This document shows positions 1-53,513 of a stretch of DNA of 53,513 nucleotides, in pieces. The stretch is from a virus, in the IMG/VR virus record IMGVR_UViG_3300024518_004276, positions 1 through 53,513 of that record. One strand, given 5' to 3'. The translations under genes were made by a program, and so were the position numbers. The notes under the pieces were generated by a model, which worked only from the letters and a program-made list of their open reading frames with translations, did no database searches and was not told the origin of the DNA. Each line of letters begins with the position of its first letter. Position 1 is the stretch's first letter.

Positions 1-3000
1 TATCCGGAGAACACAGTTTCTGGCTTGCCGGGAAGATGGTAGTAGTCCTCAGCTAGTTCTTCGGCAGCTTCGGTTAAGGCTGCATAGGCATCATCTTCAC
101 TGCTATATCGACCTATTTCTTCTCCAAACGACTCACTCGAAAGAACCCATTCTCCGGTCTCATTGCCCTCTACGTCCTGCGCTTCATCAACAAAAAATTT
201 TTGCTCAGATTCTTGGATAGCGTGGAATCGAGCATCTATAATTATCTCGTCAAGATCTCCTACGTCCTCGAATTTTCCAAGCGCCACCTCGGATACGGCG
301 ACGCGATTGTCTCTCAGATACTGGACAACCTCATCTCGCGTGACCATGCCCTTCTTAACTTGAGGAGTTTGGAAGATGTCTCGACCGAGAAGATCTGCGA
401 ACGTGTCAATGATCGAGGAATCCAACTGCTCCATATCTACCAACAAACTGGAAGTTATGAAGTCCTGATATTTTTTGTTGGCCTCAAGCACACGCTTAAA
501 CAGATCCGACGCGGGGTCTAGCTTCCTAGTGGCGGCGATGAGTTCTGATACATTCAGCTTATACCTTTGATCGTAGTCACTTTTTCTCAACAGCCCCCTT
601 GAGCGTCTCTCAATCCATATTGGCAGCCCGGTCGCCTCGATCTCCTTCGGCTTGCCGCCCAGCTTGTTCTCCAGCTGCTTCAGCATCTGCTGGGCTGTGC
701 CCTTCGCCGGAAGCCTCTTCGCCGCCTCCAGAGTGGGGGACACAAAGCCCATTGCATCAACGTCTCGCGTCAGGGCAGCAAGAAGAGGCGCGGCCTCCTT
801 CGGATTGGCTGACAGCTTGAAGCCATAGCCGACATTCGAGAAGCTCGATGACGTGTCCTGCATTCCGTTCAGGAAATTCTTGATGGCCGCCTCGGATTCA
901 GAAGCGATGTAGCCCTTGAAGTTGCCGCTATCCCAGTATTGACGGACGTGCTTGAACGTGTCCTTCAGCGCCTGCTCCAGCTCCAGCTTCGGCACCATCT
1001 TCTCGTTCATGCCGACGAGAGCTATCTCCTGCTTGTCTGAAAGCTGCTGCTCGGTGAACAGTCGACGCTTGAACTGGTTCTTGGCCTCTTCATTCGTGGC
1101 CCATGCGTCAGTGCCATCGGCCTTGACCTTCTGCTCGAACAGGGCGACGCCATCATCCTTCAGCAGATCCTTGGCGGCCTCGAACTTGCTGAGGCGTTCA
1201 GCGTCTATGAACTGGAAGGTCATCGACTCGTGGACAACGTCGAACTTCTGGCCCTTCGGGTCGAAGTAGTTGATCGGCGTCGTTTCGTGATTGAAGGCAA
1301 ACTTTCCTGCCTGCTCTGGCGTGCCAAAGGCTTCGGCGACGAACGTGGCTCCTTCGGCCTGCGGCTTGCTCTCAAACGTGACTTTAAAGTCAAGATTTGG
1401 ATCCAGCGCGACCGTGCGGATCTTGCCGCCGCTGGCTTTGGTGATTGCCTTGTTGAGTGCCCCCTCGCTCGCCCCAATGTCGAGCACATCAGCACCAGTC
1501 TTCCCATATGCCCTGACGATGGCGGAGCCAACCGAAGCCTGCACTTCAGGATGGCCGGGAATGGACGCCGCGATGTGATCCTCGAAGTAATGCTTGAACT
1601 CACCGCGCGCACCCTCGAACGCTTTCTCCTGCGGTCGCAGGGGGATCACGGGCTCATAGCCTGAGATCTGTGGGATCTGGGACTGGAGTTCGCCTGTGGT
1701 GATGCCGGAGAAGAAGCCAGCGCTGTCGTCGTAGGCCTTCTGCGCTGCTGTCGGCTCTAGGTCAGGGCTGCGAGCGCCCACTTCGGCAGGTGGGCGTACA
1801 GCGGCTCCTGTATCTCCTTGTTCGAGACTGCCTGCCGGATGCTCTCTTCCATACCCTGCCGGTCGCTGAAGCCCAGTTCCCCCACTGCCTCCAGCCACTC
1901 CCTCCGATTCTTGAAGTCCGAGAACTTGAGTACCTTCATCAACGCCTCCTATGGCTCCCGTCCGAGGCTGGACTATACGCTCTCCGGCCTGCTCCGCAAG
2001 CGGTATTAAAGCCCTGCCAGCGCTAGGTTCGTCTGCCGCCAGCAGACCCTCATGTTGACGCATTCTCCTTTTGACTTTGATCTGGTCTCTAATTCCCCGA
2101 CCGGCGAAGGACAGTCTTCCTCTGGCGATGTCTCGACCAGCTGCTTTTATGATTGCGTTTGCAGCTGCGCCGCCGCCTATGGATGCGAGGGTCATCTCTA
2201 TAGAGCGGGCAATGGCTTCATCGGTCACATGACCGTCCGGACCAATAACCTGAAGCTCACCGCTGTATGCCTCTCCCGGTGCCGTCACCCCTCTCTCCAT
2301 CATATCCATGAGATGCTGGTTGATGCGGCGCAGGGCCTTGCCCGGAGTCACGCGGATATTGTTTCGGCCCAGAGGCTCGGCCTCGGCTTCGGCCCTCTCT
2401 CCCAGCGGATCATTCTCAGCACTGAATGGGTCATGCTCCACTTCCACCAACTGGGGAGGCCGGAGGTGATATGGAACATTCTCCATTGCCCTGTCGCTCT
2501 CCTCTTGAGCGGCAGCTTCTGCCTCTTCTCGCGTGCCATAACCACTTAGCGTCTGATCGGTAACCGGATCACGGTACAGATCGCTCCCGAATATCTCGAC
2601 GCTTCCAGATCCCTCTTCTTCACGGTAGGACGTGACGCTGTGGTAGGCCTGCTCATCGGTCAGCGGGTTGCCTCCTTCGTCCATGGTCGGCGCGTTGTAC
2701 CATTTGCCATCTGGAAACTGGAATGTGCTCGTTCTCTTGGTGGAGAGAGACCCATCTTCGTTTTTGACTATGGCCCTGCCATAAGACGTTCTGCCTATGA
2801 CGTTGGGAGGCTCGGCGTGGGGCGTTCCAGTATCATATGTTGACCACTTGTCACGCTCCGCCTGCTCTTCAGTTGTCGCTGCCGGAGAAGGCATGTGAGC
2901 GCGGGCTGCTTCTCGCCTCTCCTGATCCCAAGCGGCTGCAGCTTCTCTGTTGGGGAATGGTCCGTTCTCCCCAACCCAATGCCGGTCGAGGTCATCTATC

Positions 3001-3155
3001 GTGTGAGTGAGTTGCTCTTCCTCAGCAAATTTAGGGGTGCGATCTGTCGGAATATAGGAGACGTCGGCAGGCTTCTTCTCCTTGCCGCTGAAAAAATCCG
3101 TGACCTTGGTGAAAGACTGACCGAGAGGGCTGTCAAATATACTTGGACCAGCCAT
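1..3155 (-). CDS. Polyvalent (internal virion-type) protein with methyltransferase-like domain, 3' end outside window
   Basis: An uninterrupted frame runs from ATG at 3155, one base after the portal stop codon, off the left edge (about 1051 codons seen). The N-terminal 400 residues are acidic and low complexity. Around residues 470-720 there is a class I SAM-dependent methyltransferase-like segment: a glycine loop (VLDIGASEGALNKAI, about residue 555) and a later strand FDVVHESMTFQF. Near 815-855 there is a motif frequent in giant phage polyvalent proteins (KGTAQQMLKQLE followed by EATGLP). Such proteins are packed in the capsid and injected with the DNA; that role is inferred from position behind portal and from length. 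The enzymatic target is unknown. It continues beyond the window. Confidence 0.85.
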   Translation of the reverse strand, partial: MAGPSIFDSPLGQSFTKVTDFFSGKEKKPADVSYIPTDRTPKFAEEEQLTHTIDDLDRHWVGENGPFPNREAAAAWDQERREAARAHMPSPAATTEEQAERDKWSTYDTGTPHAEPPNVIGRTSYGRAIVKNEDGSLSTKRTSTFQFPDGKWYNAPTMDEGGNPLTDEQAYHSVTSYREEEGSGSVEIFGSDLYRDPVTDQTLSGYGTREEAEAAAQEESDRAMENVPYHLRPPQLVEVEHDPFSAENDPLGERAEAEAEPLGRNNIRVTPGKALRRINQHLMDMMERGVTAPGEAYSGELQVIGPDGHVTDEAIARSIEMTLASIGGGAAANAIIKAAGRDIARGRLSFAGRGIRDQIKVKRRMRQHEGLLAADEPSAGRALIPLAEQAGERIVQPRTGAIGGVDEGTQVLGLQESEGVAGGSGGTGLQRPAGYGREHPAGSLEQGDTGAAVRPPAEVGARSPDLEPTAAQKAYDDSAGFFSGITTGELQSQIPQISGYEPVIPLRPQEKAFEGARGEFKHYFEDHIAASIPGHPEVQASVGSAIVRAYGKTGADVLDIGASEGALNKAITKASGGKIRTVALDPNLDFKVTFESKPQAEGATFVAEAFGTPEQAGKFAFNHETTPINYFDPKGQKFDVVHESMTFQFIDAERLSKFEAAKDLLKDDGVALFEQKVKADGTDAWATNEEAKNQFKRRLFTEQQLSDKQEIALVGMNEKMVPKLELEQALKDTFKHVRQYWDSGNFKGYIASESEAAIKNFLNGMQDTSSSFSNVGYGFKLSANPKEAAPLLAALTRDVDAMGFVSPTLEAAKRLPAKGTAQQMLKQLENKLGGKPKEIEATGLPIWIERRSRGLLRKSDYDQRYKLNVSELIAATRKLDPASDLFKRVLEANKKYQDFITSSLLVDMEQLDSSIIDTFADLLGRDIFQTPQVKKGMVTRDEVVQYLRDNRVAVSEVALGKFEDVGDLDEIIIDARFHAIQESEQKFFVDEAQDVEGNETGEWVLSSESFGEEIGRYSSEDDAYAALTEAAEELAEDYYHLPGKPETVFSG

Positions 3156-3156
3156 G

Positions 3157-5349
3157 TCATGCCACCATCAAGTATTTGCCCTGACGGTTCGGGTCATCGA
3201 TGTACCAGTTGCCGTCCTCAGCCTGCCGGGCCCCCTCGATTGGAGGCTCACCACCACCAGCTCGACCGCGCTGCTCGATACCCTGCTGCTGGGCCTGCTC
3301 TGACGGCTGGCCGTTCTCTGTCTCCATGCGCCTTTTGAGCAGATCCAGCTGGCCGATTGTCCAGTCCAGCTCAGCTGAACCATTCTCCTTGTCGGCCTTG
3401 GCCAGATTGAGCACTGCCGTGCTGATGTCCTTGATGCGCCCGATGCGGGAATCCTCGGCCTTGATCTGCATCTCGACTGCTTCCATCTCGGCATCTGACG
3501 CCAGCTTCTGAGCCTGTGGATTGGGCGGAGGCTTATCAAGTATCAGCTGATCCAGATCCTCGATCTCGGTCGACTGGAATGCCCGACGACGGATCTCAAT
3601 CGGGTTCATGTATGGATCATCCTTGAAGCTGAGCATGAACTGGGCCTTGGCCAGCTTCTGCATGCTGGAGACCATTGACGGATCCGACACAGGGGCAATT
3701 CCTGCCCCCTTGCGGTAGTCTTCTCGTGTTATTTCTTTCCACTCTTCGCCGTGGCGATAGGTAGATGTCTCCTCCATGTAGAGGTAATTGAGACGGTAGA
3801 GCTTGTCGTACTCGCACTTGAGCGAGCGATGGACGCGCTTGTAGATGCCCGTGAACACCTTCAGCCCCTGATCGATGAGAGCCATCAGCGTTGTCGGTGC
3901 CATGTTGGCAAGATTGGCCGCCTCGCCCGTCATCACGTCCGAGATCGATGCAACCTTCTCGCCGGACTGAATGAGGAGACCCAGCAGCTCGAATAGGATT
4001 GGATCCGGCCCACTGAATGGCAATGGAACGATGGCATCCTTCAAGGCCCTGCCGGGAGTGTTCACCACCTGATACTCGAACGGCTTGAACCTGATGGATC
4101 CAGATCTCAGAGACAGACCTCGACCGATGAAGCCGGTGCTCGAATTTTTCAGATGACCGGCATCGATCATCATGTTGAGAGCGGTGTTGATTGCGTTGTT
4201 GATCGGGCTCAGCAGCTGGCCGAAGCCCATGCCGTAGATCCCGCCATCCGGCGAAGGCATGAACTCAAACTTGGTGTAATAGTGGACAGGAATGATCTTG
4301 GAGATCTCTCCGGTCTCTTTGTTAATCTTGACGCCATCCCCATCATAGCGTGCGACGATGCGAACGACCTTCCGGCTCTCCTCGTGCACGGTGACGATGA
4401 TCGGCTCAGGGTATCCGTCTCCATCCAGATCCCAGCGCCTGTGCTGCTCTACAAATACATGAGGAGCATCCTTGTCGCCCTTCCCGTCAGACGGCACTCC
4501 ATATCCGTTCTCTTTTTCAAGGAACAGACCAGCCGCTTCCATCTCTAGGATCTCGCTGGGATAGAGTTTGATCAGTTCGCTGAGCCTCGGTGCCCGCTCC
4601 ATTGACGGAGCGTCGTAGTTGATCACGAGGTTCTCGGCCAAGACCAGATCCGAGCAGTTGTATCCCTCGGTCGTGTCGAAGTACGACTTCTTGAAGCAGC
4701 TCCCGACGATTGGGAGAATGATGAGCATCTTGTCGACCTGCTCCTCCCAAGTCTCCTGCTCTTCGAGAAGCTGATAGCTCATGTGGTCGCCGATCTTGTC
4801 GGCTTGTGCTCTTTTTTCGCCCGGCTGCACTTTCCAGACTGGGAGAGGCTGACCCTCCGGCGTCATCTGCATGATGGGAGATCCATCCTCACCAATCAGG
4901 GGTTCTCCGTTGTCCTTGCCATGGACCACGCCCTTGACGACCTGCCGACCAGAAATGATGGAGGGATATGCCCGGGCTGAGAATTGAACAGCCGCCACAG
5001 TCATGAGGGGATAAATTACATTGGAAGCGTCAGGCCATGGGTAGGTTTTGGACATGGCAACCTGAGTGGCGAGAAGCATCGCCTTCTCGGATTTCTCCAA
5101 CCAGTCCTGTCGGCTGACTTTGTCGAGTGTAAGCTCTTCGATGACGCGAGCACCAATCTGGTTGATGGTGTCGTCGTCTATCTCTTCGGCAATGTTGGGA
5201 GTGCTGATCCACCTGATCAGCTTCTGATGGAGATCTTCCTCGCCCTCGCCTTCTTCCTCATACTCATTGCCCTCGATGGGCCCGTTGATGAGCGGAGGCG
5301 TCTCCTCACCCTCTACAAGATAACCAGACCGTGCGTCGTCCAATGCCAT
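3157..5349 (-). CDS. Portal protein (P22-like)
   Basis: 730 residues, the usual size of P22-type portals. The N-terminus is acidic and is followed by a segment typical of these portals (TYPWPDASNVIYPLMTVAA) and a long alpha/beta stem-wing region, with a Gln-rich C-terminal tail (about residues 670-690). The portal forms the dodecameric ring through which DNA is packaged and ejected. It lies downstream of the terminase genes on the same strand and one base upstream of the polyvalent protein, as expected for a head operon. No scaffold or capsid gene follows inside the window. Confidence 0.9.
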   Translation of the reverse strand: MALDDARSGYLVEGEETPPLINGPIEGNEYEEEGEGEEDLHQKLIRWISTPNIAEEIDDDTINQIGARVIEELTLDKVSRQDWLEKSEKAMLLATQVAMSKTYPWPDASNVIYPLMTVAAVQFSARAYPSIISGRQVVKGVVHGKDNGEPLIGEDGSPIMQMTPEGQPLPVWKVQPGEKRAQADKIGDHMSYQLLEEQETWEEQVDKMLIILPIVGSCFKKSYFDTTEGYNCSDLVLAENLVINYDAPSMERAPRLSELIKLYPSEILEMEAAGLFLEKENGYGVPSDGKGDKDAPHVFVEQHRRWDLDGDGYPEPIIVTVHEESRKVVRIVARYDGDGVKINKETGEISKIIPVHYYTKFEFMPSPDGGIYGMGFGQLLSPINNAINTALNMMIDAGHLKNSSTGFIGRGLSLRSGSIRFKPFEYQVVNTPGRALKDAIVPLPFSGPDPILFELLGLLIQSGEKVASISDVMTGEAANLANMAPTTLMALIDQGLKVFTGIYKRVHRSLKCEYDKLYRLNYLYMEETSTYRHGEEWKEITREDYRKGAGIAPVSDPSMVSSMQKLAKAQFMLSFKDDPYMNPIEIRRRAFQSTEIEDLDQLILDKPPPNPQAQKLASDAEMEAVEMQIKAEDSRIGRIKDISTAVLNLAKADKENGSAELDWTIGQLDLLKRRMETENGQPSEQAQQQGIEQRGRAGGGEPPIEGARQAEDGNWYIDDPNRQGKYLMVA

Positions 5350-5409
5350 GACAGCATCCTCCCATGAGGATTAAAACCTATGGCACAACACAACAAGCAA
5401 TCCGGAAGC

Positions 5410-6135
5410 TCAGTCGTAAATCTCAATGGTGGAGGTGACGGTGAATCTTTGTTCGGCGGCCCGATGTGTCATTGCCGAGTCGGCGACTGTAATGTGCCAG
5501 CGGTCAATCACTGGCCCCTTGGTAAAGCGAATGGTAGATGCTTTTTTGTGCTTTAGGAAGTCCCTGAGAGTGTTTTCATACGCAAGGATGGCCTGATCTT
5601 CATTCAAATACAGAGCTTCCGATTGCCATCTCCCATCTATTCCTCCTGCATTTACGTTGGAGACCTCAGGCTCGCCTTCCGCTTTTTCGTCGAGCACCTT
5701 GATCTTTTTCGTGGCCAGCTCAACGGCTGTCACTATCCGTCTGTCGGTCATTGCATTTTCCCTGTGCGTGAATGTGAGTGTGACACTTAGGGAATCACAC
5801 CAGTCTTTGATCTGCTGCATTGTAGGGGAACGACGCCCGGTCTCCCAGCGAAATAATGAGGTCTCGCTGTATCCCATTTTCTCAGCGAGCGCCCGGCGAC
5901 TATAGCAGGATCTCTCGCGCTCTATCCTCAACTCTTCGACGATGGTGTGCTGGGATTTTTTGTCAGTCTTCCTCCGACGCAGGTTGAGTGCGCTCGCTTT
6001 GCCCCGTATCGAATTGACAGTATGGCCCGAGAGCCTGTCCAAGATCTTCGACCAAGGCTCGGTTAGGTATGACTTCTCCATGAAGCGCACCTCATCGCGT
6101 GTAAATTCGACGCGCTCTCTGAGCAATGCTGTCAT
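5410..6135 (-). CDS. HTH transcriptional regulator (Cro/CI-type domain)
   Basis: 241 residues. An N-terminal SANT/Myb-like helix region (FTRDEVRFMEKSYLTEPW) is followed at about residues 68-122 by a Cro/CI helix-turn-helix (RRALAEKMGYSETSLFRWE). A C-terminal domain of about 110 residues is not recognised; it may sense a ligand or drive oligomerisation. The gene sits between the packaging-side cassette and portal, so a role in late-gene control is possible but not shown. The plus strand here has only short overlapping frames. Confidence 0.7.
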   Translation of the reverse strand: MTALLRERVEFTRDEVRFMEKSYLTEPWSKILDRLSGHTVNSIRGKASALNLRRRKTDKKSQHTIVEELRIERERSCYSRRALAEKMGYSETSLFRWETGRRSPTMQQIKDWCDSLSVTLTFTHRENAMTDRRIVTAVELATKKIKVLDEKAEGEPEVSNVNAGGIDGRWQSEALYLNEDQAILAYENTLRDFLKHKKASTIRFTKGPVIDRWHITVADSAMTHRAAEQRFTVTSTIEIYD

Positions 6136-6148
6136 TTCTTCTTACCCT

Positions 6149-6337
6149 TTATGATGGCACAACCAACTCCGGTATTTCGGCGTTGGGCAGATGTTTTTGC
6201 ACACGCTTCAGGTCTTTCTTGAGCGTGTCCACATCAGCATAGCCGTCAACATTGACCAGCACTTCTCCCTTGTCGGTTGTAAATTCCCAACCATAATGCT
6301 CGTCCGCAATTTTCACTATCGTTAAACGTCCAGTCAT
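6149..6337 (-). CDS. Small hypothetical protein, weakly YegP/DUF1508-like
   Basis: 62 residues from ATG 6337, chosen because GGAGAC lies 7 bases upstream. The beta-rich pattern (a strand, GWEF, then GEVLVNVDGYADVDTLKKDL) resembles one half of a YegP-type repeat, but the match is weak by eye. It lies 13 bases upstream of the regulator gene in the same direction. Function unknown. Confidence 0.55.
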   Translation of the reverse strand: MTGRLTIVKIADEHYGWEFTTDKGEVLVNVDGYADVDTLKKDLKRVQKHLPNAEIPELVVPS

Positions 6338-6354
6338 CAAAACGTCTCCTTTTT

Positions 6355-6933
6355 TTATCGCCCCACACTCAGGGGCGTGTCGGTACAGCCTCCAAGGCCA
6401 GATCGGTACTGGCGGTGCTTGTCACGATATGCCTTGAGCGTTGCGATTTTGCCCCACCGGACATCGCTAACAACCTTGCCAGAATTGTCGTAAGCAGGAC
6501 TGTAGTAATCCATACAGACAACGAAGTCCTTGTTACACGTTTCGCAGCCCCAATTCGCATCCTCTCCAAAACCGCAATAGGACTCTCGACCATATTGATG
6601 CCACCGGCATTTTCGTCGCTTACACTCTGCCTTTTTTCTTAGTGCCCCGAACAAACCTATCAATGTTCGACCGCCATCACTATAATCAGGATGCATGATG
6701 CTATCAATCTTGGTTTTCACAACATCGCGCTTCACCCAAAACTCGTGATAGTTCTTATCTGAGCGGGAAGATGAACCCCATTCTTTGAAAGCCTCTTTCT
6801 TACTCAGATAAGTAAGCCTCTCATTCGGGTGATCATACTTTTTTACATAGTAACCACGGCTCGTCTCTTTGATGAGATAGAGACGCTCCCTCTCTTCGTT
6901 TTCGTGATTGAACTTGCGCTCCCAGTCATACAT
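6355..6933 (-). CDS. Hypothetical cysteine-rich protein
   Basis: 192 residues from ATG 6933 (AGGAAGG 8 bases upstream). The N-terminal half is charged with many aromatic residues. The C-terminal half carries clustered cysteines (CKRRKCRWH, YCGFG, CETC, VCMDYYS) that could bind zinc. I do not recognise a family. Its first codons overlap the end of the basic protein at 6926-7123. Confidence 0.6.
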   Translation of the reverse strand: MYDWERKFNHENEERERLYLIKETSRGYYVKKYDHPNERLTYLSKKEAFKEWGSSSRSDKNYHEFWVKRDVVKTKIDSIMHPDYSDGGRTLIGLFGALRKKAECKRRKCRWHQYGRESYCGFGEDANWGCETCNKDFVVCMDYYSPAYDNSGKVVSDVRWGKIATLKAYRDKHRQYRSGLGGCTDTPLSVGR

Positions 6934-7123
6934 GGATCAGCCTTCCTCTGTGATCTCGATAGCCTCTCGGATTACGTTTACGCTTCGGCTTGCCCATCTT
7001 CCTTGGCTCAACTTCAGTCACCTCATTGTACGTCGAGAACTCCGCGCGCATGTCCTTCAGATACCGGCACCGCTTGCGGCCTGTGTGATAAGTGCGCTTC
7101 TTTCCCGGCCATCCGTACTTCAC
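6926..7123 (-). CDS. Small basic protein
   Basis: 65 residues, GTG start at 7123 with GGAG 5 bases upstream. It is rich in Lys, Arg and Tyr (KRTYHTGRKRCRYLK, KMGKPKRKRNPRGYRDHRG), suggesting nucleic-acid binding. It overlaps the next gene by 8 bases, a coupling arrangement seen throughout this operon. No family recognised. Confidence 0.5.
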   Translation of the reverse strand: MKYGWPGKKRTYHTGRKRCRYLKDMRAEFSTYNEVTEVEPRKMGKPKRKRNPRGYRDHRGRLIHV

Positions 7124-7132
7124 AAAGGCTCC

Positions 7133-7261
7133 CTATTTTCTGGCTACATTCATTACAGGGTTTAGCCACCCACGCTTCCAGCACTCAATAGAGGCGTCGT
7201 GGCACCTGTCGGCCATAACGAGAAATGCACGCTCAAGAAATCTCCAAAACCTTCGTCGCAT
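7133..7261 (-). CDS. Very small basic protein
   Basis: 42 residues starting MRRRFWRFLERAFLVMAD. The start ATG at 7261 has AGGAG 6 bases upstream, which is the main reason to call it. The arginine- and aromatic-rich amphipathic start could associate with membrane. A 14-codon frame (MAEIRACARFSVKK) lies just upstream and may be a leader peptide or noise. Confidence 0.45.
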   Translation of the reverse strand: MRRRFWRFLERAFLVMADRCHDASIECWKRGWLNPVMNVARK

Positions 7262-7316
7262 AACGACTCCTCACTTCTTCACACTGAACCGGGCGCAGGC
7301 ACGGATCTCGGCCATG

Positions 7317-7550
7317 CTAGGCGAACCACTTCGGGGTCGATTCCCACAGCTCTACAGGGACGTCCTTATGTATAATTGTACCGCCTTCGCGTTTAACAGG
7401 AGCCAGACCAAAGTCTCCCGACAGGCTCGCTGAATTTTTTGTCTCCGGCTCAGAGCTTCTGCCAAACGGGAAGTAGTCTCGCTTGCAGGTGGCCAAGACC
7501 CCCACGACGGGAACCGCGACCATCGCTTTCAAAAAACTTCGACGTTTCAT
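7317..7550 (-). CDS. Small exported protein with twin-arginine signal
   Basis: 77 residues. The N-terminus MKRRSFLKAMVAVPVVGVLA fits the Tat signal (RRxFLK, then a hydrophobic core), followed by a cysteine at residue 22 that could be lipidated. The remaining 55 residues are of unknown fold. It directly follows another Tat-type small gene. Tat signals are uncommon in phages, so the pair is notable. Export is inferred from the signal alone. Confidence 0.65.
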   Translation of the reverse strand: MKRRSFLKAMVAVPVVGVLATCKRDYFPFGRSSEPETKNSASLSGDFGLAPVKREGGTIIHKDVPVELWESTPKWFA

Positions 7551-7559
7551 GTCATCCTC

Positions 7560-7964
7560 CTATATCCACTCCAGCTTATATTTTTTACTGAATGCCCGAC
7601 GAACTCCATCAACCTCTCTTGAGTGATGGCTCTTGCGGATAGCTCTGCCATAGTTGACCTTGGCCTGCATCCTTACCTTAGCGCCCCACGAGCACGATCT
7701 CAAACAATCGATGCCGGGATCAATGATGAGAGACACCTTGGCCTCCTCTGCCAGCTCTGCCTTCTTCCAGTCAGGGAGACCAAGCTTTTTATAAACGTCC
7801 CAAGGATTTATCCGATCAGTCGACACATAATCTGTTGGGCAGTCGGGCACGCCGTGCCCTTCCAGCGCTTCATATCCAGCTGCAGTACGGAAAGCTTGGC
7901 TGGCTGCGACAGGCGCTGCAACGGCAACGCCAAGGAATCCCCTTCTATCAATCTCTTTTTTCAT
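7560..7964 (-). CDS. Second small exported protein with twin-arginine signal
   Basis: 134 residues from ATG 7964, preceded by GGAGAG. The N-terminus MKKEIDRRGFLGVAVAAPV has the RRxFLG twin-arginine motif and a short hydrophobic core with Ala-rich cleavage region. The mature part has paired cysteines (IDCLRSCSW) and a basic C-terminus. No family recognised. It overlaps the upstream gene by 17 bases and precedes the other Tat-signal gene by 9 bases. Confidence 0.65.
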   Translation of the reverse strand: MKKEIDRRGFLGVAVAAPVAASQAFRTAAGYEALEGHGVPDCPTDYVSTDRINPWDVYKKLGLPDWKKAELAEEAKVSLIIDPGIDCLRSCSWGAKVRMQAKVNYGRAIRKSHHSREVDGVRRAFSKKYKLEWI

Positions 7965-8160
7965 GCGCTCTCCATGGCCGCCCAACCCCATGCTCGGCTC
8001 GTATCTCGCGCAGCCTCGATCCCGTGTATCTCGAATGATCGAGGAAGACAACGCGCTTGGTAATCACCATCCTCTCGTGCTTGCGCCCAACCTTGTGCAA
8101 GACCTTAGGGCCGTCGACGTAGCGGACCTCCAGCCCGTGAACGCGAGGGCCGCCGCCCAT
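7948..8160 (-). CDS. Small hypothetical protein
   Basis: 70 residues from ATG 8160, one base after the upstream stop. It is glycine-rich at the start (MGGGPRVHG) and then basic with a beta-rich pattern (VDGPKVLHKVGRKHERMVITKRVVFLD). No family recognised. Called on tight coupling with both neighbours and absence of a competing frame. Confidence 0.5.
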   Translation of the reverse strand: MGGGPRVHGLEVRYVDGPKVLHKVGRKHERMVITKRVVFLDHSRYTGSRLREIRAEHGVGRPWRAHEKRD

Positions 8161-8161
8161 G

Positions 8162-8347
8162 CTACGCTGTCTCACGCATCCTCTCCTTGTACATTGCATT
8201 GTAGACGGTTTGCTCGCGGACCTTAAATCGCTTGGCAATCTGTAATGTGTTCAGCTTGTTGATCCTGAACAACCTCAAGGAGGCCTTACCCAGCCACCTG
8301 ACCTCAGGATTGGTCCATGCCAGAGTGGGAGTTCTCTTTTTGCTCAT
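8162..8347 (-). CDS. Small helix-turn-helix protein
   Basis: 61 residues; ATG 8347 overlaps the upstream stop (ATGA). The C-terminal half has a sigma70-region-4/homeodomain-like helix-turn-helix (NTLQIAKRFKVREQTVYNAM). Probably a DNA-binding accessory protein; target unknown. Confidence 0.55.
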   Translation of the reverse strand: MSKKRTPTLAWTNPEVRWLGKASLRLFRINKLNTLQIAKRFKVREQTVYNAMYKERMRETA

Positions 8348-8517
8348 CCCACACCGAGCGCTTTCTTGATCTTGCCGATGATGCCACACGACGTTTTGCC
8401 CTGCGTGAGAGCTGCAGCACACACCTGCTCTATCTCCCTTGCGGTCAGACTCAGGGGGTTGCATAGGCCCCTTGTGGCAATCGTGGAAATTCTCTGTGAT
8501 GTCTCTTTCTCGCCCAT
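8344..8517 (-). CDS. Small hypothetical protein
   Basis: 57 residues from ATG 8517 with GGAGTGA upstream. The sequence is helical (LTAREIEQVCAAALTQGKT) and ends in IIGKIKKALGVG. No family recognised. It overlaps the HTH gene by 4 bases. Confidence 0.5.
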   Translation of the reverse strand: MGEKETSQRISTIATRGLCNPLSLTAREIEQVCAAALTQGKTSCGIIGKIKKALGVG

Positions 8518-8528
8518 TAAAATCACTC

Positions 8529-8789
8529 CTATGAATCCAGCTTGGCCTTCCACTCACCACACCAGTCGATGTCTTTGACGATGGGATGACAGGTGTGGAT
8601 CATGAAGTTTGGCTGGCCTGCCTGCTGGCTTTGCACGGGAAAGGCCTGCGCGGCGGGAGGTCCGCGATGACACTCGTAGTCAGCCCCCCTCATAAGCTGG
8701 GAGTAACCGCAGTTTTGGCACCTGTTTTTACGGATCACCTTCGGCTTAGGCGGCAATAGTATCTGTGGAATCTTCTGTCCCATCGTCAT
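8529..8789 (-). CDS. Small zinc-ribbon protein
   Basis: 86 residues from ATG 8789 (AAGGA 4 bases upstream). Two Cys clusters (CQNCGY, YECHRGPP) and a C-terminal HTCHP...WCGEW segment match a small zinc-binding family common in phages and prophages, of unknown function. The start overlaps the end of the membrane protein gene by 44 bases. Confidence 0.6.
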   Translation of the reverse strand: MTMGQKIPQILLPPKPKVIRKNRCQNCGYSQLMRGADYECHRGPPAAQAFPVQSQQAGQPNFMIHTCHPIVKDIDWCGEWKAKLDS

Positions 8790-8964
8790 CAATCCTTCCA
8801 TCAATCCAATGTGCCAACATGACTATTGTCATGAGTAGCACGGTTCCTGTCAACGCTCCACACACGAATGACACGGCCACTACATAGCCATGCAAATGGT
8901 TCGACATTGCGGCAGCATAGATTGCTGACCCAAATGCCATCGAGCAAATAATGAGAAGGTTCAT
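8746..8964 (-). CDS. Small membrane protein, two transmembrane helices
   Basis: 72 residues with two hydrophobic segments (LLIICSMAFGSAIYAAAM; YVVAVSFVCGALTGTVLLM) and an acidic C-terminal tail. ATG 8964 has GGAGAGGTGAC directly upstream and overlaps the HNH stop codon. Too little sequence to separate a holin-like from an accessory role; a holin candidate exists elsewhere (39680-39892). Confidence 0.6.
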   Translation of the reverse strand: MNLLIICSMAFGSAIYAAAMSNHLHGYVVAVSFVCGALTGTVLLMTIVMLAHWIDGRIDDDGTEDSTDTIAA

Positions 8965-9521
8965 GTCACCTCTCCTCCATTGCCATTTTTCAGTGGGAAT
9001 TGTTGCCTGATGTCATACCAGACATGGTGATGCCTGTCGGGAGGCTCGTCAGGACAGACCTCGCGAATGATCGAGCAGATGCTGACCTTGTGACCAACTG
9101 GCCGGTCGCCGAGTATCTGGTTGCATACAGCATGCGTCAAACTCACGTTCGCTTCGCCATTGTTCCCCCCAGCCTCCACACTGAGCCAATGCTCAATGGA
9201 AATGTCCTCATGTAGGGGGAGGAGGCAAACAGAGCACAGATCCCCATCACGGATCAAGAGAGAATTGACAAGGGCTGTTCGCTTCTTCTGTGTGACGCGC
9301 CTCACCACTCTCATCACAGTGCCAGCGCCGTACATGCGATAGTGCTCAAACGATCCCCGCGTCATCTTCACGTTGCCCCTCTTATCGCGATGGATGACGT
9401 GTATGATCCCGCCCAGTATGTAGCGTGCGGCTTCCCATTCTGTGTGTGGCTGTTGAGGCTGCCCGCCCACCATCTCTACCCACTTGAGAAAGCCACGGAC
9501 ATTAAAATTACTTTCTTTCAA
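8961..9521 (-). CDS. HNH endonuclease
   Basis: 186 residues. The HNH core lies near residues 92-150: CSVCLLPL zinc knuckle, SIEHWLSVEAGG for the catalytic His, then NVSLTHAVCNQ. The only long start in frame is TTG at 9521; the next in-frame ATG is residue 17. HNH genes next to terminase often assist packaging in other phages, which fits this location; it could also be a homing enzyme. Confidence 0.8.
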   Translation of the reverse strand: MKESNFNVRGFLKWVEMVGGQPQQPHTEWEAARYILGGIIHVIHRDKRGNVKMTRGSFEHYRMYGAGTVMRVVRRVTQKKRTALVNSLLIRDGDLCSVCLLPLHEDISIEHWLSVEAGGNNGEANVSLTHAVCNQILGDRPVGHKVSICSIIREVCPDEPPDRHHHVWYDIRQQFPLKNGNGGEVT

Positions 9522-9774
9522 TGGCCGCCCACCTTTCTGGATGCTCTTTTTTCAGGGCCGTGAGGAGAGGGTCTACGACCTCCGCCTCTTCCTCTTTCTT
9601 TGATCTTTTGTCTTTTTTCATGGGATTCCACACTCCCATGCGCTTCAAGTGATAGGCGACGGAACTTGCTGAGATGCACAGGATTGCTGCGGTCTTTCTG
9701 GCGCTGCCCACCTTCTGGTAGGTTTCCAGAATAAGCTGAGGGCTTATCTCGTGCCCTTTTCTAGGCCTTCCCAT
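9508..9774 (-). CDS. Small HTH DNA-binding protein
   Basis: 88 residues from ATG 9774, which overlaps the upstream stop. It starts MGRPRKGHEISPQ and has a helix-turn-helix (YQKVGSARKTAAILCISASS) with a Lys/Glu-rich tail. It resembles small terminase-like or Hin-type HTH proteins. Its end overlaps the HNH start by 14 bases. Confidence 0.6.
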   Translation of the reverse strand: MGRPRKGHEISPQLILETYQKVGSARKTAAILCISASSVAYHLKRMGVWNPMKKDKRSKKEEEAEVVDPLLTALKKEHPERWAAIERK

Positions 9775-10036
9775 AGGACTCAACAATCTTCTGGGCCCGG
9801 GTGATTGCCTGTATGAAGGCTTCGTTGATCTCCATATCAAACTCACTGCTGGCTTCTACTGATGTCCCGGGTACACTCTCGAAATGGATATCCACTTGGT
9901 ATCTCTTGGGATGCTCCATATTGTCGGTGGCGAAGACGTTGATGCGCCCATACGTTGCGGCCTTGTTGAACAAATCCTCAAGCGTGAGCTTGGTGAGGTC
10001 TTCAGTCGTTGCTACGTGTTCGATCACTTCGTTCAT
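9761..10036 (-). CDS. Hypothetical acidic protein
   Basis: 91 residues. An N-terminal helix is followed by a beta-rich middle (KRYQVDIHFESVPGTSVEAS) and a C-terminal helix. No family recognised. Part of the terminase-distal small-gene chain. Confidence 0.5.
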   Translation of the reverse strand: MNEVIEHVATTEDLTKLTLEDLFNKAATYGRINVFATDNMEHPKRYQVDIHFESVPGTSVEASSEFDMEINEAFIQAITRAQKIVESYGKA

Positions 10037-10048
10037 TGGTTCAATCCT

Positions 10049-10282
10049 CTACGGCACCATGTCAAGCTGTGCTGGCATGGTTGGGTCATCTTCAATTCGG
10101 TTTATGCGGCGGCTGTGCGCCGATGCATTTGCCTCTGAATAAATGTCTTCACCGAACTCCGCCACGACGAAACCAGTGACCCTCTCCCACACAGCCCACT
10201 GGCCAGAAACCAGTTGGCCGAATAAGAATGGATATTCCATTCCCCACGATGCGCCTCGGTTTGGTTCCTTGGCCCACTTCAT
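10049..10282 (-). CDS. Hypothetical protein
   Basis: 77 residues from ATG 10282, GGGAG 7 bases upstream. Tryptophan-rich N-terminus (WAKEPNRGASWGMEYPFLFG). No family recognised. It follows the DnaA-like gene by 12 bases. Confidence 0.5.
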   Translation of the reverse strand: MKWAKEPNRGASWGMEYPFLFGQLVSGQWAVWERVTGFVVAEFGEDIYSEANASAHSRRINRIEDDPTMPAQLDMVP

Positions 10283-10294
10283 TTGGCGCTCCCT

Positions 10295-10600
10295 TCATAT
10301 CGTCGACGGGTTGCCCTTCACCCTGCCCAGCGCCCGGTACACGGTCGTGTGGCTGAGCCCCAGATAAGAGGCCAGAGAGTGAGGGGAGTGGAATGGAAAG
10401 ACGCGGTGAAGAGACCTGATCACATCGTATCTGGCGGTCACTGCTCGGCGGTATTTGAAGTCTGAGGACAACAGCGCCAACTTCGTTACGTCATGCTTGC
10501 AGCAAATGCGATCAACGATCTGCTCCATGGATGGCCCGCGATGTATCCGTCTGTAGATGACCGGATCAATATCCGGTCGATGGGTTTTTTGTGTCGTCAC
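10295..10600 (-). CDS. DnaA domain IV-like DNA-binding protein
   Basis: 101 residues, GTG start at 10600 with GAGG 6 bases upstream. Residues 27-95 resemble the C-terminal DnaA-box-binding domain of DnaA (IVDRICCKHDV, SDFKYRRAVTARYDVIRSL, then the signature-like SLASYLGLSHTTVYRAL, compare DnaA HTTV). There is no AAA+ domain. It may bind DnaA-box-like sites to steer host replication or act in packaging. Overlaps the 3' end of the large terminase by 35 bases. Confidence 0.7.
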   Translation of the reverse strand: MTTQKTHRPDIDPVIYRRIHRGPSMEQIVDRICCKHDVTKLALLSSDFKYRRAVTARYDVIRSLHRVFPFHSPHSLASYLGLSHTTVYRALGRVKGNPSTI

Positions 10601-12611
10601 TGGCTACCTCGTCTGGTTTCGCGTTTAGTATATCAGCCGTAGTGGCTACGAACTGACCTCCTTGCACTATCAGCCCCGATGCCCTGAGCAGGCCATCCCT
10701 CTCTTGGACCAGCTCACCCTTCTTGTCGCGCTTGTATTTATGGTACTGGTCCATCCAGCGCTCCATTCTCTTCGACACCTTGAGCGTCTGGTTTGTCAGC
10801 CTCGCCACCATCTCGTTGACGGCGATCTCCATGTCCTCTTCCTTCTCAAAGATATCGAGACCCTCGTCGAGCAACGCATTGATCATGCCCTGCCCCTGCT
10901 CTTCCGACCGGCCATGGTCGCGCATGTAAAACAGGCCGGGCACCCACGCCTTCCGCTTGCGGATCGATGATGCATTGATTGAAATGTCCGGGCGAGTGGA
11001 TATGAACTCGTCGTACAGATAGACGGTCTCGCTCTCTGTGTCCCATGACCCCCACACGACTGACATCTCGTTGCCGTTGATGTCGATGGCATAAACCCGG
11101 GGCCAGAACTCTGGGATGGAGAATGGGTCATACGTGAATGTTTCAGCCTGCTCCATGAAGGCCATATCTACACCATATTCCCTCGGTGTGAAAGCTAATA
11201 CGAGGGCATCCCACTCATCAGGACTGGGCAGCTTGGTGTCCTTCTTCATGTCGGCCTTGCTCTGAAGGATCAGCTTGCCCCGGCTGGTGTGCTTGTATTT
11301 CATGTTGACGATCTGGACCTGCAGATCATCGTCATCCTCGATGTCTATATCCCCTTCGACAAACCTGTCCCGCATCATCCAGTTCAGCTCTATTCGCTTA
11401 TTGTAAAAAACCTCATCGGCTGCGCTCGTGATAGGTTGCTCGCCAACATTGATGGCAGCAATCTCTGCGTCAAACTCGCCCTCGAAACGCAGCTCCCTAA
11501 GCCTATCAACTACTCCGCCGCCAAGACCGATGTCATCAATCTTGACCAGCGTGGCATCGGTATCTTTGATGGCCTTGACCACCTCACCCGTCACCCACAT
11601 GGTGTCGCGCTTGGTCATTCTCTTGTATATTCTCGCCACCGGCCCCTGCCTCTTGTAGATGACGGTCTTGTCCAGACCAAAGCGAGCCACGTCCACGCCC
11701 AGCTCGACAGGGCCCACTGCCTCCAGCTCACGGGCCACAGCTTCCCTGACTGCCGTGATGGGGATCAAGCCGTCTGTAGATTGTTCTGGGAAGTCTCCCA
11801 TGACCTTAGAGAGATACCGTGGTGATTCCTCACCCCATCTTTTCGCCCGCTCCTCCACCCACTGCTCGCCCACCAGCTGCTGCTTCAGCCAGTCGGGGCA
11901 CTCTTCGTCGGTGAAGTTGGGAGATTCATAGGCGCTAATTTGAATGACGTTGTACCCGGTGCCCGGCCTGCACGAGTTGCCGAACTCTGTCGCCGGATCG
12001 TCCGGGTTGCCGATGGCGAGGAAGCGGCTGTCGTCGTTGGCCACCAGCGTCTCGGCTGCTGTCCAGATGGCTGACGTGATGCCACAAGCCTCGTCGAGGA
12101 TGACAAGCACGAACGGTGCATGGATGCCTTGGAATGCTGTCGGATCCGCGTCTCGCACTGACCGGCCAAAGCCCACCAGCTCATTTCCGAACAGCCACTC
12201 TGTCGTGTTGGTCCTGCCGGGCAAACCGCCCAGCTTGTGAATGTTGTTGATCTCTCGCCAGAGCAGAGCCTTGACCTGATAGCCAGTCGGAGCTGACGTC
12301 ACGAGGAAGGCGTCTCCGGGTCGATGAACCGATAACCACCATGCCCCCAGTCTCGCCGCGATAGCTGTCTTGCCAACCGAGTGGCAGGACTTCACTGATG
12401 TGAAGCGGTGGTCGACGACGCTCTGGCAGATCTCTCTCTGCTTCGACCAGATGAAACCGAGAAGCTCCTGCTCAATGAACCCGGCAGGATCTCCATCCCA
12501 TCTACCGAACTTCTTGGTTATCTGACGGTGTCGCGTCGATTGTTCGGATATGGCTTTGTTCTTGAGCCATTCGGTCGTCGAGTCTGGAGATAAGCTCGGT
12601 AAGCTGGACAT
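10566..12611 (-). CDS. terL: Terminase large subunit with an extra C-terminal nuclease-like domain
   Basis: 681 residues from ATG 12611 (an upstream in-frame start at 12686 would lie deep inside the small subunit gene). ATPase: Walker A-like SCHSVGKTA near residue 80 and Walker B FVLVILDEACGI. The RNase H-like nuclease domain follows, with GVDVARFGLDKT, KIDDIGLGGG and PDEWDALVLAF. A further 170 residues then look like a second RNase H-fold terminase nuclease (RVYAIDINGNEMSVVWGSW, then VYLYDEF). Typical TerL is about 450-550 residues, so the tail is unusual. The motor packages DNA through the portal. Confidence 0.9.
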   Translation of the reverse strand: MSSLPSLSPDSTTEWLKNKAISEQSTRHRQITKKFGRWDGDPAGFIEQELLGFIWSKQREICQSVVDHRFTSVKSCHSVGKTAIAARLGAWWLSVHRPGDAFLVTSAPTGYQVKALLWREINNIHKLGGLPGRTNTTEWLFGNELVGFGRSVRDADPTAFQGIHAPFVLVILDEACGITSAIWTAAETLVANDDSRFLAIGNPDDPATEFGNSCRPGTGYNVIQISAYESPNFTDEECPDWLKQQLVGEQWVEERAKRWGEESPRYLSKVMGDFPEQSTDGLIPITAVREAVARELEAVGPVELGVDVARFGLDKTVIYKRQGPVARIYKRMTKRDTMWVTGEVVKAIKDTDATLVKIDDIGLGGGVVDRLRELRFEGEFDAEIAAINVGEQPITSAADEVFYNKRIELNWMMRDRFVEGDIDIEDDDDLQVQIVNMKYKHTSRGKLILQSKADMKKDTKLPSPDEWDALVLAFTPREYGVDMAFMEQAETFTYDPFSIPEFWPRVYAIDINGNEMSVVWGSWDTESETVYLYDEFISTRPDISINASSIRKRKAWVPGLFYMRDHGRSEEQGQGMINALLDEGLDIFEKEEDMEIAVNEMVARLTNQTLKVSKRMERWMDQYHKYKRDKKGELVQERDGLLRASGLIVQGGQFVATTADILNAKPDEVASDDTKNPSTGY

Positions 12612-13011
12612 CAGATAGGCTCGCAATGTTGATCTGCTGCATATTGAATAGCGTAGTGTCGCCGCCGCGATCTTCCTTGTCTCCATACTGGTCAGGCATG
12701 CGCTTCTTCAGCATGAAAATGAGGAGTTTGTCGGATTGTTTGGCACCGCGACGATTGGCAGCCACCTGATTGTTCATATCGCCAAGGACCATGTACTGGT
12801 CCCACATCTCAGCGAACTCAGGATCGTTCTTGTACCACGCATAAACCGTAGAGACTGCGACCTTGATTTCCTTACGTGCATCCCTGACTGAGCTGCCGTC
12901 TTCCAGTAGGGCTAGGAACTTGCGCTTCTTGGCCCGTCTCTCGACAACAGCAGATTTCATTCTTCGGCTAATTGTCTTAGGCTTTTGCGTTCGATTGGTT
13001 CGATTTTTCAT
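12502..13011 (-). CDS. terS: Terminase small subunit-like DNA-binding protein
   Basis: 169 residues. A basic N-terminus is followed by a helix-turn-helix (SSVRDARKEIKVAVSTVYAW) and a segment typical of small terminases (LLIFMLKKRMPDQYGD). It recognises the packaging site and recruits the large subunit. The gene overlaps the large subunit gene by about 110 bases, which supports the pairing. Confidence 0.8.
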   Translation of the reverse strand: MKNRTNRTQKPKTISRRMKSAVVERRAKKRKFLALLEDGSSVRDARKEIKVAVSTVYAWYKNDPEFAEMWDQYMVLGDMNNQVAANRRGAKQSDKLLIFMLKKRMPDQYGDKEDRGGDTTLFNMQQINIASLSDVQLTELISRLDDRMAQEQSHIRTIDATPSDNQEVR

Positions 13012-13037
13012 CGCTCAAGAATGGAGACTTCAGGTCA

Positions 13038-13289
13038 TTACGTCAAGACACCGTCATGCCTTGCTGCAGCTGGTGAGGAATACCCTTGGCGAACACAGCG
13101 CCGGGCCTCCTTGAGCGACACCTTGCTCTGATCGATATAGCGCCAGACTACAGCTCGTATGTAGTCATTGTGGACGTTGCCAAAATTTGCCCTGACAGTT
13201 TTGGCTAGGGCCTCATGATCCTTACCCCACGGGTTCTTCTTGAATGTCATTTTCTGAAGCTCTGCTGCAGTTATGGCTGTTCCTTTCAT
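13038..13289 (-). CDS. Small hypothetical protein
   Basis: 83 residues; ATG 13289 overlaps the upstream stop by ATGA. Helical, basic (VWRYIDQSKVSLKEARRCVRQ). No family recognised. Lies 26 bases upstream of the small terminase gene. Confidence 0.5.
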   Translation of the reverse strand: MKGTAITAAELQKMTFKKNPWGKDHEALAKTVRANFGNVHNDYIRAVVWRYIDQSKVSLKEARRCVRQGYSSPAAARHDGVLT

Positions 13290-13519
13290 TTGTCCTCTCC
13301 AAGTGGCTGGCCGCAGGTCTCACAGACCTCTTCAATCGTGACCCCTATTTCGCCCCTCTTCACGCTGAACCTATCTCTATCCAGCCTCTTGCCGAAGAAC
13401 TCTTCGAGCTTGCTCCAAGCAGCTTGGACGGTGTCAAAAGATTCATGAGTCCACACACTGCCCCACTCATTTAGGATGACATATGCGTGCCTCATATGGA
13501 TTGCCTCGCCCACCTTCAT
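13286..13519 (-). CDS. Small hypothetical protein with C-terminal zinc knuckle
   Basis: 77 residues from ATG 13519 (GAGGAGA directly upstream). The N-terminal half is alpha/beta (AYVILNEWGSVWTHESFDT) and the end has CETCGQPLGE, a single CxxC pair. No family recognised. Overlaps both neighbours by 3-4 bases. Confidence 0.55.
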   Translation of the reverse strand: MKVGEAIHMRHAYVILNEWGSVWTHESFDTVQAAWSKLEEFFGKRLDRDRFSVKRGEIGVTIEEVCETCGQPLGEDK

Positions 13520-13668
13520 TCTCCTCTCTCAAGTATGCTGGGATCTATCCCGTGCTCCAGCAGGATGCGTCGGGCCCCTCTCTTCGCAATGACGCGCAAG
13601 CGAGCCTTGTTGGCAGCGAGCAGGGCAGTCAGTCGTGGATGGCGCACAACCATCTTTGTATCTGTCAT
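13516..13668 (-). CDS. Very small basic protein
   Basis: 50 residues, starting MTDTKMVVRHPRLTALLAAN and ending GIDPSILERGE; arginine-rich in the middle. It is joined by ATGA overlaps at both ends (13516-13519 and 13665-13668), so it fills its slot exactly. No family recognised. Confidence 0.55.
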   Translation of the reverse strand: MTDTKMVVRHPRLTALLAANKARLRVIAKRGARRILLEHGIDPSILERGE

Positions 13669-13874
13669 TCCACAATCCTTTTCACCTTAACAGTCTGAAT
13701 GGCCTCTCCCTCGCGGTGCTCAGGCATGTCTCTGCCGCAAACCAGAATGCTAATCGTCTCCTCTACTGTGCCCTCAAAAGATTGAGCATCCACCCCGACT
13801 ACCTCATTGCCTTCTGGCAAACCTAGAGCTTGGCCTATTTTTTCGTAGGTGATCTTCATGCGTCCAACCTTCAT
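13665..13874 (-). CDS. Small hypothetical protein
   Basis: 69 residues from ATG 13874 (GGAGG 7 bases upstream). The start MKVGRMKITYEKIGQALGLP suggests a short helix followed by beta strands. No family recognised. Overlaps both neighbours by 4 bases. Confidence 0.5.
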   Translation of the reverse strand: MKVGRMKITYEKIGQALGLPEGNEVVGVDAQSFEGTVEETISILVCGRDMPEHREGEAIQTVKVKRIVE

Positions 13875-14032
13875 CTCACGGCCTCCATTAAACTTTCTCC
13901 ACGCTTCACCTTAAGGCGCTTCCGTAACTCGTCTATCCGCGCCTGCTGCTCATTGCACTCAGCAATGATCTTCCTGAGATCCGACATCTCTTTGTCCCGC
14001 TTGAGCTTGGACAACATTTGCCCCATGTTCAT
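13871..14032 (-). CDS. Small coiled-coil protein
   Basis: 53 residues (MNMGQMLSKLKRDKEM..., ending SLMEAVR). The body is a charged heptad-like helix (LRKIIAECNEQQARIDELRK). ATG 14032 overlaps the upstream stop (ATGA) and the stop overlaps the next start. Function unknown. Confidence 0.55.
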   Translation of the reverse strand: MNMGQMLSKLKRDKEMSDLRKIIAECNEQQARIDELRKRLKVKRGESLMEAVR

Positions 14033-14241
14033 CGCACTACCTCTCCCTTGAATGTTTCAAGATTGATGATCGCCCAGTCGCCGCGTTCGCGCCCGGTAAC
14101 CATCACCGACTCGGCCATGCGAGGATCCTGAGCTGGCTTTCCACTCTTATCCCACATCCTCTCAATCCTGACCTGCTTGCCGTCAACCAGCGTGGCCGTA
14201 TTGGTCTTCAGATTAACAGTCTTTGCTTCAGCCGCTCTCAT
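14029..14241 (-). CDS. Small hypothetical protein
   Basis: 70 residues starting MRAAEAKTVNLKTNTATLVD. ATG 14241 lies inside a unit of the interspaced repeat array: a repeat decamer (minus strand GAGAGCACCA) supplies the upstream purine-rich ribosome binding site. The body is beta-rich (KQVRIERMWDKSGKP, MVTGRERGDWAIINLETF). No family recognised. Confidence 0.55.
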   Translation of the reverse strand: MRAAEAKTVNLKTNTATLVDGKQVRIERMWDKSGKPAQDPRMAESVMVTGRERGDWAIINLETFKGEVVR

Positions 14242-14755
14242 TGTTTGGTGCTCTCGTAGTTGGTGGCTCGCTCTTCTTGTTTGGTACCCTCTCATCCTCT
14301 GGCTCGCTCATGGGCTTTGGTACTCTCTTGTGCGCTGGCTCGCTCATCTGATCTGGTGCTCTTCGTCGCTTTGGCTCGCTCTCATTGTTTGGTACTCTCC
14401 GTCGGGCTGGCTCTCCCCCCGTTTCCTCTTTTATATGATCAAATTCACCGCGAATAACTATCCCACTATCAAACGCTACGTATCCCTTCATGACGCCGTG
14501 TCCACAGCATGCAGCCGTCACTCCCGGGAGTTTTGCTATGCATGGATCCTCCCCATCCACTGTGGGCAGGAGGCCGCACTTCGGGCAGGGCCAATCTACC
14601 TTCTTGGAGCTGCGCTCCTCTCCAGTATCCTCGTATCTCCACGGACCCTCCTGCCTTATAATGCCGTCCTCTTTCTTCATCCCAATCACTACAGCCCGCC
14701 CATAAACATAGCTGCGCACAAGCCCGGCATTCTCGTTTTTTTTATTCGCTCTCAT
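14228..14755 (-). CDS. Zinc-ribbon protein whose C-terminal tail is encoded by a repeat array
   Basis: 175 residues. Residues 1-115 resemble a small phage/bacterial zinc-binding family (PCPKCGLLPTVDGEDPCIAK, ACCGHGV). The last 60 residues are a read-through of array units, giving an SEPxxxR(V/A)Pxxx pattern. ATG 14755 sits in the last spacer of the main array, and a repeat decamer serves as its ribosome binding site. The tail may be functional, or only what the DNA array happens to encode. It follows the Tas-like gene and main array, so it may belong to that module. Confidence 0.65.
   Translation of the reverse strand: MRANKKNENAGLVRSYVYGRAVVIGMKKEDGIIRQEGPWRYEDTGEERSSKKVDWPCPKCGLLPTVDGEDPCIAKLPGVTAACCGHGVMKGYVAFDSGIVIRGEFDHIKEETGGEPARRRVPNNESEPKRRRAPDQMSEPAHKRVPKPMSEPEDERVPNKKSEPPTTRAPNNESG
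14238..14417 (-). repeat. Second interspaced (TIGR-type) array, 10 repeat decamers
   Basis: Ten decamers start every 18 bases at 14246, 14264 ... 14408 on the plus strand. Two forms alternate strictly, TGGCTCGCTC and TGG(T/C)(A/G)CTCTC, separated by variable octamers; one full unit is therefore 36 bp with two spacers. It lies inside the coding region of the zinc-ribbon gene, out of phase with the main array (352 bp between first units, not a multiple of 18). Spacer tcattgtt occurs twice here and once at the edge of the main array. Confidence 0.8.
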
Positions 14756-15687
14756 TGTTTGGTACTCTCCGTGATGTTGGCTCGCTCCTCATGAATGGCA
14801 CTCTCTGGTCTGGTGGCTCGCTCGTCCCGAATGGTGCTCTCCGGCAGTCTGGCTCGCTCACCTTTGATGGTACTCTCAGAACAAATGGCTCGCTCCTCCA
14901 TTGTGGCGCTCTCATCATGTGTGGCTCGCTCCCTGAAATTGGTACTCTCATAGTTGATGGCTCGCTCACACTTTTTGGTACTCTCTGATGCGATGGCTCG
15001 CTCAGCTACGTTGGTGCTCTCCAACTGGATGGCTTGCTCATGAGCTTTGGCACTCTCTCATCGTATGGCTCGCTCTTCTGTTATGGTGCTCTCAAGGGCC
15101 ATGGCTCGCTCCTAGATATTGGTGCTCTCGACTCGCGTGGCTCGCTCGGGGGTTGTGGTGCTCTCGTCTCGGGTGGCTCGCTCTCATTTTCTGGTACTCT
15201 CCGAACTGGTGGCTCGCTCACAATGGATGGTGCTCTCTTATGTGTTGGCTCGCTCAATAGGCGTGGCACTCTCGTTCGACTTGACTCGCTCCCGACTGTT
15301 GGTGCTCTCGAAAAGCTTGGCTCGCTCACATGGAATGGCGCTTTCTCGGTTCTTGACTCGCTCTATCTGCATGGTGCTTTCGGCTTCAATGGCTCGCTCA
15401 AATTCTCTGGCGCTCTCCGAGGAGTTGGCTCGCTCACCCCAAATGGTGCTCTCCGACGTGATGGCTCGCTCTCAGGACATGGTGCTCTCAAGTGGTGTGG
15501 CTCGCTCCAATAATGTGGCACCCTCAAAGGCCGTGGCTCGCTCGGTTCGTCTGGTACTCTCGCATTGGATGGCTCGCTCCGGGTTTGTGGTGCTCTCACA
15601 AGTAATGGCTCGCTCGCGGGTTCTGGTGCTCTCGGTAGGTGTGGCTCGCTCGCGTCCGTTGGTGCTCTCTTTCAAATTGGCTCGACT
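14742..15687 (-). repeat. Main interspaced guide-type array (TIGR array), 52 repeat decamers and 51 spacers
   Basis: Decamers begin at 14760+18k up to 15678 with no indel over 918 bp. Two forms alternate: A = TGGCTCGCTC (variants TGGCTTGCTC, TGACTCGCTC) and B = TGG(T/C)(G/A)CTCTC (rare CCCTC or CTTTC endings). Read on the minus strand, the direction of the adjacent gene, A is GAGCGAGCCA and B is GAGAGYACCA or GAGAGYGCCA. The 51 octamers between them all differ. The repeating unit A-N8-B-N8 is exactly 36 bp. This matches TIGR arrays, which are processed to 36-nt dual-spacer tigRNAs bound by Nop-domain Tas proteins. It starts at the Tas-like stop codon and ends at the next start codon. Stops occur in every minus frame, so it is unlikely to be protein coding. 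Confidence 0.88.
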
Positions 15688-16591
15688 ATGCTGCCTTCTT
15701 GCTTTTCACATCGAAGTTCGGAGGCAATATTTCATGAACGTGACCATGGCCATGTTCGAGGATGTATGGCTTCGGCGGACGCTTTCCGTAGTGGTTAAAA
15801 TACGCTACGAAATGCCAGTGGCTCATAAACAGCTTGACGGCATAACGCTTGGCCCGGGAATGGATATGGGCCGGGGGCAGCATGGGCTGGCCCTTCCCTT
15901 CCTTCACCAGCTTGGGCTTCACCACCTTGTCGGCAGCCGCCAGCTTGAGAACGCGCTCCGCCTCTTTGCGGGTGATCCGACCTGCATACCATTTATACGC
16001 ATCTGTGTTCTTGCCGATGTTGAACTTCTTCAACTTGGCCTTCGCCTGATCGGCAAAATCTCCATTCAGATTGCGTGCGATCTCCTGCTCTTTGCGCGTT
16101 TTATAAACGTCGTTGTAAATCCCGCCGCCGCCCGACCGGACGAAGCTCTCGCCGATCTTCCATTGCAGCACTTTGAGGTCAGCGTTGTAGGGGCGCTTCT
16201 GTCCCTTGCCCCATTCCTGTTCGGGGTTAACCCCAGCGAAGGACCAGATGTGGCCGACAGTTGGACACTTGGTGATATCGATGTGGGCGACCAAGCCCGC
16301 GCTCAAAACTGGGCCAATGCCCTTCACTGTCTGGGCCCACTCACAGACAGGGTGTCCGGAGGCATACATTGTGAGGGCCTTCTTGATTTCGTCTTCGATG
16401 TTCTCGACATAAAGTTGCACCCAGCTAAGGATGCCGGGAGTTTCGTCTAGAACTGCTCGGATTTGTCCAGCCGCCCGAATCCTTGCATCCTGCAGCTGGT
16501 AGTAGGCGTCGACGAGAAATCTCGCCTCTTCACGGCTCAGGCCGAGTGAGGCTTTTTTCAGATCCTCGGTTAGTTTCAATTTTTCATACAT
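15686..16591 (-). CDS. Tas-like RNA-guided protein (IS110/Nop-type domain, nuclease-less)
   Basis: 301 residues from ATG 16591 (AAGGA upstream). Residues 15-85 are helical. Residues 88-150 match the IS110 C-terminal (Transposase_20) and Nop helical domain: VKGIGPVLSAGLVAHID, then HIWSFAGVNPEQEWGKGQ. The IS110 catalytic serine position after GxxP is not Ser (EQEWGKG). No DEDD/RuvC or HNH domain is present, so it should bind rather than cut or recombine. The C-terminal 65 residues are His-rich (PPAHIHSRAKRYAVKLF, HGHGHVH). The stop codon abuts the 36-bp-period array, the arrangement of TIGR-Tas loci. A GTAAC-N5-GTTAC operator lies upstream. Confidence 0.85.
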   Translation of the reverse strand: MYEKLKLTEDLKKASLGLSREEARFLVDAYYQLQDARIRAAGQIRAVLDETPGILSWVQLYVENIEDEIKKALTMYASGHPVCEWAQTVKGIGPVLSAGLVAHIDITKCPTVGHIWSFAGVNPEQEWGKGQKRPYNADLKVLQWKIGESFVRSGGGGIYNDVYKTRKEQEIARNLNGDFADQAKAKLKKFNIGKNTDAYKWYAGRITRKEAERVLKLAAADKVVKPKLVKEGKGQPMLPPAHIHSRAKRYAVKLFMSHWHFVAYFNHYGKRPPKPYILEHGHGHVHEILPPNFDVKSKKAA

Positions 16592-16670
16592 GGGCTCAAT
16601 CCTTGTTATTTGTTCATCATTATGAGTGGGGCCAGAGCCTCGCATCGGCGAAGACAGCGACGCGAGATAC

Positions 16671-16697
16671 GGCTCGCTCTGGCCCCGTGGTGCACCA
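16671..16697 (-). repeat. Solitary degenerate array unit in the Tas-like 5' leader
   Basis: A near-perfect A decamer core (GGCTCGCTC, 16671-16679) is followed after exactly 8 bases by TGGTGCACCA, a degenerate B decamer. Spacing and order match the main array, 80 bases upstream of the Tas-like start. It may be a relic or a single guide unit. Confidence 0.45.
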
Positions 16698-16714
16698 ACT
16701 GGAGTGACACCGGG

Positions 16715-16754
16715 GAGAGGCCCGGGTGCTGGGGGGCTGGGAACCGGGCCTCTC
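16715..16754 (-). other. Perfect 11-bp GC-rich hairpin in the Tas-like leader
   Basis: GAGAGGCCCGG (16715-16725) and CCGGGCCTCTC (16744-16754) are exact inverse complements around an 18-base loop. No T-run follows on either strand, so it is not a standard terminator. It lies in the 5' untranslated leader of the Tas-like gene and may be a structured RNA element or attenuator. Confidence 0.55.
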
Positions 16755-16815
16755 TGGCGCTGCCACCCGGCAGGAGATCCAACCGGATAGGCGACACAGT
16801 TCAAAGACTATATTG

Positions 16816-16830
16816 TAACGACGAGTTACG
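16816..16830 (-). promoter_or_regulatory. Operator palindrome GTAAC-N5-GTTAC upstream of the Tas-like gene
   Basis: GTAAC GACGA GTTAC, one of four identical half-site palindromes in the window. On the minus strand TACAAT overlaps its distal half as a possible -10, but no good -35 is seen. It sits between the terminator of the Spo11-like gene and the Tas-like leader, so it probably controls the Tas/array unit. Confidence 0.6.
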
Positions 16831-16835
16831 CAACA

Positions 16836-16868
16836 AAAAAAGGCCGAGACCCCGAAGGGCCCCGACCA
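16836..16868 (-). terminator. Rho-independent terminator
   Basis: On the minus strand an 11-bp stem (GGTCGGGGCCC with GGGTCTCGGCC, three G-T wobbles) closes on a TTCG loop and is followed by seven T. It lies 45 bases after the stop of the Spo11-like gene, separating it from the Tas-like gene. Confidence 0.8.
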
Positions 16869-16913
16869 TGGGAGGAAACTCAATGGTTGGTGGTGGGCCA
16901 GAACAGTAACGTC

Positions 16914-17789
16914 TTATCCATACTCATTGGCGATAGAGTCGAGAAGCTCACACCCCTCCGCCTGTCGCTTGAGCGATTCATCCCAAGATCCCGGATCCGT
17001 TATGCCCTCAAGACATTTGCGGATCAGCCCGGCGATGACCGGAGGATCGAGAGCGTCCAGCTCCCATGAACTGTCACCGTGTTCTTGGATGTAGTCAGTC
17101 GAGCGACTGTCCGTCAACTTGGTTGGATTTGGCGGAGGAGAATACTCATCCACCTGATCCTTGTTGAGGGCAATCCTCTCCAGCTCATGGCCGCCTATGA
17201 ACAGCTTGAACCTGTCCCGCAGATCGCGAGGCATATCCATGCCGCTGGGGTCATGGTCGCCAAAATAAAAGATGATTGGCTGCTGGTCGTTTTTTTCGTG
17301 AGCCTCGGCCCTGACTGCGGCTCGCCACTGCTGCGACTGTGAGTTGTAGCCACGGCATGCATAATATGGAACCTGAAACTCTTTGCACACACCCTCGATC
17401 ACGCCGATTAACGCTTCTTTTTCGATCCAGACTTCAGGCCGATATATCTGGGTCTCCCAGAGATCGACCTTATAGCTGCTGGCCGCCGCCCGGATAATCT
17501 GAGCGGGGTCATCCCATGTCGCATGGGTGTGCCGGTTGCGCGTGCGGTCCACGATGGCCTCCCAGTCGATGTGACCGGCGAGACGGGCATCGTTGATGAT
17601 GCCGCCGAGGCGCTTGTAAGACCGCTGAGTGTTCGGGATCAGATCCCGGGCAACAAACTGATAGTACAGCTGACGCAATGTCAGATCGAAACCCTGAGCC
17701 TGATACTCGTCAATGATTGTGTTGGCGTGGCCTATCAATCCCAGACTTTCATCTCTGAAGTTTTTGTCGATGTAAGCAATTTTTGACAT
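16914..17789 (-). CDS. Spo11/TopoVI-A-like protein (stand-alone, TOPRIM-containing)
   Basis: 291 residues from ATG 17789 (AAGGAGG upstream). The N-terminal winged-helix region has the tyrosine motif LTLRQLYYQFVARDL (Y42, Y43), like the RxxYY active-site region of Spo11/TopVI-A. A TOPRIM-type domain follows: WIEKEAL with Glu123 and YFGDHDPSG with Asp178 and Asp180. There is no TopVI-B ATPase subunit nearby. Stand-alone TopVI-A-like proteins (Mini-A) are known in mobile elements. It could nick or break DNA for replication or recombination; activity is inferred. Confidence 0.75.
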   Translation of the reverse strand: MSKIAYIDKNFRDESLGLIGHANTIIDEYQAQGFDLTLRQLYYQFVARDLIPNTQRSYKRLGGIINDARLAGHIDWEAIVDRTRNRHTHATWDDPAQIIRAAASSYKVDLWETQIYRPEVWIEKEALIGVIEGVCKEFQVPYYACRGYNSQSQQWRAAVRAEAHEKNDQQPIIFYFGDHDPSGMDMPRDLRDRFKLFIGGHELERIALNKDQVDEYSPPPNPTKLTDSRSTDYIQEHGDSSWELDALDPPVIAGLIRKCLEGITDPGSWDESLKRQAEGCELLDSIANEYG

Positions 17790-17840
17790 GCATTCCTCCT
17801 TCTCTCGTTTTGTGCCTTGGCGGCACTGCACCGGCTCACC

Positions 17841-17886
17841 AAGATCGCTCGCAGGGAATGGCACCCTCGGCTTCTATGGCTCTCGT
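17841..17886 (-). repeat. Solitary array-like units upstream of the Spo11-like gene
   Basis: The pattern is degenerate A (ends CGCTC at 17850), 8 bases, TGGCACCCTC (a B variant also present in the main array), 8 bases, TGGCTCTCGT (A-like). Spacing is exactly 18 bases twice. It lies in the leader of the Spo11-like gene, 2.2 kb from the main array. Confidence 0.45.
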
Positions 17887-17907
17887 GGTGGGCCGGGTCG
17901 GTGGCGT

Positions 17908-18075
17908 CTAAGGGACGTAGAAAACTGGACCTCCATATCGGGGGTCAAACGTCTCGATGTTAGGCAGACTTTCAAGCAAGTCTGCATCGTCCAGTTTCAA
18001 GAGAGCCTTCTTGGCTTTCTCGATTGTCGTGCCGGGCTTGAATACAAGCACAGCTCCTAATTGTTTCTGGCTCAT
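17908..18075 (-). CDS. Small hypothetical protein
   Basis: 55 residues from ATG 18075 with AAGGAGG upstream. Compact alpha/beta pattern (GAVLVFKPGTTIEKAKKALL, ending GGPVFYVP). No family recognised. Overlaps the upstream stop by 4 bases. Confidence 0.6.
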   Translation of the reverse strand: MSQKQLGAVLVFKPGTTIEKAKKALLKLDDADLLESLPNIETFDPRYGGPVFYVP

Positions 18076-18374
18076 GACTTCCTCCTTGTGAAGCCATCGA
18101 GACGGACCCACTCATTGTGAGACGCGGTCCTGATAGCTTCAACTGCTTCGAGCATGACTTCGCTCAGCTCACAGTCACCCTTGTAGTCGTAGCCGGGATT
18201 TGCTGGGCTGCCACCCTCGTTGAGCTGATAGTCACGCCCATGGGGATAAGCCGCCCGCAGTGCTTGCGCCAAAGAGGCACACTCCTCGTGAACCTTGCGC
18301 TGCTGCTCCTTCAGCTCATCCAAGCTGGTGCCATTCAGGTTGGGAATGGACTTTCTGGTACGAAATTTTGTCAT
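18072..18374 (-). CDS. Hypothetical protein
   Basis: 100 residues from ATG 18374 (AAAGGAGG upstream). Central charged helix (SLDELKEQQRKVHEECASLA) and a second helix (LSEVMLEAVEAIRTASHNEW). No family recognised. Confidence 0.6.
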   Translation of the reverse strand: MTKFRTRKSIPNLNGTSLDELKEQQRKVHEECASLAQALRAAYPHGRDYQLNEGGSPANPGYDYKGDCELSEVMLEAVEAIRTASHNEWVRLDGFTRRKS

Positions 18375-18417
18375 GGCATTCCTCCTTTTCCTTTGATGCT
18401 CCTGCTGGCGCATCTAG

Positions 18418-18439
18418 GTGGGGCCGCTGGTGGCCCCAC
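18418..18439 (-). other. Perfect 8-bp intergenic hairpin
   Basis: GTGGGGCC, loop of 6, GGCCCCAC. No T-run on the minus strand. It lies between two small genes and may be a weak terminator or mRNA-stabilising structure. Confidence 0.5.
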
Positions 18440-18456
18440 TCCGTTGCGTCAGGCAT

Positions 18457-18702
18457 CTACCCAACTGTTACCCTTAAATGGATTCTTGAAAGCTTGAGGT
18501 TTTCAAAATAGGTGCAGGGATGCCAAACCTTCTTTGCTAGACGAAACCAGCCATTAGGATATTTGGCATAACTGCGAAATCTTTTTATCACCCCTCGCTC
18601 ATTTTTGTACTCAAGATAATTCCACACACATCCACCTACTATTTCAGTGTCGCTCCAAGTGAGAATGGAGGCGGGTTTGTCTTTCCAGATCGTGGTAGCC
18701 AT
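18457..18702 (-). CDS. Small hypothetical protein
   Basis: 81 residues from ATG 18702 (AAGGAGAGA upstream). Aromatic- and beta-rich (NYLEYKNERGVIKRFRSYAK, YPNGWFRLAKK). No family recognised. Confidence 0.55.
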   Translation of the reverse strand: MATTIWKDKPASILTWSDTEIVGGCVWNYLEYKNERGVIKRFRSYAKYPNGWFRLAKKVWHPCTYFENLKLSRIHLRVTVG

Positions 18703-18798
18703 TGATCTCTCCTTCTCCCATTCGTACAACGGTTGCTGCACGGCGAGAAGCTGGATCAATGGACCCAGCCTCCAACGGTTCAGCCTCCTTCTCCTTAA

Positions 18799-18978
18799 TT
18801 AGCTGGCAATCCGGCATGCCAAAGCATGGGCCTTGGGGTTTCTGCCTTTGTCCAGCCGAATTTCCTCAGCCTCGATGACAGATGGCCACCGGACAATTGC
18901 CGTAAAGCTCTGAACGTCGATGAAGACGCTCGGGCGACCTCGCTCTTTTATGAGGCTCTCAAATTTCTTGATGTTCAT
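18799..18978 (-). CDS. Small hypothetical protein
   Basis: 59 residues from ATG 18978 (GGAGG upstream), starting MNIKKFESLIKERGRPSVFI. Longer in-frame extensions upstream lack a ribosome binding site. No family recognised. Confidence 0.55.
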   Translation of the reverse strand: MNIKKFESLIKERGRPSVFIDVQSFTAIVRWPSVIEAEEIRLDKGRNPKAHALACRIAS

Positions 18979-19021
18979 CTCGTCCTCCGTCTCTCTTTGC
19001 ATGCCGCATGGCGACACTGCG

Positions 19022-19046
19022 CCGACCCCGCGAGCGGCGGGACCGG
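19022..19046 (-). other. Intergenic hairpin, 10-bp stem
   Basis: CCGACCCCGC, 5-base loop, GCGGGACCGG; the two non-Watson-Crick positions become G-U pairs in the minus-strand RNA. It lies directly after the stop of the gene at 19058-19255; no strong T-run follows. Confidence 0.5.
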
Positions 19047-19057
19047 AACAGTAGCGT

Positions 19058-19255
19058 CTATCGCTTGGGTGATGGCTGGCGATGATATCCAACGAAGCCG
19101 TTCCAGTGCGCCTTGATCCGCTTCTCATCGGTGGTGTAAATCCGATGCAGCTCAACTTCATTCACCAGATATGCAGCAACACCATTCTCGCAGCGACACT
19201 CAATGATCTTCGCTGCGCTGTCCCGGCAAGCCGGTGTAAATGTAATCAGGGTCAT
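19058..19255 (-). CDS. Small hypothetical protein
   Basis: 65 residues from ATG 19255 (AAGGAGAGAG upstream). Two cysteines in ECRCENG and a beta-rich middle (VNEVELHRIYTTDEKRIKAH). No family recognised. First gene after the 449-bp control region. Confidence 0.55.
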   Translation of the reverse strand: MTLITFTPACRDSAAKIIECRCENGVAAYLVNEVELHRIYTTDEKRIKAHWNGFVGYHRQPSPKR

Positions 19256-19704
19256 CGTCTCTCTCCTTCTCTCTCATTTAAGAGTGCGCGCTGACACACT
19301 CTGAAGGATGGCCTCGATTAGCCGCCCATCGGAATGCACTCGCAGAAATTTCCTGTCGGGCTCCTTACCTATGATGGGGCTGGTCTGCCGTGCGGTCTTT
19401 CCAGTGGTTTGGGAGCGACTTGGTCCTACCGTGGCTGTTACGTCTCACGGCCCTGCTGGCGCTGCCTGTATTTTTCCCCGCACTATTTTGGGTCGATTCC
19501 GGTTCAGGCTCCGGCGTCCCCTATATATAGAGTGTGTAACCAGCAGTTACAAGCGCATAATTGCAATCATTACTACCCTCCCAGTTGCGCCGGGTTTTCT
19601 TCGTAACTGGGGCTTGACAGGTGGGGGCGTGACTTCAGTGAAGTGGTGCCACTACCAAAAAGGCGTGACCTCGGTGAGGTGACGCCCCCACCCATGGCAC
19701 GACC
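19256..19704. other. 449-bp control region without a convincing gene
   Basis: It holds a promoter-operator (19524-19552) and the start of a three-palindrome series (19632-19714). The first 270 bases of the presumed minus-strand transcript contain open stretches in all minus frames, but none has a normal start with ribosome binding site, so I call no gene. Plus-strand frames here (such as 19308-19682) lack support. Confidence 0.6.
19524..19552 (-). promoter_or_regulatory. Promoter overlapping a GTAAC-N5-GTTAC operator
   Basis: On the minus strand TTGTAA, 17 bases, TATATA. The palindrome GTAAC CAGCA GTTAC (19536-19550) covers the -35 end and most of the spacer, so a bound dimer would block polymerase. 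It should drive the minus-strand small-gene operon starting at 19255. Confidence 0.6.
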
Positions 19705-19714
19705 TCAGTGAGGT
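19632..19714. repeat. Three 13-bp palindromes spaced 36 and 34 bp
   Basis: ACTTCAGTGAAGT (19632), ACCTCGGTGAGGT (19668), ACCTCAGTGAGGT (19702). The arms change together (CTTC/GAAG versus CCTC/GAGG), a compensatory change that supports paired structure or a dimeric protein site. Each sits inside a longer imperfect inverted repeat (GGCGT/GGCAC ... GCC). The third contains the stop codon of the 19705-19950 gene. They may be RNA hairpins or operators. Confidence 0.6.
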
Positions 19715-19950
19715 GATGCCAGATAGTCTAGGTTGTACCAGTGTCCATTATCCGTGGCCTCGACAAAGCAGCCCGCCGTGGAGATGGTGAAGCAATATGC
19801 CTTATGCTTTGGCCACCACCACACTGCTTGACAATAGGGAACGCCTAGACGTTTCAGCATGCGGCTCGCCTGCTTCGCCCGGCGCTCTCCTTCTTCGTCC
19901 GAGCTTGGCTGCTCTAGCTCGATCCAAACTCTGTTGGGTTTGTTCTTCAT
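19705..19950 (-). CDS. Hypothetical protein
   Basis: 81 residues from ATG 19950 (AAGGAGAGAG upstream). Charged helix (DEEGERRAKQASRMLKRLG) followed by a Trp/Tyr-rich part (YCQAVWWWPKHKAYCFT). Could be a small SPOR/BON-like fold but no family is recognised. Confidence 0.6.
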   Translation of the reverse strand: MKNKPNRVWIELEQPSSDEEGERRAKQASRMLKRLGVPYCQAVWWWPKHKAYCFTISTAGCFVEATDNGHWYNLDYLASPH

Positions 19951-19968
19951 CTCTCTCTCCTTGTTGGT

Positions 19969-19992
19969 GGGCCCCAGCCGAAGCCGGGGCCC
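19969..19992 (-). other. Hairpin with TTCG loop
   Basis: Plus-strand GGGCCCCAGC, CGAA, GCCGGGGCCC. The one mismatch becomes a G-U pair only in the minus-strand RNA, which supports function in that direction. Lies just after the stop of 19998-20183. No long T-run. Confidence 0.55.
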
Positions 19993-19997
19993 GTTGG

Positions 19998-20183
19998 TCA
20001 CCCGCGATGCCGGGTGGCATTGAGTTCATCCCAGACTGACCTGCTCAGTTTCTTCTGACGCCCGGTGCATGGGTTCTCGATCTTCACCCACTTCCACCCG
20101 AGAGACAGCACTCTGATCAGGCGCACCCCACTACCAATGCGGGGAGCCTCGTCGTTGAGATGAACGATGTAGGTGTCCTCCAT
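19998..20183 (-). CDS. Small hypothetical protein
   Basis: 61 residues from ATG 20183 (AAGGAGACC upstream), beginning MEDTYIVHLNDEAPRIGSGV; a small beta-rich domain with a basic end (CTGRQKKLSRSVWDEL). First gene of the leftward unit facing the DUF932 gene. No family recognised. Confidence 0.55.
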   Translation of the reverse strand: MEDTYIVHLNDEAPRIGSGVRLIRVLSLGWKWVKIENPCTGRQKKLSRSVWDELNATRHRG

Positions 20184-20402
20184 CGCTGGTCTCCTTCTTT
20201 GATTGTCAAAGAGCAATGACCAAGTTTTGGCCATACACTATTATAGCACATCTAAATTTATTTAGGTAAATTATCTTGTTTGCTTGAATACTGTAGAACA
20301 GAGAACAGCAATAGCTTATCGTTACTGCATTTACTTCTTTATGCTTTGCTTGGGGGTGATTCGTTGACCCTGTGTGTATGTGTCTCAAGATACAAACAGG
20401 TG

Positions 20403-20431
20403 TTGACGGAGATGTAACCGTTCGTTACAAA
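20403..20431 (+). promoter_or_regulatory. Repressible sigma70-type promoter of the DUF932 gene
   Basis: TTGACG (20403), exactly 17 bases, TACAAA (20426). The palindrome GTAAC CGTTC GTTAC (20414-20428) fills the spacer and overlaps the -10. This is the clearest member of the four-site operator set. The rest of 20184-20480 is AT-rich with no gene seen. Confidence 0.8.
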
Positions 20432-20480
20432 TAAGTCAGCTGGTCAGCCTGACCTGCACCAATTGAGAAGGAGAAGTGAA

Positions 20481-21566
20481 GTGAAGACAGGAAAAACCTT
20501 AACCGAACTCGCGGCGGAGTTAACCCGCCAACAGGACGCAAAACACGACTACATCGCTGACACGGATGTGCTCAGCATTTCCCCTGACGAAGGATGCACC
20601 AAGCTTCGCATCGGCGATCAGGAACTCGAAGCCACCGACAACTGCCATCGCCAAATTGGCACTCACGTCGGTATCCCCGCAAAGTATTATGACAGGCTCC
20701 GCAACGAAGCCCCCGATCTCCTCGCCGAGAACGTGAACCATTGGTTCAAGGCCAACCCTGCCAAGCGCCTCGTCAGAACCCTCGACGGCAAAGCGCGTGC
20801 GTTCTTGTCAGACCGCTATCGCTGTCTCGACAACTTCGATCTAGCCAATGCCATTCTTCCTGTCATTCAGGAATCCAAGGCAGAGATCGTGTCGTGCGAT
20901 GTCACGGAGCGGAAGTTTTACCTGAAGGCAATCATCCCTGACATCAAGGTTGAAATTCCGCCTGCCGGTAAAGAGAATTTTGTTTGGGGTGAAGGTCACA
21001 CGCAGATTGATGTTCTGCAGCCGGGAGTCAGCGTCACCAATTCTGAGACTGGGTTTGGTGCCTTGGCCGCCGTCCCTCTTTCCCACACGGTCCACTGTTC
21101 AAATCTCGCTGTGTGGTCTGAGGGTCAAATCCGCAGGACACATCTTGGCAAGGCCCACGTCGACAGCGCGGACTCAAATATCTCGGAGATTTTTTCGGAC
21201 GAGACCAAAAAACTTTCCGACCGTGCTCTGTTTGCACAGCTGGGCGATGTTGTTCGCGCCTCTCTGAGCGGCGAGCTGTTTGACAGAATTGTCGAGCAGA
21301 TAAGAGCCTCTCGCGGCCTGATCATCGAGCGCCCCAAGTCGGAGATCATCGAGATTGTTCAGGAGAAATTTGCCCTGACCGACGACGAGGGCAAATCCGT
21401 TCTTGACCATCTGGTCGAGGGGTCTGCTTATGGCCTGTCCAACGCCATCACGCGAGCGGCTGAAGATGCCTCTTGCTACGACCGTGCCTCCGAGCTGGAG
21501 CGGGTTGGAGCCAAGATCATCGAGCTGCCTCGCAACCAGTGGCAGGAGTTGGCTGTAGCAGCCTAA
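20481..21566 (+). CDS. DUF932 domain protein
   Basis: 361 residues, GTG start at 20481 chosen for AAGGAG 7 bases upstream (a TTG at 20463 is in frame but lies within that site). The whole chain follows the phage/plasmid DUF932 pattern: helical N-terminus, HVGIPAKYYDRL, FLSDRYRCLDNFDL, then GFGALAAVPLSHTVHCSNL and a helical C-terminus. The family is frequent in plasmids and phages with unproven function, perhaps linked to recombination or anti-defence. Driven by the operator-controlled promoter above. Confidence 0.85.
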   Translation: MKTGKTLTELAAELTRQQDAKHDYIADTDVLSISPDEGCTKLRIGDQELEATDNCHRQIGTHVGIPAKYYDRLRNEAPDLLAENVNHWFKANPAKRLVRTLDGKARAFLSDRYRCLDNFDLANAILPVIQESKAEIVSCDVTERKFYLKAIIPDIKVEIPPAGKENFVWGEGHTQIDVLQPGVSVTNSETGFGALAAVPLSHTVHCSNLAVWSEGQIRRTHLGKAHVDSADSNISEIFSDETKKLSDRALFAQLGDVVRASLSGELFDRIVEQIRASRGLIIERPKSEIIEIVQEKFALTDDEGKSVLDHLVEGSAYGLSNAITRAAEDASCYDRASELERVGAKIIELPRNQWQELAVAA

Positions 21567-21590
21567 GCTCACCAACTGCAGCAACAGGAG

Positions 21591-21633
21591 CCCGGTCCAC
21601 TCTTCTTCGTTATGGGTGGGCCGGGATTTTTTT
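21591..21633 (+). terminator. Intrinsic terminator or attenuator between DUF932 and TSCPD genes
   Basis: CCCGGTCCAC (21591-21600) pairs with GTGGGCCGGG (21616-21625) with one wobble; seven T follow (21627-21633) and run into the GGAGG of the next gene. The layout suggests partial termination that lowers downstream expression. Confidence 0.7.
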
Positions 21634-21643
21634 GGAGGATCAA

Positions 21644-21946
21644 ATGATACGACGCGCCCTGCCCAACAGACGCCACGGCAACGCCTACAGCTTTCGGCTC
21701 GACGGAATGAACTACGAGGCCACGGTCTCTTACTTTGAGAATGGTGAGCCGGGTGAGATCTTTCTGGTGGCCGGGAAGCCGGGCACCCACGTCAACACCG
21801 CATCGCGGGATGCCTCCATCGCCGCGAGCCTCGCCCTTCAATACGGATGTCCGCTGAATGTTTTGATGAAGGCCTTGACCCGGGCCCCTGATGGATCTCC
21901 GGACGGACCACTCGGCGCGGCTCTCGATGAGCTTGGTCAGTTGTAG
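21644..21946 (+). CDS. TSCPD domain protein
   Basis: 100 residues from ATG 21644 (GGAGG upstream). It matches the stand-alone alphaproteobacterial TSCPD domain that otherwise forms the C-terminus of B12-dependent ribonucleotide reductases (MIRRALPNRRHGNAYSFRL, GEIFLVAGKPGTHVNTASRD, ASLALQYGCPLNVLMKAL). No reductase catalytic gene is in the window, so the role is unclear; it may modulate host nucleotide metabolism. Convergent with the genes at 21951-22291, 4 bases apart. Confidence 0.8.
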   Translation: MIRRALPNRRHGNAYSFRLDGMNYEATVSYFENGEPGEIFLVAGKPGTHVNTASRDASIAASLALQYGCPLNVLMKALTRAPDGSPDGPLGAALDELGQL

Positions 21947-21950
21947 ATAT

Positions 21951-22127
21951 TTAGGTAGACCCTGAATCTTTTGGTTCATCTTCCATGAATTTCAGCTTGG
22001 CGAGAGTGACCGGCACCGGCTTGTGCCTCTCTTTAAGCGCCCCGCCGATCCCATATTTATCATTCCGGGCTGATCTGTCTCGCCGGATCATTGTCTGTAT
22101 GCGGGCTTTCCTGTTTTTCTTGGCCAT
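21951..22127 (-). CDS. Small basic protein
   Basis: 58 residues starting MAKKNRKARIQTMIRRDRSA; its ATG overlaps the upstream stop (TGATG at 22125-22129). Very basic N-terminus, neutral C-terminus. No family recognised. Confidence 0.5.
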   Translation of the reverse strand: MAKKNRKARIQTMIRRDRSARNDKYGIGGALKERHKPVPVTLAKLKFMEDEPKDSGST

Positions 22128-22291
22128 CAGGATGGTAAGGTTTTCGCTCTCATCTTTGCCTTACGTTCGCTCTCTTCGTCCTCAAGGCATTCGGCTTCCA
22201 AAAGCTCCAATGTTTCCTTCAGCCATGCATCCTTGAAGGCTTTGCTTGCCTCTGGTCTGTGCTCGTCGAGAACAATTATATTGCCCTCCAT
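22127..22291 (-). CDS. Small acidic helical protein
   Basis: 54 residues starting MEGNIIVLDEHRPEASKAF. ATG 22291 has GGAGGGA upstream. The chain is one long charged helix (LKETLELLEAECLEDEESER). No family recognised. Confidence 0.55.
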   Translation of the reverse strand: MEGNIIVLDEHRPEASKAFKDAWLKETLELLEAECLEDEESERKAKMRAKTLPS

Positions 22292-22316
22292 TTTATCCCT
22301 CCAAATTGGAATTACC

Positions 22317-22469
22317 CGCGTGTCTGCTTTCCCCCCTCGATGAACTAGGCAGGCCGGGCGCTACTCCGGCTTCTGGTGAGGAACATGGAGCCACCAGAGA
22401 CCCTTTACGTGAAGGTTGCATGCCCACATTGCCTTCATTATGTAAACGCATGTCGCGTGTCTGCTTTCC
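22317..22469. repeat. 16-bp direct repeat pair
   Basis: CGCGTGTCTGCTTTCC occurs at 22317-22332 and 22454-22469, 137 bases apart, in the 195-bp gap between the tRNA and the gene at 22127-22291. I see no convincing gene in this gap. Confidence 0.5.
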
Positions 22470-22486
22470 ACGCCGCTGCCAGAACT

Positions 22487-22562
22487 TGGAGCCCCTAGTA
22501 CGGAATCGAACCGACAACCTGCGCCTTACAAGGACGCTGCTCTGCCATTGAGCTATAGAGGC
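22487..22562 (-). tRNA. tRNA-Thr (anticodon TGT) with encoded CCA and a bulged T-stem
   Basis: The minus strand folds as a tRNA: acceptor GCCTCTA/TAGGGGC, T8, D-arm GCTC/GAGC, anticodon stem GCGTC/GGCGC with loop CTTGTAA (anticodon TGT, reads ACA), T-loop TTCGATT, and genomic CCA. The T-stem GTCGG pairs with CCG-AC only if one extra T is bulged. That is either a single-base insertion, an assembly error or a real variant. Confidence 0.8.
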
Positions 22563-22572
22563 AATTGATCAA

Positions 22573-22674
22573 CTATTTACGTTTGCCGCTGCACTTGCGG
22601 GAGCCTTTTTTTCGTCCCCCCTTGCCCTTCTTTTTGCAATTCTTCCCCTTGCAATTCTTTGTTCGTCCCGCCAT
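22573..22674 (-). CDS. Very small Lys/Cys-rich basic peptide
   Basis: 33 residues, MAGRTKNCKGKNCKKKGKGG and onward, with three cysteines and about 45% Lys/Arg. ATG 22674 has a near-perfect GGAGGTGAGG site upstream. It overlaps the end of the larger frame at 22577-22903 in another frame. Possibly nucleic-acid binding. Confidence 0.45.
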   Translation of the reverse strand: MAGRTKNCKGKNCKKKGKGGRKKGSRKCSGKRK

Positions 22675-22903
22675 CTTCCTCACCTCCACCAAAGAGTGCT
22701 TCTGCATCAGCGGCCATGGCCTCATCGTTATCCCAAAAGACCAGACCCTTAATGCTTTCAATTTCGTATTGTGCCTCGCCAAGGTTGCCTTTGGCAAGGG
22801 CTTCTATGGCGTAGGACATATGAGCCAGCACATGGCGCAGCTCAGGTTCCATCTTAATGCTGATCTGTTCTTTGTTAGACACCGCACATCCCTTCGCATT
22901 CAT
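22577..22903 (-). CDS. Hypothetical acidic protein
   Basis: 108 residues from ATG 22903, or about 101 from GTG 22882. A helical core (HVLAHMSYAIEALAKGNLGE, EIESIKGLVFW) precedes a low-complexity Glu/Gly/Lys tail that overlaps the small basic peptide. It overlaps the PAPS-reductase-like stop. No family recognised. Confidence 0.55.
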   Translation of the reverse strand: MNAKGCAVSNKEQISIKMEPELRHVLAHMSYAIEALAKGNLGEAQYEIESIKGLVFWDNDEAMAADAEALFGGGEEDGGTNKELQGEELQKEGQGGTKKRLPQVQRQT

Positions 22904-23690
22904 TGTTGAACAAATCCGGTTGGCCCTTTTCCTCGGCGGTGGACAGATCCACTTCCGACAGAGGCTTTCTCAGGCTGTGTAAAAATAACTTTGCATCCAG
23001 CCTGCTAGAATGTAAGCGCAAAGCTGCGTCTACCTCAAGAGCCTGATTCCAAGCGTCGACATCATCACCCTTCATCTTTCTCCAACTGGCATCCGATCTG
23101 TATGGACAAAACGTGCAAGCTGATTTTGGTGGGTCTGGATACCCGTGCTTTTTCAACCACTCCAAACAGCCAGATCTGTTTATGCCAACCTCAATCAACG
23201 GGAACCTATTCACAATATATTGAACTCTGCTGGGCCTTATTCTGAGAACCTCATCTTGGCTTATGCCAATCCACATTTCGACAGACCCCTTCTTTTTTTT
23301 ACCGTCCAATAATTTGGACACCATTCTGTTGATGGGGGTGATTTTGTATTCTGATGTGCATTGCCTTCTGGCCATGCCGTTCTTCCCCTTGTGGACGGTG
23401 AAGAATGGAATTGAAGCAAATCTATTTTCGGTGGAGTTCATGCCCTTCATGAGATCTTCATAAAGATTCCCATTGTTAACCACATGGATTGGGAAAGGTA
23501 GAACATTACCTGACATCAAAAATTGAAGATGGTCATATACCCCCGCTGGCTCTGCTCCGGTGTCTGCAAATATAGCACAATCTGGCATGGGGCCAATTTC
23601 GCCGTGCGCCGCCATCAATGCCATTGTGCTCGACTGAACCCCAGCTCCAAGACTCAAAACCCTAAGCTTGGCCCCCCTCGACTGGAGCAC
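22875..23690 (-). CDS. PAPS reductase-like (adenylyl-sulfate/N-type ATP pyrophosphatase) protein
   Basis: 271 residues; GTG start at 23690 has no strong ribosome binding site. The N-terminal P-loop-like SLGAGVQSSTMALMA, then CAIFADTGAEP and RRQCTSEYKI, match the phage branch of the PAPS reductase/DndC-like superfamily. A later CTFCPYRSDASW resembles a metal- or FeS-binding site. Phage members have no settled role; base or tRNA thio-modification are options. It sits between the 5'-exonuclease and the tRNA-proximal genes. Confidence 0.75.
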   Translation of the reverse strand: MLQSRGAKLRVLSLGAGVQSSTMALMAAHGEIGPMPDCAIFADTGAEPAGVYDHLQFLMSGNVLPFPIHVVNNGNLYEDLMKGMNSTENRFASIPFFTVHKGKNGMARRQCTSEYKITPINRMVSKLLDGKKKKGSVEMWIGISQDEVLRIRPSRVQYIVNRFPLIEVGINRSGCLEWLKKHGYPDPPKSACTFCPYRSDASWRKMKGDDVDAWNQALEVDAALRLHSSRLDAKLFLHSLRKPLSEVDLSTAEEKGQPDLFNNECEGMCGV

Positions 23691-23716
23691 TTATTGATTT
23701 TGGCACGGTCATCTTT

Positions 23717-24637
23717 TCAGCCTTCTGTACACCACGAAGGTTCAGCTTCGATTGCCTCCTCCACACGCTGGGTGAGCGTGACAAATTCCATTTTGGTCAG
23801 AAAGCCGAGGAGATCAGGCGTGCCGGATTCGCATATCCCCGTCTCCCCCAGCGACACGTCAACAGGCACGTCTTGCTTCAGTGTCACCAGTTGCTTTGAA
23901 ATACGAGCCTGATCCGCAAACTTGATCAGGGCCTCACGCCGCTTGGGCTGCTTGATCTCGTCCGCGTGCGCCAGCAGCGTTTCGACATCGCCATATTCCC
24001 CGATCAGTTGCGCCGCCGTCTTGACGCCGATGCCGGGGACACCCGGCACATTGTCGGTCGGGTCGCCAGCGAGCGCCTGTATCTCCACCACCTTGTCGGG
24101 GCCTAGCCCGAAGCGCTCGGCGACTTGGTCCACGCCGATGCGCTTGTTCTTCATGGTGTCGATCATGACGACGCCGGGGCGCACAAGCTGCATCAAATCC
24201 TTGTCGGACGAAACGATGGTGACGTAGCCTCCCGCCTCCCGCGCTTGCCGAGCATAGGTGGCGATCAGGTCGTCGGCCTCATAGCCCTCCTGCTCGATGC
24301 AGGCGACGTTGAAGGCGCGCGTGGCATCGCGGATGATGGGGAATTGGGAAACCAGATCCTCCGGCGCGGAAGAACGGTTCGCCTTGTAGTTGGGATAGAT
24401 GTCGTTGCGGAAAGACCCCCCCGGGTAGTCGAAGATGACCGCCAGATGTGTCGGCTCATATTCGTCGGTTGTGTCCTTCAGCAGCTTCCACAGCATCTGG
24501 CAAAAGCCGTGTACCGCACCGACAGGCAGCCCATCCGAGGCGCGTGTCAGGGGAGGCAACGCATAATAGGCGCGGTAGATGTACCACGACCCGTCAATCA
24601 GGCAAACGTGATCGCCCTTACCGAAGCTCTGTGTCAT
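23717..24637 (-). CDS. 5'-3' exonuclease (PolA N-domain/FEN type), stand-alone
   Basis: 306 residues. All metal-site blocks of the PolA 5'-nuclease are present: CLIDGSWYIYRAYYALPP, VIFDYPGGSFRNDIYPNYK, GYEADDLIATYA, VSSDKDLMQLV and the helix-hairpin GDPTDNVPGVPGIGVKTAAQ. No polymerase domain follows, and none is found in the window. It should remove RNA primers or process flaps during phage replication. The start overlaps the helicase stop by ATGA. Confidence 0.92.
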   Translation of the reverse strand: MTQSFGKGDHVCLIDGSWYIYRAYYALPPLTRASDGLPVGAVHGFCQMLWKLLKDTTDEYEPTHLAVIFDYPGGSFRNDIYPNYKANRSSAPEDLVSQFPIIRDATRAFNVACIEQEGYEADDLIATYARQAREAGGYVTIVSSDKDLMQLVRPGVVMIDTMKNKRIGVDQVAERFGLGPDKVVEIQALAGDPTDNVPGVPGIGVKTAAQLIGEYGDVETLLAHADEIKQPKRREALIKFADQARISKQLVTLKQDVPVDVSLGETGICESGTPDLLGFLTKMEFVTLTQRVEEAIEAEPSWCTEG

Positions 24638-26079
24638 CTTTTCAATCTCCTATACACCATCGAAGCCTCATCATATTCGAGCCTGACCTTGCCCGGCCTG
24701 CAGCCCGTCTGCTGTCGGGATCTCACCTTCCAGCTGGTCAGGCTAACATGGTCTCCCATCACCTCCGATACCTCACAGTGAATGGTTAGGCCAAGACCCG
24801 GCTTGTTGAACCACGCGGCACTGTCAGAAATATCATATCCACCCGGTCGAGATCTCTCGCGGGGCATCTTCTTCGGATGAGCGAGCACGCAGATGTGAAC
24901 ATCATATTTCTCCGCCAACTGTCTCAACTTCGTCAGCGCCCAGTTTGTGTACTGGGTCAGGCTCTCGCCCTTCTCCGGCAGGTGCTCCAGCTCGTTCCAT
25001 GGATCGATGACGATGATCTTGCACCCATCACGGGCCGCCAGCTTGTGGATCATCTTCGTCATCCAGATAACACCATGAACATTCTCAGCATCGTCCACGC
25101 GATGGACCAGCCGGTAATTTCTGTCGAGCTTGATCTTCCACTCCTCGATCTCTTCAGGCCCAAGGTGAGACACATCTCCCCCGCCATTGAGTTTGATCAG
25201 GTGAGCAAGGGTCTCGTCGCCATCGGTCTCAAACAACGCGGCCCCACATCTGATGTCGTGGTTTTTCACCATTCGGTGCATCACCCATGTGACAAACGTC
25301 GTTTTGCCCGCCCCCGGCAGCCCGGTTAGGGCAGAAACATCCCGGCTCCGGAATGCTACTAATGTTTCAAGGAAGTCACACCCCGTCCGCCAGATAGTGC
25401 GGGGAGGGGTTGGAGGCATATCGCTGAAGCCGGTGATAACCCCGCCCGGTGGGTCCACGCACTTCGCCCGATTGATCATCTTCACCAGCTCATCAGGACC
25501 GTGCTTATGGATGACATCGTTCGCGTCCTTGCATCCCTCCGGGTAAATTACATACCAGACGTTGCCCTGATCAAAGAAGTTTGAGATGGAGCGGAGGAGA
25601 TTGTGGCCGGTCTCATCATCATCGACCACAGCCACAATTTTTTCAGCCGACAGGATCAGCTGTTCGTTTCGTCGGAAGACCTCGAACTTGGGCTGACCAT
25701 CTTCGCTCTCCAGCTTTTTACTCCAGCCGTCAGGCATGGATACCGAACGCTGGAAACCGCATTGGTAGACCGCCAGCCAATCGAACTCCCCCTCAGTGAT
25801 AATCAGTGGCTCAGACGCCAGAGCCTCATCTTTGAGGCAATCCACATTAAGCAAGTCATGTTCTGTGTCTCGGTCGTTGAAAAACTTTTTCTCGCTGAGC
25901 TTCCGAGACTTGTTGTTGATGACCTGTCCGTCTCGAACGTAGGGAATTTTGATCCACTCTTTCCCGCCCTTGTCTTTCACGCTTTTCCACCCGAACCGAG
26001 TGGCCAGCTCTGGGTCTAGGCTCCGGCCTTCCAGCCACGCTGTTGCCTGCTCGCTCAGGCCTATTTCTGCTGTTGTCAT
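24634..26079 (-). CDS. TOPRIM primase-DnaB-type helicase (T7 gp4B/Twinkle-like)
   Basis: 481 residues from ATG 26079, chosen because GGAGGTGA ends 5 bases before it. TOPRIM: ITEGEFD (94-100) and VVDDDETG (151-158). RecA-like helicase: Walker A GLPGAGKTT (253-261), Walker B IIVIDPWNEL, and the H4-like region with HICVLAHPKK and a DSAAWFNK sensor segment. The zinc-binding domain that usually precedes TOPRIM is encoded in a different, overlapping frame (25856-26281). It unwinds and possibly primes phage DNA. Confidence 0.92.
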   Translation of the reverse strand: MTTAEIGLSEQATAWLEGRSLDPELATRFGWKSVKDKGGKEWIKIPYVRDGQVINNKSRKLSEKKFFNDRDTEHDLLNVDCLKDEALASEPLIITEGEFDWLAVYQCGFQRSVSMPDGWSKKLESEDGQPKFEVFRRNEQLILSAEKIVAVVDDDETGHNLLRSISNFFDQGNVWYVIYPEGCKDANDVIHKHGPDELVKMINRAKCVDPPGGVITGFSDMPPTPPRTIWRTGCDFLETLVAFRSRDVSALTGLPGAGKTTFVTWVMHRMVKNHDIRCGAALFETDGDETLAHLIKLNGGGDVSHLGPEEIEEWKIKLDRNYRLVHRVDDAENVHGVIWMTKMIHKLAARDGCKIIVIDPWNELEHLPEKGESLTQYTNWALTKLRQLAEKYDVHICVLAHPKKMPRERSRPGGYDISDSAAWFNKPGLGLTIHCEVSEVMGDHVSLTSWKVRSRQQTGCRPGKVRLEYDEASMVYRRLKR

Positions 26080-26281
26080 AAAAATCACCTCCGCTCCATC
26101 CGCAATGCCAGCAATACCATTGAATACCATCGGACTTAAATGTCACCGACAGGCACGGATCTCGTTTCTTCTTTCTCAGATGTGAGCACTCGGGGCATGG
26201 GGTTCTCACTGTGCCCGCATATCCACGGCCACTACGAATGTGTATTCCCGCGTCACTCAAAATTTCGCTGTCTGTTTTCAT
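25856..26281 (-). CDS. Zinc-finger protein, primase zinc-binding domain in a separate frame
   Basis: About 141 residues from ATG 26281 (GGGAGGTGTG upstream; TGATG overlap with the DUF1376 stop). Residues 28-65 form a primase-type zinc ribbon: TPCPECSHLRKKKRDPCLSV then WYCWHCGWSGG. Beyond that, the sequence (RPEPRPRAGH and onward) is low complexity and overlaps the helicase gene. The domain would normally be fused to the helicase, so this is either a split gene, a programmed frameshift or a sequence error. Confidence 0.7.
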   Translation of the reverse strand: MKTDSEILSDAGIHIRSGRGYAGTVRTPCPECSHLRKKKRDPCLSVTFKSDGIQWYCWHCGWSGGDFYDNSRNRPERAGNSVAGRPEPRPRAGHSVRVEKRERQGRERVDQNSLRSRRTGHQQQVSEAQREKVFQRPRHRT

Positions 26282-27075
26282 CACACCTCCCTGATCCTCT
26301 GCCCCATGTAAACCTCATCACCTCCGGCTTGCAGTCCATTCTCCAACACCTTGGTGATGTAGGCCTGTGGTTCCTTTGTCCCCAATTTCACAGCCGCCTC
26401 GATTGCTCGCAACACATCTTCAGGATCTGATGTTTTTAGACACTTACCGATGAAGCTTCTGATCGTGCTTTCTTTTGCGCCAAGCTTCACCAGATCGGGA
26501 ATGCCTTTCTGCCATACCATATCTGTGATGACCTGATGGACGGTTCTGTCATCTCCCGATCCATTGGTAGGATTTGAATTTTGTGCCGTCTTCTCTTCTT
26601 CAGGAGAAGACGGAGACTCTTTTAAATCTAAATCTAAATCTAAAGGCTCGTCTCCGGTTCCAACCGGATTCATATTTTGTTGGTTGGAACCCCCATCCAA
26701 CCGTTTATTAACCGGATTATCAGCTAAGCCTTTGTTTTTTTTAGCTCTGGCAATGCCTGAGAGTATACCTTTTTGACGTTGAGATTCTGATTTCTCGATG
26801 ATGCGATTCCATTCACGTTGTAACCGTTTTTGTGTAATCTCGCGCTCGGAAAACGTCAAAAGTGGTGCAAGACGCTTTTTGATTGCTATCCATTTACGTA
26901 GCGATACGCGGCAAATTCGAGCATTGTCTTGGTTGTCATCGGGGATCGAACCGCCGTGGCTCCACATGGACATGAGGAGCAAACAGTAGACGCCGGTCTC
27001 TTCGGCATTGAGGTGGGAAGTGCCGTCTATAAAGTCGCTAACCCAAAGTGGAAAGACGGGATGTTTGCTCATCAT
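26281..27075 (-). CDS. DUF1376 (YdaU-like) replication protein
   Basis: 264 residues. The N-terminal 95 residues match DUF1376 (FPLWVSDFIDGTSHLNAEE, GVYCLLLMSMWSHGG, ITQKRLQREW), a winged-helix domain found in phage replication initiators. A low-complexity linker includes DLDLDLK, encoded by a short TCTAAA hexamer run near 26622-26645. The C-terminal 80 residues are helical. It precedes the zinc-finger and helicase genes, as replication initiators or loaders usually do. Confidence 0.85.
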   Translation of the reverse strand: MMSKHPVFPLWVSDFIDGTSHLNAEETGVYCLLLMSMWSHGGSIPDDNQDNARICRVSLRKWIAIKKRLAPLLTFSEREITQKRLQREWNRIIEKSESQRQKGILSGIARAKKNKGLADNPVNKRLDGGSNQQNMNPVGTGDEPLDLDLDLKESPSSPEEEKTAQNSNPTNGSGDDRTVHQVITDMVWQKGIPDLVKLGAKESTIRSFIGKCLKTSDPEDVLRAIEAAVKLGTKEPQAYITKVLENGLQAGGDEVYMGQRIREV

Positions 27076-27238
27076 ATTTACCTTTCTCTTTGATTTTCTC
27101 CGGATACCATGTCCCTCTCCTTACTTGTTCGAGTGAGCGCCTCCGTGGAAAAAATGGCGAAAGGTAAAGCCACAAGGAGAAACAGAGCAAGGTGGGAGCT
27201 ACCCACGCGCTCAGCCCGAAACAAAGTTCGATGTTCAT
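27038..27238 (-). CDS. Small membrane protein (tentative)
   Basis: 66 residues with one hydrophobic helix (SAWVAPTLLCFSLWLYLS) followed by a basic stretch. ATG 27238 has no clear ribosome binding site. An alternative frame (27078-27281) also encodes a hydrophobic segment, so the true product of this 180-bp slot is uncertain. Confidence 0.35.
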   Translation of the reverse strand: MNIELCFGLSAWVAPTLLCFSLWLYLSPFFPRRRSLEQVRRGTWYPEKIKEKGKYDEQTSRLSTLG

Positions 27239-27253
27239 CTGTAACAGGCTGGG

Positions 27254-27781
27254 TCACCGTCTGTCTACTCCGGAGTGCCACCTCGCCAGCAACGCGGCCT
27301 CGGCCCTGTTGTGATCTTTCTTTCTGGAGAAGTGGCCTGCCATCGCTGGAAACGTCTCAATGGCCTTGCGCCGTGAGTTTTCTTTGTCTGCATCCAGACC
27401 AGCCGAGCGCTTCCACTTAGCTGAGGTCACATAGGTCACAGGAAGCCGCAGAGAGTGGAGTACACCGATAATCTGACCATAAGCCATACCAAACCGGAAC
27501 GTGCTGCTGACCCCCTGCCGGGGCATGGCCTGAGCCTGCTCCAACACCACTTCACCAATAAAGCTGCCCAATGGAGAGGTGGAAATGCGCTCGGCCATGG
27601 AGGCAGCCTTCGGAAGCACAAGCGATTCCAGAAGGATCGACAAAGCTATCCCATCAACCATTCTCTTTTTGTGTGTCCCCATGGTGGGAATATCGGTGAC
27701 AGACTGTAGGGTGCCGTCGTCATTCCAAACGACAGCGACGGCACCACTCAGTCCCGGGTCGATGCCGACAATAAGTGACAT
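27254..27781 (-). CDS. RuvC-like Holliday junction resolvase
   Basis: 175 residues. Catalytic acids in the RuvC fold: GIDPG (Asp8), VLEQ (Glu81) and KKDHNRAEAALLA (Asp156, Glu161), with STFRFGMAYGQIIG between. It resolves branched DNA before packaging. Start overlaps the upstream stop (TGATG). Confidence 0.9.
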   Translation of the reverse strand: MSLIVGIDPGLSGAVAVVWNDDGTLQSVTDIPTMGTHKKRMVDGIALSILLESLVLPKAASMAERISTSPLGSFIGEVVLEQAQAMPRQGVSSTFRFGMAYGQIIGVLHSLRLPVTYVTSAKWKRSAGLDADKENSRRKAIETFPAMAGHFSRKKDHNRAEAALLARWHSGVDRR

Positions 27782-28143
27782 CAGTCTTGCTCCATCCCGG
27801 TCAACACCATCTGGATGGGCTCGAGATATTTTTTACCCATCGCCTCCTGTGATGCTTCCAGCTCGTCTTGGAAGTTTTCCCAGCCTTCCTTGCCAAGGGT
27901 TGCCATGCGCTTGCGCTCACGCAGGATCTCGTTCAGGACTTTGGTCTGGATGCCTGACTGGGCCGCTTCTTTTTTGAGGTCACCGATATCGCTGGAGAGA
28001 TCTTTCTTCTGGCCTTCCAGCTCCTCGATCCGACTTATGTATTCGAGCAACTCTTTTCCGTTCGGAGCATTGTGCCCCATTCCGGGCTCCTCGTCTTTTT
28101 TGCCATCAATCGGCACAACTTTGTCGTCAGGTTTTTTGGTCAT
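27781..28143 (-). CDS. GapR-like (DUF2312) nucleoid protein
   Basis: 120 residues. After a charged N-terminus with GMGHNAPNGKEL, residues 33-85 match DUF2312 (EYISRIEELEGQKKDLSSDI, then EILRERKR), the family of Caulobacter GapR, which binds overtwisted DNA ahead of forks. The C-terminal half is a longer helix than in GapR. It may manage supercoiling on phage DNA or compete with host GapR. Confidence 0.8.
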   Translation of the reverse strand: MTKKPDDKVVPIDGKKDEEPGMGHNAPNGKELLEYISRIEELEGQKKDLSSDIGDLKKEAAQSGIQTKVLNEILRERKRMATLGKEGWENFQDELEASQEAMGKKYLEPIQMVLTGMEQD

Positions 28144-28146
28144 GTT

Positions 28147-28599
28147 CTATCCTCTTTGTTGTTGAGGCCGGTATGCAATCGAGTTGTGATACTCGCAGTA
28201 GACCGACCGGGGAAAAATCTTCTGGGCACAAAAGTGGAAGTCGTCATCTCTGGGATCTCCAATCGGAAATTTGCACATGCTGCGCTCCAGAGAGCTAATC
28301 GTGATTAGTTTTTTGTTCTTGTCGCGCTTGGGCTTTGGGTGTTTGAGCTTTTTTTCGGGAAGTGGGGCTACGGATTCTCCCCTCTGTGCCGACCACGGAG
28401 GAGTAAACCCGCTCTTCTTGCGCAGGCGCTTACGTCCAGTCTTGCGCGGGGTCTTTCGTCCAGTGATACGATCCCACTTCCCTACAATACTGAGCCGCGT
28501 TCGACCGAGTTTAATAGCGGCTGCAGCCCTCGTCAGTTTTTGCACGTTGATCATTTCTTTGAGGAGCACGATCTCCTCGTTCGTCCAATCTTTTGCCAT
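28147..28599 (-). CDS. GcrA-like cell-cycle regulator
   Basis: 150 residues. The N-terminal helix-turn-helix (WTNEEIVLLKEMINVQKLT, GRTRLSIVGKWDRI) and the C-terminal cysteine motif (MCKFPIGDPRDDDFHFC, VYCEYH, IAYRP) are the two diagnostic parts of GcrA. Host GcrA binds sigma70 and CcrM-methylated GANTC promoters in alphaproteobacteria. A phage copy may redirect host cell-cycle transcription or the phage's own. Confidence 0.88.
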   Translation of the reverse strand: MAKDWTNEEIVLLKEMINVQKLTRAAAAIKLGRTRLSIVGKWDRITGRKTPRKTGRKRLRKKSGFTPPWSAQRGESVAPLPEKKLKHPKPKRDKNKKLITISSLERSMCKFPIGDPRDDDFHFCAQKIFPRSVYCEYHNSIAYRPQQQRG

Positions 28600-28678
28600 C
28601 GCAAAACTTTCTCTCTCTCTCTTTGAACTCAGCCGCCCTCAGCTTGCGGCGCTTCTTGGCGCGGCTCTTGCGGCTCAT
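28511..28678 (-). CDS. Small highly basic protein (tentative)
   Basis: 55 residues starting MSRKSRAKKRRKLRAAEFKE; the ATG overlaps the methyltransferase stop by ATGA. It overlaps the GcrA-like gene by 89 bases in another frame, which weakens the call for its C-terminal part. Confidence 0.4.
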   Translation of the reverse strand: MSRKSRAKKRRKLRAAEFKERERKFCDGKRLDERGDRAPQRNDQRAKTDEGCSRY

Positions 28679-29253
28679 CTCTCGTCCCTGACCAGCCAAC
28701 CAAACCTCGGGCTCTCAGGAAGTCCAACTTTGTCCCAGATAAACCATGCGTAGTCTTTCTTGCCTCCTCCCGGGGCTATGCCTGCCTCGATGACAGGGCC
28801 CGGAGGCATGGAGGGGCGAGGAGCCAACACTAGAATTTTGGAGAGGGGGGTTTCTCTTAGGAACACGGAGCGCTTGGCTCCCCCAGCCCAGACAAGAGGC
28901 AACAGGAGAGCCAGCTTTCTACGAGTGTGTAGAATGGCGTGAGCAACGAATGGATATGGATGTTTACTGCACAGTCCGAATGGGGGGTTACATACGATGT
29001 TGTCATACATCACCGAGCTATCAAGGAAGTTTCTCACACCCCCAGCTCCTCTGCGAGCCACCAGATCGGAGCCATATGCTGGATACCCAGATTTAACGGC
29101 CTCGGCTAAAATTCGACCGCGACCGCAGGCTGGGTCGTGTATCATTCCCTCAAACGTCTCGCTCTGAAAGAGGCGACGGCTACACCAGTGAGGCTCGACG
29201 TAGAAATCCTCAGGATGTCTGTCCCACAGGTGAGAGTTTTTTTTCTTCACCAC
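28675..29253 (-). CDS. DNA adenine N6-methyltransferase-like protein
   Basis: About 192 residues from GTG 29253 (GGAGAGG 5 bases upstream). SAM-binding motif DPACGRGRILAEAVKSGY and catalytic motif DNIVCNPPFGL (NPPF type) in the order motif I then IV. The target-recognition region is short. Placed between GcrA-like and XRE genes, it could mark phage DNA against restriction or affect methyl-dependent regulation. It is not a CcrM (DPPY) type. Confidence 0.8.
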   Translation of the reverse strand: MVKKKNSHLWDRHPEDFYVEPHWCSRRLFQSETFEGMIHDPACGRGRILAEAVKSGYPAYGSDLVARRGAGGVRNFLDSSVMYDNIVCNPPFGLCSKHPYPFVAHAILHTRRKLALLLPLVWAGGAKRSVFLRETPLSKILVLAPRPSMPPGPVIEAGIAPGGGKKDYAWFIWDKVGLPESPRFGWLVRDER

Positions 29254-29459
29254 ACGATCCTCTCCGCACACATCGTGCTGGAAAACATATCGAAGGCCGC
29301 GAACCACAGACAGGTAAACCCAAGAGAGGCTATTAGCAGGGCCCACAAGGTGGGGAGTTCTTCACCTTTGATGCTGCTCACGACAGCCATAAATAGCCCA
29401 AAAGCCAGTAAGTAAAATCCACTAACAACGAGAAGGCCCCACATTATATAAGGAAGCAT
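29247..29459 (-). CDS. Small membrane protein, two transmembrane helices
   Basis: 70 residues; ATG 29459 overlaps the XRE stop. Hydrophobic segments YIMWGLLVVSGFYLLAFGLF and LPTLWALLIASLGFTCLWF. No family recognised. Early membrane proteins next to a repressor are often exclusion or immunity factors, but nothing here proves that. Confidence 0.6.
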   Translation of the reverse strand: MLPYIMWGLLVVSGFYLLAFGLFMAVVSSIKGEELPTLWALLIASLGFTCLWFAAFDMFSSTMCAERIVW

Positions 29460-29713
29460 CAAGCCTCGCCATCCAGCCAGTCATCGGCTGAAACGTAACC
29501 GTCAGTGGCAGTCTTGATGCGTTGGATTATTGGGAGGGAGGGCCTGCTCTCACCGCGTTCATACTTGCCAACCGCATGCTGCGTCATCGGCTTGTCTGGA
29601 TCTTCGCTGATGGCTGCAGCGAATTGTGCGCGGCTGAGCCCCTTTTCTTTTCTCCAGCGTATGAGCTTTGTCGCTCCTACGGTGAGAGAGTTTTGAGAAT
29701 CGGTATTTGTCAT
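29459..29713 (-). CDS. XRE-family repressor-like regulator
   Basis: 84 residues with a Cro/CI helix-turn-helix (GLSRAQFAAAISEDPDKP, AVGKYERGESRPSL). It is divergently transcribed from the recombination operon, with a GTAAC-N5-GTTAC palindrome between them, so it is the leading candidate to bind the four copies of that operator. Its own promoter may be TTGACG-N18-TAATGT on the minus strand close to the start. It lacks a cleavage/dimerisation domain, resembling Cro. Confidence 0.8.
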   Translation of the reverse strand: MTNTDSQNSLTVGATKLIRWRKEKGLSRAQFAAAISEDPDKPMTQHAVGKYERGESRPSLPIIQRIKTATDGYVSADDWLDGEA

Positions 29714-29756
29714 GGCGCGACATTAGGTGATGATGGGCAGGCTCGTCAAGATGTGG

Positions 29757-29785
29757 TTGCAAAAAATGTAACAAGCTGTTACGAC
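29757..29785 (+). promoter_or_regulatory. Promoter-operator of the rightward recombination operon
   Basis: TTGCAA, 17 bases, TACGAC, with palindrome GTAAC AAGCT GTTAC (29768-29782) spanning spacer and -10, the same geometry as at 20403-20431. Located between the divergent XRE gene and the 29812 gene. Confidence 0.7.
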
Positions 29786-29811
29786 TGGTTCAGGCATATG
29801 AAGGAGCCGAG

Positions 29812-30729
29812 ATGAACAATCAACCTGACTTATATAACTGGTGGCGCGAAGCCTTAGCGGGGCGCATCGGCGAGATCCACGCAGACCATCTTCAGTGTGG
29901 CTTCTACAAAAAGAAGAGATCCTCGGGAGGCTGGCAGCGTGTCGCAATCTGGCACGATTCTCATGCCCCCGAGAGCAAGGACGGATACCTGACCTACCAC
30001 GTAACGGTAGATGGCAAGGCGGTTGAGGAAAATTATAAGAATGATGTCTGGCTGCGTTGCGCCGAGTTTCCAATCACTGAAGATCTGTTCCGCAAGATCG
30101 AGGCCGGTGAGGAGTGGCCCGACGAGATCCCCGGGATAGGACACAATGCCCCCCCGGCCTCCGATGATTTGTCAGAGCTGCAGGACCAGATCGATTCGGC
30201 TGTTGCCGCCGTCGATGACTACAAGGAAATCACCAGCGACGATCAGAATGATCAGGCTGCCAACCTGCGCACCCGGCTGCTGAACCTTTCCAAGAAGGCT
30301 GACAAGCTGCGCACCGATGAGAAGGCTCCTCACCTCGCCGCCAGCAAGGAAGTGGACGCCAAGTGGAACCCACTGAAGCTCGCGGCTGAGGCTGCGGCAA
30401 AATTTTTGCGAGGGCCTCTCACTTCTTATATGCGCGTGCAGGAGGCCGCACGATTGAAGGAAGCTTCGGAGGCCGCCGCCAAGAACGAAGCCCCACCGGC
30501 ACCACTGACATCAGTCAAGGCAGGGGGTGCCCACGGCAGGCGTGTGAGCTTGCGCACGGAAACCGTCGTTGAGATTGTGGACTACAAAAAGTGTCTCGAC
30601 TATGTAGTCAAAAACTTTGATCAGAACCACGAGGTGGTGGCCCTTGTCACGAAGCTCGTCACCAGAGTGGCCAAGACCGGCGTCAAGGTGCCCGGTACGA
30701 AGGTCAAGGATGAAAAGGTCGCGGTGTGA
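29812..30729 (+). CDS. Hypothetical early protein, helical, GHNxP motif
   Basis: 305 residues from ATG 29812 (AAGGAG upstream). Three parts: an alpha/beta N-domain (about 1-100), a motif GIGHNAPP followed by a long charged coiled-coil (LRTRLLNLSKKADKLRTDEK) and a basic C-domain (VDYKKCLDYVVKNF). Such proteins often precede RecT in alphaproteobacterial phages; a role as recombination or nuclease-modulating partner is only inferred from position. Confidence 0.7.
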   Translation: MNNQPDLYNWWREALAGRIGEIHADHLQCGFYKKKRSSGGWQRVAIWHDSHAPESKDGYLTYHVTVDGKAVEENYKNDVWLRCAEFPITEDLFRKIEAGEEWPDEIPGIGHNAPPASDDLSELQDQIDSAVAAVDDYKEITSDDQNDQAANLRTRLLNLSKKADKLRTDEKAPHLAASKEVDAKWNPLKLAAEAAAKFLRGPLTSYMRVQEAARLKEASEAAAKNEAPPAPLTSVKAGGAHGRRVSLRTETVVEIVDYKKCLDYVVKNFDQNHEVVALVTKLVTRVAKTGVKVPGTKVKDEKVAV

Positions 30730-31058
30730 AAACACTTCTAAGATATGAGCTAGAGATGGCTGAATTTTACCATCACCTCGCGATGAAGGATGACGTCGAG
30801 GTGGCCGCGATGGGCCGGGCAGGAAAATGTTTAGTGATGCCCATCACTGGATATCTACAAAGAGAAGAAGACAGGGGCACCGATAAAACCCACGCGGGGA
30901 ATGCCGCAGTTACTTGCGTGGCCCATATCATCATGTTCATGGCTACCGCCTTGGTAGAGGATAAAAATCGTGACAAATTTCTCTGCCATTCGTTGAGGCT
31001 TATCAAAGAATTTACAGAAGAGGAGATTGAGAATGTGCGCCGAAAAAACAAAGAGTAA
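30726..31058 (+). CDS. Hypothetical protein
   Basis: 110 residues, GTG start at 30726 overlapping the previous stop; an ATG at residue 11 is an alternative. Helical, with a hydrophobic patch (VTCVAHIIMFMATALVEDK). No family recognised. Its 3' end overlaps the RecT start by 26 bases. Confidence 0.55.
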   Translation: MKTLLRYELEMAEFYHHLAMKDDVEVAAMGRAGKCLVMPITGYLQREEDRGTDKTHAGNAAVTCVAHIIMFMATALVEDKNRDKFLCHSLRLIKEFTEEEIENVRRKNKE

Positions 31059-32043
31059 TGCAGTGATCCGCTGGGAAAAGTTTGAGAGTGGCCTGTCCAG
31101 CCGGGCTGATGGCATTGCCACCCAACTGCCGAAGAACATCGACAAGGACAGATTTTTCAATTCCGCGCTGGCCGCCGTCAAGCAAACCCCAGACCTGCTC
31201 GAATGCACCCAGCGCTCTCTGTTCGCCGCCATCACCAAGAGCGCTCAGGATGGGCTGCTGCCTGATGGACGTGAAGGTGTCATCACCAAGTACAAAGGCA
31301 AGAAGGGTGTCGAGGCCAGCTGGAACCCGATGGTTTGGGGGTTGCGCAAGCGAGCGCGTGAGCTGGACGACATCATCATCGACGCGCAGGTGGTTTATGC
31401 AGCCGATCACTTCCAGAGATGTCAGGGCGACCTTCCTGCCATCGAGCACATCCCGGCAGATCTCACCGATAAGCGCGGCGATATAGTCGGTGCCTACGCC
31501 ATCATCAGGAAGGGCGATACAATCCTCCACCGTGAGGTCATGAACAAGGAAGACATCGAACGCGTCAGAGCCCAGTCCAAGGCTCCCAACTCTCTGATGT
31601 GGTCCAAGTTTACCGGCGAGGGATACAAGAAGGTCGTGGTCCGTCGTGGCATCAAGAGTGTGCCCTGCTCTCTGAGGCTTGAAGAGATCATCCACAGGGA
31701 TGACGAGCTGTATGACATGGAAACGCCCAAGGATATTACTCCACCGTCAGCCCCGCCCGCACCAGAGATTTCCGATGACTCCAACAGCGAAGGAACAACC
31801 CCGCCCTCTCCGGAGGGGGCGGGGGATGCCCCTCAGGAAATCGAGGGCGAGTTTTTCGATCCGGATAATTATCTCAATCACCTTGAGGGCATGCTTAACG
31901 ATATTGTGGTGGGAGATCTGGAGGGTCTCAAAGCAGCTCGGGATTATCACATCAGCGTAATCGATAATCTGTTCCCGCCAGATATTGAGAAGGCTGAGGC
32001 CATGTTTGACAAACACGCAGGGCGTGTTGAGGAGATGGGATGA
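31033..32043 (+). CDS. recT: RecT-family single-strand annealing protein
   Basis: 336 residues from ATG 31033 (GAGGAG 8 bases upstream). The core matches RecT: CTQRSLFAAITKSAQDGLLP, then WNPMVWGLRKRARELDDI, then WSKFTGEGYKKVVVRRGIKS. The C-terminal 110 residues are acidic and Pro-rich. It anneals complementary strands during phage recombination. The partner nuclease may be the ExoX-like protein at 33571-34263, since no RecE/lambda Exo is seen. Confidence 0.9.
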   Translation: MCAEKTKSNAVIRWEKFESGLSSRADGIATQLPKNIDKDRFFNSALAAVKQTPDLLECTQRSLFAAITKSAQDGLLPDGREGVITKYKGKKGVEASWNPMVWGLRKRARELDDIIIDAQVVYAADHFQRCQGDLPAIEHIPADLTDKRGDIVGAYAIIRKGDTILHREVMNKEDIERVRAQSKAPNSLMWSKFTGEGYKKVVVRRGIKSVPCSLRLEEIIHRDDELYDMETPKDITPPSAPPAPEISDDSNSEGTTPPSPEGAGDAPQEIEGEFFDPDNYLNHLEGMLNDIVVGDLEGLKAARDYHISVIDNLFPPDIEKAEAMFDKHAGRVEEMG

Positions 32044-32363
32044 CCCAACATTATTTAGGAGAGCAGAAGGCATGGTTTGGGGCGGCAGCTGATGCGAAGG
32101 AAGGCCGCCACAAATATGTGACCCTGACAAGCAGCGGCGTCAAAGAAGAGGGAGCGCCAATGCGTAAACTTTTCGATGATCCGGTCGACGCCATACGCGC
32201 CTATGCCGACGAGTTGGAAAAATATACAAAGGCACACGACATCGTGGTTTGGCGTTGCCTGCCACAACTTGATGGCAGTGAGTTGGGATTTAGTATTTTT
32301 TCCAGACTATACCGCACGAACATCAATCATCCAGATTTTCCCGATGAAAGAGTGCATGGGTGA
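32040..32363 (+). CDS. Hypothetical protein
   Basis: 107 residues, ATG overlapping the RecT stop (ATGA). A helical segment (DDPVDAIRAYADELEKY) is followed by a beta-rich C-domain (DIVVWRCLPQLDGSELGFS). No family recognised. Confidence 0.6.
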   Translation: MTQHYLGEQKAWFGAAADAKEGRHKYVTLTSSGVKEEGAPMRKLFDDPVDAIRAYADELEKYTKAHDIVVWRCLPQLDGSELGFSIFSRLYRTNINHPDFPDERVHG

Positions 32364-32799
32364 GCTTCTAAAATTCTCGTCCGAGAGGCGGCGGCCAAAG
32401 ACCTCTTACGAGGAGGGGCTGTTCCCCAACGGCCCCCTCGCCGAGGGTCGCCTGACGAAGGTCACGAGGAAAAAGCCAGTCCTTGTCCAGATCACCCACC
32501 CACGCAATCTGGAACACCTCCAGAAGTTCTGGGCGATAGCCGAGCGCGTTGCCGACAACCTCCCGGGCTTCATTGACGCGGCAACCTTGGTTGAGCAGAC
32601 GAAGCTCAAGTGCGGGATGGTTGACTCGTGGACAGACTGGGGTGGCCGTCTCGTGATACAGACCAAGAGCATCGCGGTTGAAAACATGGACCAGAAGACG
32701 TTCGAGAATTTCTATGACCGCGCCGTGTGGCTCTGGTCAGACCGGCTCGGAGTGGACGTGACCACATTGAAGCGAGAAGGACAAAGAGGAGCAGCGTGA
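32356..32799 (+). CDS. DUF1367-like phage protein
   Basis: 147 residues from ATG 32356 (32344 also possible). The pattern VLVQITHPRNLEHLQKFWAI and KTFENFYDRAVWLW resembles DUF1367, a family seen in recombination regions of lambdoid phages. Function unknown. Confidence 0.65.
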   Translation: MGELLKFSSERRRPKTSYEEGLFPNGPLAEGRLTKVTRKKPVLVQITHPRNLEHLQKFWAIAERVADNLPGFIDAATLVEQTKLKCGMVDSWTDWGGRLVIQTKSIAVENMDQKTFENFYDRAVWLWSDRLGVDVTTLKREGQRGAA

Positions 32800-33107
32800 T
32801 GGACAAGAAGCCTACGCCGGGCCCATGGAGAGTGGGCAAAAATAATGGGTGGAACCCAAATATTATTTATGGAGATGGAGGCCTCACTGCTGTGGCGTCT
32901 GTCTACTTAATCCCTCTCCACAGCCGGATTGATAAGGTTGGCGACTGTGGCGGAATGCCAGATGCTCATCTGATAGCAGCTGCGCCAGATTTGCTGGAGG
33001 CGCTAGAAAAAGCACTAGATGACCACGAAAGCAGTTATGGCGTCCCAGCCGACCACTGGACGCTAGATGCCCAAGACGCTCTCGCCAAGGCAAGAGGTGA
33101 GACATGA
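32799..33107 (+). CDS. Small phage protein, TPGPWR family
   Basis: 102 residues. Starts MDKKPTPGPWRVGKNNG and contains DAHLIAAAPDLLEALEKAL, a very common phage pattern with no known function. Start overlaps the previous stop (TGATGG). Confidence 0.7.
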   Translation: MDKKPTPGPWRVGKNNGWNPNIIYGDGGLTAVASVYLIPLHSRIDKVGDCGGMPDAHLIAAAPDLLEALEKALDDHESSYGVPADHWTLDAQDALAKARGET

Positions 33108-33574
33108 TCACACCTTATGCTACCGCAAGAAGCGGTGCACATGCGCGCGAGGAGATATCAAAAATTCTCCAGCGACTTGGCTGTGAGTCAGTTGGCTTCA
33201 TGGACAATTTTTCAGACCACTCTGTTATTCTGGCGTTCAAGCACCGTGGGCGTTCCATCCAGTTGACAGCCTCGGGCAAGGGCTGGGCCGCTCTATATCT
33301 GAAAGACCAGCCGTGGAGTCACAGGCGACACATTACGAAGGCTGACTATGAAGCCAAAGCCCTCAAGCAGGGGATGATAGCAATCAATTCCATTCTGCGT
33401 GACTGGGTGAAGGGGCAGGTCACCGCAGTCGAATGCGGCATGCTTTCTTTCGGCGCGGTCTTCATGCCCTACATGCTGACCAGTGATGGCCGCACATTGT
33501 ACGAGCGAGCCAGTGAAATAAATTTACTCCCACCACCAGAAGAGACTGCAGAAGAAAGAGGAAAAGCGCCATGA
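33104..33574 (+). CDS. Hypothetical phage protein
   Basis: 156 residues. Starts with AREEISKILQRLGCESVGFM and has a beta-rich middle (RSIQLTASGKGWAALYL), then a long helix. A phage family of unknown function is likely. Overlaps both neighbours by 4 bases. Confidence 0.6.
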   Translation: MITPYATARSGAHAREEISKILQRLGCESVGFMDNFSDHSVILAFKHRGRSIQLTASGKGWAALYLKDQPWSHRRHITKADYEAKALKQGMIAINSILRDWVKGQVTAVECGMLSFGAVFMPYMLTSDGRTLYERASEINLLPPPEETAEERGKAP

Positions 33575-34263
33575 AAATATCCGTCATAGATGTTGAGACT
33601 ACGGGCCCAGATCCGGAGAGGGATCAGGTGATTGAGATTGCTGTTGTTGGTCTCGAAGAGGATCTCACTGAGGTATCAGCGTGGTCGTCATTCGTTAAGC
33701 CCAACATAGCAATATCCCCACAAGCCTCTGCCGTGCATCACATCATCGAATCTGATTTGGGCTCAGCGCTCGACCTGACAGATGTGGTTGAGGCTGGTGG
33801 GCTGACAAATGATGTCGACATTGCCGTTGCCCACAACTCAAGCTTCGAGAAAACCCTGCTGCCCATGGTCAAGGCCCCATGGCTCTGCACATACAAGTGT
33901 GCCCTTACAGCATGGCCTGACGCGCCGTCCCACGCCCTGCACGCTTTGCGCTACTGGATCGGCTTCGCCAATATCGATGGAGTGGACCGGGAGGCCGGAG
34001 AGGCCCACAGGGCCCTTCCTGACGCCTATGTCTGTGCCGAGCTGCTCCGGGCCCTGACCATCCACTTCCCAATCACGGAGATGCTCAACATCACCGTCAA
34101 CCCGGTGCTGCTGTCGAAGTTCCAGTTTGGCAAGCACGAGGGTCAGCCGGTCGAGGACATTCCTTCCGGATACCTGAAGTGGATGCTGTCTCAAGACTTC
34201 GACGAGAACGTCCTGTTCACAGCCCAGACTATCATCGACCGGAAGGAAAGGTGGAAGAAGTAA
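33571..34263 (+). CDS. DnaQ/ExoX-like 3'-5' exonuclease
   Basis: 230 residues. DEDDh motifs: SVIDVETTGPDP (Asp7, Glu9), VAHNSSFEKTLL and HRALPDAYVCAEL (His, Asp). The C-terminal FGKHEGQPVEDIPSGYLKWM is the short domain found behind ExoX-type exonucleases. It may degrade ssDNA in recombination with RecT. Confidence 0.9.
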   Translation: MKISVIDVETTGPDPERDQVIEIAVVGLEEDLTEVSAWSSFVKPNIAISPQASAVHHIIESDLGSALDLTDVVEAGGLTNDVDIAVAHNSSFEKTLLPMVKAPWLCTYKCALTAWPDAPSHALHALRYWIGFANIDGVDREAGEAHRALPDAYVCAELLRALTIHFPITEMLNITVNPVLLSKFQFGKHEGQPVEDIPSGYLKWMLSQDFDENVLFTAQTIIDRKERWKK

Positions 34264-34264
34264 C

Positions 34265-34519
34265 ATGGGAATTTATTATGTTGATGGGCACGAAGACGAG
34301 GCCCCAACCCTAAATTCAGTGGCTCGCGTTATCAACGCCATGCGCTGGAGCGATCTGGAGGCGATGGCCGCTGGCATAGATGTTAAGCCTTACAAGCTGA
34401 CTGGCTGGGCGAAAACCCTGCTTGAACATAAACGGAGCTTGAAGCTGGCCAAGGAAGAGGATGCAAAGCGGGCAGAAAAAAAGAGTGAAGGAAAAAATAA
34501 TGAGCGACCCATTCAATGA
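34265..34519 (+). CDS. Hypothetical small protein
   Basis: 84 residues; helical (VARVINAMRWSDLEAMAAGI), with a Lys/Glu-rich C-terminus. ATG 34265 follows the ExoX-like stop by one base. It overlaps the next gene by 20 bases. Confidence 0.5.
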   Translation: MGIYYVDGHEDEAPTLNSVARVINAMRWSDLEAMAAGIDVKPYKLTGWAKTLLEHKRSLKLAKEEDAKRAEKKSEGKNNERPIQ

Positions 34520-34835
34520 TCTATCCGCCGCCGAAGCTGAGAGGCTGGCTATTCTCTCTGAGGAATGTGCGGAGATCATCCAAGCCGTCAGCAAGATATT
34601 GCGCCACGGCTATGAGAATTATCATCCCTACACCGAGGATGACTTTCATGCGACAAACCGTAAAGACCTTGAGCGTGAAATTGGCGATGTGAGTGCGGTC
34701 ATTACAATGATGGTCAAGCGTGGCGATCTGAAAGCCGCAAGTATTGAGAAATATGCAAAGGTCAAACCCGACCGGATGGAACCATATTTGCACGAACAGC
34801 CGCTTGCTGGTGCGATCATGGCAAAGCAGGAATAA
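34500..34835 (+). CDS. MazG-like NTP pyrophosphohydrolase
   Basis: 111 residues from ATG 34500. All-alpha NTP-PPase pattern: ERLAILSEECAEIIQAVSKI (EExxE-type metal site) and DLEREIGDVSAVITMM (ExxD). Such enzymes hydrolyse non-canonical NTPs or adjust alarmone and dNTP pools. Confidence 0.8.
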   Translation: MSDPFNDLSAAEAERLAILSEECAEIIQAVSKILRHGYENYHPYTEDDFHATNRKDLEREIGDVSAVITMMVKRGDLKAASIEKYAKVKPDRMEPYLHEQPLAGAIMAKQE

Positions 34836-34879
34836 AGGCATGAAAAAGGAGGCTTGGGAGTTGAAGGAGGAGGTGTGAC

Positions 34880-35224
34880 ATGGGGCGAATGAGCGAACTT
34901 CAATTGGATTTACTTGAAGGCAAGGCCCGAAGAGACGAAAGCATGGAGCAGGTATCAGATAATTCTGGTGATTTTATAGATTTGGGGCTGTCTGCAATTA
35001 AAGGCATGCTCCGACAATATGCCACCGGAGAAGATATTCGCATCTCCCTTCAAGCCAGTGGAATAGTGCCGCATCATCACAATGCATGGGGTGCATTAAT
35101 ACGCACCGCCATCAAAAGAGGTCTCCTCTTCCCCACGGAAAGATTTGTCAACATGCGGGATGCAAAAAGCCACGCTCGAATGACGCGAGTTTATTCGCTG
35201 ACGTCGGAGCGAATAAATGAATAA
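34880..35224 (+). CDS. Hypothetical phage protein
   Basis: 114 residues, GGAGGTG upstream of ATG. C-terminal pattern EDIRISLQASGIVPHHHNAW, AIKRGLLFPT and SHARMTRVY belongs to a small phage family often near replication genes; probably winged-helix. Function unknown. Confidence 0.65.
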   Translation: MGRMSELQLDLLEGKARRDESMEQVSDNSGDFIDLGLSAIKGMLRQYATGEDIRISLQASGIVPHHHNAWGALIRTAIKRGLLFPTERFVNMRDAKSHARMTRVYSLTSERINE

Positions 35225-35375
35225 TCTCGACCGAGCGCTCATCACTGTATTGCTCGCCATAATCTTAGTGGTGATAGTGGCAAACAAAAATGCAATTATC
35301 GAGATTAGGAAAGATCTGGAGGTCATCAGGGAGGGGCTTGGGATTGCCAAAATCGAAAAGACGAACCTTCAGTGA
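35217..35375 (+). CDS. Small single-pass membrane protein
   Basis: 52 residues: MNNLDRALITVLLAIILVVI then a charged helix. ATG 35217 lies within the end of the preceding gene, and the tail overlaps the HNH gene by 32 bases. Function unknown. Confidence 0.55.
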   Translation: MNNLDRALITVLLAIILVVIVANKNAIIEIRKDLEVIREGLGIAKIEKTNLQ

Positions 35376-35715
35376 GCGAGAGATCATCCTGACGCTCCTG
35401 CACCAAGGCGCGGCGATCTGTTGTGACGACTGTGGTGAGCCCATCACCATCGGACAGGCCCGGATAAAACGAAACATCCACCGAGACCATTTCATACCGC
35501 TCGCAATTGGCGGTTCAGACACGCCTGAGAATTGCCGCTATCTTCATGCAAAGTGTCATAAGAAGAAGACGGATGGCAAGCCGCACACCACTCTCGGATC
35601 CGACAAACACGCCATTGCCAAGGTGAAGCGCCTGAGGGGTGAAACCAAAAAAAAGAAGAAGCAGAAGATACCGGGCAGGCCATTCCAAAAAGGGGCGGGG
35701 GCCAGATGGAAGTGA
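35344..35715 (+). CDS. HNH endonuclease
   Basis: 123 residues from TTG 35344 (GGGAGG upstream). Zinc knuckle CCDDCGEPI, catalytic NIHRDHFIPLAIGGSDTPEN, then CRYLHAKCHKKKT; the C-terminus is Lys-rich. Likely a small nicking or homing-type nuclease of the early region. Confidence 0.85.
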   Translation: MPKSKRRTFSEREIILTLLHQGAAICCDDCGEPITIGQARIKRNIHRDHFIPLAIGGSDTPENCRYLHAKCHKKKTDGKPHTTLGSDKHAIAKVKRLRGETKKKKKQKIPGRPFQKGAGARWK

Positions 35716-35719
35716 TGTC

Positions 35720-36466
35720 ATGAACCTTGCGTTGTTTGCTTTAGGAGTAACCGTTCTCGTAGTGCCGCTCATAATTGTAGACCACATGGGCAAGTGGGCG
35801 ACGCGAAATCAGGACAGATGGTGGGGGGAAGTTGCATACGTGGGCACGGTCATATGGACGATGATTTCTGTGATTTTTGCCATCATCTTTGGTCTGGCCT
35901 TCATGGTCATAGCCATCTCCGAAACGCTCGGCGCGGAGAAAACCCGGGAGATGGAGATCTACTACTTGGACATCACCGAGGGTCGCGGCAAGCCTCCAAG
36001 GAAGAACACCGCCTACATCTGCCACGCCCATGGCTGCCAGCAATCATCCAGATACCGATTCAGCAGGAATGATCTGCATGCCCTTCAGGGGATTATGTCG
36101 GTGGCAAAGACACCGGCAGATGAACGAGCAAATATCCGACGTGCAATTGCATGGGCCGAACGTCAGGTCTGCAAATCCACCGGCACCTGCGGTGACAAGG
36201 CCGGATCCGGATGGCAGTGGTCTGGCGTCAGCGGACAGCTGGACTGCGTAGACGAAACCACCAACGTGATCAGCTACCTGAGCATCATGCGTGATAATAA
36301 TCTTTTGCGTTACCATTCTATCATGTCTCCAGTCTGGAAGGGTTTTCCGCTGGCGCACTGGGGGGCGAGGATCCTTGATAAAACAACGAAGAAACAGTGG
36401 GTTGTAGATTCCTACTGGCTGGCAAATGGTGAGCTGCCGCAGATGGTCCTGCATTCTCGGTGGTAA
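35720..36466 (+). CDS. Membrane protein with a papain/transglutaminase-like cysteine-hydrolase domain
   Basis: 248 residues from ATG 35720. Two transmembrane segments (about 3-20 and 41-67) precede a soluble domain. This has conserved-looking YICHAHGC and a putative Cys-His-Asp triad: Cys176 in GQLDCVDETTN, His213 in LAHWGAR and Asp230 in WVVDSYW. A similar soluble domain is familiar from exported bacterial proteins; the enzymatic role is inferred from residue pattern only. It ends the first rightward block. Confidence 0.65.
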   Translation: MNLALFALGVTVLVVPLIIVDHMGKWATRNQDRWWGEVAYVGTVIWTMISVIFAIIFGLAFMVIAISETLGAEKTREMEIYYLDITEGRGKPPRKNTAYICHAHGCQQSSRYRFSRNDLHALQGIMSVAKTPADERANIRRAIAWAERQVCKSTGTCGDKAGSGWQWSGVSGQLDCVDETTNVISYLSIMRDNNLLRYHSIMSPVWKGFPLAHWGARILDKTTKKQWVVDSYWLANGELPQMVLHSRW

Positions 36467-36473
36467 CTATGAG

Positions 36474-36503
36474 TTGCAATCTCCCCAAAAATCTGCTTAT
36501 AAT
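36474..36503 (+). promoter_or_regulatory. Sigma70-type promoter
   Basis: TTGCAA, 18 bases, perfect TATAAT (36498-36503), in the gap after the cysteine-hydrolase gene. It would start a separate transcript for the genes from 36666 on. Confidence 0.7.
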
Positions 36504-36587
36504 TTGGAGTTCAGAGAACACATAACGTGTGAAGCCACCCGGGGGCAATCTCGGGATACTGCACTTTACGACTCAAGCTGTACCCTA

Positions 36588-36637
36588 GAGGAGGAGGGGA
36601 GTCCCCGTCGATCTTAATCGTCATTCTCCTCCTCCTC
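36588..36637 (+). other. Purine/pyrimidine inverted repeat in the 5' leader
   Basis: GAGGAGGAG (36588-36596) can pair with CTCCTCCTC (36626-36634) across 29 bases. The left arm resembles a strong Shine-Dalgarno sequence and the right arm its complement, suggesting translational gating. The rest of 36504-36665 shows only a short unsupported frame. Confidence 0.4.
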
Positions 36638-36665
36638 GACCCTACCTTCAAAAGGATTGAAGTCC

Positions 36666-37322
36666 ATGCTGTTAACTGTCATCCCCACAAAAGAAACACC
36701 CGTCTGGAAGCCGGTGGCCATGATCGGCGCGGCCTTCTTTGTCACTGCCCTGATATCGGCGGTAAATCATTTTTATGGTGAAGGCTGGAGATTTATCGAC
36801 ACCCTCAGCTCTGCAGCCTTCTTCGCCATCAGTGTCTTGGCCGTGGCCCACTCAGCACTGTCGATTGGGCAGATCAGGATTCCAACGAGGCTCCCCGCAC
36901 CTCAAATCAAAATCGCGTTAGAAAATCGCGAGAGATATCTACACAAGAAACATCAGGAGTTTCTGAAGAAGCAGCGGGAGCAGCAAACGCCCAGCAGACC
37001 TCCACCCCCCAGCAAGCCGCCAGCGCGCGCTGTGTCTGGGCTTCAGCGTGGATTAGACAACATGGGCCTTGGTTCTTCGGTGCCTCCTGCATTACCCATC
37101 GATGAAGCCGCAACTGAGCTGGCAAACAGGATAGAAAATCCTGAGGCTGAGGCGGATGCTCCGTATATTCCTGCCCCCCCGGTAGATCATGGCCCCGTAA
37201 AGGGCCTGCCTCCACGCATGGTGAATATAGACAGCCCGGAGTTCAAGGAGCTGGTTCAGGCTGCGGTGAGGAACGCAGAGACAGATCGCCTTGAGGAGAA
37301 CGACAGGAAGTGGAAGGAATGA
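36666..37322 (+). CDS. Membrane protein with Pro-rich cytoplasmic tail
   Basis: 218 residues from ATG 36666 (AAAGGA upstream). Two hydrophobic helices (PVAMIGAAFFVTALISAV; TLSSAAFFAISVLAVAHSAL) are followed by a charged helix, a Pro-rich linker and an acidic end. No family recognised. Confidence 0.6.
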   Translation: MLLTVIPTKETPVWKPVAMIGAAFFVTALISAVNHFYGEGWRFIDTLSSAAFFAISVLAVAHSALSIGQIRIPTRLPAPQIKIALENRERYLHKKHQEFLKKQREQQTPSRPPPPSKPPARAVSGLQRGLDNMGLGSSVPPALPIDEAATELANRIENPEAEADAPYIPAPPVDHGPVKGLPPRMVNIDSPEFKELVQAAVRNAETDRLEENDRKWKE

Positions 37323-37726
37323 ATACCCAAACGAAAGATCCGGATCACCTCGACGTCAAGAAGCTCGTAGCCAGCGCTGAGTCTGATGAGACCCCAAAAT
37401 TGCTGCGCAACGACAACGTCTTGGCAATTGGATCAGTGCCATCCTACGAGGCAATCCAGAAACTCAAGACTGACCACAAGCGTGGAGATCTTGTCGATGT
37501 GCTCCCACCAGAATACTGGGATATTATAAAGGACTTCGGCCCTCCAGATCCGACTGGAGATCCTCACCTAGAGGGGACCAAGGCTGCTATCTGTCTGGTG
37601 GTCTGCAATGTCGTCAGGCTTGGGCTCAAGATGCACGAGAAAAAGCTGCACGATGTAGAGGTTGTCGAGGGCACTTGCATGCGTATTTTTGCCAAGCTGT
37701 CCAAGGCCAACAATCCGGAGAAATAA
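37319..37726 (+). CDS. Hypothetical soluble protein
   Basis: 135 residues from ATG 37319 (GGAAGG just upstream, overlap with the previous gene). Alpha/beta with DVLPPEYWDIIKDFGPPDPT and a helical C-terminus. No family recognised. Confidence 0.55.
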   Translation: MNTQTKDPDHLDVKKLVASAESDETPKLLRNDNVLAIGSVPSYEAIQKLKTDHKRGDLVDVLPPEYWDIIKDFGPPDPTGDPHLEGTKAAICLVVCNVVRLGLKMHEKKLHDVEVVEGTCMRIFAKLSKANNPEK

Positions 37727-37727
37727 G

Positions 37728-38003
37728 ATGACAAGCTGTGTTGCAGCTATCGTAGTTTGGGCGGCGGTGTCCTCATGGGGGATTGCTGAGGGCAACACCT
37801 GTGAAGAGTGTCAGGTGACAGCTGATGCCATGGCCGAAGCCCACAACACCAACAAACAAACCTGCGTGCCGGTCGGCAAATACGAGAGCCTAAAGCCGGA
37901 ACAATATAAGGCGATCAGGGAGTACATTGTCAGGTGGGATATCAAGCCGGAGGGGCGCATTGTTTACGCCTGCAACCAAAGACGCTGCAGCGAGATTGAA
38001 TGA
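37728..38003 (+). CDS. Small exported cysteine-rich protein
   Basis: 91 residues from ATG 37728 (GGAG 8 bases upstream). A signal peptide-like start (MTSCVAAIVVWAAVSSWGIA) precedes five cysteines (CEEC, TC, YAC, RRC) that could form disulfides in the periplasm. Function unknown. Confidence 0.6.
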   Translation: MTSCVAAIVVWAAVSSWGIAEGNTCEECQVTADAMAEAHNTNKQTCVPVGKYESLKPEQYKAIREYIVRWDIKPEGRIVYACNQRRCSEIE

Positions 38004-38086
38004 TACCCGGCAACAAAGGCCCGCATTGAACTAGGTTATGCGGCGCTCGATGGTGGGCACAGAGAAGTGCAATAAAGGCCCGATTG

Positions 38087-38269
38087 ATGGACAGCATAGT
38101 AGATGAAGCGCGTGTCTTTGTGAAAGAAGGCTTAGTTGGCTGGTCATTGGTCAAGCAGTTAGCAGACGAGATAGAGCGGCTGCGGTTCATACTAGAGGTC
38201 ATCAAAAACAATGATCCACGTATTGTTGAAATTGCCGAGCAGGCGTTAAGCAGGAAAATAGGAAAATAG
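38087..38269 (+). CDS. Tiny helical protein (cassette 1)
   Basis: 60 residues (MDSIVDEARVFVKEGLVGWS...). Starts directly after a junction element; ends in the next one. Helical, no family recognised. Confidence 0.5.
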   Translation: MDSIVDEARVFVKEGLVGWSLVKQLADEIERLRFILEVIKNNDPRIVEIAEQALSRKIGK

Positions 38270-38278
38270 GCCCGACTG

Positions 38279-38428
38279 ATGAACCAGCAAGAAAAGCACC
38301 GAGCGATGATAGAGGCTCTTGACAGCGTATGGCCGGGGTTGCCGGGACCGCGCACTGCTGCCTTGCAAATACTAACCGCGCTGGCGCTACTGGGTTTTAC
38401 AATCACGCCAACCGAGACAGGAAATTAG
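38279..38428 (+). CDS. Tiny protein (cassette 2)
   Basis: 49 residues (MNQQEKHRAMIEALDSVWPG...), with a hydrophobic C-terminal stretch (LQILTALALLGFTI). ATG follows the junction element by 3 bases; the stop TAG lies within the next element. Confidence 0.5.
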   Translation: MNQQEKHRAMIEALDSVWPGLPGPRTAALQILTALALLGFTITPTETGN

Positions 38429-38435
38429 GCCCGAT

Positions 38436-38576
38436 ATGAACCAAGGGGCAAGAGACGCTAATCAAGAAATCCGTCATCGCGAAGCAGCCGCTCTGGAGGC
38501 AAAAGTCTTATCGACGTTGCGACGGATTGAATTGCTGCTGGAACGAATTGCAAATCAAACAGACCTATCAGGATAA
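38436..38576 (+). CDS. Tiny coiled-coil protein (cassette 3)
   Basis: 46 residues (MNQGARDANQEIRHREAAAL...), one charged helix (TLRRIELLLERIANQ). Begins MNQ like cassette 2, suggesting a shared junction. Last gene of the rightward block; convergent with the lysis genes. Confidence 0.5.
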   Translation: MNQGARDANQEIRHREAAALEAKVLSTLRRIELLLERIANQTDLSG

Positions 38577-38588
38577 AAGGCCCCCGCT

Positions 38589-38837
38589 TTATTTTTTTGG
38601 AAACTCCGGCTCCCACTTGCCTGTCTTGGGATTGAGCTTCTGGCATTTCGGCTGATCCGCGCACCACGTATTATGCTCAAGCAGCTGTGTGGCCAGACTG
38701 TCAGAAACGACAACCGCGTCTTTCTTCGTGGGGTAGATGGCCTTGGACCCTACGCCCGCATCAACAAGCCCACTAGCGCACCCACTTAGCAAGCTCAGCC
38801 CGACGCTTAGCCATAGGCATAGTCCGAATTTTTGCAT
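38589..38837 (-). CDS. Outer-membrane spanin lipoprotein (Rz1-like)
   Basis: 82 residues. Signal peptide ending in lipobox LLSGC (Cys20 of the ATG form), followed by a short hydrophilic protein with two more cysteines. It overlaps the inner spanin gene by 65 bases, the usual Rz/Rz1 arrangement. It fuses outer and inner membranes in the last step of lysis. Confidence 0.75.
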   Translation of the reverse strand: MQKFGLCLWLSVGLSLLSGCASGLVDAGVGSKAIYPTKKDAVVVSDSLATQLLEHNTWCADQPKCQKLNPKTGKWEPEFPKK

Positions 38838-39105
38838 CACTGTTTACCCTTTTTTGTGCCGCTCTAAAGTTGCGGACTTTCTGCTTGCCAATCTCACGTT
38901 TGGCACCTGTCCTCTTGCCTGAGATGTATGCCCAGAACAGAGCGAGCAGAAAGGCACCAATGACCAGAATGATCCTACCGAGCTTTGTACCGATAAGGAA
39001 GGACGCAACGACAGGCCACATGCCGAGCAGCAGGAGCACACCGGCAACGCCGATAACGCCGACAATCGACAAGATCAGAGGGAGCCAGTCCAGAAAAGCA
39101 CTCAT
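38773..39105 (-). CDS. Inner-membrane spanin (Rz-like)
   Basis: 110 residues from ATG 39105 (GGAGG upstream). Two hydrophobic stretches (LPLILSIVGVIGVAGVLLLL; LGRIILVIGAFLLALFWAYI), then a basic helical tail (REIGKQKVRNFRAAQKRV). Overlap with the lipoprotein gene downstream supports a spanin pair, though the double hydrophobic region is unlike classic Rz. Confidence 0.6.
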   Translation of the reverse strand: MSAFLDWLPLILSIVGVIGVAGVLLLLGMWPVVASFLIGTKLGRIILVIGAFLLALFWAYISGKRTGAKREIGKQKVRNFRAAQKRVNSDAKIRTMPMAKRRAELAKWVR

Positions 39106-39683
39106 AGCCAGAACCTCCACCTACGCTTCTTGGGTTTGGAAGGCACTTGTGCAGGCGGGCCCTCCTCGATTTCATCAATCTTTTTTGAGACTGACGCAGT
39201 TTGTAGCTTCGGATCGAGACAGATCTTTCTCTCATGCTGGCGGCGGTTGGCAAGCCCTTGCACTCTGCGACCTCCAGCGCGATTCCACAAAAGAAGGCTG
39301 TCACATGCTTTTCCCCAGTTGCCTGCATCAAGGTTCTTTCGCACGGAACTGCGGCAGAACGCGGCCACCCCTATATTGTAGGATAGGCTCAGGGAGGCGA
39401 TATATGGCCCGTCAGGCACCTTGTCGGGTGTCTTGAGGCACCGCCTCATCCCCGTCTCGTAGCTCACCAGCGCGTTGCCTAGCATGGTCTTGCACTGATC
39501 CATCGTATACACATCGCCAGCCTTGACGCCTCGCGTCTCACCGAAGCAGACGGTCCATGGCTGGCCGGTGCCTATCGTGTCCTTGTAGGCAACGAGGCGG
39601 ACACCCTCGGATGCCGACACGGACCCGACAACAATGGTCATTACAGCCGCGCTCTTTTTCAGGCGGCTTTTCATTTTGGTCAT
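39102..39683 (-). CDS. SAR endolysin, GH24 lysozyme family
   Basis: 193 residues. An N-terminal signal-anchor-release helix (SAAVMTIVVGSVSA) lies directly before the catalytic Glu26 in SEGVRLVAYKDTIG (Asp35), with WTVCFGETRGV following: the E-x8-D plus Thr pattern of phage P21-type lysozymes. C-terminal tail is basic. Degrades peptidoglycan after release from the membrane. Confidence 0.9.
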   Translation of the reverse strand: MTKMKSRLKKSAAVMTIVVGSVSASEGVRLVAYKDTIGTGQPWTVCFGETRGVKAGDVYTMDQCKTMLGNALVSYETGMRRCLKTPDKVPDGPYIASLSLSYNIGVAAFCRSSVRKNLDAGNWGKACDSLLLWNRAGGRRVQGLANRRQHERKICLDPKLQTASVSKKIDEIEEGPPAQVPSKPKKRRWRFWL

Positions 39684-39892
39684 ATCATGATCCTTGCGAC
39701 CAGCGCGGCAGCTGTTACCACGCCTGAGATTGCAGCGAACGCCCCAGCGGGAACGGGCAGGCTATCAAACATGAAGGGCAACGCGACCTCGATCCCCGAT
39801 AGGAACGCAGCGAGGATAATTAGGCGAACACTCCACGCATGCCGTAAAAGCCTCGGCCATTCAGGATGGAGCTTTTCCTTAACGCGTTTCAT
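39680..39892 (-). CDS. Holin-like membrane protein
   Basis: 70 residues with two transmembrane helices (VRLIILAAFLSGIEVALPFM; FAAISGVVTAAALVARIM) and a charged N-terminus. Location directly upstream of the SAR endolysin supports a holin or pinholin. Confidence 0.7.
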   Translation of the reverse strand: MKRVKEKLHPEWPRLLRHAWSVRLIILAAFLSGIEVALPFMFDSLPVPAGAFAAISGVVTAAALVARIMI

Positions 39893-40221
39893 CTGAGTTT
39901 GTCCCTTTTCTTTTTGGCCACATCCAGCTTGTACTGATAGCGCAACCTCTGACGTACAATCCTCTGCACCTGCACTGCGATTGATTCGGTCTTGGCCACG
40001 CCGTCGAATTTGCCCTCCCTGAGAGACAGGTTATCAACCTCATTTTCCAGAACGAGTATCGTGGTTTCCAAAGCCTCAGCCTTGTTGCCATCCACCTTGA
40101 CCTCGAGGTTGCCGACCATCCGCACTGTAGCGGGCAGTGGACCGCCAACATTTATCCAGACGATGAATATAGCCGCCAAGGCGGTGGCCCCGGCTCCTAC
40201 TTTTAGCAAGGTCTTATACAT
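39889..40221 (-). CDS. Membrane-anchored coiled-coil protein
   Basis: 110 residues from ATG 40221. One N-terminal membrane helix (LKVGAGATALAAIFIVWIN), then a charged coiled-coil. It could be a lysis regulator or another spanin-like protein; no family recognised. Confidence 0.6.
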   Translation of the reverse strand: MYKTLLKVGAGATALAAIFIVWINVGGPLPATVRMVGNLEVKVDGNKAEALETTILVLENEVDNLSLREGKFDGVAKTESIAVQVQRIVRQRLRYQYKLDVAKKKRDKLR

Positions 40222-40469
40222 CACACTTCCCTTCTCTCTGTCTCCCAAACGCTGACGTCAAATCCTTTGTCTTTCCACTCTTTCATGGGGTAACAGCCAA
40301 GCTCCATAATGACGTACATCCCAGATACTGCGATTACCGTTTCCACCAATAGTGGCAGTCTAGTCTTGCATTTTTCCATACTCAGATATGGCCCGCGAAT
40401 GTCTGCCAGCTGCCCATCGCCTAAAGGGACCAACGATTTCCAAATGACTGCAGCATAAAGTAGCTTCAA
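40221..40469 (-). CDS. Hypothetical protein of the lysis region
   Basis: 82 residues from TTG 40469; no clear ribosome binding site, and ATG at residue 31 (MEKCKTRL) is an alternative. Short hydrophobic stretch (LLVETVIAVSGMYVIM). First gene of the lysis group after the tail fibre. Confidence 0.4.
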   Translation of the reverse strand: MKLLYAAVIWKSLVPLGDGQLADIRGPYLSMEKCKTRLPLLVETVIAVSGMYVIMELGCYPMKEWKDKGFDVSVWETERREV

Positions 40470-40511
40470 TGGATGTGTGTCTCATCATTCCGTGTTTTCA
40501 GTTGATAGGTC

Positions 40512-41912
40512 TCAGCCCAGATATTTTGCAACGAGCTGCATGTTTTCTTGTCCGCCGTTGAATGTGTTGGTGCCAGCACCACTTCCTATTTCGCAGGCAT
40601 TGATGTTGTTGAGACCAAGGCCCGGTGGAAGCATGTGCCGTGCAGACAAGAGAACTCCGTGACTGCCCCCGGGGGTGGATCCGCCGCCACCAGCTTGGCC
40701 AGAAAATGCCGTCGTCGAGTTAACCCCAATTCCTATTGCTGCAGTTGTTGCGGCATTGCTAGAGACAAATTTTTGTCTGAAGTCCAAGTCGACCCACTCT
40801 TCTGCAAGGCCTGTAAGAACTATGAGGGCATTGCCAGCTGTTGCACGAGACTGCCGGATGGTTCCAGTGGCATAGGCCCAAGTGGCTGTGGCATCGCCTA
40901 TCAATATTACAATCGGCTTGCGATTATAGGCGTTCCAAACGCCCCATTCCTTCGACTGTCCAAAAGCCGTGTCGCAGGACACCTGACCGTTCGCGGACAT
41001 GAGTATTGTTCCAACATACGTGCCGAGATTAGCCCCAACACTGAATGTGTTGGTGGAGTTGGTCATGGTCATTGCGTTTGCGTTGACAAGCATGCCTTGG
41101 ACCCGCGCTAACTCAGCAGTGCTGGCCCCGGTTCCCCTCGCTCCTGAACCGGCAGTAATGGTCGACCACACAGGAGATGTGCCTATGGTGACAACGCCAG
41201 ACTCTGACCAGACATACACATCATAGATGTTGCCGCTGGCGTGCCCGGCAACGAGGGTCAAGGTCAGCTCTGCAAATGTGGTGGGAATGAAGGACGTACC
41301 ATTGTAGATGGGGATCAGATTCCCAGTGTATGGCATATAAAATACGGAAGCTTTGTCCGGAGAGTCTGTCGAGATGACAGGAACCCCTGACGTCACAGTC
41401 AGACGGCCCTGAGGGCTAGGAACTGCGGCAGTCGCAGAGGCTGCATTGAGCGCCGTCCAGACGGCTGCAGCTGCATTGCCGGTCGTCGTGCAGTAGTAGA
41501 GAATGTCGTTTGTGAAGTCCCAATACACATCAGGAAGGACGCCAGCCGACGAGGCTGTGCCAGCCACGCTGCCATTCGGGTCTCCATCGCCAACCGTCAT
41601 CTTCTCGAAAGTGTCAAAGTCGGAGCTGCGCACCGGATCCGCAGTCCAGATCGCAGACGTCGGAGGATCCGTGTCGGTCGACGGAGCGAGCACCACTTTA
41701 TAGTCTTGGTTTTTTAGCCAGACATCGCTCGGGAGCCTGCCGAGGCTATCCAGCACAACCGGGTTGGCATTTGCAGACGACAGGGGTTCATCGGAATATG
41801 TGTCCAACTTCGTGGATGTTCCTGTTTCGTAGAAGAACAGCTGGGCACCGCTCAACGGAACGCCCGCACTGTCGACTATCTGCGTCAAAGGGTTGTAAAA
41901 TCTCTGTGCCAT
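40512..41912 (-). CDS. Tail fibre/spike-like protein with P22-type head-binding domain
   Basis: 466 residues from ATG 41912 (AAGGAT upstream). The N-terminus (FYNPLTQIVDSAGVPLSGAQ, YSDEPLSSANANPVVLDSLG) is the adaptor domain that attaches tailspikes and fibres to the virion. The rest is beta-rich and Gly/Ala/Thr-rich, ending in a Gly-rich tip (GQAGGGGSTPGGSHGV) like glycine-loop receptor-binding tips. It should recognise the host surface. Confidence 0.85.
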   Translation of the reverse strand: MAQRFYNPLTQIVDSAGVPLSGAQLFFYETGTSTKLDTYSDEPLSSANANPVVLDSLGRLPSDVWLKNQDYKVVLAPSTDTDPPTSAIWTADPVRSSDFDTFEKMTVGDGDPNGSVAGTASSAGVLPDVYWDFTNDILYYCTTTGNAAAAVWTALNAASATAAVPSPQGRLTVTSGVPVISTDSPDKASVFYMPYTGNLIPIYNGTSFIPTTFAELTLTLVAGHASGNIYDVYVWSESGVVTIGTSPVWSTITAGSGARGTGASTAELARVQGMLVNANAMTMTNSTNTFSVGANLGTYVGTILMSANGQVSCDTAFGQSKEWGVWNAYNRKPIVILIGDATATWAYATGTIRQSRATAGNALIVLTGLAEEWVDLDFRQKFVSSNAATTAAIGIGVNSTTAFSGQAGGGGSTPGGSHGVLLSARHMLPPGLGLNNINACEIGSGAGTNTFNGGQENMQLVAKYLG

Positions 41913-41922
41913 TAGATATTAT
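41893..41922 (+). promoter_or_regulatory. Plus-strand promoter inside the tail operon
   Basis: TTGTAA, 18 bases, TATTAT (one mismatch to consensus), 19 bases upstream of ATG 41941 and opposite in direction to the surrounding tail genes. Confidence 0.55.
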
Positions 41923-41940
41923 CCTTTAGAGGTAGCCTCC

Positions 41941-42222
41941 ATGAGACCAGCGTTGAGCTTGGCAAAACAGTGGGCCCTGTCCTTGGTGGCCATCAACTTC
42001 GTGTGTCTGATTTCCATATGCATCGTGGCATTCTTGAGCGGGGGCCGGGCAGCTGGGTTCGTGGCACTTCTGACAATCATTCTTCTCCCATGCTTGAGCC
42101 TCTCAGCATATAGAATGACATTTCGTGCAGAACGCGGAGGAAGCCCGAACATGAATTTAGAGATAGCAGAGCCCATGGCTCCGCTTGCAATCGCTCTGTT
42201 CTTCGGTTTTATGTTTTTCTGA
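41941..42222 (+). CDS. Antisense-oriented membrane protein, possible superinfection-exclusion moron
   Basis: 93 residues with three hydrophobic helices (LSLVAINFVCLISICIVAFL; AGFVALLTIILLPCLSLSAY; APLAIALFFGFMFF). It has its own promoter and a GAGG site 9 bases before ATG. It fills the gap between an ejection-protein gene and the tail fibre gene, where P22-like phages often carry immunity or exclusion genes. The overlapping minus frame (41919-42350) looks non-protein-like. Confidence 0.6.
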   Translation: MRPALSLAKQWALSLVAINFVCLISICIVAFLSGGRAAGFVALLTIILLPCLSLSAYRMTFRAERGGSPNMNLEIAEPMAPLAIALFFGFMFF

Positions 42223-44658
42223 TTACTCACTGCCATACTCCGATCCAATGGCTCCACCCAGACCACCGCCTCCGGGCCCACGTCTTTTTGGAAGCCTTCC
42301 TGAGAATGCCTTCCCCATTTGCCTAGCGGCGATCCCCTCCCCGTGGGCACCCAATATAGAGACGGCTTTATTCTTCATTACACGCCACCAAACAGCTTCT
42401 ACGGATTTCCGCGCAAGCTGAGCACTCATAGCCTGACGCCTCAGTAAATTAGTGAGGACATTATCCCGCATTCTCCTCTGCAGCATCATCAGCTCAGTTG
42501 CCGTGCCCGATGGGTTGAGATTAACCGACTGATTGCGCCTCGCCATAAGGCCAAACGATCTCATGCGATTAAGCTCCTCCTTTGAATAGAGAATTTTCAG
42601 CATGGATGACTGATGATTAAAAGCATTTTCGATGTTGGTAGAAATCTGACCGAGAGCAGTGTCCATATCAACCCGAGTGATTTTTTGGGCATTTCTGAAA
42701 ATATGATTCTGTCGAGCCAGCTTAAGCCAATAAGCCTGCCTCATTGCATGCCATGCTTCCGGCTGTTCTTTTTCTAGAATGCCCTTCATCCGGATTAGAG
42801 CGGTCCTCGCCCCGTCCTTCGGTGAGGTTTTAAATGCAGACGAAAAGATTTTGTTAATTGCGCCCTCTGGAGAATCGGCAACCTCCATAATCTTTTTTAT
42901 CATCTTCCCTGCAGCATCATTCTTGCCGCTAACTTCAAACCTTTTCTTGGCCTTTGCCGTAATGCCAATGGCCTTCTGCAGCAGCGCAAATTGTTCAGGG
43001 TTTGCGTTTTCCAAAGCACCGTCCGCAAGACTTTGAATCCATTCATTGTAGGCCGTCTTGACCTTAGCCACAGCTCGGTAGTCAGCCCCTTTGCCGGTCG
43101 CCCTCTTAACGGCCAAGGCATCTCCAACGTGTTCATTTATATTTTTGCGAATGTCATAGAAGTTCATCTTCCGGGGCGGCCCACCAGCCTTTAGAAGTTT
43201 TGATGTGGGCTCACGCACCTTGCCTTCCATGAAGTCCGCGAGCATATCAAGGGCCTTGGTCGTCTCCTTCAGATCGGTAGTAATATTCTGAGTGCCGAGG
43301 CCTTCGCGGATTCTTACACCCAGATCATCGAATGATTTTTGCGGTATCCCGCCCGGGAAAATGGCGTCAACATCAACGTCTTTATAGGCTTTGGTTATTC
43401 TTGCTGCGTCCCTTGCCTTTTCGCTGCTTAGACCCTGCTGGAGATTAGTGCCAGCCTCCTCAAATCCCTCAACGGCTTCGTCGGCCCCACCAGCCAGACG
43501 TTGTGTCTGGGTATCAACTGCCGCAGCTACCTGTGAGCGTTGAGTGGCATCAAATTCTTGGGCCACCCCCTTTGCTCCACTGCCCATAGTTCCCGATCTG
43601 GCGTCGTGTTCGGTACGCAACAGGTCAGGGTCTTTGGTGCGCTGACCTGCGCTAGAAGTTGTGTCAAATTGATCGCTCTGCGCCCTCATAACTGCTTGAG
43701 GATCATCGGGCCCTTTTACTATGTCTGGTGCCGTCAGCTCATTAAGCATCTCGGGGGTTACTTCCGATGGGTCAAGCCCTGCATCTTCAACGGCCTTCAC
43801 GCCACGAGCGGTAAGCGAACCTGTCTGTGCATCAATCAGGCCGGGGTCTTTTTTAACCACCTCCTTAAGAAACCGGAATACTGGCATCGTCGCTTCGCCA
43901 AACAGGGCTCCGCCAGCAGCGTAGGCAGCCTTCGTTAAGTCTATATCTCCGAGAGAGCTAAGCCCCTCCTCGTCACTGGCCGCGACATCTTGGGCCATGC
44001 TCGTAAATCCCTGCCCAAAAAATTGAGCAATGCCGCGCCCCACAATCGGAACACCTTTAACCAGCTTGCCGACCCCAGTGCCGCTCACGATATAAGGAAT
44101 GGACTGACTGAGGAATCTGTCTACGTCCCGAACATCAAGACCCGGAGAGTTGATATACTCGCGTCTTTTTTCCCCATAGTCGTCGGTGTATGTAATGATT
44201 TCGTTGCCATGCTTGTCCTCCTCCGGCTCCCCTATCATACGGGCTCCAAGAGCTTCTTTGACAAGTCTGCCATAAGCCTCGTCAGAAACTCCAACCATCT
44301 TCGCTCGTCGGATGTTGTAGGCAGTCCTTGGGTTAAAGCCCTGTCCAGTGAAGCCTTCAACCCCCTCAAACTCAGGGTCTTGCTCTCCAACAACCATGCC
44401 TTTAATGCCCTCGTAAGCACCAGTCGCCATGTCTGCCGCCTTCTCCATGAAGGTCATCGTATGTTGGAGAACCTCTTCAGCGGTTACGCCTTTCTCGCGA
44501 AGATAAGATTCGACCTCCGCCTGACCACCACCCCCTCGGATGATGTCTTGCGTGTCCTGTTCAATCCCACTCCAGTATTCAGCCTGAGTAATGTTGCCCG
44601 GGGTTTCACCAAACTGGCCCTCAGATTGAGGAGTTTTTTGTGGGCTTAGAGGTGCCAT
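42223..44658 (-). CDS. Ejection protein, P22 gp16 position
   Basis: 811 residues, larger than P22 gp16 (about 600). Gly-rich N-terminus, a hydrophobic segment near 190-230 (IPYIVSGTGVGKLVKG, GRGIAQFFGQG) and a long helical C-terminal half. Called from gene order (gp7, gp20, then this, then the tail fibre) and composition rather than sequence identity. Ejection proteins exit with DNA to form a channel through the cell envelope. Confidence 0.75.
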   Translation of the reverse strand: MAPLSPQKTPQSEGQFGETPGNITQAEYWSGIEQDTQDIIRGGGGQAEVESYLREKGVTAEEVLQHTMTFMEKAADMATGAYEGIKGMVVGEQDPEFEGVEGFTGQGFNPRTAYNIRRAKMVGVSDEAYGRLVKEALGARMIGEPEEDKHGNEIITYTDDYGEKRREYINSPGLDVRDVDRFLSQSIPYIVSGTGVGKLVKGVPIVGRGIAQFFGQGFTSMAQDVAASDEEGLSSLGDIDLTKAAYAAGGALFGEATMPVFRFLKEVVKKDPGLIDAQTGSLTARGVKAVEDAGLDPSEVTPEMLNELTAPDIVKGPDDPQAVMRAQSDQFDTTSSAGQRTKDPDLLRTEHDARSGTMGSGAKGVAQEFDATQRSQVAAAVDTQTQRLAGGADEAVEGFEEAGTNLQQGLSSEKARDAARITKAYKDVDVDAIFPGGIPQKSFDDLGVRIREGLGTQNITTDLKETTKALDMLADFMEGKVREPTSKLLKAGGPPRKMNFYDIRKNINEHVGDALAVKRATGKGADYRAVAKVKTAYNEWIQSLADGALENANPEQFALLQKAIGITAKAKKRFEVSGKNDAAGKMIKKIMEVADSPEGAINKIFSSAFKTSPKDGARTALIRMKGILEKEQPEAWHAMRQAYWLKLARQNHIFRNAQKITRVDMDTALGQISTNIENAFNHQSSMLKILYSKEELNRMRSFGLMARRNQSVNLNPSGTATELMMLQRRMRDNVLTNLLRRQAMSAQLARKSVEAVWWRVMKNKAVSILGAHGEGIAARQMGKAFSGRLPKRRGPGGGGLGGAIGSEYGSE

Positions 44659-45981
44659 TTATTTGCCCCTCTCGCGCAAGTTTTTACCGCGTTTCAGGAG
44701 TTTTTTATACGCAGGATTTTTTATGAGCGGTCGGTTCTTGTATTTCTTCGCCGCCTTCATGATCCCGGTCTGAACTTCTTTGCTCCATCGCGGATTCGCA
44801 TTGCGCCAATCCTGATAATCAAAGTAGATGCTGTTCATATCCGTCCCATGCTTTTGCGTGAGGTCTCGCACCTTTCTTGATGCCTCCTGATCGTATGCAG
44901 AACTCTGCTCTGCCATCTGCAGGAGAAGATGTGCCCCCTGTCTGGACATCAGGATGTTTGGGGGAATGCTGAGATACATTTCCAGCTCTCCCTTATTCAT
45001 CATCCTGTCATCAAACATTTTTTTGATGTCCGCAGCTGCACTCTTGCTAAGGGACTGCAGTAGCTCAGTTGCAGAGGTTCCCTCAAGCTCGATGCCAGCA
45101 ATGTCAGTCCCGATCTTTCTGATGGCTTGGACTGCTTCTCCTCCCTTGCCGGTATAAACACCAGCTGCATCCATGGCGTTGACAATTTGCCGGTATTTGT
45201 CAGAGGTGGCTCTGCTGGCTGTAGCTCCCTTCACTACGCCAAGGACTTCTTCGCCAATGCCTGTTCCCCACGCCTTCTGAGCGGCTGTCTCGCCAGCTTG
45301 CACGGTTACGTTCTGGCCTCCGCCACTGGTCATGGCCTTCCAGTTGGGGGTGCCGGGCTTGTAGCCACGATCAATCGCCGTATCAAGATTACGTTTGGCT
45401 GCGGTGTCTTTCTGGTACAGGGAAGTCTGATATTTTTTCAGATCAGTAATCTTGCTGAGCATCTGCTGGAGCGCCATATTGCTGGCAGGCTTAGAGGCAT
45501 AGTGATCATAGTCATCTTTGCTGATCTCTCCGTTCCTGAACATAGATTTAAGACCACTGATATATCCATTATTTCTTGGGTCGCTTCCTTGCTTGGTATT
45601 TTGCAGAAGATGCAGCGCCATACGACCGGCACTGTACAACCTGCGATTGACTGTATCCCTGTCAGATTGTGCGACGAGCTGGTCATACTCATACTTCGTC
45701 TTCTTCGTGGCCTGAGCGCTGGCATCTATAGCGCCGAGCTGAACCTGCGCCCCCAAGGGAAGGCCCTGACGGCGTTTTTGTGTCGGGTCTTCCCTAAATT
45801 CCTCAAGGGCGGTGCGATCCTCGGTGTAGTCTTGGAACTTGGCTGCGGCTCGACCCTCATGAGCTAGAGCATTCTTTCGATCAACAAGCATGTTCCGCGT
45901 CTGAACTCCCTGCTGGAAGTTCTTGTATGGATCGATCTTCGGGTTGAGACCCTTCATCGCGATTGTGTAATCGACAGGCAT
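44659..45981 (-). CDS. Ejection protein, P22 gp20 position
   Basis: 440 residues (P22 gp20 about 470). N-terminal coiled-coil-rich region (FQQGVQTRNMLVDRKNALAH), Gln/Ala-rich middle, basic C-terminus (YKNRPLIKNPAYKKLLKRGK). Overlaps the gp16-position start. Identified by order and size. Confidence 0.75.
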   Translation of the reverse strand: MPVDYTIAMKGLNPKIDPYKNFQQGVQTRNMLVDRKNALAHEGRAAAKFQDYTEDRTALEEFREDPTQKRRQGLPLGAQVQLGAIDASAQATKKTKYEYDQLVAQSDRDTVNRRLYSAGRMALHLLQNTKQGSDPRNNGYISGLKSMFRNGEISKDDYDHYASKPASNMALQQMLSKITDLKKYQTSLYQKDTAAKRNLDTAIDRGYKPGTPNWKAMTSGGGQNVTVQAGETAAQKAWGTGIGEEVLGVVKGATASRATSDKYRQIVNAMDAAGVYTGKGGEAVQAIRKIGTDIAGIELEGTSATELLQSLSKSAAADIKKMFDDRMMNKGELEMYLSIPPNILMSRQGAHLLLQMAEQSSAYDQEASRKVRDLTQKHGTDMNSIYFDYQDWRNANPRWSKEVQTGIMKAAKKYKNRPLIKNPAYKKLLKRGKNLRERGK

Positions 45982-45990
45982 GGCTGTCTC

Positions 45991-46695
45991 CTATGCAGAC
46001 GCTGTTTGTAGCCACGGAAGAGACGCATCGTTGTTTCCCTGTAGCCAAGGAAGATTTGGATCCAAGTCAGTTGCCCCGACGCCACTGACATCATACGCAG
46101 ACTGATTGCTGCCATATTGCAGACCCGCCTGACTGCCGAAGGCCCCGGCGACACCCTGTACGCCTCGCTGGAGGCTATCGGTTATACCAATGGTGCCAGC
46201 CGCCTCGGCCTGCCCGAGACCAGTGGTCAGGTTGGAAATTTCTGTAGCACCCCGCTGTCCACGAGCTGCAAATCTTTCGAGGGGGTTCACATAACTGCCC
46301 ATGAAAGTTTTGTCGGCAAGGCCTGCTGCATACTCCTGCCGCGCCAGCAATCCGCGACCAGACTGAACACCAGTAGACGCGGACAGCTTGTTGCCGATGG
46401 CATCAAGACTCTCTTCTCTTGTGAACTGATATCCCGGGACACGACGAAAGGCATCAAGGGATTCCTGATTGAAGGCCTCTGACGGGCCGCCGCCTCTTTC
46501 GCCGAAGGTGTCTAGACCATACAGCTTGGCGAGCGTCTCGTTGGCAGACTGGCCAAGAGCGATGTCACCGAACTCTCTTCGCTCATTTCTGGCCTGCTTA
46601 ATGCGCTTTTGCTGCTGCTTTGACGACTTGTGTGCGCCGTAAGCGCCGATACCGGCAGAAACAACGCTGCCTATTATGGCTGCTGCGAATGGCAT
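45991..46695 (-). CDS. Ejection protein, P22 gp7-like
   Basis: 234 residues from ATG 46695 (P22 gp7 is 229). A hydrophobic N-terminus (PFAAAIIGSVVSAGIGAYGA) and a basic helix (QQQKRIKQARNERREFG) precede a Gly/Ala/Gln-rich C-terminal region. These are features of the DNA-transfer protein gp7. Confidence 0.8.
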   Translation of the reverse strand: MPFAAAIIGSVVSAGIGAYGAHKSSKQQQKRIKQARNERREFGDIALGQSANETLAKLYGLDTFGERGGGPSEAFNQESLDAFRRVPGYQFTREESLDAIGNKLSASTGVQSGRGLLARQEYAAGLADKTFMGSYVNPLERFAARGQRGATEISNLTTGLGQAEAAGTIGITDSLQRGVQGVAGAFGSQAGLQYGSNQSAYDVSGVGATDLDPNLPWLQGNNDASLPWLQTASA

Positions 46696-47501
46696 GTCGG
46701 AACCCACATATCTTTCTCTCTAACGATCAGCATGGCTGATCCGATATCGAGTGTTATTGGATGTGCGCACCGAAGTGTGACGGGGGGCCGGTCACTACAA
46801 AATGCCCAGCGATTATAAAAAATGACACCCTTGCCCACGTTGCCCGCCAAAAACATTTCCATGGCTGCACCGACTTGGCGCATGTTGGGCTCGTCATCTG
46901 GAAAACAGGGTGACCCGTCTTCATTCTGTACGCTCGCGGTCAATCGGGAATTTAGCCAAGCGCCACGCTCCTTCAAACCGGGAGCTGTGTTAATCCAGCG
47001 CTGTATCGTCAGGGTATAGGTGTCAACGGCAATCTTCTTGTGTTTGACAACATAACCCTGAGGGCTCGTGAATTGGTAGTCACCCCCTATCGCTCGGATC
47101 ATTGTGAGGATAGGCAAGTTGCCATGGGGGCGTCTCATTATTATCTCCACTGCATTCATGTTTGTAAAGACCAGATGGAGACATGCCCTAAAGAACAGCT
47201 GGGACCACTTGCCCCGTCCCTCGGGCAAAACTTGGATGTGGATGTCATACATGCCGTCCATGATGCAGACGACAAGCATGCTGCCATGGTCGCCGTGGAG
47301 CATTACCACCCGATCACTTTTGAGCAGATCAGAGCCATCAAGGCCCCCCACAGCCTCCCCTCTAACCCACTCGATGACGTCCGGATGATTGAGATGCTCA
47401 TTCAGCTTTTCGACATCCTTCACCGTGGAGATCTGCTCAAGCATAGCGTGCACAGGCGAGAGCATGAATGACGCTTGGTCTTTAGGTATTGCAACGGCCA
47501 T
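46674..47501 (-). CDS. P22 gp14-position protein, GNAT-like fold
   Basis: 275 residues. N-terminal part resembles acetyltransferase-like phage proteins (LNEHLNHPDVIEWVRGE, YDIHIQVLPEGRGKWSQLFF, MNAVEIIMRRPHGNLP). Its location between tail-needle and gp7 positions equals P22 gene 14. It probably aids assembly of ejection proteins; acetyl transfer is not shown. Overlaps gp7 by 22 bases. Confidence 0.7.
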   Translation of the reverse strand: MAVAIPKDQASFMLSPVHAMLEQISTVKDVEKLNEHLNHPDVIEWVRGEAVGGLDGSDLLKSDRVVMLHGDHGSMLVVCIMDGMYDIHIQVLPEGRGKWSQLFFRACLHLVFTNMNAVEIIMRRPHGNLPILTMIRAIGGDYQFTSPQGYVVKHKKIAVDTYTLTIQRWINTAPGLKERGAWLNSRLTASVQNEDGSPCFPDDEPNMRQVGAAMEMFLAGNVGKGVIFYNRWAFCSDRPPVTLRCAHPITLDIGSAMLIVREKDMWVPTCHSQQP

Positions 47502-47512
47502 AGGGACTCCAT

Positions 47513-47728
47513 TTATAATTCAGGATTGTCGGCTAGGATTTGCAGCTTCATTTTTTCCAGTGCCCAGACAATAGACATCCGCTCTTGACCACTACAGTCG
47601 TACCAAATTGTCCCATCATCTCGGACGAGAATAGCCACAGCTGCTTTGCATCCAATCGCTCTGTCAACCATCTCGCGCGCTAGTGCAATTGGCTCCGCTG
47701 GATCTGTAATGTCTACAACATTATTCAT
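47513..47728 (-). CDS. Small hypothetical virion-region protein
   Basis: 71 residues from ATG 47728 (GGAAGGGATC upstream). Alpha/beta (AVAILVRDDGTIWYDCSGQE). No family recognised. Confidence 0.55.
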   Translation of the reverse strand: MNNVVDITDPAEPIALAREMVDRAIGCKAAVAILVRDDGTIWYDCSGQERMSIVWALEKMKLQILADNPEL

Positions 47729-47741
47729 GCGCGATCCCTTC

Positions 47742-48185
47742 CTATTTCAAAACAAATCCACCGGCTGCTGAATCCAGATGGTCAGCGAAAATCAGCATAT
47801 AAACGCTGTTTATAACTACGTCGCCTGTGGTCGCTTGGGTCGCCCCGTTGCTCTTGTACACTTTCAAAGTGCTGAGAGCCCCGACCTTTGGAACCACGGT
47901 TGCCGTTACCACTCCATCAGATGTTCGGTCGGCCTTAAAAATGAAAACCTCATAATCCATGTACCCCCCCAGAAGCGGAGAGGCGTCGTTCGGTGTTAGC
48001 GTATATAGATTTGCTGTGGCCACTCCGACACATGGGATGACCCGGTTCCCTGCGTTTACATGATCTCTGAATGATTCAAGGAGCTGGAGAGCATAGTCAG
48101 TCAAGCGACCTTCCCGGTCGGTAAACTGAATACTATCGTGGGGCTGCTCCAGCGGAGTGGGTATATTTGCTGCAGGTATGGCCAT
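47742..48185 (-). CDS. Virion protein at the tail-needle (gp26) position
   Basis: 147 residues; ATG 48185 overlaps the gp10 stop. N-terminal helix (LTDYALQLLESFRDHV) and a beta-rich C-terminal domain (YEVFIFKADRTSDGVVTATV). It occupies the gp26 slot but lacks the long trimeric coiled-coil of a needle, so it is probably a tail accessory protein. Confidence 0.6.
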   Translation of the reverse strand: MAIPAANIPTPLEQPHDSIQFTDREGRLTDYALQLLESFRDHVNAGNRVIPCVGVATANLYTLTPNDASPLLGGYMDYEVFIFKADRTSDGVVTATVVPKVGALSTLKVYKSNGATQATTGDVVINSVYMLIFADHLDSAAGGFVLK

Positions 48186-49603
48186 CACGCAACTTTGATC
48201 CCCGGTGCCCGGGCCCCCTTGATTGTGCGCCTGACAGGATCCGACATTGTGATCTTGATGTAACGCTCATGGAAACGGCCAAGACGGTCCCACCTGAGCT
48301 GATAGATGGTGCCATCATACTCGCCCAGCTTGCCAGCGCTCCTCCAGATTTCTGCATTGTCAAACGACCTCCCGCCATCGTCAGAGATCGACAGCATGAC
48401 CTGAGGATCTGAGCCCTGTCCGGTAGTGAGCCCTTCGCCGGTATCAACATCAAGCTCAAACCATGGCATGGATACTCTCTGGCCGTTGCCATGGAGCGAG
48501 GGAGACACAACCTCTGCCAGAATGCGGTCACCAAACTCCGTAAACACGGTTTTGTCGATAAACCCAACTTTGCCGCTGAAGGCATCTCCCACCAGAGTTT
48601 TTTGGTAAGCCTCCTCGATGGCATTAACTCTCCATCTCCCCAGACTGATGCCGGTTCGATCATGAGACACCCTCTGGTGCCACACCTTAGTGGACACGTC
48701 GTATGAAAATGTTTTGTTCCCGGTGGGGAATGTGTAGTTGATAAATTTGTGCCCGCCGAAAGTGTATGAGTTGCAGATAACATCACTCACAGACGAGTAT
48801 CCCTCCCACTCTCGCTCCAGCGCGTGCGTGCTAATCCTGATTAGACGATTGCCCTGCAGCCTGTATGCAATCCGGTCATTGCCGAGGAAGAACACGGACT
48901 CATCATCGTCGGTTATGGCGTTGGTGCTGGCCAGACCTCTTTTGAGGCTGGAGCCACGGAGCCTCACGAACGGGAAGTTTGCTGCCCCGGCATTGCGCCA
49001 CAGCTCGGTGGTTCTGCCCCCAAAAACATAGAGAAGATCCTTGTGAGGATAAACAGCCACGACGTCGTCCGATTCCATCTCTGCGGTTGCAAAATCCAAA
49101 GCGTCGTAGGCTGTACCATCCAGAGATTGGGAACGGTAAATCCTGCCGGTTCCCGCTTCATCAAGAATGAAGAAGCTATCTATGAAGCCCACGCTATTTG
49201 CTGCCTTGAAGTCCGCGTCACTGATAATTCGGAATCCACTCGCGACATCATATATATATCCGAAAGTCCCGTTGACGATCACCAGCTCCGTGCCGTTGTC
49301 GGCCATGTACACATTTGATGTGCCGGAAATATTTCCACCAAGGTCTACGGATGTGCCCCCGGAATCGATTGAGTAAAGCCTTGCCCCACCAACTCCGTAA
49401 GCCGTGCCATCCATATTATGAAGACCACGTACCGGGCCCGTTCCCAAAGTTGAAAACTCAGTGATACCCGGGACACCAAAGATGGGTGTGATCGTCTTGG
49501 TTCCTTTCGGCTGGGCTTCGAGAAACATATTGACACAGCTCTGCGCCGACAGAGGCAGGCTGTCCGACTTGTAGCTCATGATGCCGAAGGGAATATTTGT
49601 CAT
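48185..49603 (-). CDS. Tail accessory factor, P22 gp10-like (packaged DNA stabilisation)
   Basis: 472 residues, the same length as P22 gp10. Start PFGIMSYKSDSLPLSAQSCV and repeated beta-propeller-like blades (GLHNMDGTAYGVGGARLYSI, YPHKDLLYVFGGRTTELW, FFLGNDRIAYRLQGNRLIRI) match the gp10 family. It closes the portal tail after packaging. Start overlaps the gp4-like stop. Confidence 0.9.
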   Translation of the reverse strand: MTNIPFGIMSYKSDSLPLSAQSCVNMFLEAQPKGTKTITPIFGVPGITEFSTLGTGPVRGLHNMDGTAYGVGGARLYSIDSGGTSVDLGGNISGTSNVYMADNGTELVIVNGTFGYIYDVASGFRIISDADFKAANSVGFIDSFFILDEAGTGRIYRSQSLDGTAYDALDFATAEMESDDVVAVYPHKDLLYVFGGRTTELWRNAGAANFPFVRLRGSSLKRGLASTNAITDDDESVFFLGNDRIAYRLQGNRLIRISTHALEREWEGYSSVSDVICNSYTFGGHKFINYTFPTGNKTFSYDVSTKVWHQRVSHDRTGISLGRWRVNAIEEAYQKTLVGDAFSGKVGFIDKTVFTEFGDRILAEVVSPSLHGNGQRVSMPWFELDVDTGEGLTTGQGSDPQVMLSISDDGGRSFDNAEIWRSAGKLGEYDGTIYQLRWDRLGRFHERYIKITMSDPVRRTIKGARAPGIKVA

Positions 49604-50556
49604 CTGTCAAAATCCATACCGAAGGAGACGCCCTCATGCTCGCGATCATATCCAGTCAGCTGGTCGAGATATTTGTCGGCTTGGGCCCCAACTCCATATT
49701 CTCCCTCCATGACATTCCTCGGCACTTCAAACTCTGGAGCCATGACCACCGCCAGATTGAATATCAATGTGTCAATCCACTCCTGCGGCAAGTCTGGATT
49801 GTCGCCCGCAGAATCAAAGTCTTCAATCGGCTTGTGCCACGTAAATTTCACGAGATCCCCCACAGCAGTGATGACCTGCCAGAGGAAAAGTTTTCCGGTT
49901 CCAAGCTGTGGATCATAATAGAACTGGTTGATCTCACCAGTGCTCAGCTTCTCGGGCTGCCACTGATACTCGAACCTAGAGATTATTGTCAGAGGAGTAT
50001 CGATCACGTTCACGGGGTCATGTCTCCGTGCATCGGTGATCTTAAGGGGGCGCACGATTTTGTTGGTGTATCCATAGATCCTGTTATCAACCGCAACCGT
50101 GTCCGTGGTGTTGTCGGTCAAGGTAATTACGTTTGCTGCCGGAACCCCGTTGATCGTGGTCCACTGCATCGTGCCATCATCAAGTGTGATGCCAATATTG
50201 TCTGCATTGGCAAACCCAGCATCGTCATCAACCGTTAGCGTGGATGCCCCGCTTGCGGCTGCCGTCGCCATCTGCGTATCCACAAAAGATTCGGTTGCAT
50301 GAGCGCTAGTGACCGCATTGCTGAGCGCATACTCAGCTGTGTTGATTGCAGGGAACAGGGTCGCCTCGGTTACCTTCCAGACGTGAATGCCGGAGGACAT
50401 CCACCGCTTGACCATCGCGTTCAAGGCTTGGGCGAAGTCTGCACGCATCTTGTCACTCATTGATGCCCCGGCTCGGATCGCTTGTATCTTCCGAGCGGCC
50501 CCCTCGATGATCTCATCACGATTGAGATTGAAGTCTGATGATGCTGACGTGGCCAT
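49600..50556 (-). CDS. Tail accessory factor, P22 gp4-like
   Basis: 318 residues, against about 166 in P22 gp4. N-terminal helices (IIEGAARKIQAIRAGASM, MRADFAQALNAMVKRWMSSG) and the C-terminal part (WIDTLIFNLAVVMAPEFEVP) fit gp4. The extra length is a beta-rich insert near 85-160 (ASTLTVDDDAGFANADNIGI). It joins portal and gp10. Confidence 0.8.
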   Translation of the reverse strand: MATSASSDFNLNRDEIIEGAARKIQAIRAGASMSDKMRADFAQALNAMVKRWMSSGIHVWKVTEATLFPAINTAEYALSNAVTSAHATESFVDTQMATAAASGASTLTVDDDAGFANADNIGITLDDGTMQWTTINGVPAANVITLTDNTTDTVAVDNRIYGYTNKIVRPLKITDARRHDPVNVIDTPLTIISRFEYQWQPEKLSTGEINQFYYDPQLGTGKLFLWQVITAVGDLVKFTWHKPIEDFDSAGDNPDLPQEWIDTLIFNLAVVMAPEFEVPRNVMEGEYGVGAQADKYLDQLTGYDREHEGVSFGMDFDR

Positions 50557-50565
50557 TGTCTTCCC

Positions 50566-51024
50566 CTATGGAGTCGAAACCGCTGAGTAGTCGACGACTA
50601 TATTACCAACCGATACCGCCCCCCTCAGAACCTCAGTCAGCGTTACATCTGTGGCGTTGTCCACCGACTGGACTGTGTAGGAATCGATGTTCAGATCATT
50701 ATGGTGAATGCGCAAAGAATCTCCCGCCGTCATTCTCGAGCTATCAATTAGCGTTATGGTTTGAATGCCAGCCGCATGCTCCGCATTTATTTCAGTAGTA
50801 AGGGGGCCGACGAATGTATCAACACCTCGTGGCCGTGTGTGTGGAGCCGCTTGATGATCCTGCTTGCCGCGAACGAAATCCTGCGGCTGGCGGATCTCCC
50901 AAAAACGATCAAGCACTCTGAGATTGTTCCACTCCTTCCTCATCCTTGAAGCATAGTTGACGAAGCCCGAGCGATCACAAACGCTGAGCCAGTCTCCGGG
51001 CTTAATTTTGTGACGCATAACCAT
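50566..51024 (-). CDS. Virion/tail protein
   Basis: 152 residues from ATG 51024. Start MVMRHKIKPGDWLSVCDRSG and a basic middle (QPQDFVRGKQDHQ) are common just before gp4 in P22-like marine phages. The C-terminal half repeats the beta-rich fold seen in the gp4 insert (ITLIDSSRMTAGDSLRI). Exact role unknown. Confidence 0.65.
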   Translation of the reverse strand: MVMRHKIKPGDWLSVCDRSGFVNYASRMRKEWNNLRVLDRFWEIRQPQDFVRGKQDHQAAPHTRPRGVDTFVGPLTTEINAEHAAGIQTITLIDSSRMTAGDSLRIHHNDLNIDSYTVQSVDNATDVTLTEVLRGAVSVGNIVVDYSAVSTP

Positions 51025-51236
51025 TAGGTGACGCCCTTCCAAAAATGTGGCGGCCTGAGTCCTTGGCTGCCTCTTCTCCCGACTAACAATGCCTTTCGTG
51101 TTGCGTCCGGTATGAGAGGCTCAACTTCTATAGATGAGCCTGTTATGTTTATGGCGGCTGGCGACACAGAAAGAGTAAATGAGTTCTCGCGGACCTGCGC
51201 AATCGCAAACTGAGCTACTGCGCCAAAGCCAAGCAC
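51024..51236 (-). CDS. Small virion-region protein
   Basis: 70 residues, GTG start at 51236 (GGAGG upstream), hydrophobic beginning (MLGFGAVAQFAIAQVRENSF) and beta-rich body. Stop overlaps the next start (TAATG). Probably structural. Confidence 0.55.
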   Translation of the reverse strand: MLGFGAVAQFAIAQVRENSFTLSVSPAAINITGSSIEVEPLIPDATRKALLVGRRGSQGLRPPHFWKGVT

Positions 51237-51245
51237 GATAGCCTC

Positions 51246-51545
51246 CTATTTGCCCTTAGGCTCCGGCAGCTTCTTTGATGCCTTCTTATTCTTCCCAGTC
51301 AACGAAGTCAGCACCGCTATTTCTCCCTCCATAATCCTTTTTTCCCGCTCAAGGCGGGTGAGGGCAACCTGCATCGTTGCATTGGCATTCATTGCCTGAT
51401 CTCGTTGTGTAGTAACAGCATCCAAGAGATCTTGAATCTGCTGTGGATCAAATTTAGGTATAGGAGATTGTCTGATCTCCGGCGTGGGTATCTGTTCAGC
51501 TTCCGGATTTTCCCCGTCTGGCTTTTCATTCGCTTTTTCGTTCAT
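51246..51545 (-). CDS. Small coiled-coil protein of the tail region
   Basis: 99 residues. Acidic Pro-rich N-terminus, a central coiled-coil (QIQDLLDAVTTQRDQAMNAN), basic tail (KNKKASKKLPEPKGK). It could be a fibre chaperone or small structural protein. Confidence 0.55.
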   Translation of the reverse strand: MNEKANEKPDGENPEAEQIPTPEIRQSPIPKFDPQQIQDLLDAVTTQRDQAMNANATMQVALTRLEREKRIMEGEIAVLTSLTGKNKKASKKLPEPKGK

Positions 51546-51554
51546 TTTTCACCT

Positions 51555-51974
51555 CTATAGATTTCTGACAAAATTCAGGAATTGAGCCCCCGTCAGGGCT
51601 GGTTGACCTTTCAGAATCCTAATCTCATTTACTTCACGAAAATGAAGTTTTCCATGTCTGCCCTTCGCAACACCCTCCACATGAGATTCTTCAAGCTCTG
51701 CATCTTCCGCCAACTCCTCCGAGGTCTTCGGACGAACCACCCAAGTAGCAGTAACATCATCCGGGCCCGGAGTGAACTTCGGGCCTAGCTTCCGGTGGGT
51801 TGTAGGATCGTATGGAGTATCAAATCCAACCTGAGCCTCCGGTAAGAATCCTCTAAACTTTAACTCTGCGGGCGTGAGTCCGGCCAATAGCTCTCCATTC
51901 CATTCTTCAGGTAAACTGTTATTTGGCTGAAAATCAACCACCCCACTCTCATTAACATGAACCCATCTAGCCAT
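51555..51974 (-). CDS. Tail fibre-associated protein, possible chaperone
   Basis: 139 residues. W- and P-rich N-terminus (MARWVHVNESGVVDFQPNNS), conserved-looking TAELKFRGFLPEA and TATWVVRPKTSEELAEDAEL, resembling fibre-assembly chaperones. It directly follows the tail fibre gene. Confidence 0.6.
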   Translation of the reverse strand: MARWVHVNESGVVDFQPNNSLPEEWNGELLAGLTPAELKFRGFLPEAQVGFDTPYDPTTHRKLGPKFTPGPDDVTATWVVRPKTSEELAEDAELEESHVEGVAKGRHGKLHFREVNEIRILKGQPALTGAQFLNFVRNL

Positions 51975-51976
51975 CT

Positions 51977-53513
51977 CTATAGCCTCGAACTCATTTGCAA
52001 GAAGAAACTCGCGCCAACGCCGGTCAGGCCATAAGTGCTTAGAGCGACGAATGGAGTACCGGCATCATTCCATGTGATTGAACTCAATTCACGCCCTGCC
52101 TGGAAAGAGAACGAACTAAGAGATTCACCGCCCACGCCCAACACTCCGGCCGTACCGGACGTTGCCAACGCGGGCGCTGCCCTCATCTGTGGACTATGTA
52201 TAATCTGACCGCTGAGAACAGCCGTTGAACGAGCTGCCATAAGAACAGCAAAAACACCATTCCCCAATTCCATCTGGTGAAAGTAGCGGCGGCACTCAAA
52301 CATATCGTCATATTCATATTTACGGGTCAAATGCAGCAGATCAGCACTTTTTGGAACAGGGATAGGCTCGGGATGTAAGATCACAGGACCAAGCCAGAAG
52401 GTCTGACCTGTGGTGTCCATAATATCGCTGCTTGCACTTGTATTTTTATCGTTTGTGGCTTCCCAGGTCTTGTCTGTGCCTTGGCTTGAACTCCCGGCAC
52501 CCAATGTAATGAGAAATCTGAGGCCAACCCCTGTAGTCTCGAGCCACGATCCAAGCGTATCAGCCGGGACCGTTATGTTGATCCATGTATCGGTGTCGGC
52601 TACGAAACTGAAATCTTCAACATAGGACCGATTACGGGCGCTGTTCTGAATTGCGATTGCCGCGCTGCCCGTATAATCGGCGCGCACCAGAAAACCTATA
52701 TTGAGATCATAATTTGTGCCGGTGTTGTTCCAGTTGAGTTTACCGGCAACTCTTTTGCCTTCTATACGAGCCTCAAGGTGGGCAATATCTCCCGCGCTCT
52801 GCACAGCGCCAAGGGTGCAATCAACTTTCAACCCATATTCAATTTCGGGATTGGATGAAAAGGGCTTGGCATCACGCCCCACCGTAAATGTTGCGGAGTT
52901 GACACTTGAGAACTGAAATTGCCATTCATCGGCAGGATAGTAAGCTGTCGCTGTCCCCGCCGTATCCCCATTCTCTTGAGAAATCATGAAGTGAGAATTG
53001 ACAATTAAGTTTTGATCCTTCCTGTGAAGGTTGGGCCATGTTGCAATCTCAAAATCATTCCCCGCGTCATCTGTAAAATACGGAAGGTTGGGGGCGGTGT
53101 TCAAAACCCAATATTGACCATAAGCCGCTGTATCGGCAACTGCTGCCGCGCGTTCCCTGATCTTGATTGCGACCTCTTGCTCAAGCACCCCCTCTTGAGT
53201 GAGGGTCATTCTCAGCGTGCCATCGTCGAACTGCGTTGTGTCAGCTGCGTCGCGTGTGTGAAATTCCCAATTTGCTGCCGGGTGATTGCTCGCATCGCCC
53301 GCAATATCCATGTCCTCTATCCGTGAGAATATGGCAGCGGCATTTTCAATCTGTGTCCCGTTATATGCGCGGGCAAAAAACGAAAAACATCTGTCATTTA
53401 CGGCGGCTGTGGTGGGGCTCGCTATTGTGCCGCGATATTTCTCAGCGGTAAAAAAAGGTGATTCGGTATTGTCTACATAGCGTTGCAGAATCAATTGGGA
53501 ATTAGTTACGCCC
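51977..53513 (-). CDS. Tail fibre protein, 5' end outside window
   Basis: The frame is open to the right edge (about 512 codons visible); the TTG at 53494 is not a likely start because readable sequence continues upstream in frame. The content is beta-rich: TEGVLEQEV-type repeats absent, but NSHFMISQENGDTAG, FQFSSVNSATFTVGRD and LRFLITLGAG match carbohydrate-binding-like modules found in marine phage fibres. The C-terminus ends FFLQMSSRL. Host recognition is the likely role. Confidence 0.75.
   Translation of the reverse strand, partial: GVTNSQLILQRYVDNTESPFFTAEKYRGTIASPTTAAVNDRCFSFFARAYNGTQIENAAAIFSRIEDMDIAGDASNHPAANWEFHTRDAADTTQFDDGTLRMTLTQEGVLEQEVAIKIRERAAAVADTAAYGQYWVLNTAPNLPYFTDDAGNDFEIATWPNLHRKDQNLIVNSHFMISQENGDTAGTATAYYPADEWQFQFSSVNSATFTVGRDAKPFSSNPEIEYGLKVDCTLGAVQSAGDIAHLEARIEGKRVAGKLNWNNTGTNYDLNIGFLVRADYTGSAAIAIQNSARNRSYVEDFSFVADTDTWINITVPADTLGSWLETTGVGLRFLITLGAGSSSQGTDKTWEATNDKNTSASSDIMDTTGQTFWLGPVILHPEPIPVPKSADLLHLTRKYEYDDMFECRRYFHQMELGNGVFAVLMAARSTAVLSGQIIHSPQMRAAPALATSGTAGVLGVGGESLSSFSFQAGRELSSITWNDAGTPFVALSTYGLTGVGASFFLQMSSRL

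What the first reader, a model, noticed from the sequence alone, without database searches (positions are those of the whole stretch)
14228..16591. Candidate TIGR-Tas system: Nop/IS110-like protein followed by a 36-bp-period dual-spacer array
Seen: a 301-residue IS110/Nop-type protein (15686-16591) is followed immediately by 52 decamers of two strictly alternating kinds separated by 8-base variable segments, giving A-N8-B-N8 = 36 bp. Known: TIGR-Tas systems (phages and parasitic bacteria) pair a Nop-domain Tas protein, structurally akin to IS110, with arrays processed to 36-nt RNAs carrying two spacers. Inferred: this is a nuclease-less Tas with about 25 dual-spacer guides plus about 5 in the second array, probably a DNA-binding (silencing or anti-competitor) system carried by an alphaproteobacterial P22-like phage.
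Basis: partly seen in the sequence, partly recalled or inferred. Interest (0 to 1): 0.96.

Follow-up and report, generated by a model that had tools for sequence, protein, structure and literature searches.

The report
Phage RNA-guided DNA-targeting system (TIGR-TasA)
This phage carries a gene and a long array of paired 8-letter guides that together look like a TIGR-TasA system, a recently discovered CRISPR-like way of steering a protein to chosen DNA; a relative in a soil bacterium has guides that match a rival mobile element in the same chromosome, which suggests what these systems are for.

Summary
On the minus strand a 301-residue Nop/IS110-type protein (15686-16591) is followed directly by 26 guide units, an ORF, and 5 more (31 guides): edge GAGCGAGCCA, 8-nt spacer A, loop GAGAGYRCCA, 8-nt spacer B, period 36, truncated edge repeats at the array ends. 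The predicted fold matches TasH and TasR (Z 18.2, 17.5) ahead of IS110 recombinases (12.7), without the nuclease domain: a TIGR-TasA. Of 119 loci chosen only by the edge-N26-edge DNA pattern, 82 encode a homologous Tas; four near-identical Tas pairs share at most one guide. No target of the window's own guides was found. A related prophage in Acidobacteriaceae bacterium KBS 96 has six guides. One matches 16/16 contiguous bp in an excisionase-like gene of a 10.2-kb satellite-like island in the same chromosome; two more match that island's replication-like gene at 14/16 and 13/16, with synonymous or conservative differences, where the prophage's own homologue has 7 and 11 mismatches. Three guides have no site. 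Most likely role: RNA-guided, cleavage-free silencing of competing mobile elements. The locus is a new member of a known kind; the candidate natural target appears new.

The parts
15686..16591 (-). tasA: 301-aa Nop-domain protein, no nuclease domain
   Evidence: Profile and fold match to TasR/TasH
14746..15685 (-). TIGR array 1: 26 guide units, edge GAGCGAGCCA / loop GAGAGYRCCA, 8-nt spacers; begins at the tas stop with truncated edge CGAGCCA, ends with truncated edge GAGCGA
14233..14417 (-). TIGR array 2: 5 guide units with the same repeats, truncated edges at both ends
14418..14755 (-). ORF between the arrays (MRANKKNENAG...); its ATG lies in the last spacer B of array 1 and its frame stays open through array 2 to 14228
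   Evidence: (no PHROG match)
16842..16867 (-). terminator-like hairpin with T-run between the topoisomerase gene and tas; suggests (not shown) that tas and arrays have their own promoter downstream of it
   Evidence: 4 such sites in 14000-18000 against 4.4 in shuffles; no promoter-like site found
16628..16686 (-). tas leader: predicted hairpin (arms 16628-16638 and 16676-16686) containing a lone edge-like GAGCGAGCCG (16670-16679)
   Evidence: (family D2)

Best explanation
The locus is a phage-borne TIGR-TasA system. Shown here: the protein is a nuclease-less Nop/Tas protein, and the array has the edge - spacer A - loop - spacer B architecture with truncated edges at both ends. Inferred from the published TasR/TasH/TasA work: the array is transcribed from the tas side and cut in the edge repeats into 31 tigRNAs of 36 nt; a TasA dimer holds one tigRNA; spacer A pairs with one DNA strand and spacer B with the other over 16 adjacent bp (target top strand = A followed by the reverse complement of B), opening and sharply bending the DNA without cutting it. 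Inferred from the KBS 96 case: the purpose is to block early regulatory and replication genes of competing mobile elements (rival phages or satellites), with guide sets that turn over much faster than the Tas protein. The window phage's own targets remain unidentified.
For: Identity. Association: 82 of 119 loci fetched by the edge-N26-edge DNA pattern alone encode a homologous Tas; of those 82, 80 have two or more edges within 1.5 kb of tas, 70 downstream. Turnover: four Tas pairs 94-99% identical (G003/G004, L063/L135, L068/L137, L092/L129) share 0, 0, 0 and 1 exact guide among the full units detected. Target: in Acidobacteriaceae KBS 96 (6.69-Mb scaffold) all six guides of the prophage array were searched genome-wide (exact, gap 0-2). 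U1 has one exact contiguous 16-bp site; the other five have none; chance expectation over six guides 0.043 (gap 0-2) or 0.0145 (gap 0). The site begins at nt 26 of an excisionase-like/HTH_17 gene (phrog_66) of an element with tyrosine integrase, XRE repressor, capsid and protease genes, flanked by 26-27-bp repeats of a tRNA-Glu end. U4 (14/16) and U5 (13/16) match the adjacent replication-like gene, all at gap 0. Of 1975 other guides 11 reach 2 or fewer mismatches in the element at gap 0, so P(2 or more of 6) is about 5e-4; of 300 spacer-shuffled guide sets 0 gave two such guides and 6 gave one. Other geometries and 30 re-paired A/B combinations have 3 mismatches at best. The prophage's own homologue of that gene (59% identical over residues 134-256) has 7 and 11 mismatches at the U4 and U5 sites.
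Against: No target found for any window guide: no excess over re-paired controls in its own genome or in four relatives; no exact site of 30 of the 31 guides in 1.87 Mb of other fetched DNA; an IMG/VR scan with the 31st gave 24 loci without support from a second guide. Guides of all arrays together hit TIGR-bearing phage DNA no more than re-paired controls. The KBS 96 case is one genome; two of its three sites are imperfect; the element was singled out by U1; U5 alone is not unusual (183 of 1975 other guides have a best of 3 mismatches). If gaps of 0-2 are allowed, P(2 or more of 6 at <=2) rises to 0.0045 and P(3 or more of 6 at <=3) to 0.14. Three of its six guides have no site. One guide of another Acidobacteriaceae array (G141), searched in four genomes, gave none. 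No RNA data exist.
Confidence: 0.62

Rival explanations
1. TIGR-TasA used for regulation: guides switch host or own phage genes on or off rather than acting on rivals.
For: TasA lacks a nuclease, so target binding would act like a programmable repressor; 31 guides could address many genes. KBS 96 U1 does hit a regulatory gene.
Against: Guides of the window and of G002-G005 match their own genomes no more than re-paired controls. Five of six KBS 96 guides have no exact chromosomal site, and the only exact site is in a mobile element. In four compared pairs guides turned over far faster than Tas, unlike what regulatory sites would need.
Confidence: 0.15
2. TasA recruits a separate nuclease or other partner to the target, so the system destroys rather than silences target DNA.
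For: Nuclease-bearing Tas forms exist (paper); the phage encodes exonucleases elsewhere.
Against: In KBS 96 the element with the exact site persists in the same chromosome, hard to reconcile with cutting if the system is expressed. No nuclease gene was seen directly beside tas in the window.
Confidence: 0.1
3. TasA is an RNA-guided aid to recombination or integration (DNA bending), an idea raised in the discovery paper.
For: The related IS110 recombinases; sharp DNA bend in TasR. KBS 96 U1 lies in an excisionase-like gene.
Against: 31 guides are more than an integration aid needs; KBS 96 sites lie in genes, not at the att repeats.
Confidence: 0.07
4. The repeats encode a repetitive protein or are an inert tandem repeat.
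For: One minus-strand frame through array 2 is open.
Against: Array 1 has 2-19 stops in every frame; arrays with this edge lie within 1.5 kb of homologous tas genes in 80 of 82 tas-bearing loci.
Confidence: 0.02

Closest known systems
TIGR-TasA (Flavonifractor plautii FpTasA; Faure et al., PMC12045711)
   Same: Solo Nop-domain protein beside a dual-repeat array, 36-nt unit, truncated edge repeats at array ends.
   Different: 8-nt instead of 9-nt spacers, 31 guides (paper: most often 5-15 units), GA... instead of the UG of TasR arrays at the start of both repeats; no terminator-like site seen after either array.
TIGR-TasH (Salicola phage CGphi29 in the paper; TasH structures 9w04, 9vzx, 21kl)
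   Same: Phage-borne; 16 nt of spacer per tigRNA (paper); closest solved fold (Z 18.2).
   Different: TasH carries an HNH nuclease, absent here.
TIGR-TasR (PDB 9mty)
   Same: Closest solved sequence (E 1.2e-31) over the Nop domain; Z 17.5.
   Different: TasR's RuvC domain (residues before about 111) is missing; UG/CCA boxes there, GA/CCA here.
IS110-family recombinases (IS621, ISCro4)
   Same: Shared RNA-binding fold (Z 12.7); Pfam Transposase_20 match.
   Different: No N-terminal catalytic domain; array of many guides instead of one bridge RNA.
Phage-encoded CRISPR-Cas against satellites (ICP1 versus PLE; recalled, not looked up)
   Same: If the KBS 96 reading holds: a phage carries guides against a satellite.
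   Different: No Cas genes seen, no nuclease, two 8-nt spacers.

Membership tests
TIGR-Tas | Nop-domain Tas protein encoded beside the array | tested here: met
   Profile E 1.2e-31 to TasR, 1.2e-19 to TasH; fold Z 18.2/17.5; array starts at the tas stop codon
TIGR-Tas | Two alternating 8-12-nt repeats with short spacers (about 9 nt; exceptions known) | tested here: met
   10-nt edge and loop, 8-nt spacers, period 36, 31 guides
TIGR-Tas | Array begins with 5'-truncated and ends with 3'-truncated edge repeat | tested here: met
   CGAGCCA... / ...GAGCGA (array 1); AGAGCCA... / ...GAGCG (array 2)
TIGR-Tas | Predicted terminator after the array (typical feature) | tested here: inconclusive
   None found after either array by a simple scan; not every locus need have one
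TIGR-Tas | Box C/D motifs shared by edge and loop | tested here: met
   In the window both repeats begin GA and end CCA. Same in most of 1980 units of related loci, which were however selected for near-consensus edges and allowed loop ends. Differs from UG of TasR; the paper says motifs can diverge but covary
TIGR-Tas | Processing to 36-nt tigRNAs bound by Tas | not testable with these tools
   needs small-RNA sequencing
TIGR-Tas | RNA-guided DNA binding by both spacers on opposite strands | not testable with these tools
   needs biochemistry; KBS 96 sites appear in the A+rc(B) geometry only
TasA subgroup | No RuvC or HNH nuclease domain | tested here: met
   Model aligns to TasR 111-322 and TasH 64-309; 301 aa in all, no nuclease family in Pfam
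IS110 transposase | N-terminal DEDD RuvC-like domain with C-terminal Transposase_20 domain (definition recalled and from the paper) | tested here: not met
   Only residues 86-126 match Transposase_20; model aligns to IS621/ISCro4 chains from their residue 125 on
CRISPR-Cas | 25-36-nt single repeat with cas genes | tested here: not met
   10-nt dual repeats; 30 window proteins scanned in PHROGs gave no Cas match

The most novel reading that the evidence does not exclude
TIGR-TasA systems of temperate phages are an anti-satellite and anti-competitor weapon: their guides block early regulator and replication genes of related mobile elements in the same host while sparing the phage's own homologues, and the guide sets are renewed quickly (by unit and block duplication and spacer divergence that follows coding sequence of the targets) without any adaptation genes.
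Probability: 0.45. Interest if true: 0.93.

Novelty: new member of a known kind. Interest (0 to 1): 0.8.

Why it matters
The discovery paper leaves open what TIGR systems target in nature, what nuclease-less TasA does and how spacers arise (PMC12045711, Discussion). This work gives a named, sequenced isolate (Acidobacteriaceae bacterium KBS 96, KB906767.1) with both a TIGR-TasA prophage and an element in the same chromosome holding an exact 16-bp dual-spacer site plus two near sites, so the question can be put to direct test. Two searches of the paper library bear on novelty: TIGR-Tas with 'satellite' lists one paper, on AAV gene therapy (not opened); tigRNA with 'prophage' lists two, PMC12045711 (read in part) and a review not opened. 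Neither listing shows a natural TIGR target; preprints and most subscription journals are not in that library.

Tried and rejected
Self-targeting: guides of the window and of G001-G005 against their own and each other's genomes in two geometries: no excess over re-paired controls; one exact hit in all (a G003 guide in G005, in the less likely geometry). 1331 guides against 1.3 Mb of TIGR-phage DNA, four geometries: exact hits 4, 5, 7, 2 against control means 5.8, 4.3, 3.8, 4.0. So guides do not target TIGR-bearing phage DNA at a detectable rate.

IMG/VR target scans: a YML[AT]NG-coding pattern from two related arrays (L168, L184) gave 105 loci; by eye 13 lie in one helicase/primase-like protein family (my label DUF927 is recalled; the Pfam check failed), and two other families have about 9 and 6. 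Other guides of those arrays gave only scattered short peptide matches, and one near match of a second guide in one locus (L320), about what chance gives. A guide shared by L041, L059 and L129 gave 18 loci and no exact second guide of those arrays. A window guide gave 24 loci, no second-guide support. A scan with the window TerL found no IMG/VR relative but its own phage, so related-phage DNA could not be tested.

Synonymous-variant idea: several look-alike guide pairs within one array read as synonymous variants of one peptide when written A+rc(B) (for example ATACCGCTGCAAAAGG / ATTCCGCTCCAAAAAG). A first test gave z 3.2 over 37 pairs (other geometries 2.1-2.8). A stricter null that keeps the substitution types gave z 1.8, 2.4 and 1.7 for A+rc(B) with gaps 0, 0-1, 0-2, and -0.8 to 1.4 for the other geometries. 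I treat it as weak support; examples picked by eye overstate it. Between-array pairs at 4 differences show nothing.

The close-relative protein scan of GTDB genomes found no tas, yet the array pattern gave 43 stretches there: by eye 25 look like true arrays, 15 like simple or coding repeats, 3 unclear; 9 hold a Tas ORF. Rfam: no match at gathering score in 13500-18000. A ParB-like protein containing YMLAN (L078): judged chance.
Full report
What is there. On the minus strand of the window, tasA (15686-16591) is followed at its stop codon by array 1 (14746-15685, 26 guides), an ORF, and array 2 (14233-14417, 5 guides). The unit is GAGCGAGCCA - 8 nt - GAGAG[CT][AG]CCA - 8 nt, with a few variant letters. 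The window minus strand has 26 exact edges and 26 exact loops; 20 shuffles gave 0-1 and 0-2. Both arrays open and close with truncated edge repeats, as the TIGR-Tas paper describes (PMC12045711, section 4). Every frame of array 1 is broken by 2-19 stops.

The record. The window is a 53.5-kb virus record, a circularly permuted part of a 65.3-kb IMG/VR phage contig with overlapping ends, 99.98% identical; the 28 units listed for both are the same. PHROG matches: portal, TerL, TerS, head closure Hc3, endolysin, RecT, Holliday junction resolvase, primase/helicase, and a topoisomerase just upstream of tas. Host not determined.

The protein. Pfam gives a partial Transposase_20 match. A profile of 51 relatives finds in the PDB only TasR (1.2e-31), TasH (1.2e-19), IS621 (1.1e-4) and ISCro4 (1e-3) at E up to 0.01. 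The AlphaFold2 model (pLDDT 91.6, pTM 0.89) has only TasH and TasR chains among its eleven Foldseek matches at E <= 0.001, and VIA-align Z of 18.2 (TasH), 17.5 (TasR), 12.7 (ISCro4 and IS621), the best unrelated row being 7.7. It aligns to TasR only from residue 111, so it lacks the RuvC domain: TasA.

The family. Loci chosen by that DNA pattern alone encode a homologous Tas in 82 of 119 cases; 80 of those 82 have at least two edges within 1.5 kb, 70 downstream and 31 upstream. Two further scans with loops specified gave 71 and 87 loci, overlapping the first. From loci L015-L220 I took 1980 distinct units in 163 loci, some of them of one contig; units were accepted with edges up to 2 mismatches and listed loop ends. 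Among them the edge is exactly GAGCGAGCCA in 1314, the loop is freer in its middle, and both mostly begin GA and end CCA. In GTDB genomes the pattern gave 43 stretches, about 25 of them true arrays by eye, including Dehalococcoidia, Acidobacteria, Gemmatimonadetes, a Bathyarchaeota archaeon and a Colwellbacteria bacterium.

Guide turnover. Tas pairs of 94.2% (G003/G004), 95.8% (L063/L135), 96% (L068/L137, over 175 aa) and 99% identity (L092/L129, over 191 aa) share no exact guide, none, none and one among the full units detected; L063/L135 share one at a single difference. L041/L059, at 91.4%, share three, and pairs of near-identical contigs share most or all. A few guides are kept across otherwise different arrays (GACGAATG/AGGTGCAA in L041, L059, L129). 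Within arrays, look-alike guides exceed re-paired controls (22 pairs at up to 3 differences against 6, 1 and 5), and L071 shows a run of at least three successive units repeated with diverged spacers. Whether the differences follow codon logic is only weakly supported (z 3.2, 1.7-2.4 under the stricter null).

Targets. The geometry A followed by reverse complement of B was deduced from the paper's cut sites and 8-nt 3' overhangs. Own genomes and Tas-bearing relatives contain no sites above control. The informative case is Acidobacteriaceae bacterium KBS 96 (KB906767.1). Its prophage (HK97-type TerL, portal, protease and capsid at 147-152 kb) has tas at 136010-136810 and an array of six guides. 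All six were searched exactly, gap 0-2, in the whole 6.7-Mb genome: U1 one site, U0, U2, U3, U4, U5 none. The expected number for all six is 0.043, or 0.0145 at gap 0.

The U1 site (6,329,962-6,329,977) begins at nt 26 of an 86-aa HTH_17 gene with a PHROG match 'excisionase and transcriptional regulator' (E 3.2e-6). Around it lie a second HTH_17 gene, a divergent XRE-type repressor, a tyrosine integrase beside tRNA-Glu, a 257-aa gene that I call replication-like, a capsid gene and a prohead protease. The 257-aa protein has no family match of its own; its homologue in the TIGR prophage matches 'replication initiation protein'. No terminase or portal was found among the element ORFs scanned; three ORFs that overlap others (L415 7996-8514, 8533-9069, 10011-10604) were not scanned and three small ones only in Pfam. 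Repeats of 26-27 bp of the tRNA end bound about 10.2 kb (6,321,951-6,332,128; a further copy lies at 6,319,361). This resembles a capsid-carrying phage satellite; the label is mine.

U4 matches the replication-like gene at 14/16 and U5 at 13/16, both without gap. Read in frame, U4 differs by a synonymous Gly codon and the first base of the next codon (Ile to Val if the rest of that codon is kept), U5 by synonymous Cys and Ala codons and Glu/Gln (my reading of sequences). Of 1975 other guides, 11 have <=2 mismatches to the element at gap 0; two or more of six would occur with probability about 5e-4, and three or more of six at <=3 with 0.015. With gaps 0-2 allowed these are 0.0045 and 0.14. Given U1, at least one of the other five at <=2 has probability 0.028 at gap 0 and 0.086 with gaps 0-2. 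Letter-shuffled guide sets gave two guides in 0 of 300 runs and one in 6; re-paired halves gave a best of 3 mismatches in 30, and other geometries a best of 3. The prophage itself carries a homologue of the targeted gene about 1.6 kb downstream of its array (59% identical over residues 134-256); at the U4 and U5 sites it has 7 and 11 mismatches. So the guides fit the rival's gene and not the phage's own. This is one genome and needs an experiment. A further test with one guide of another Acidobacteriaceae genome found nothing in four genomes.

Mechanism and verdict. Membership in TIGR-Tas, subgroup TasA, is secure on sequence, fold and array anatomy; RNA processing and DNA binding are inferred from published relatives. 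The most likely use is silencing of rival mobile elements: TasA has no nuclease domain, the KBS 96 exact site sits near the start of an early operon, and the element survives beside the prophage. The window phage's own targets are unknown.

Noticed in passing
window 14228-14755 (-) and 14233-14417: The ORF between the arrays stays open through array 2, ending ...SEPKRRRAPDQMSEPAHKRVPKPMSEP...NNESG, and its stop overlaps the start of the next gene; array 2 may be both guide array and protein-coding.
   Followed up: partly
window 14752-14759, 14382-14389, 14238-14245: Spacer B AACAATGA occurs three times; at the end of both arrays its ATG is the apparent start codon of the following ORF (MRA...), with the loop GAGAG placed like a ribosome-binding site.
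   Followed up: partly
window 16628-16686: The tas leader is predicted to fold into a long hairpin that holds a single edge-like repeat GAGCGAGCCG; possibly a lone guide or a site for autoregulation.
   Followed up: no
L425 3633-3975 (PP438412.1, Microcystis phage Mvi-JY20): A sequenced Microcystis phage has an unannotated TIGR-like array (ATGCGAGCC / ACGAAACCC, about 9-nt spacers, then a hairpin and T-run) directly after a hypothetical protein that is a distant Tas relative (26.5% identity): possibly a tractable laboratory case.
   Followed up: partly
L078 3229-5202; L043 761-2242; L119 351-1832: A ParB-like protein is encoded near a TIGR array (L078), as the discovery paper reports for some TasA loci; L043/L119 have a Tas in an unusually long open frame of 494 residues.
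   Followed up: partly
L071 7188-8414 and L210 7800-8449 (coordinates on the reverse complement): Arrays show repeated runs of units with diverged spacers, and re-use of one spacer with different partners, hints at how arrays may grow without adaptation genes.
   Followed up: partly
L205 (IMGVR_UViG_2522125054_000001): This IMG/VR entry is the KBS 96 prophage itself; it was removed from the null set.
   Followed up: yes
G006:C1 6319361-6321951: A third copy of the tRNA-Glu repeat suggests a remnant of another element beside the targeted one.
   Followed up: no
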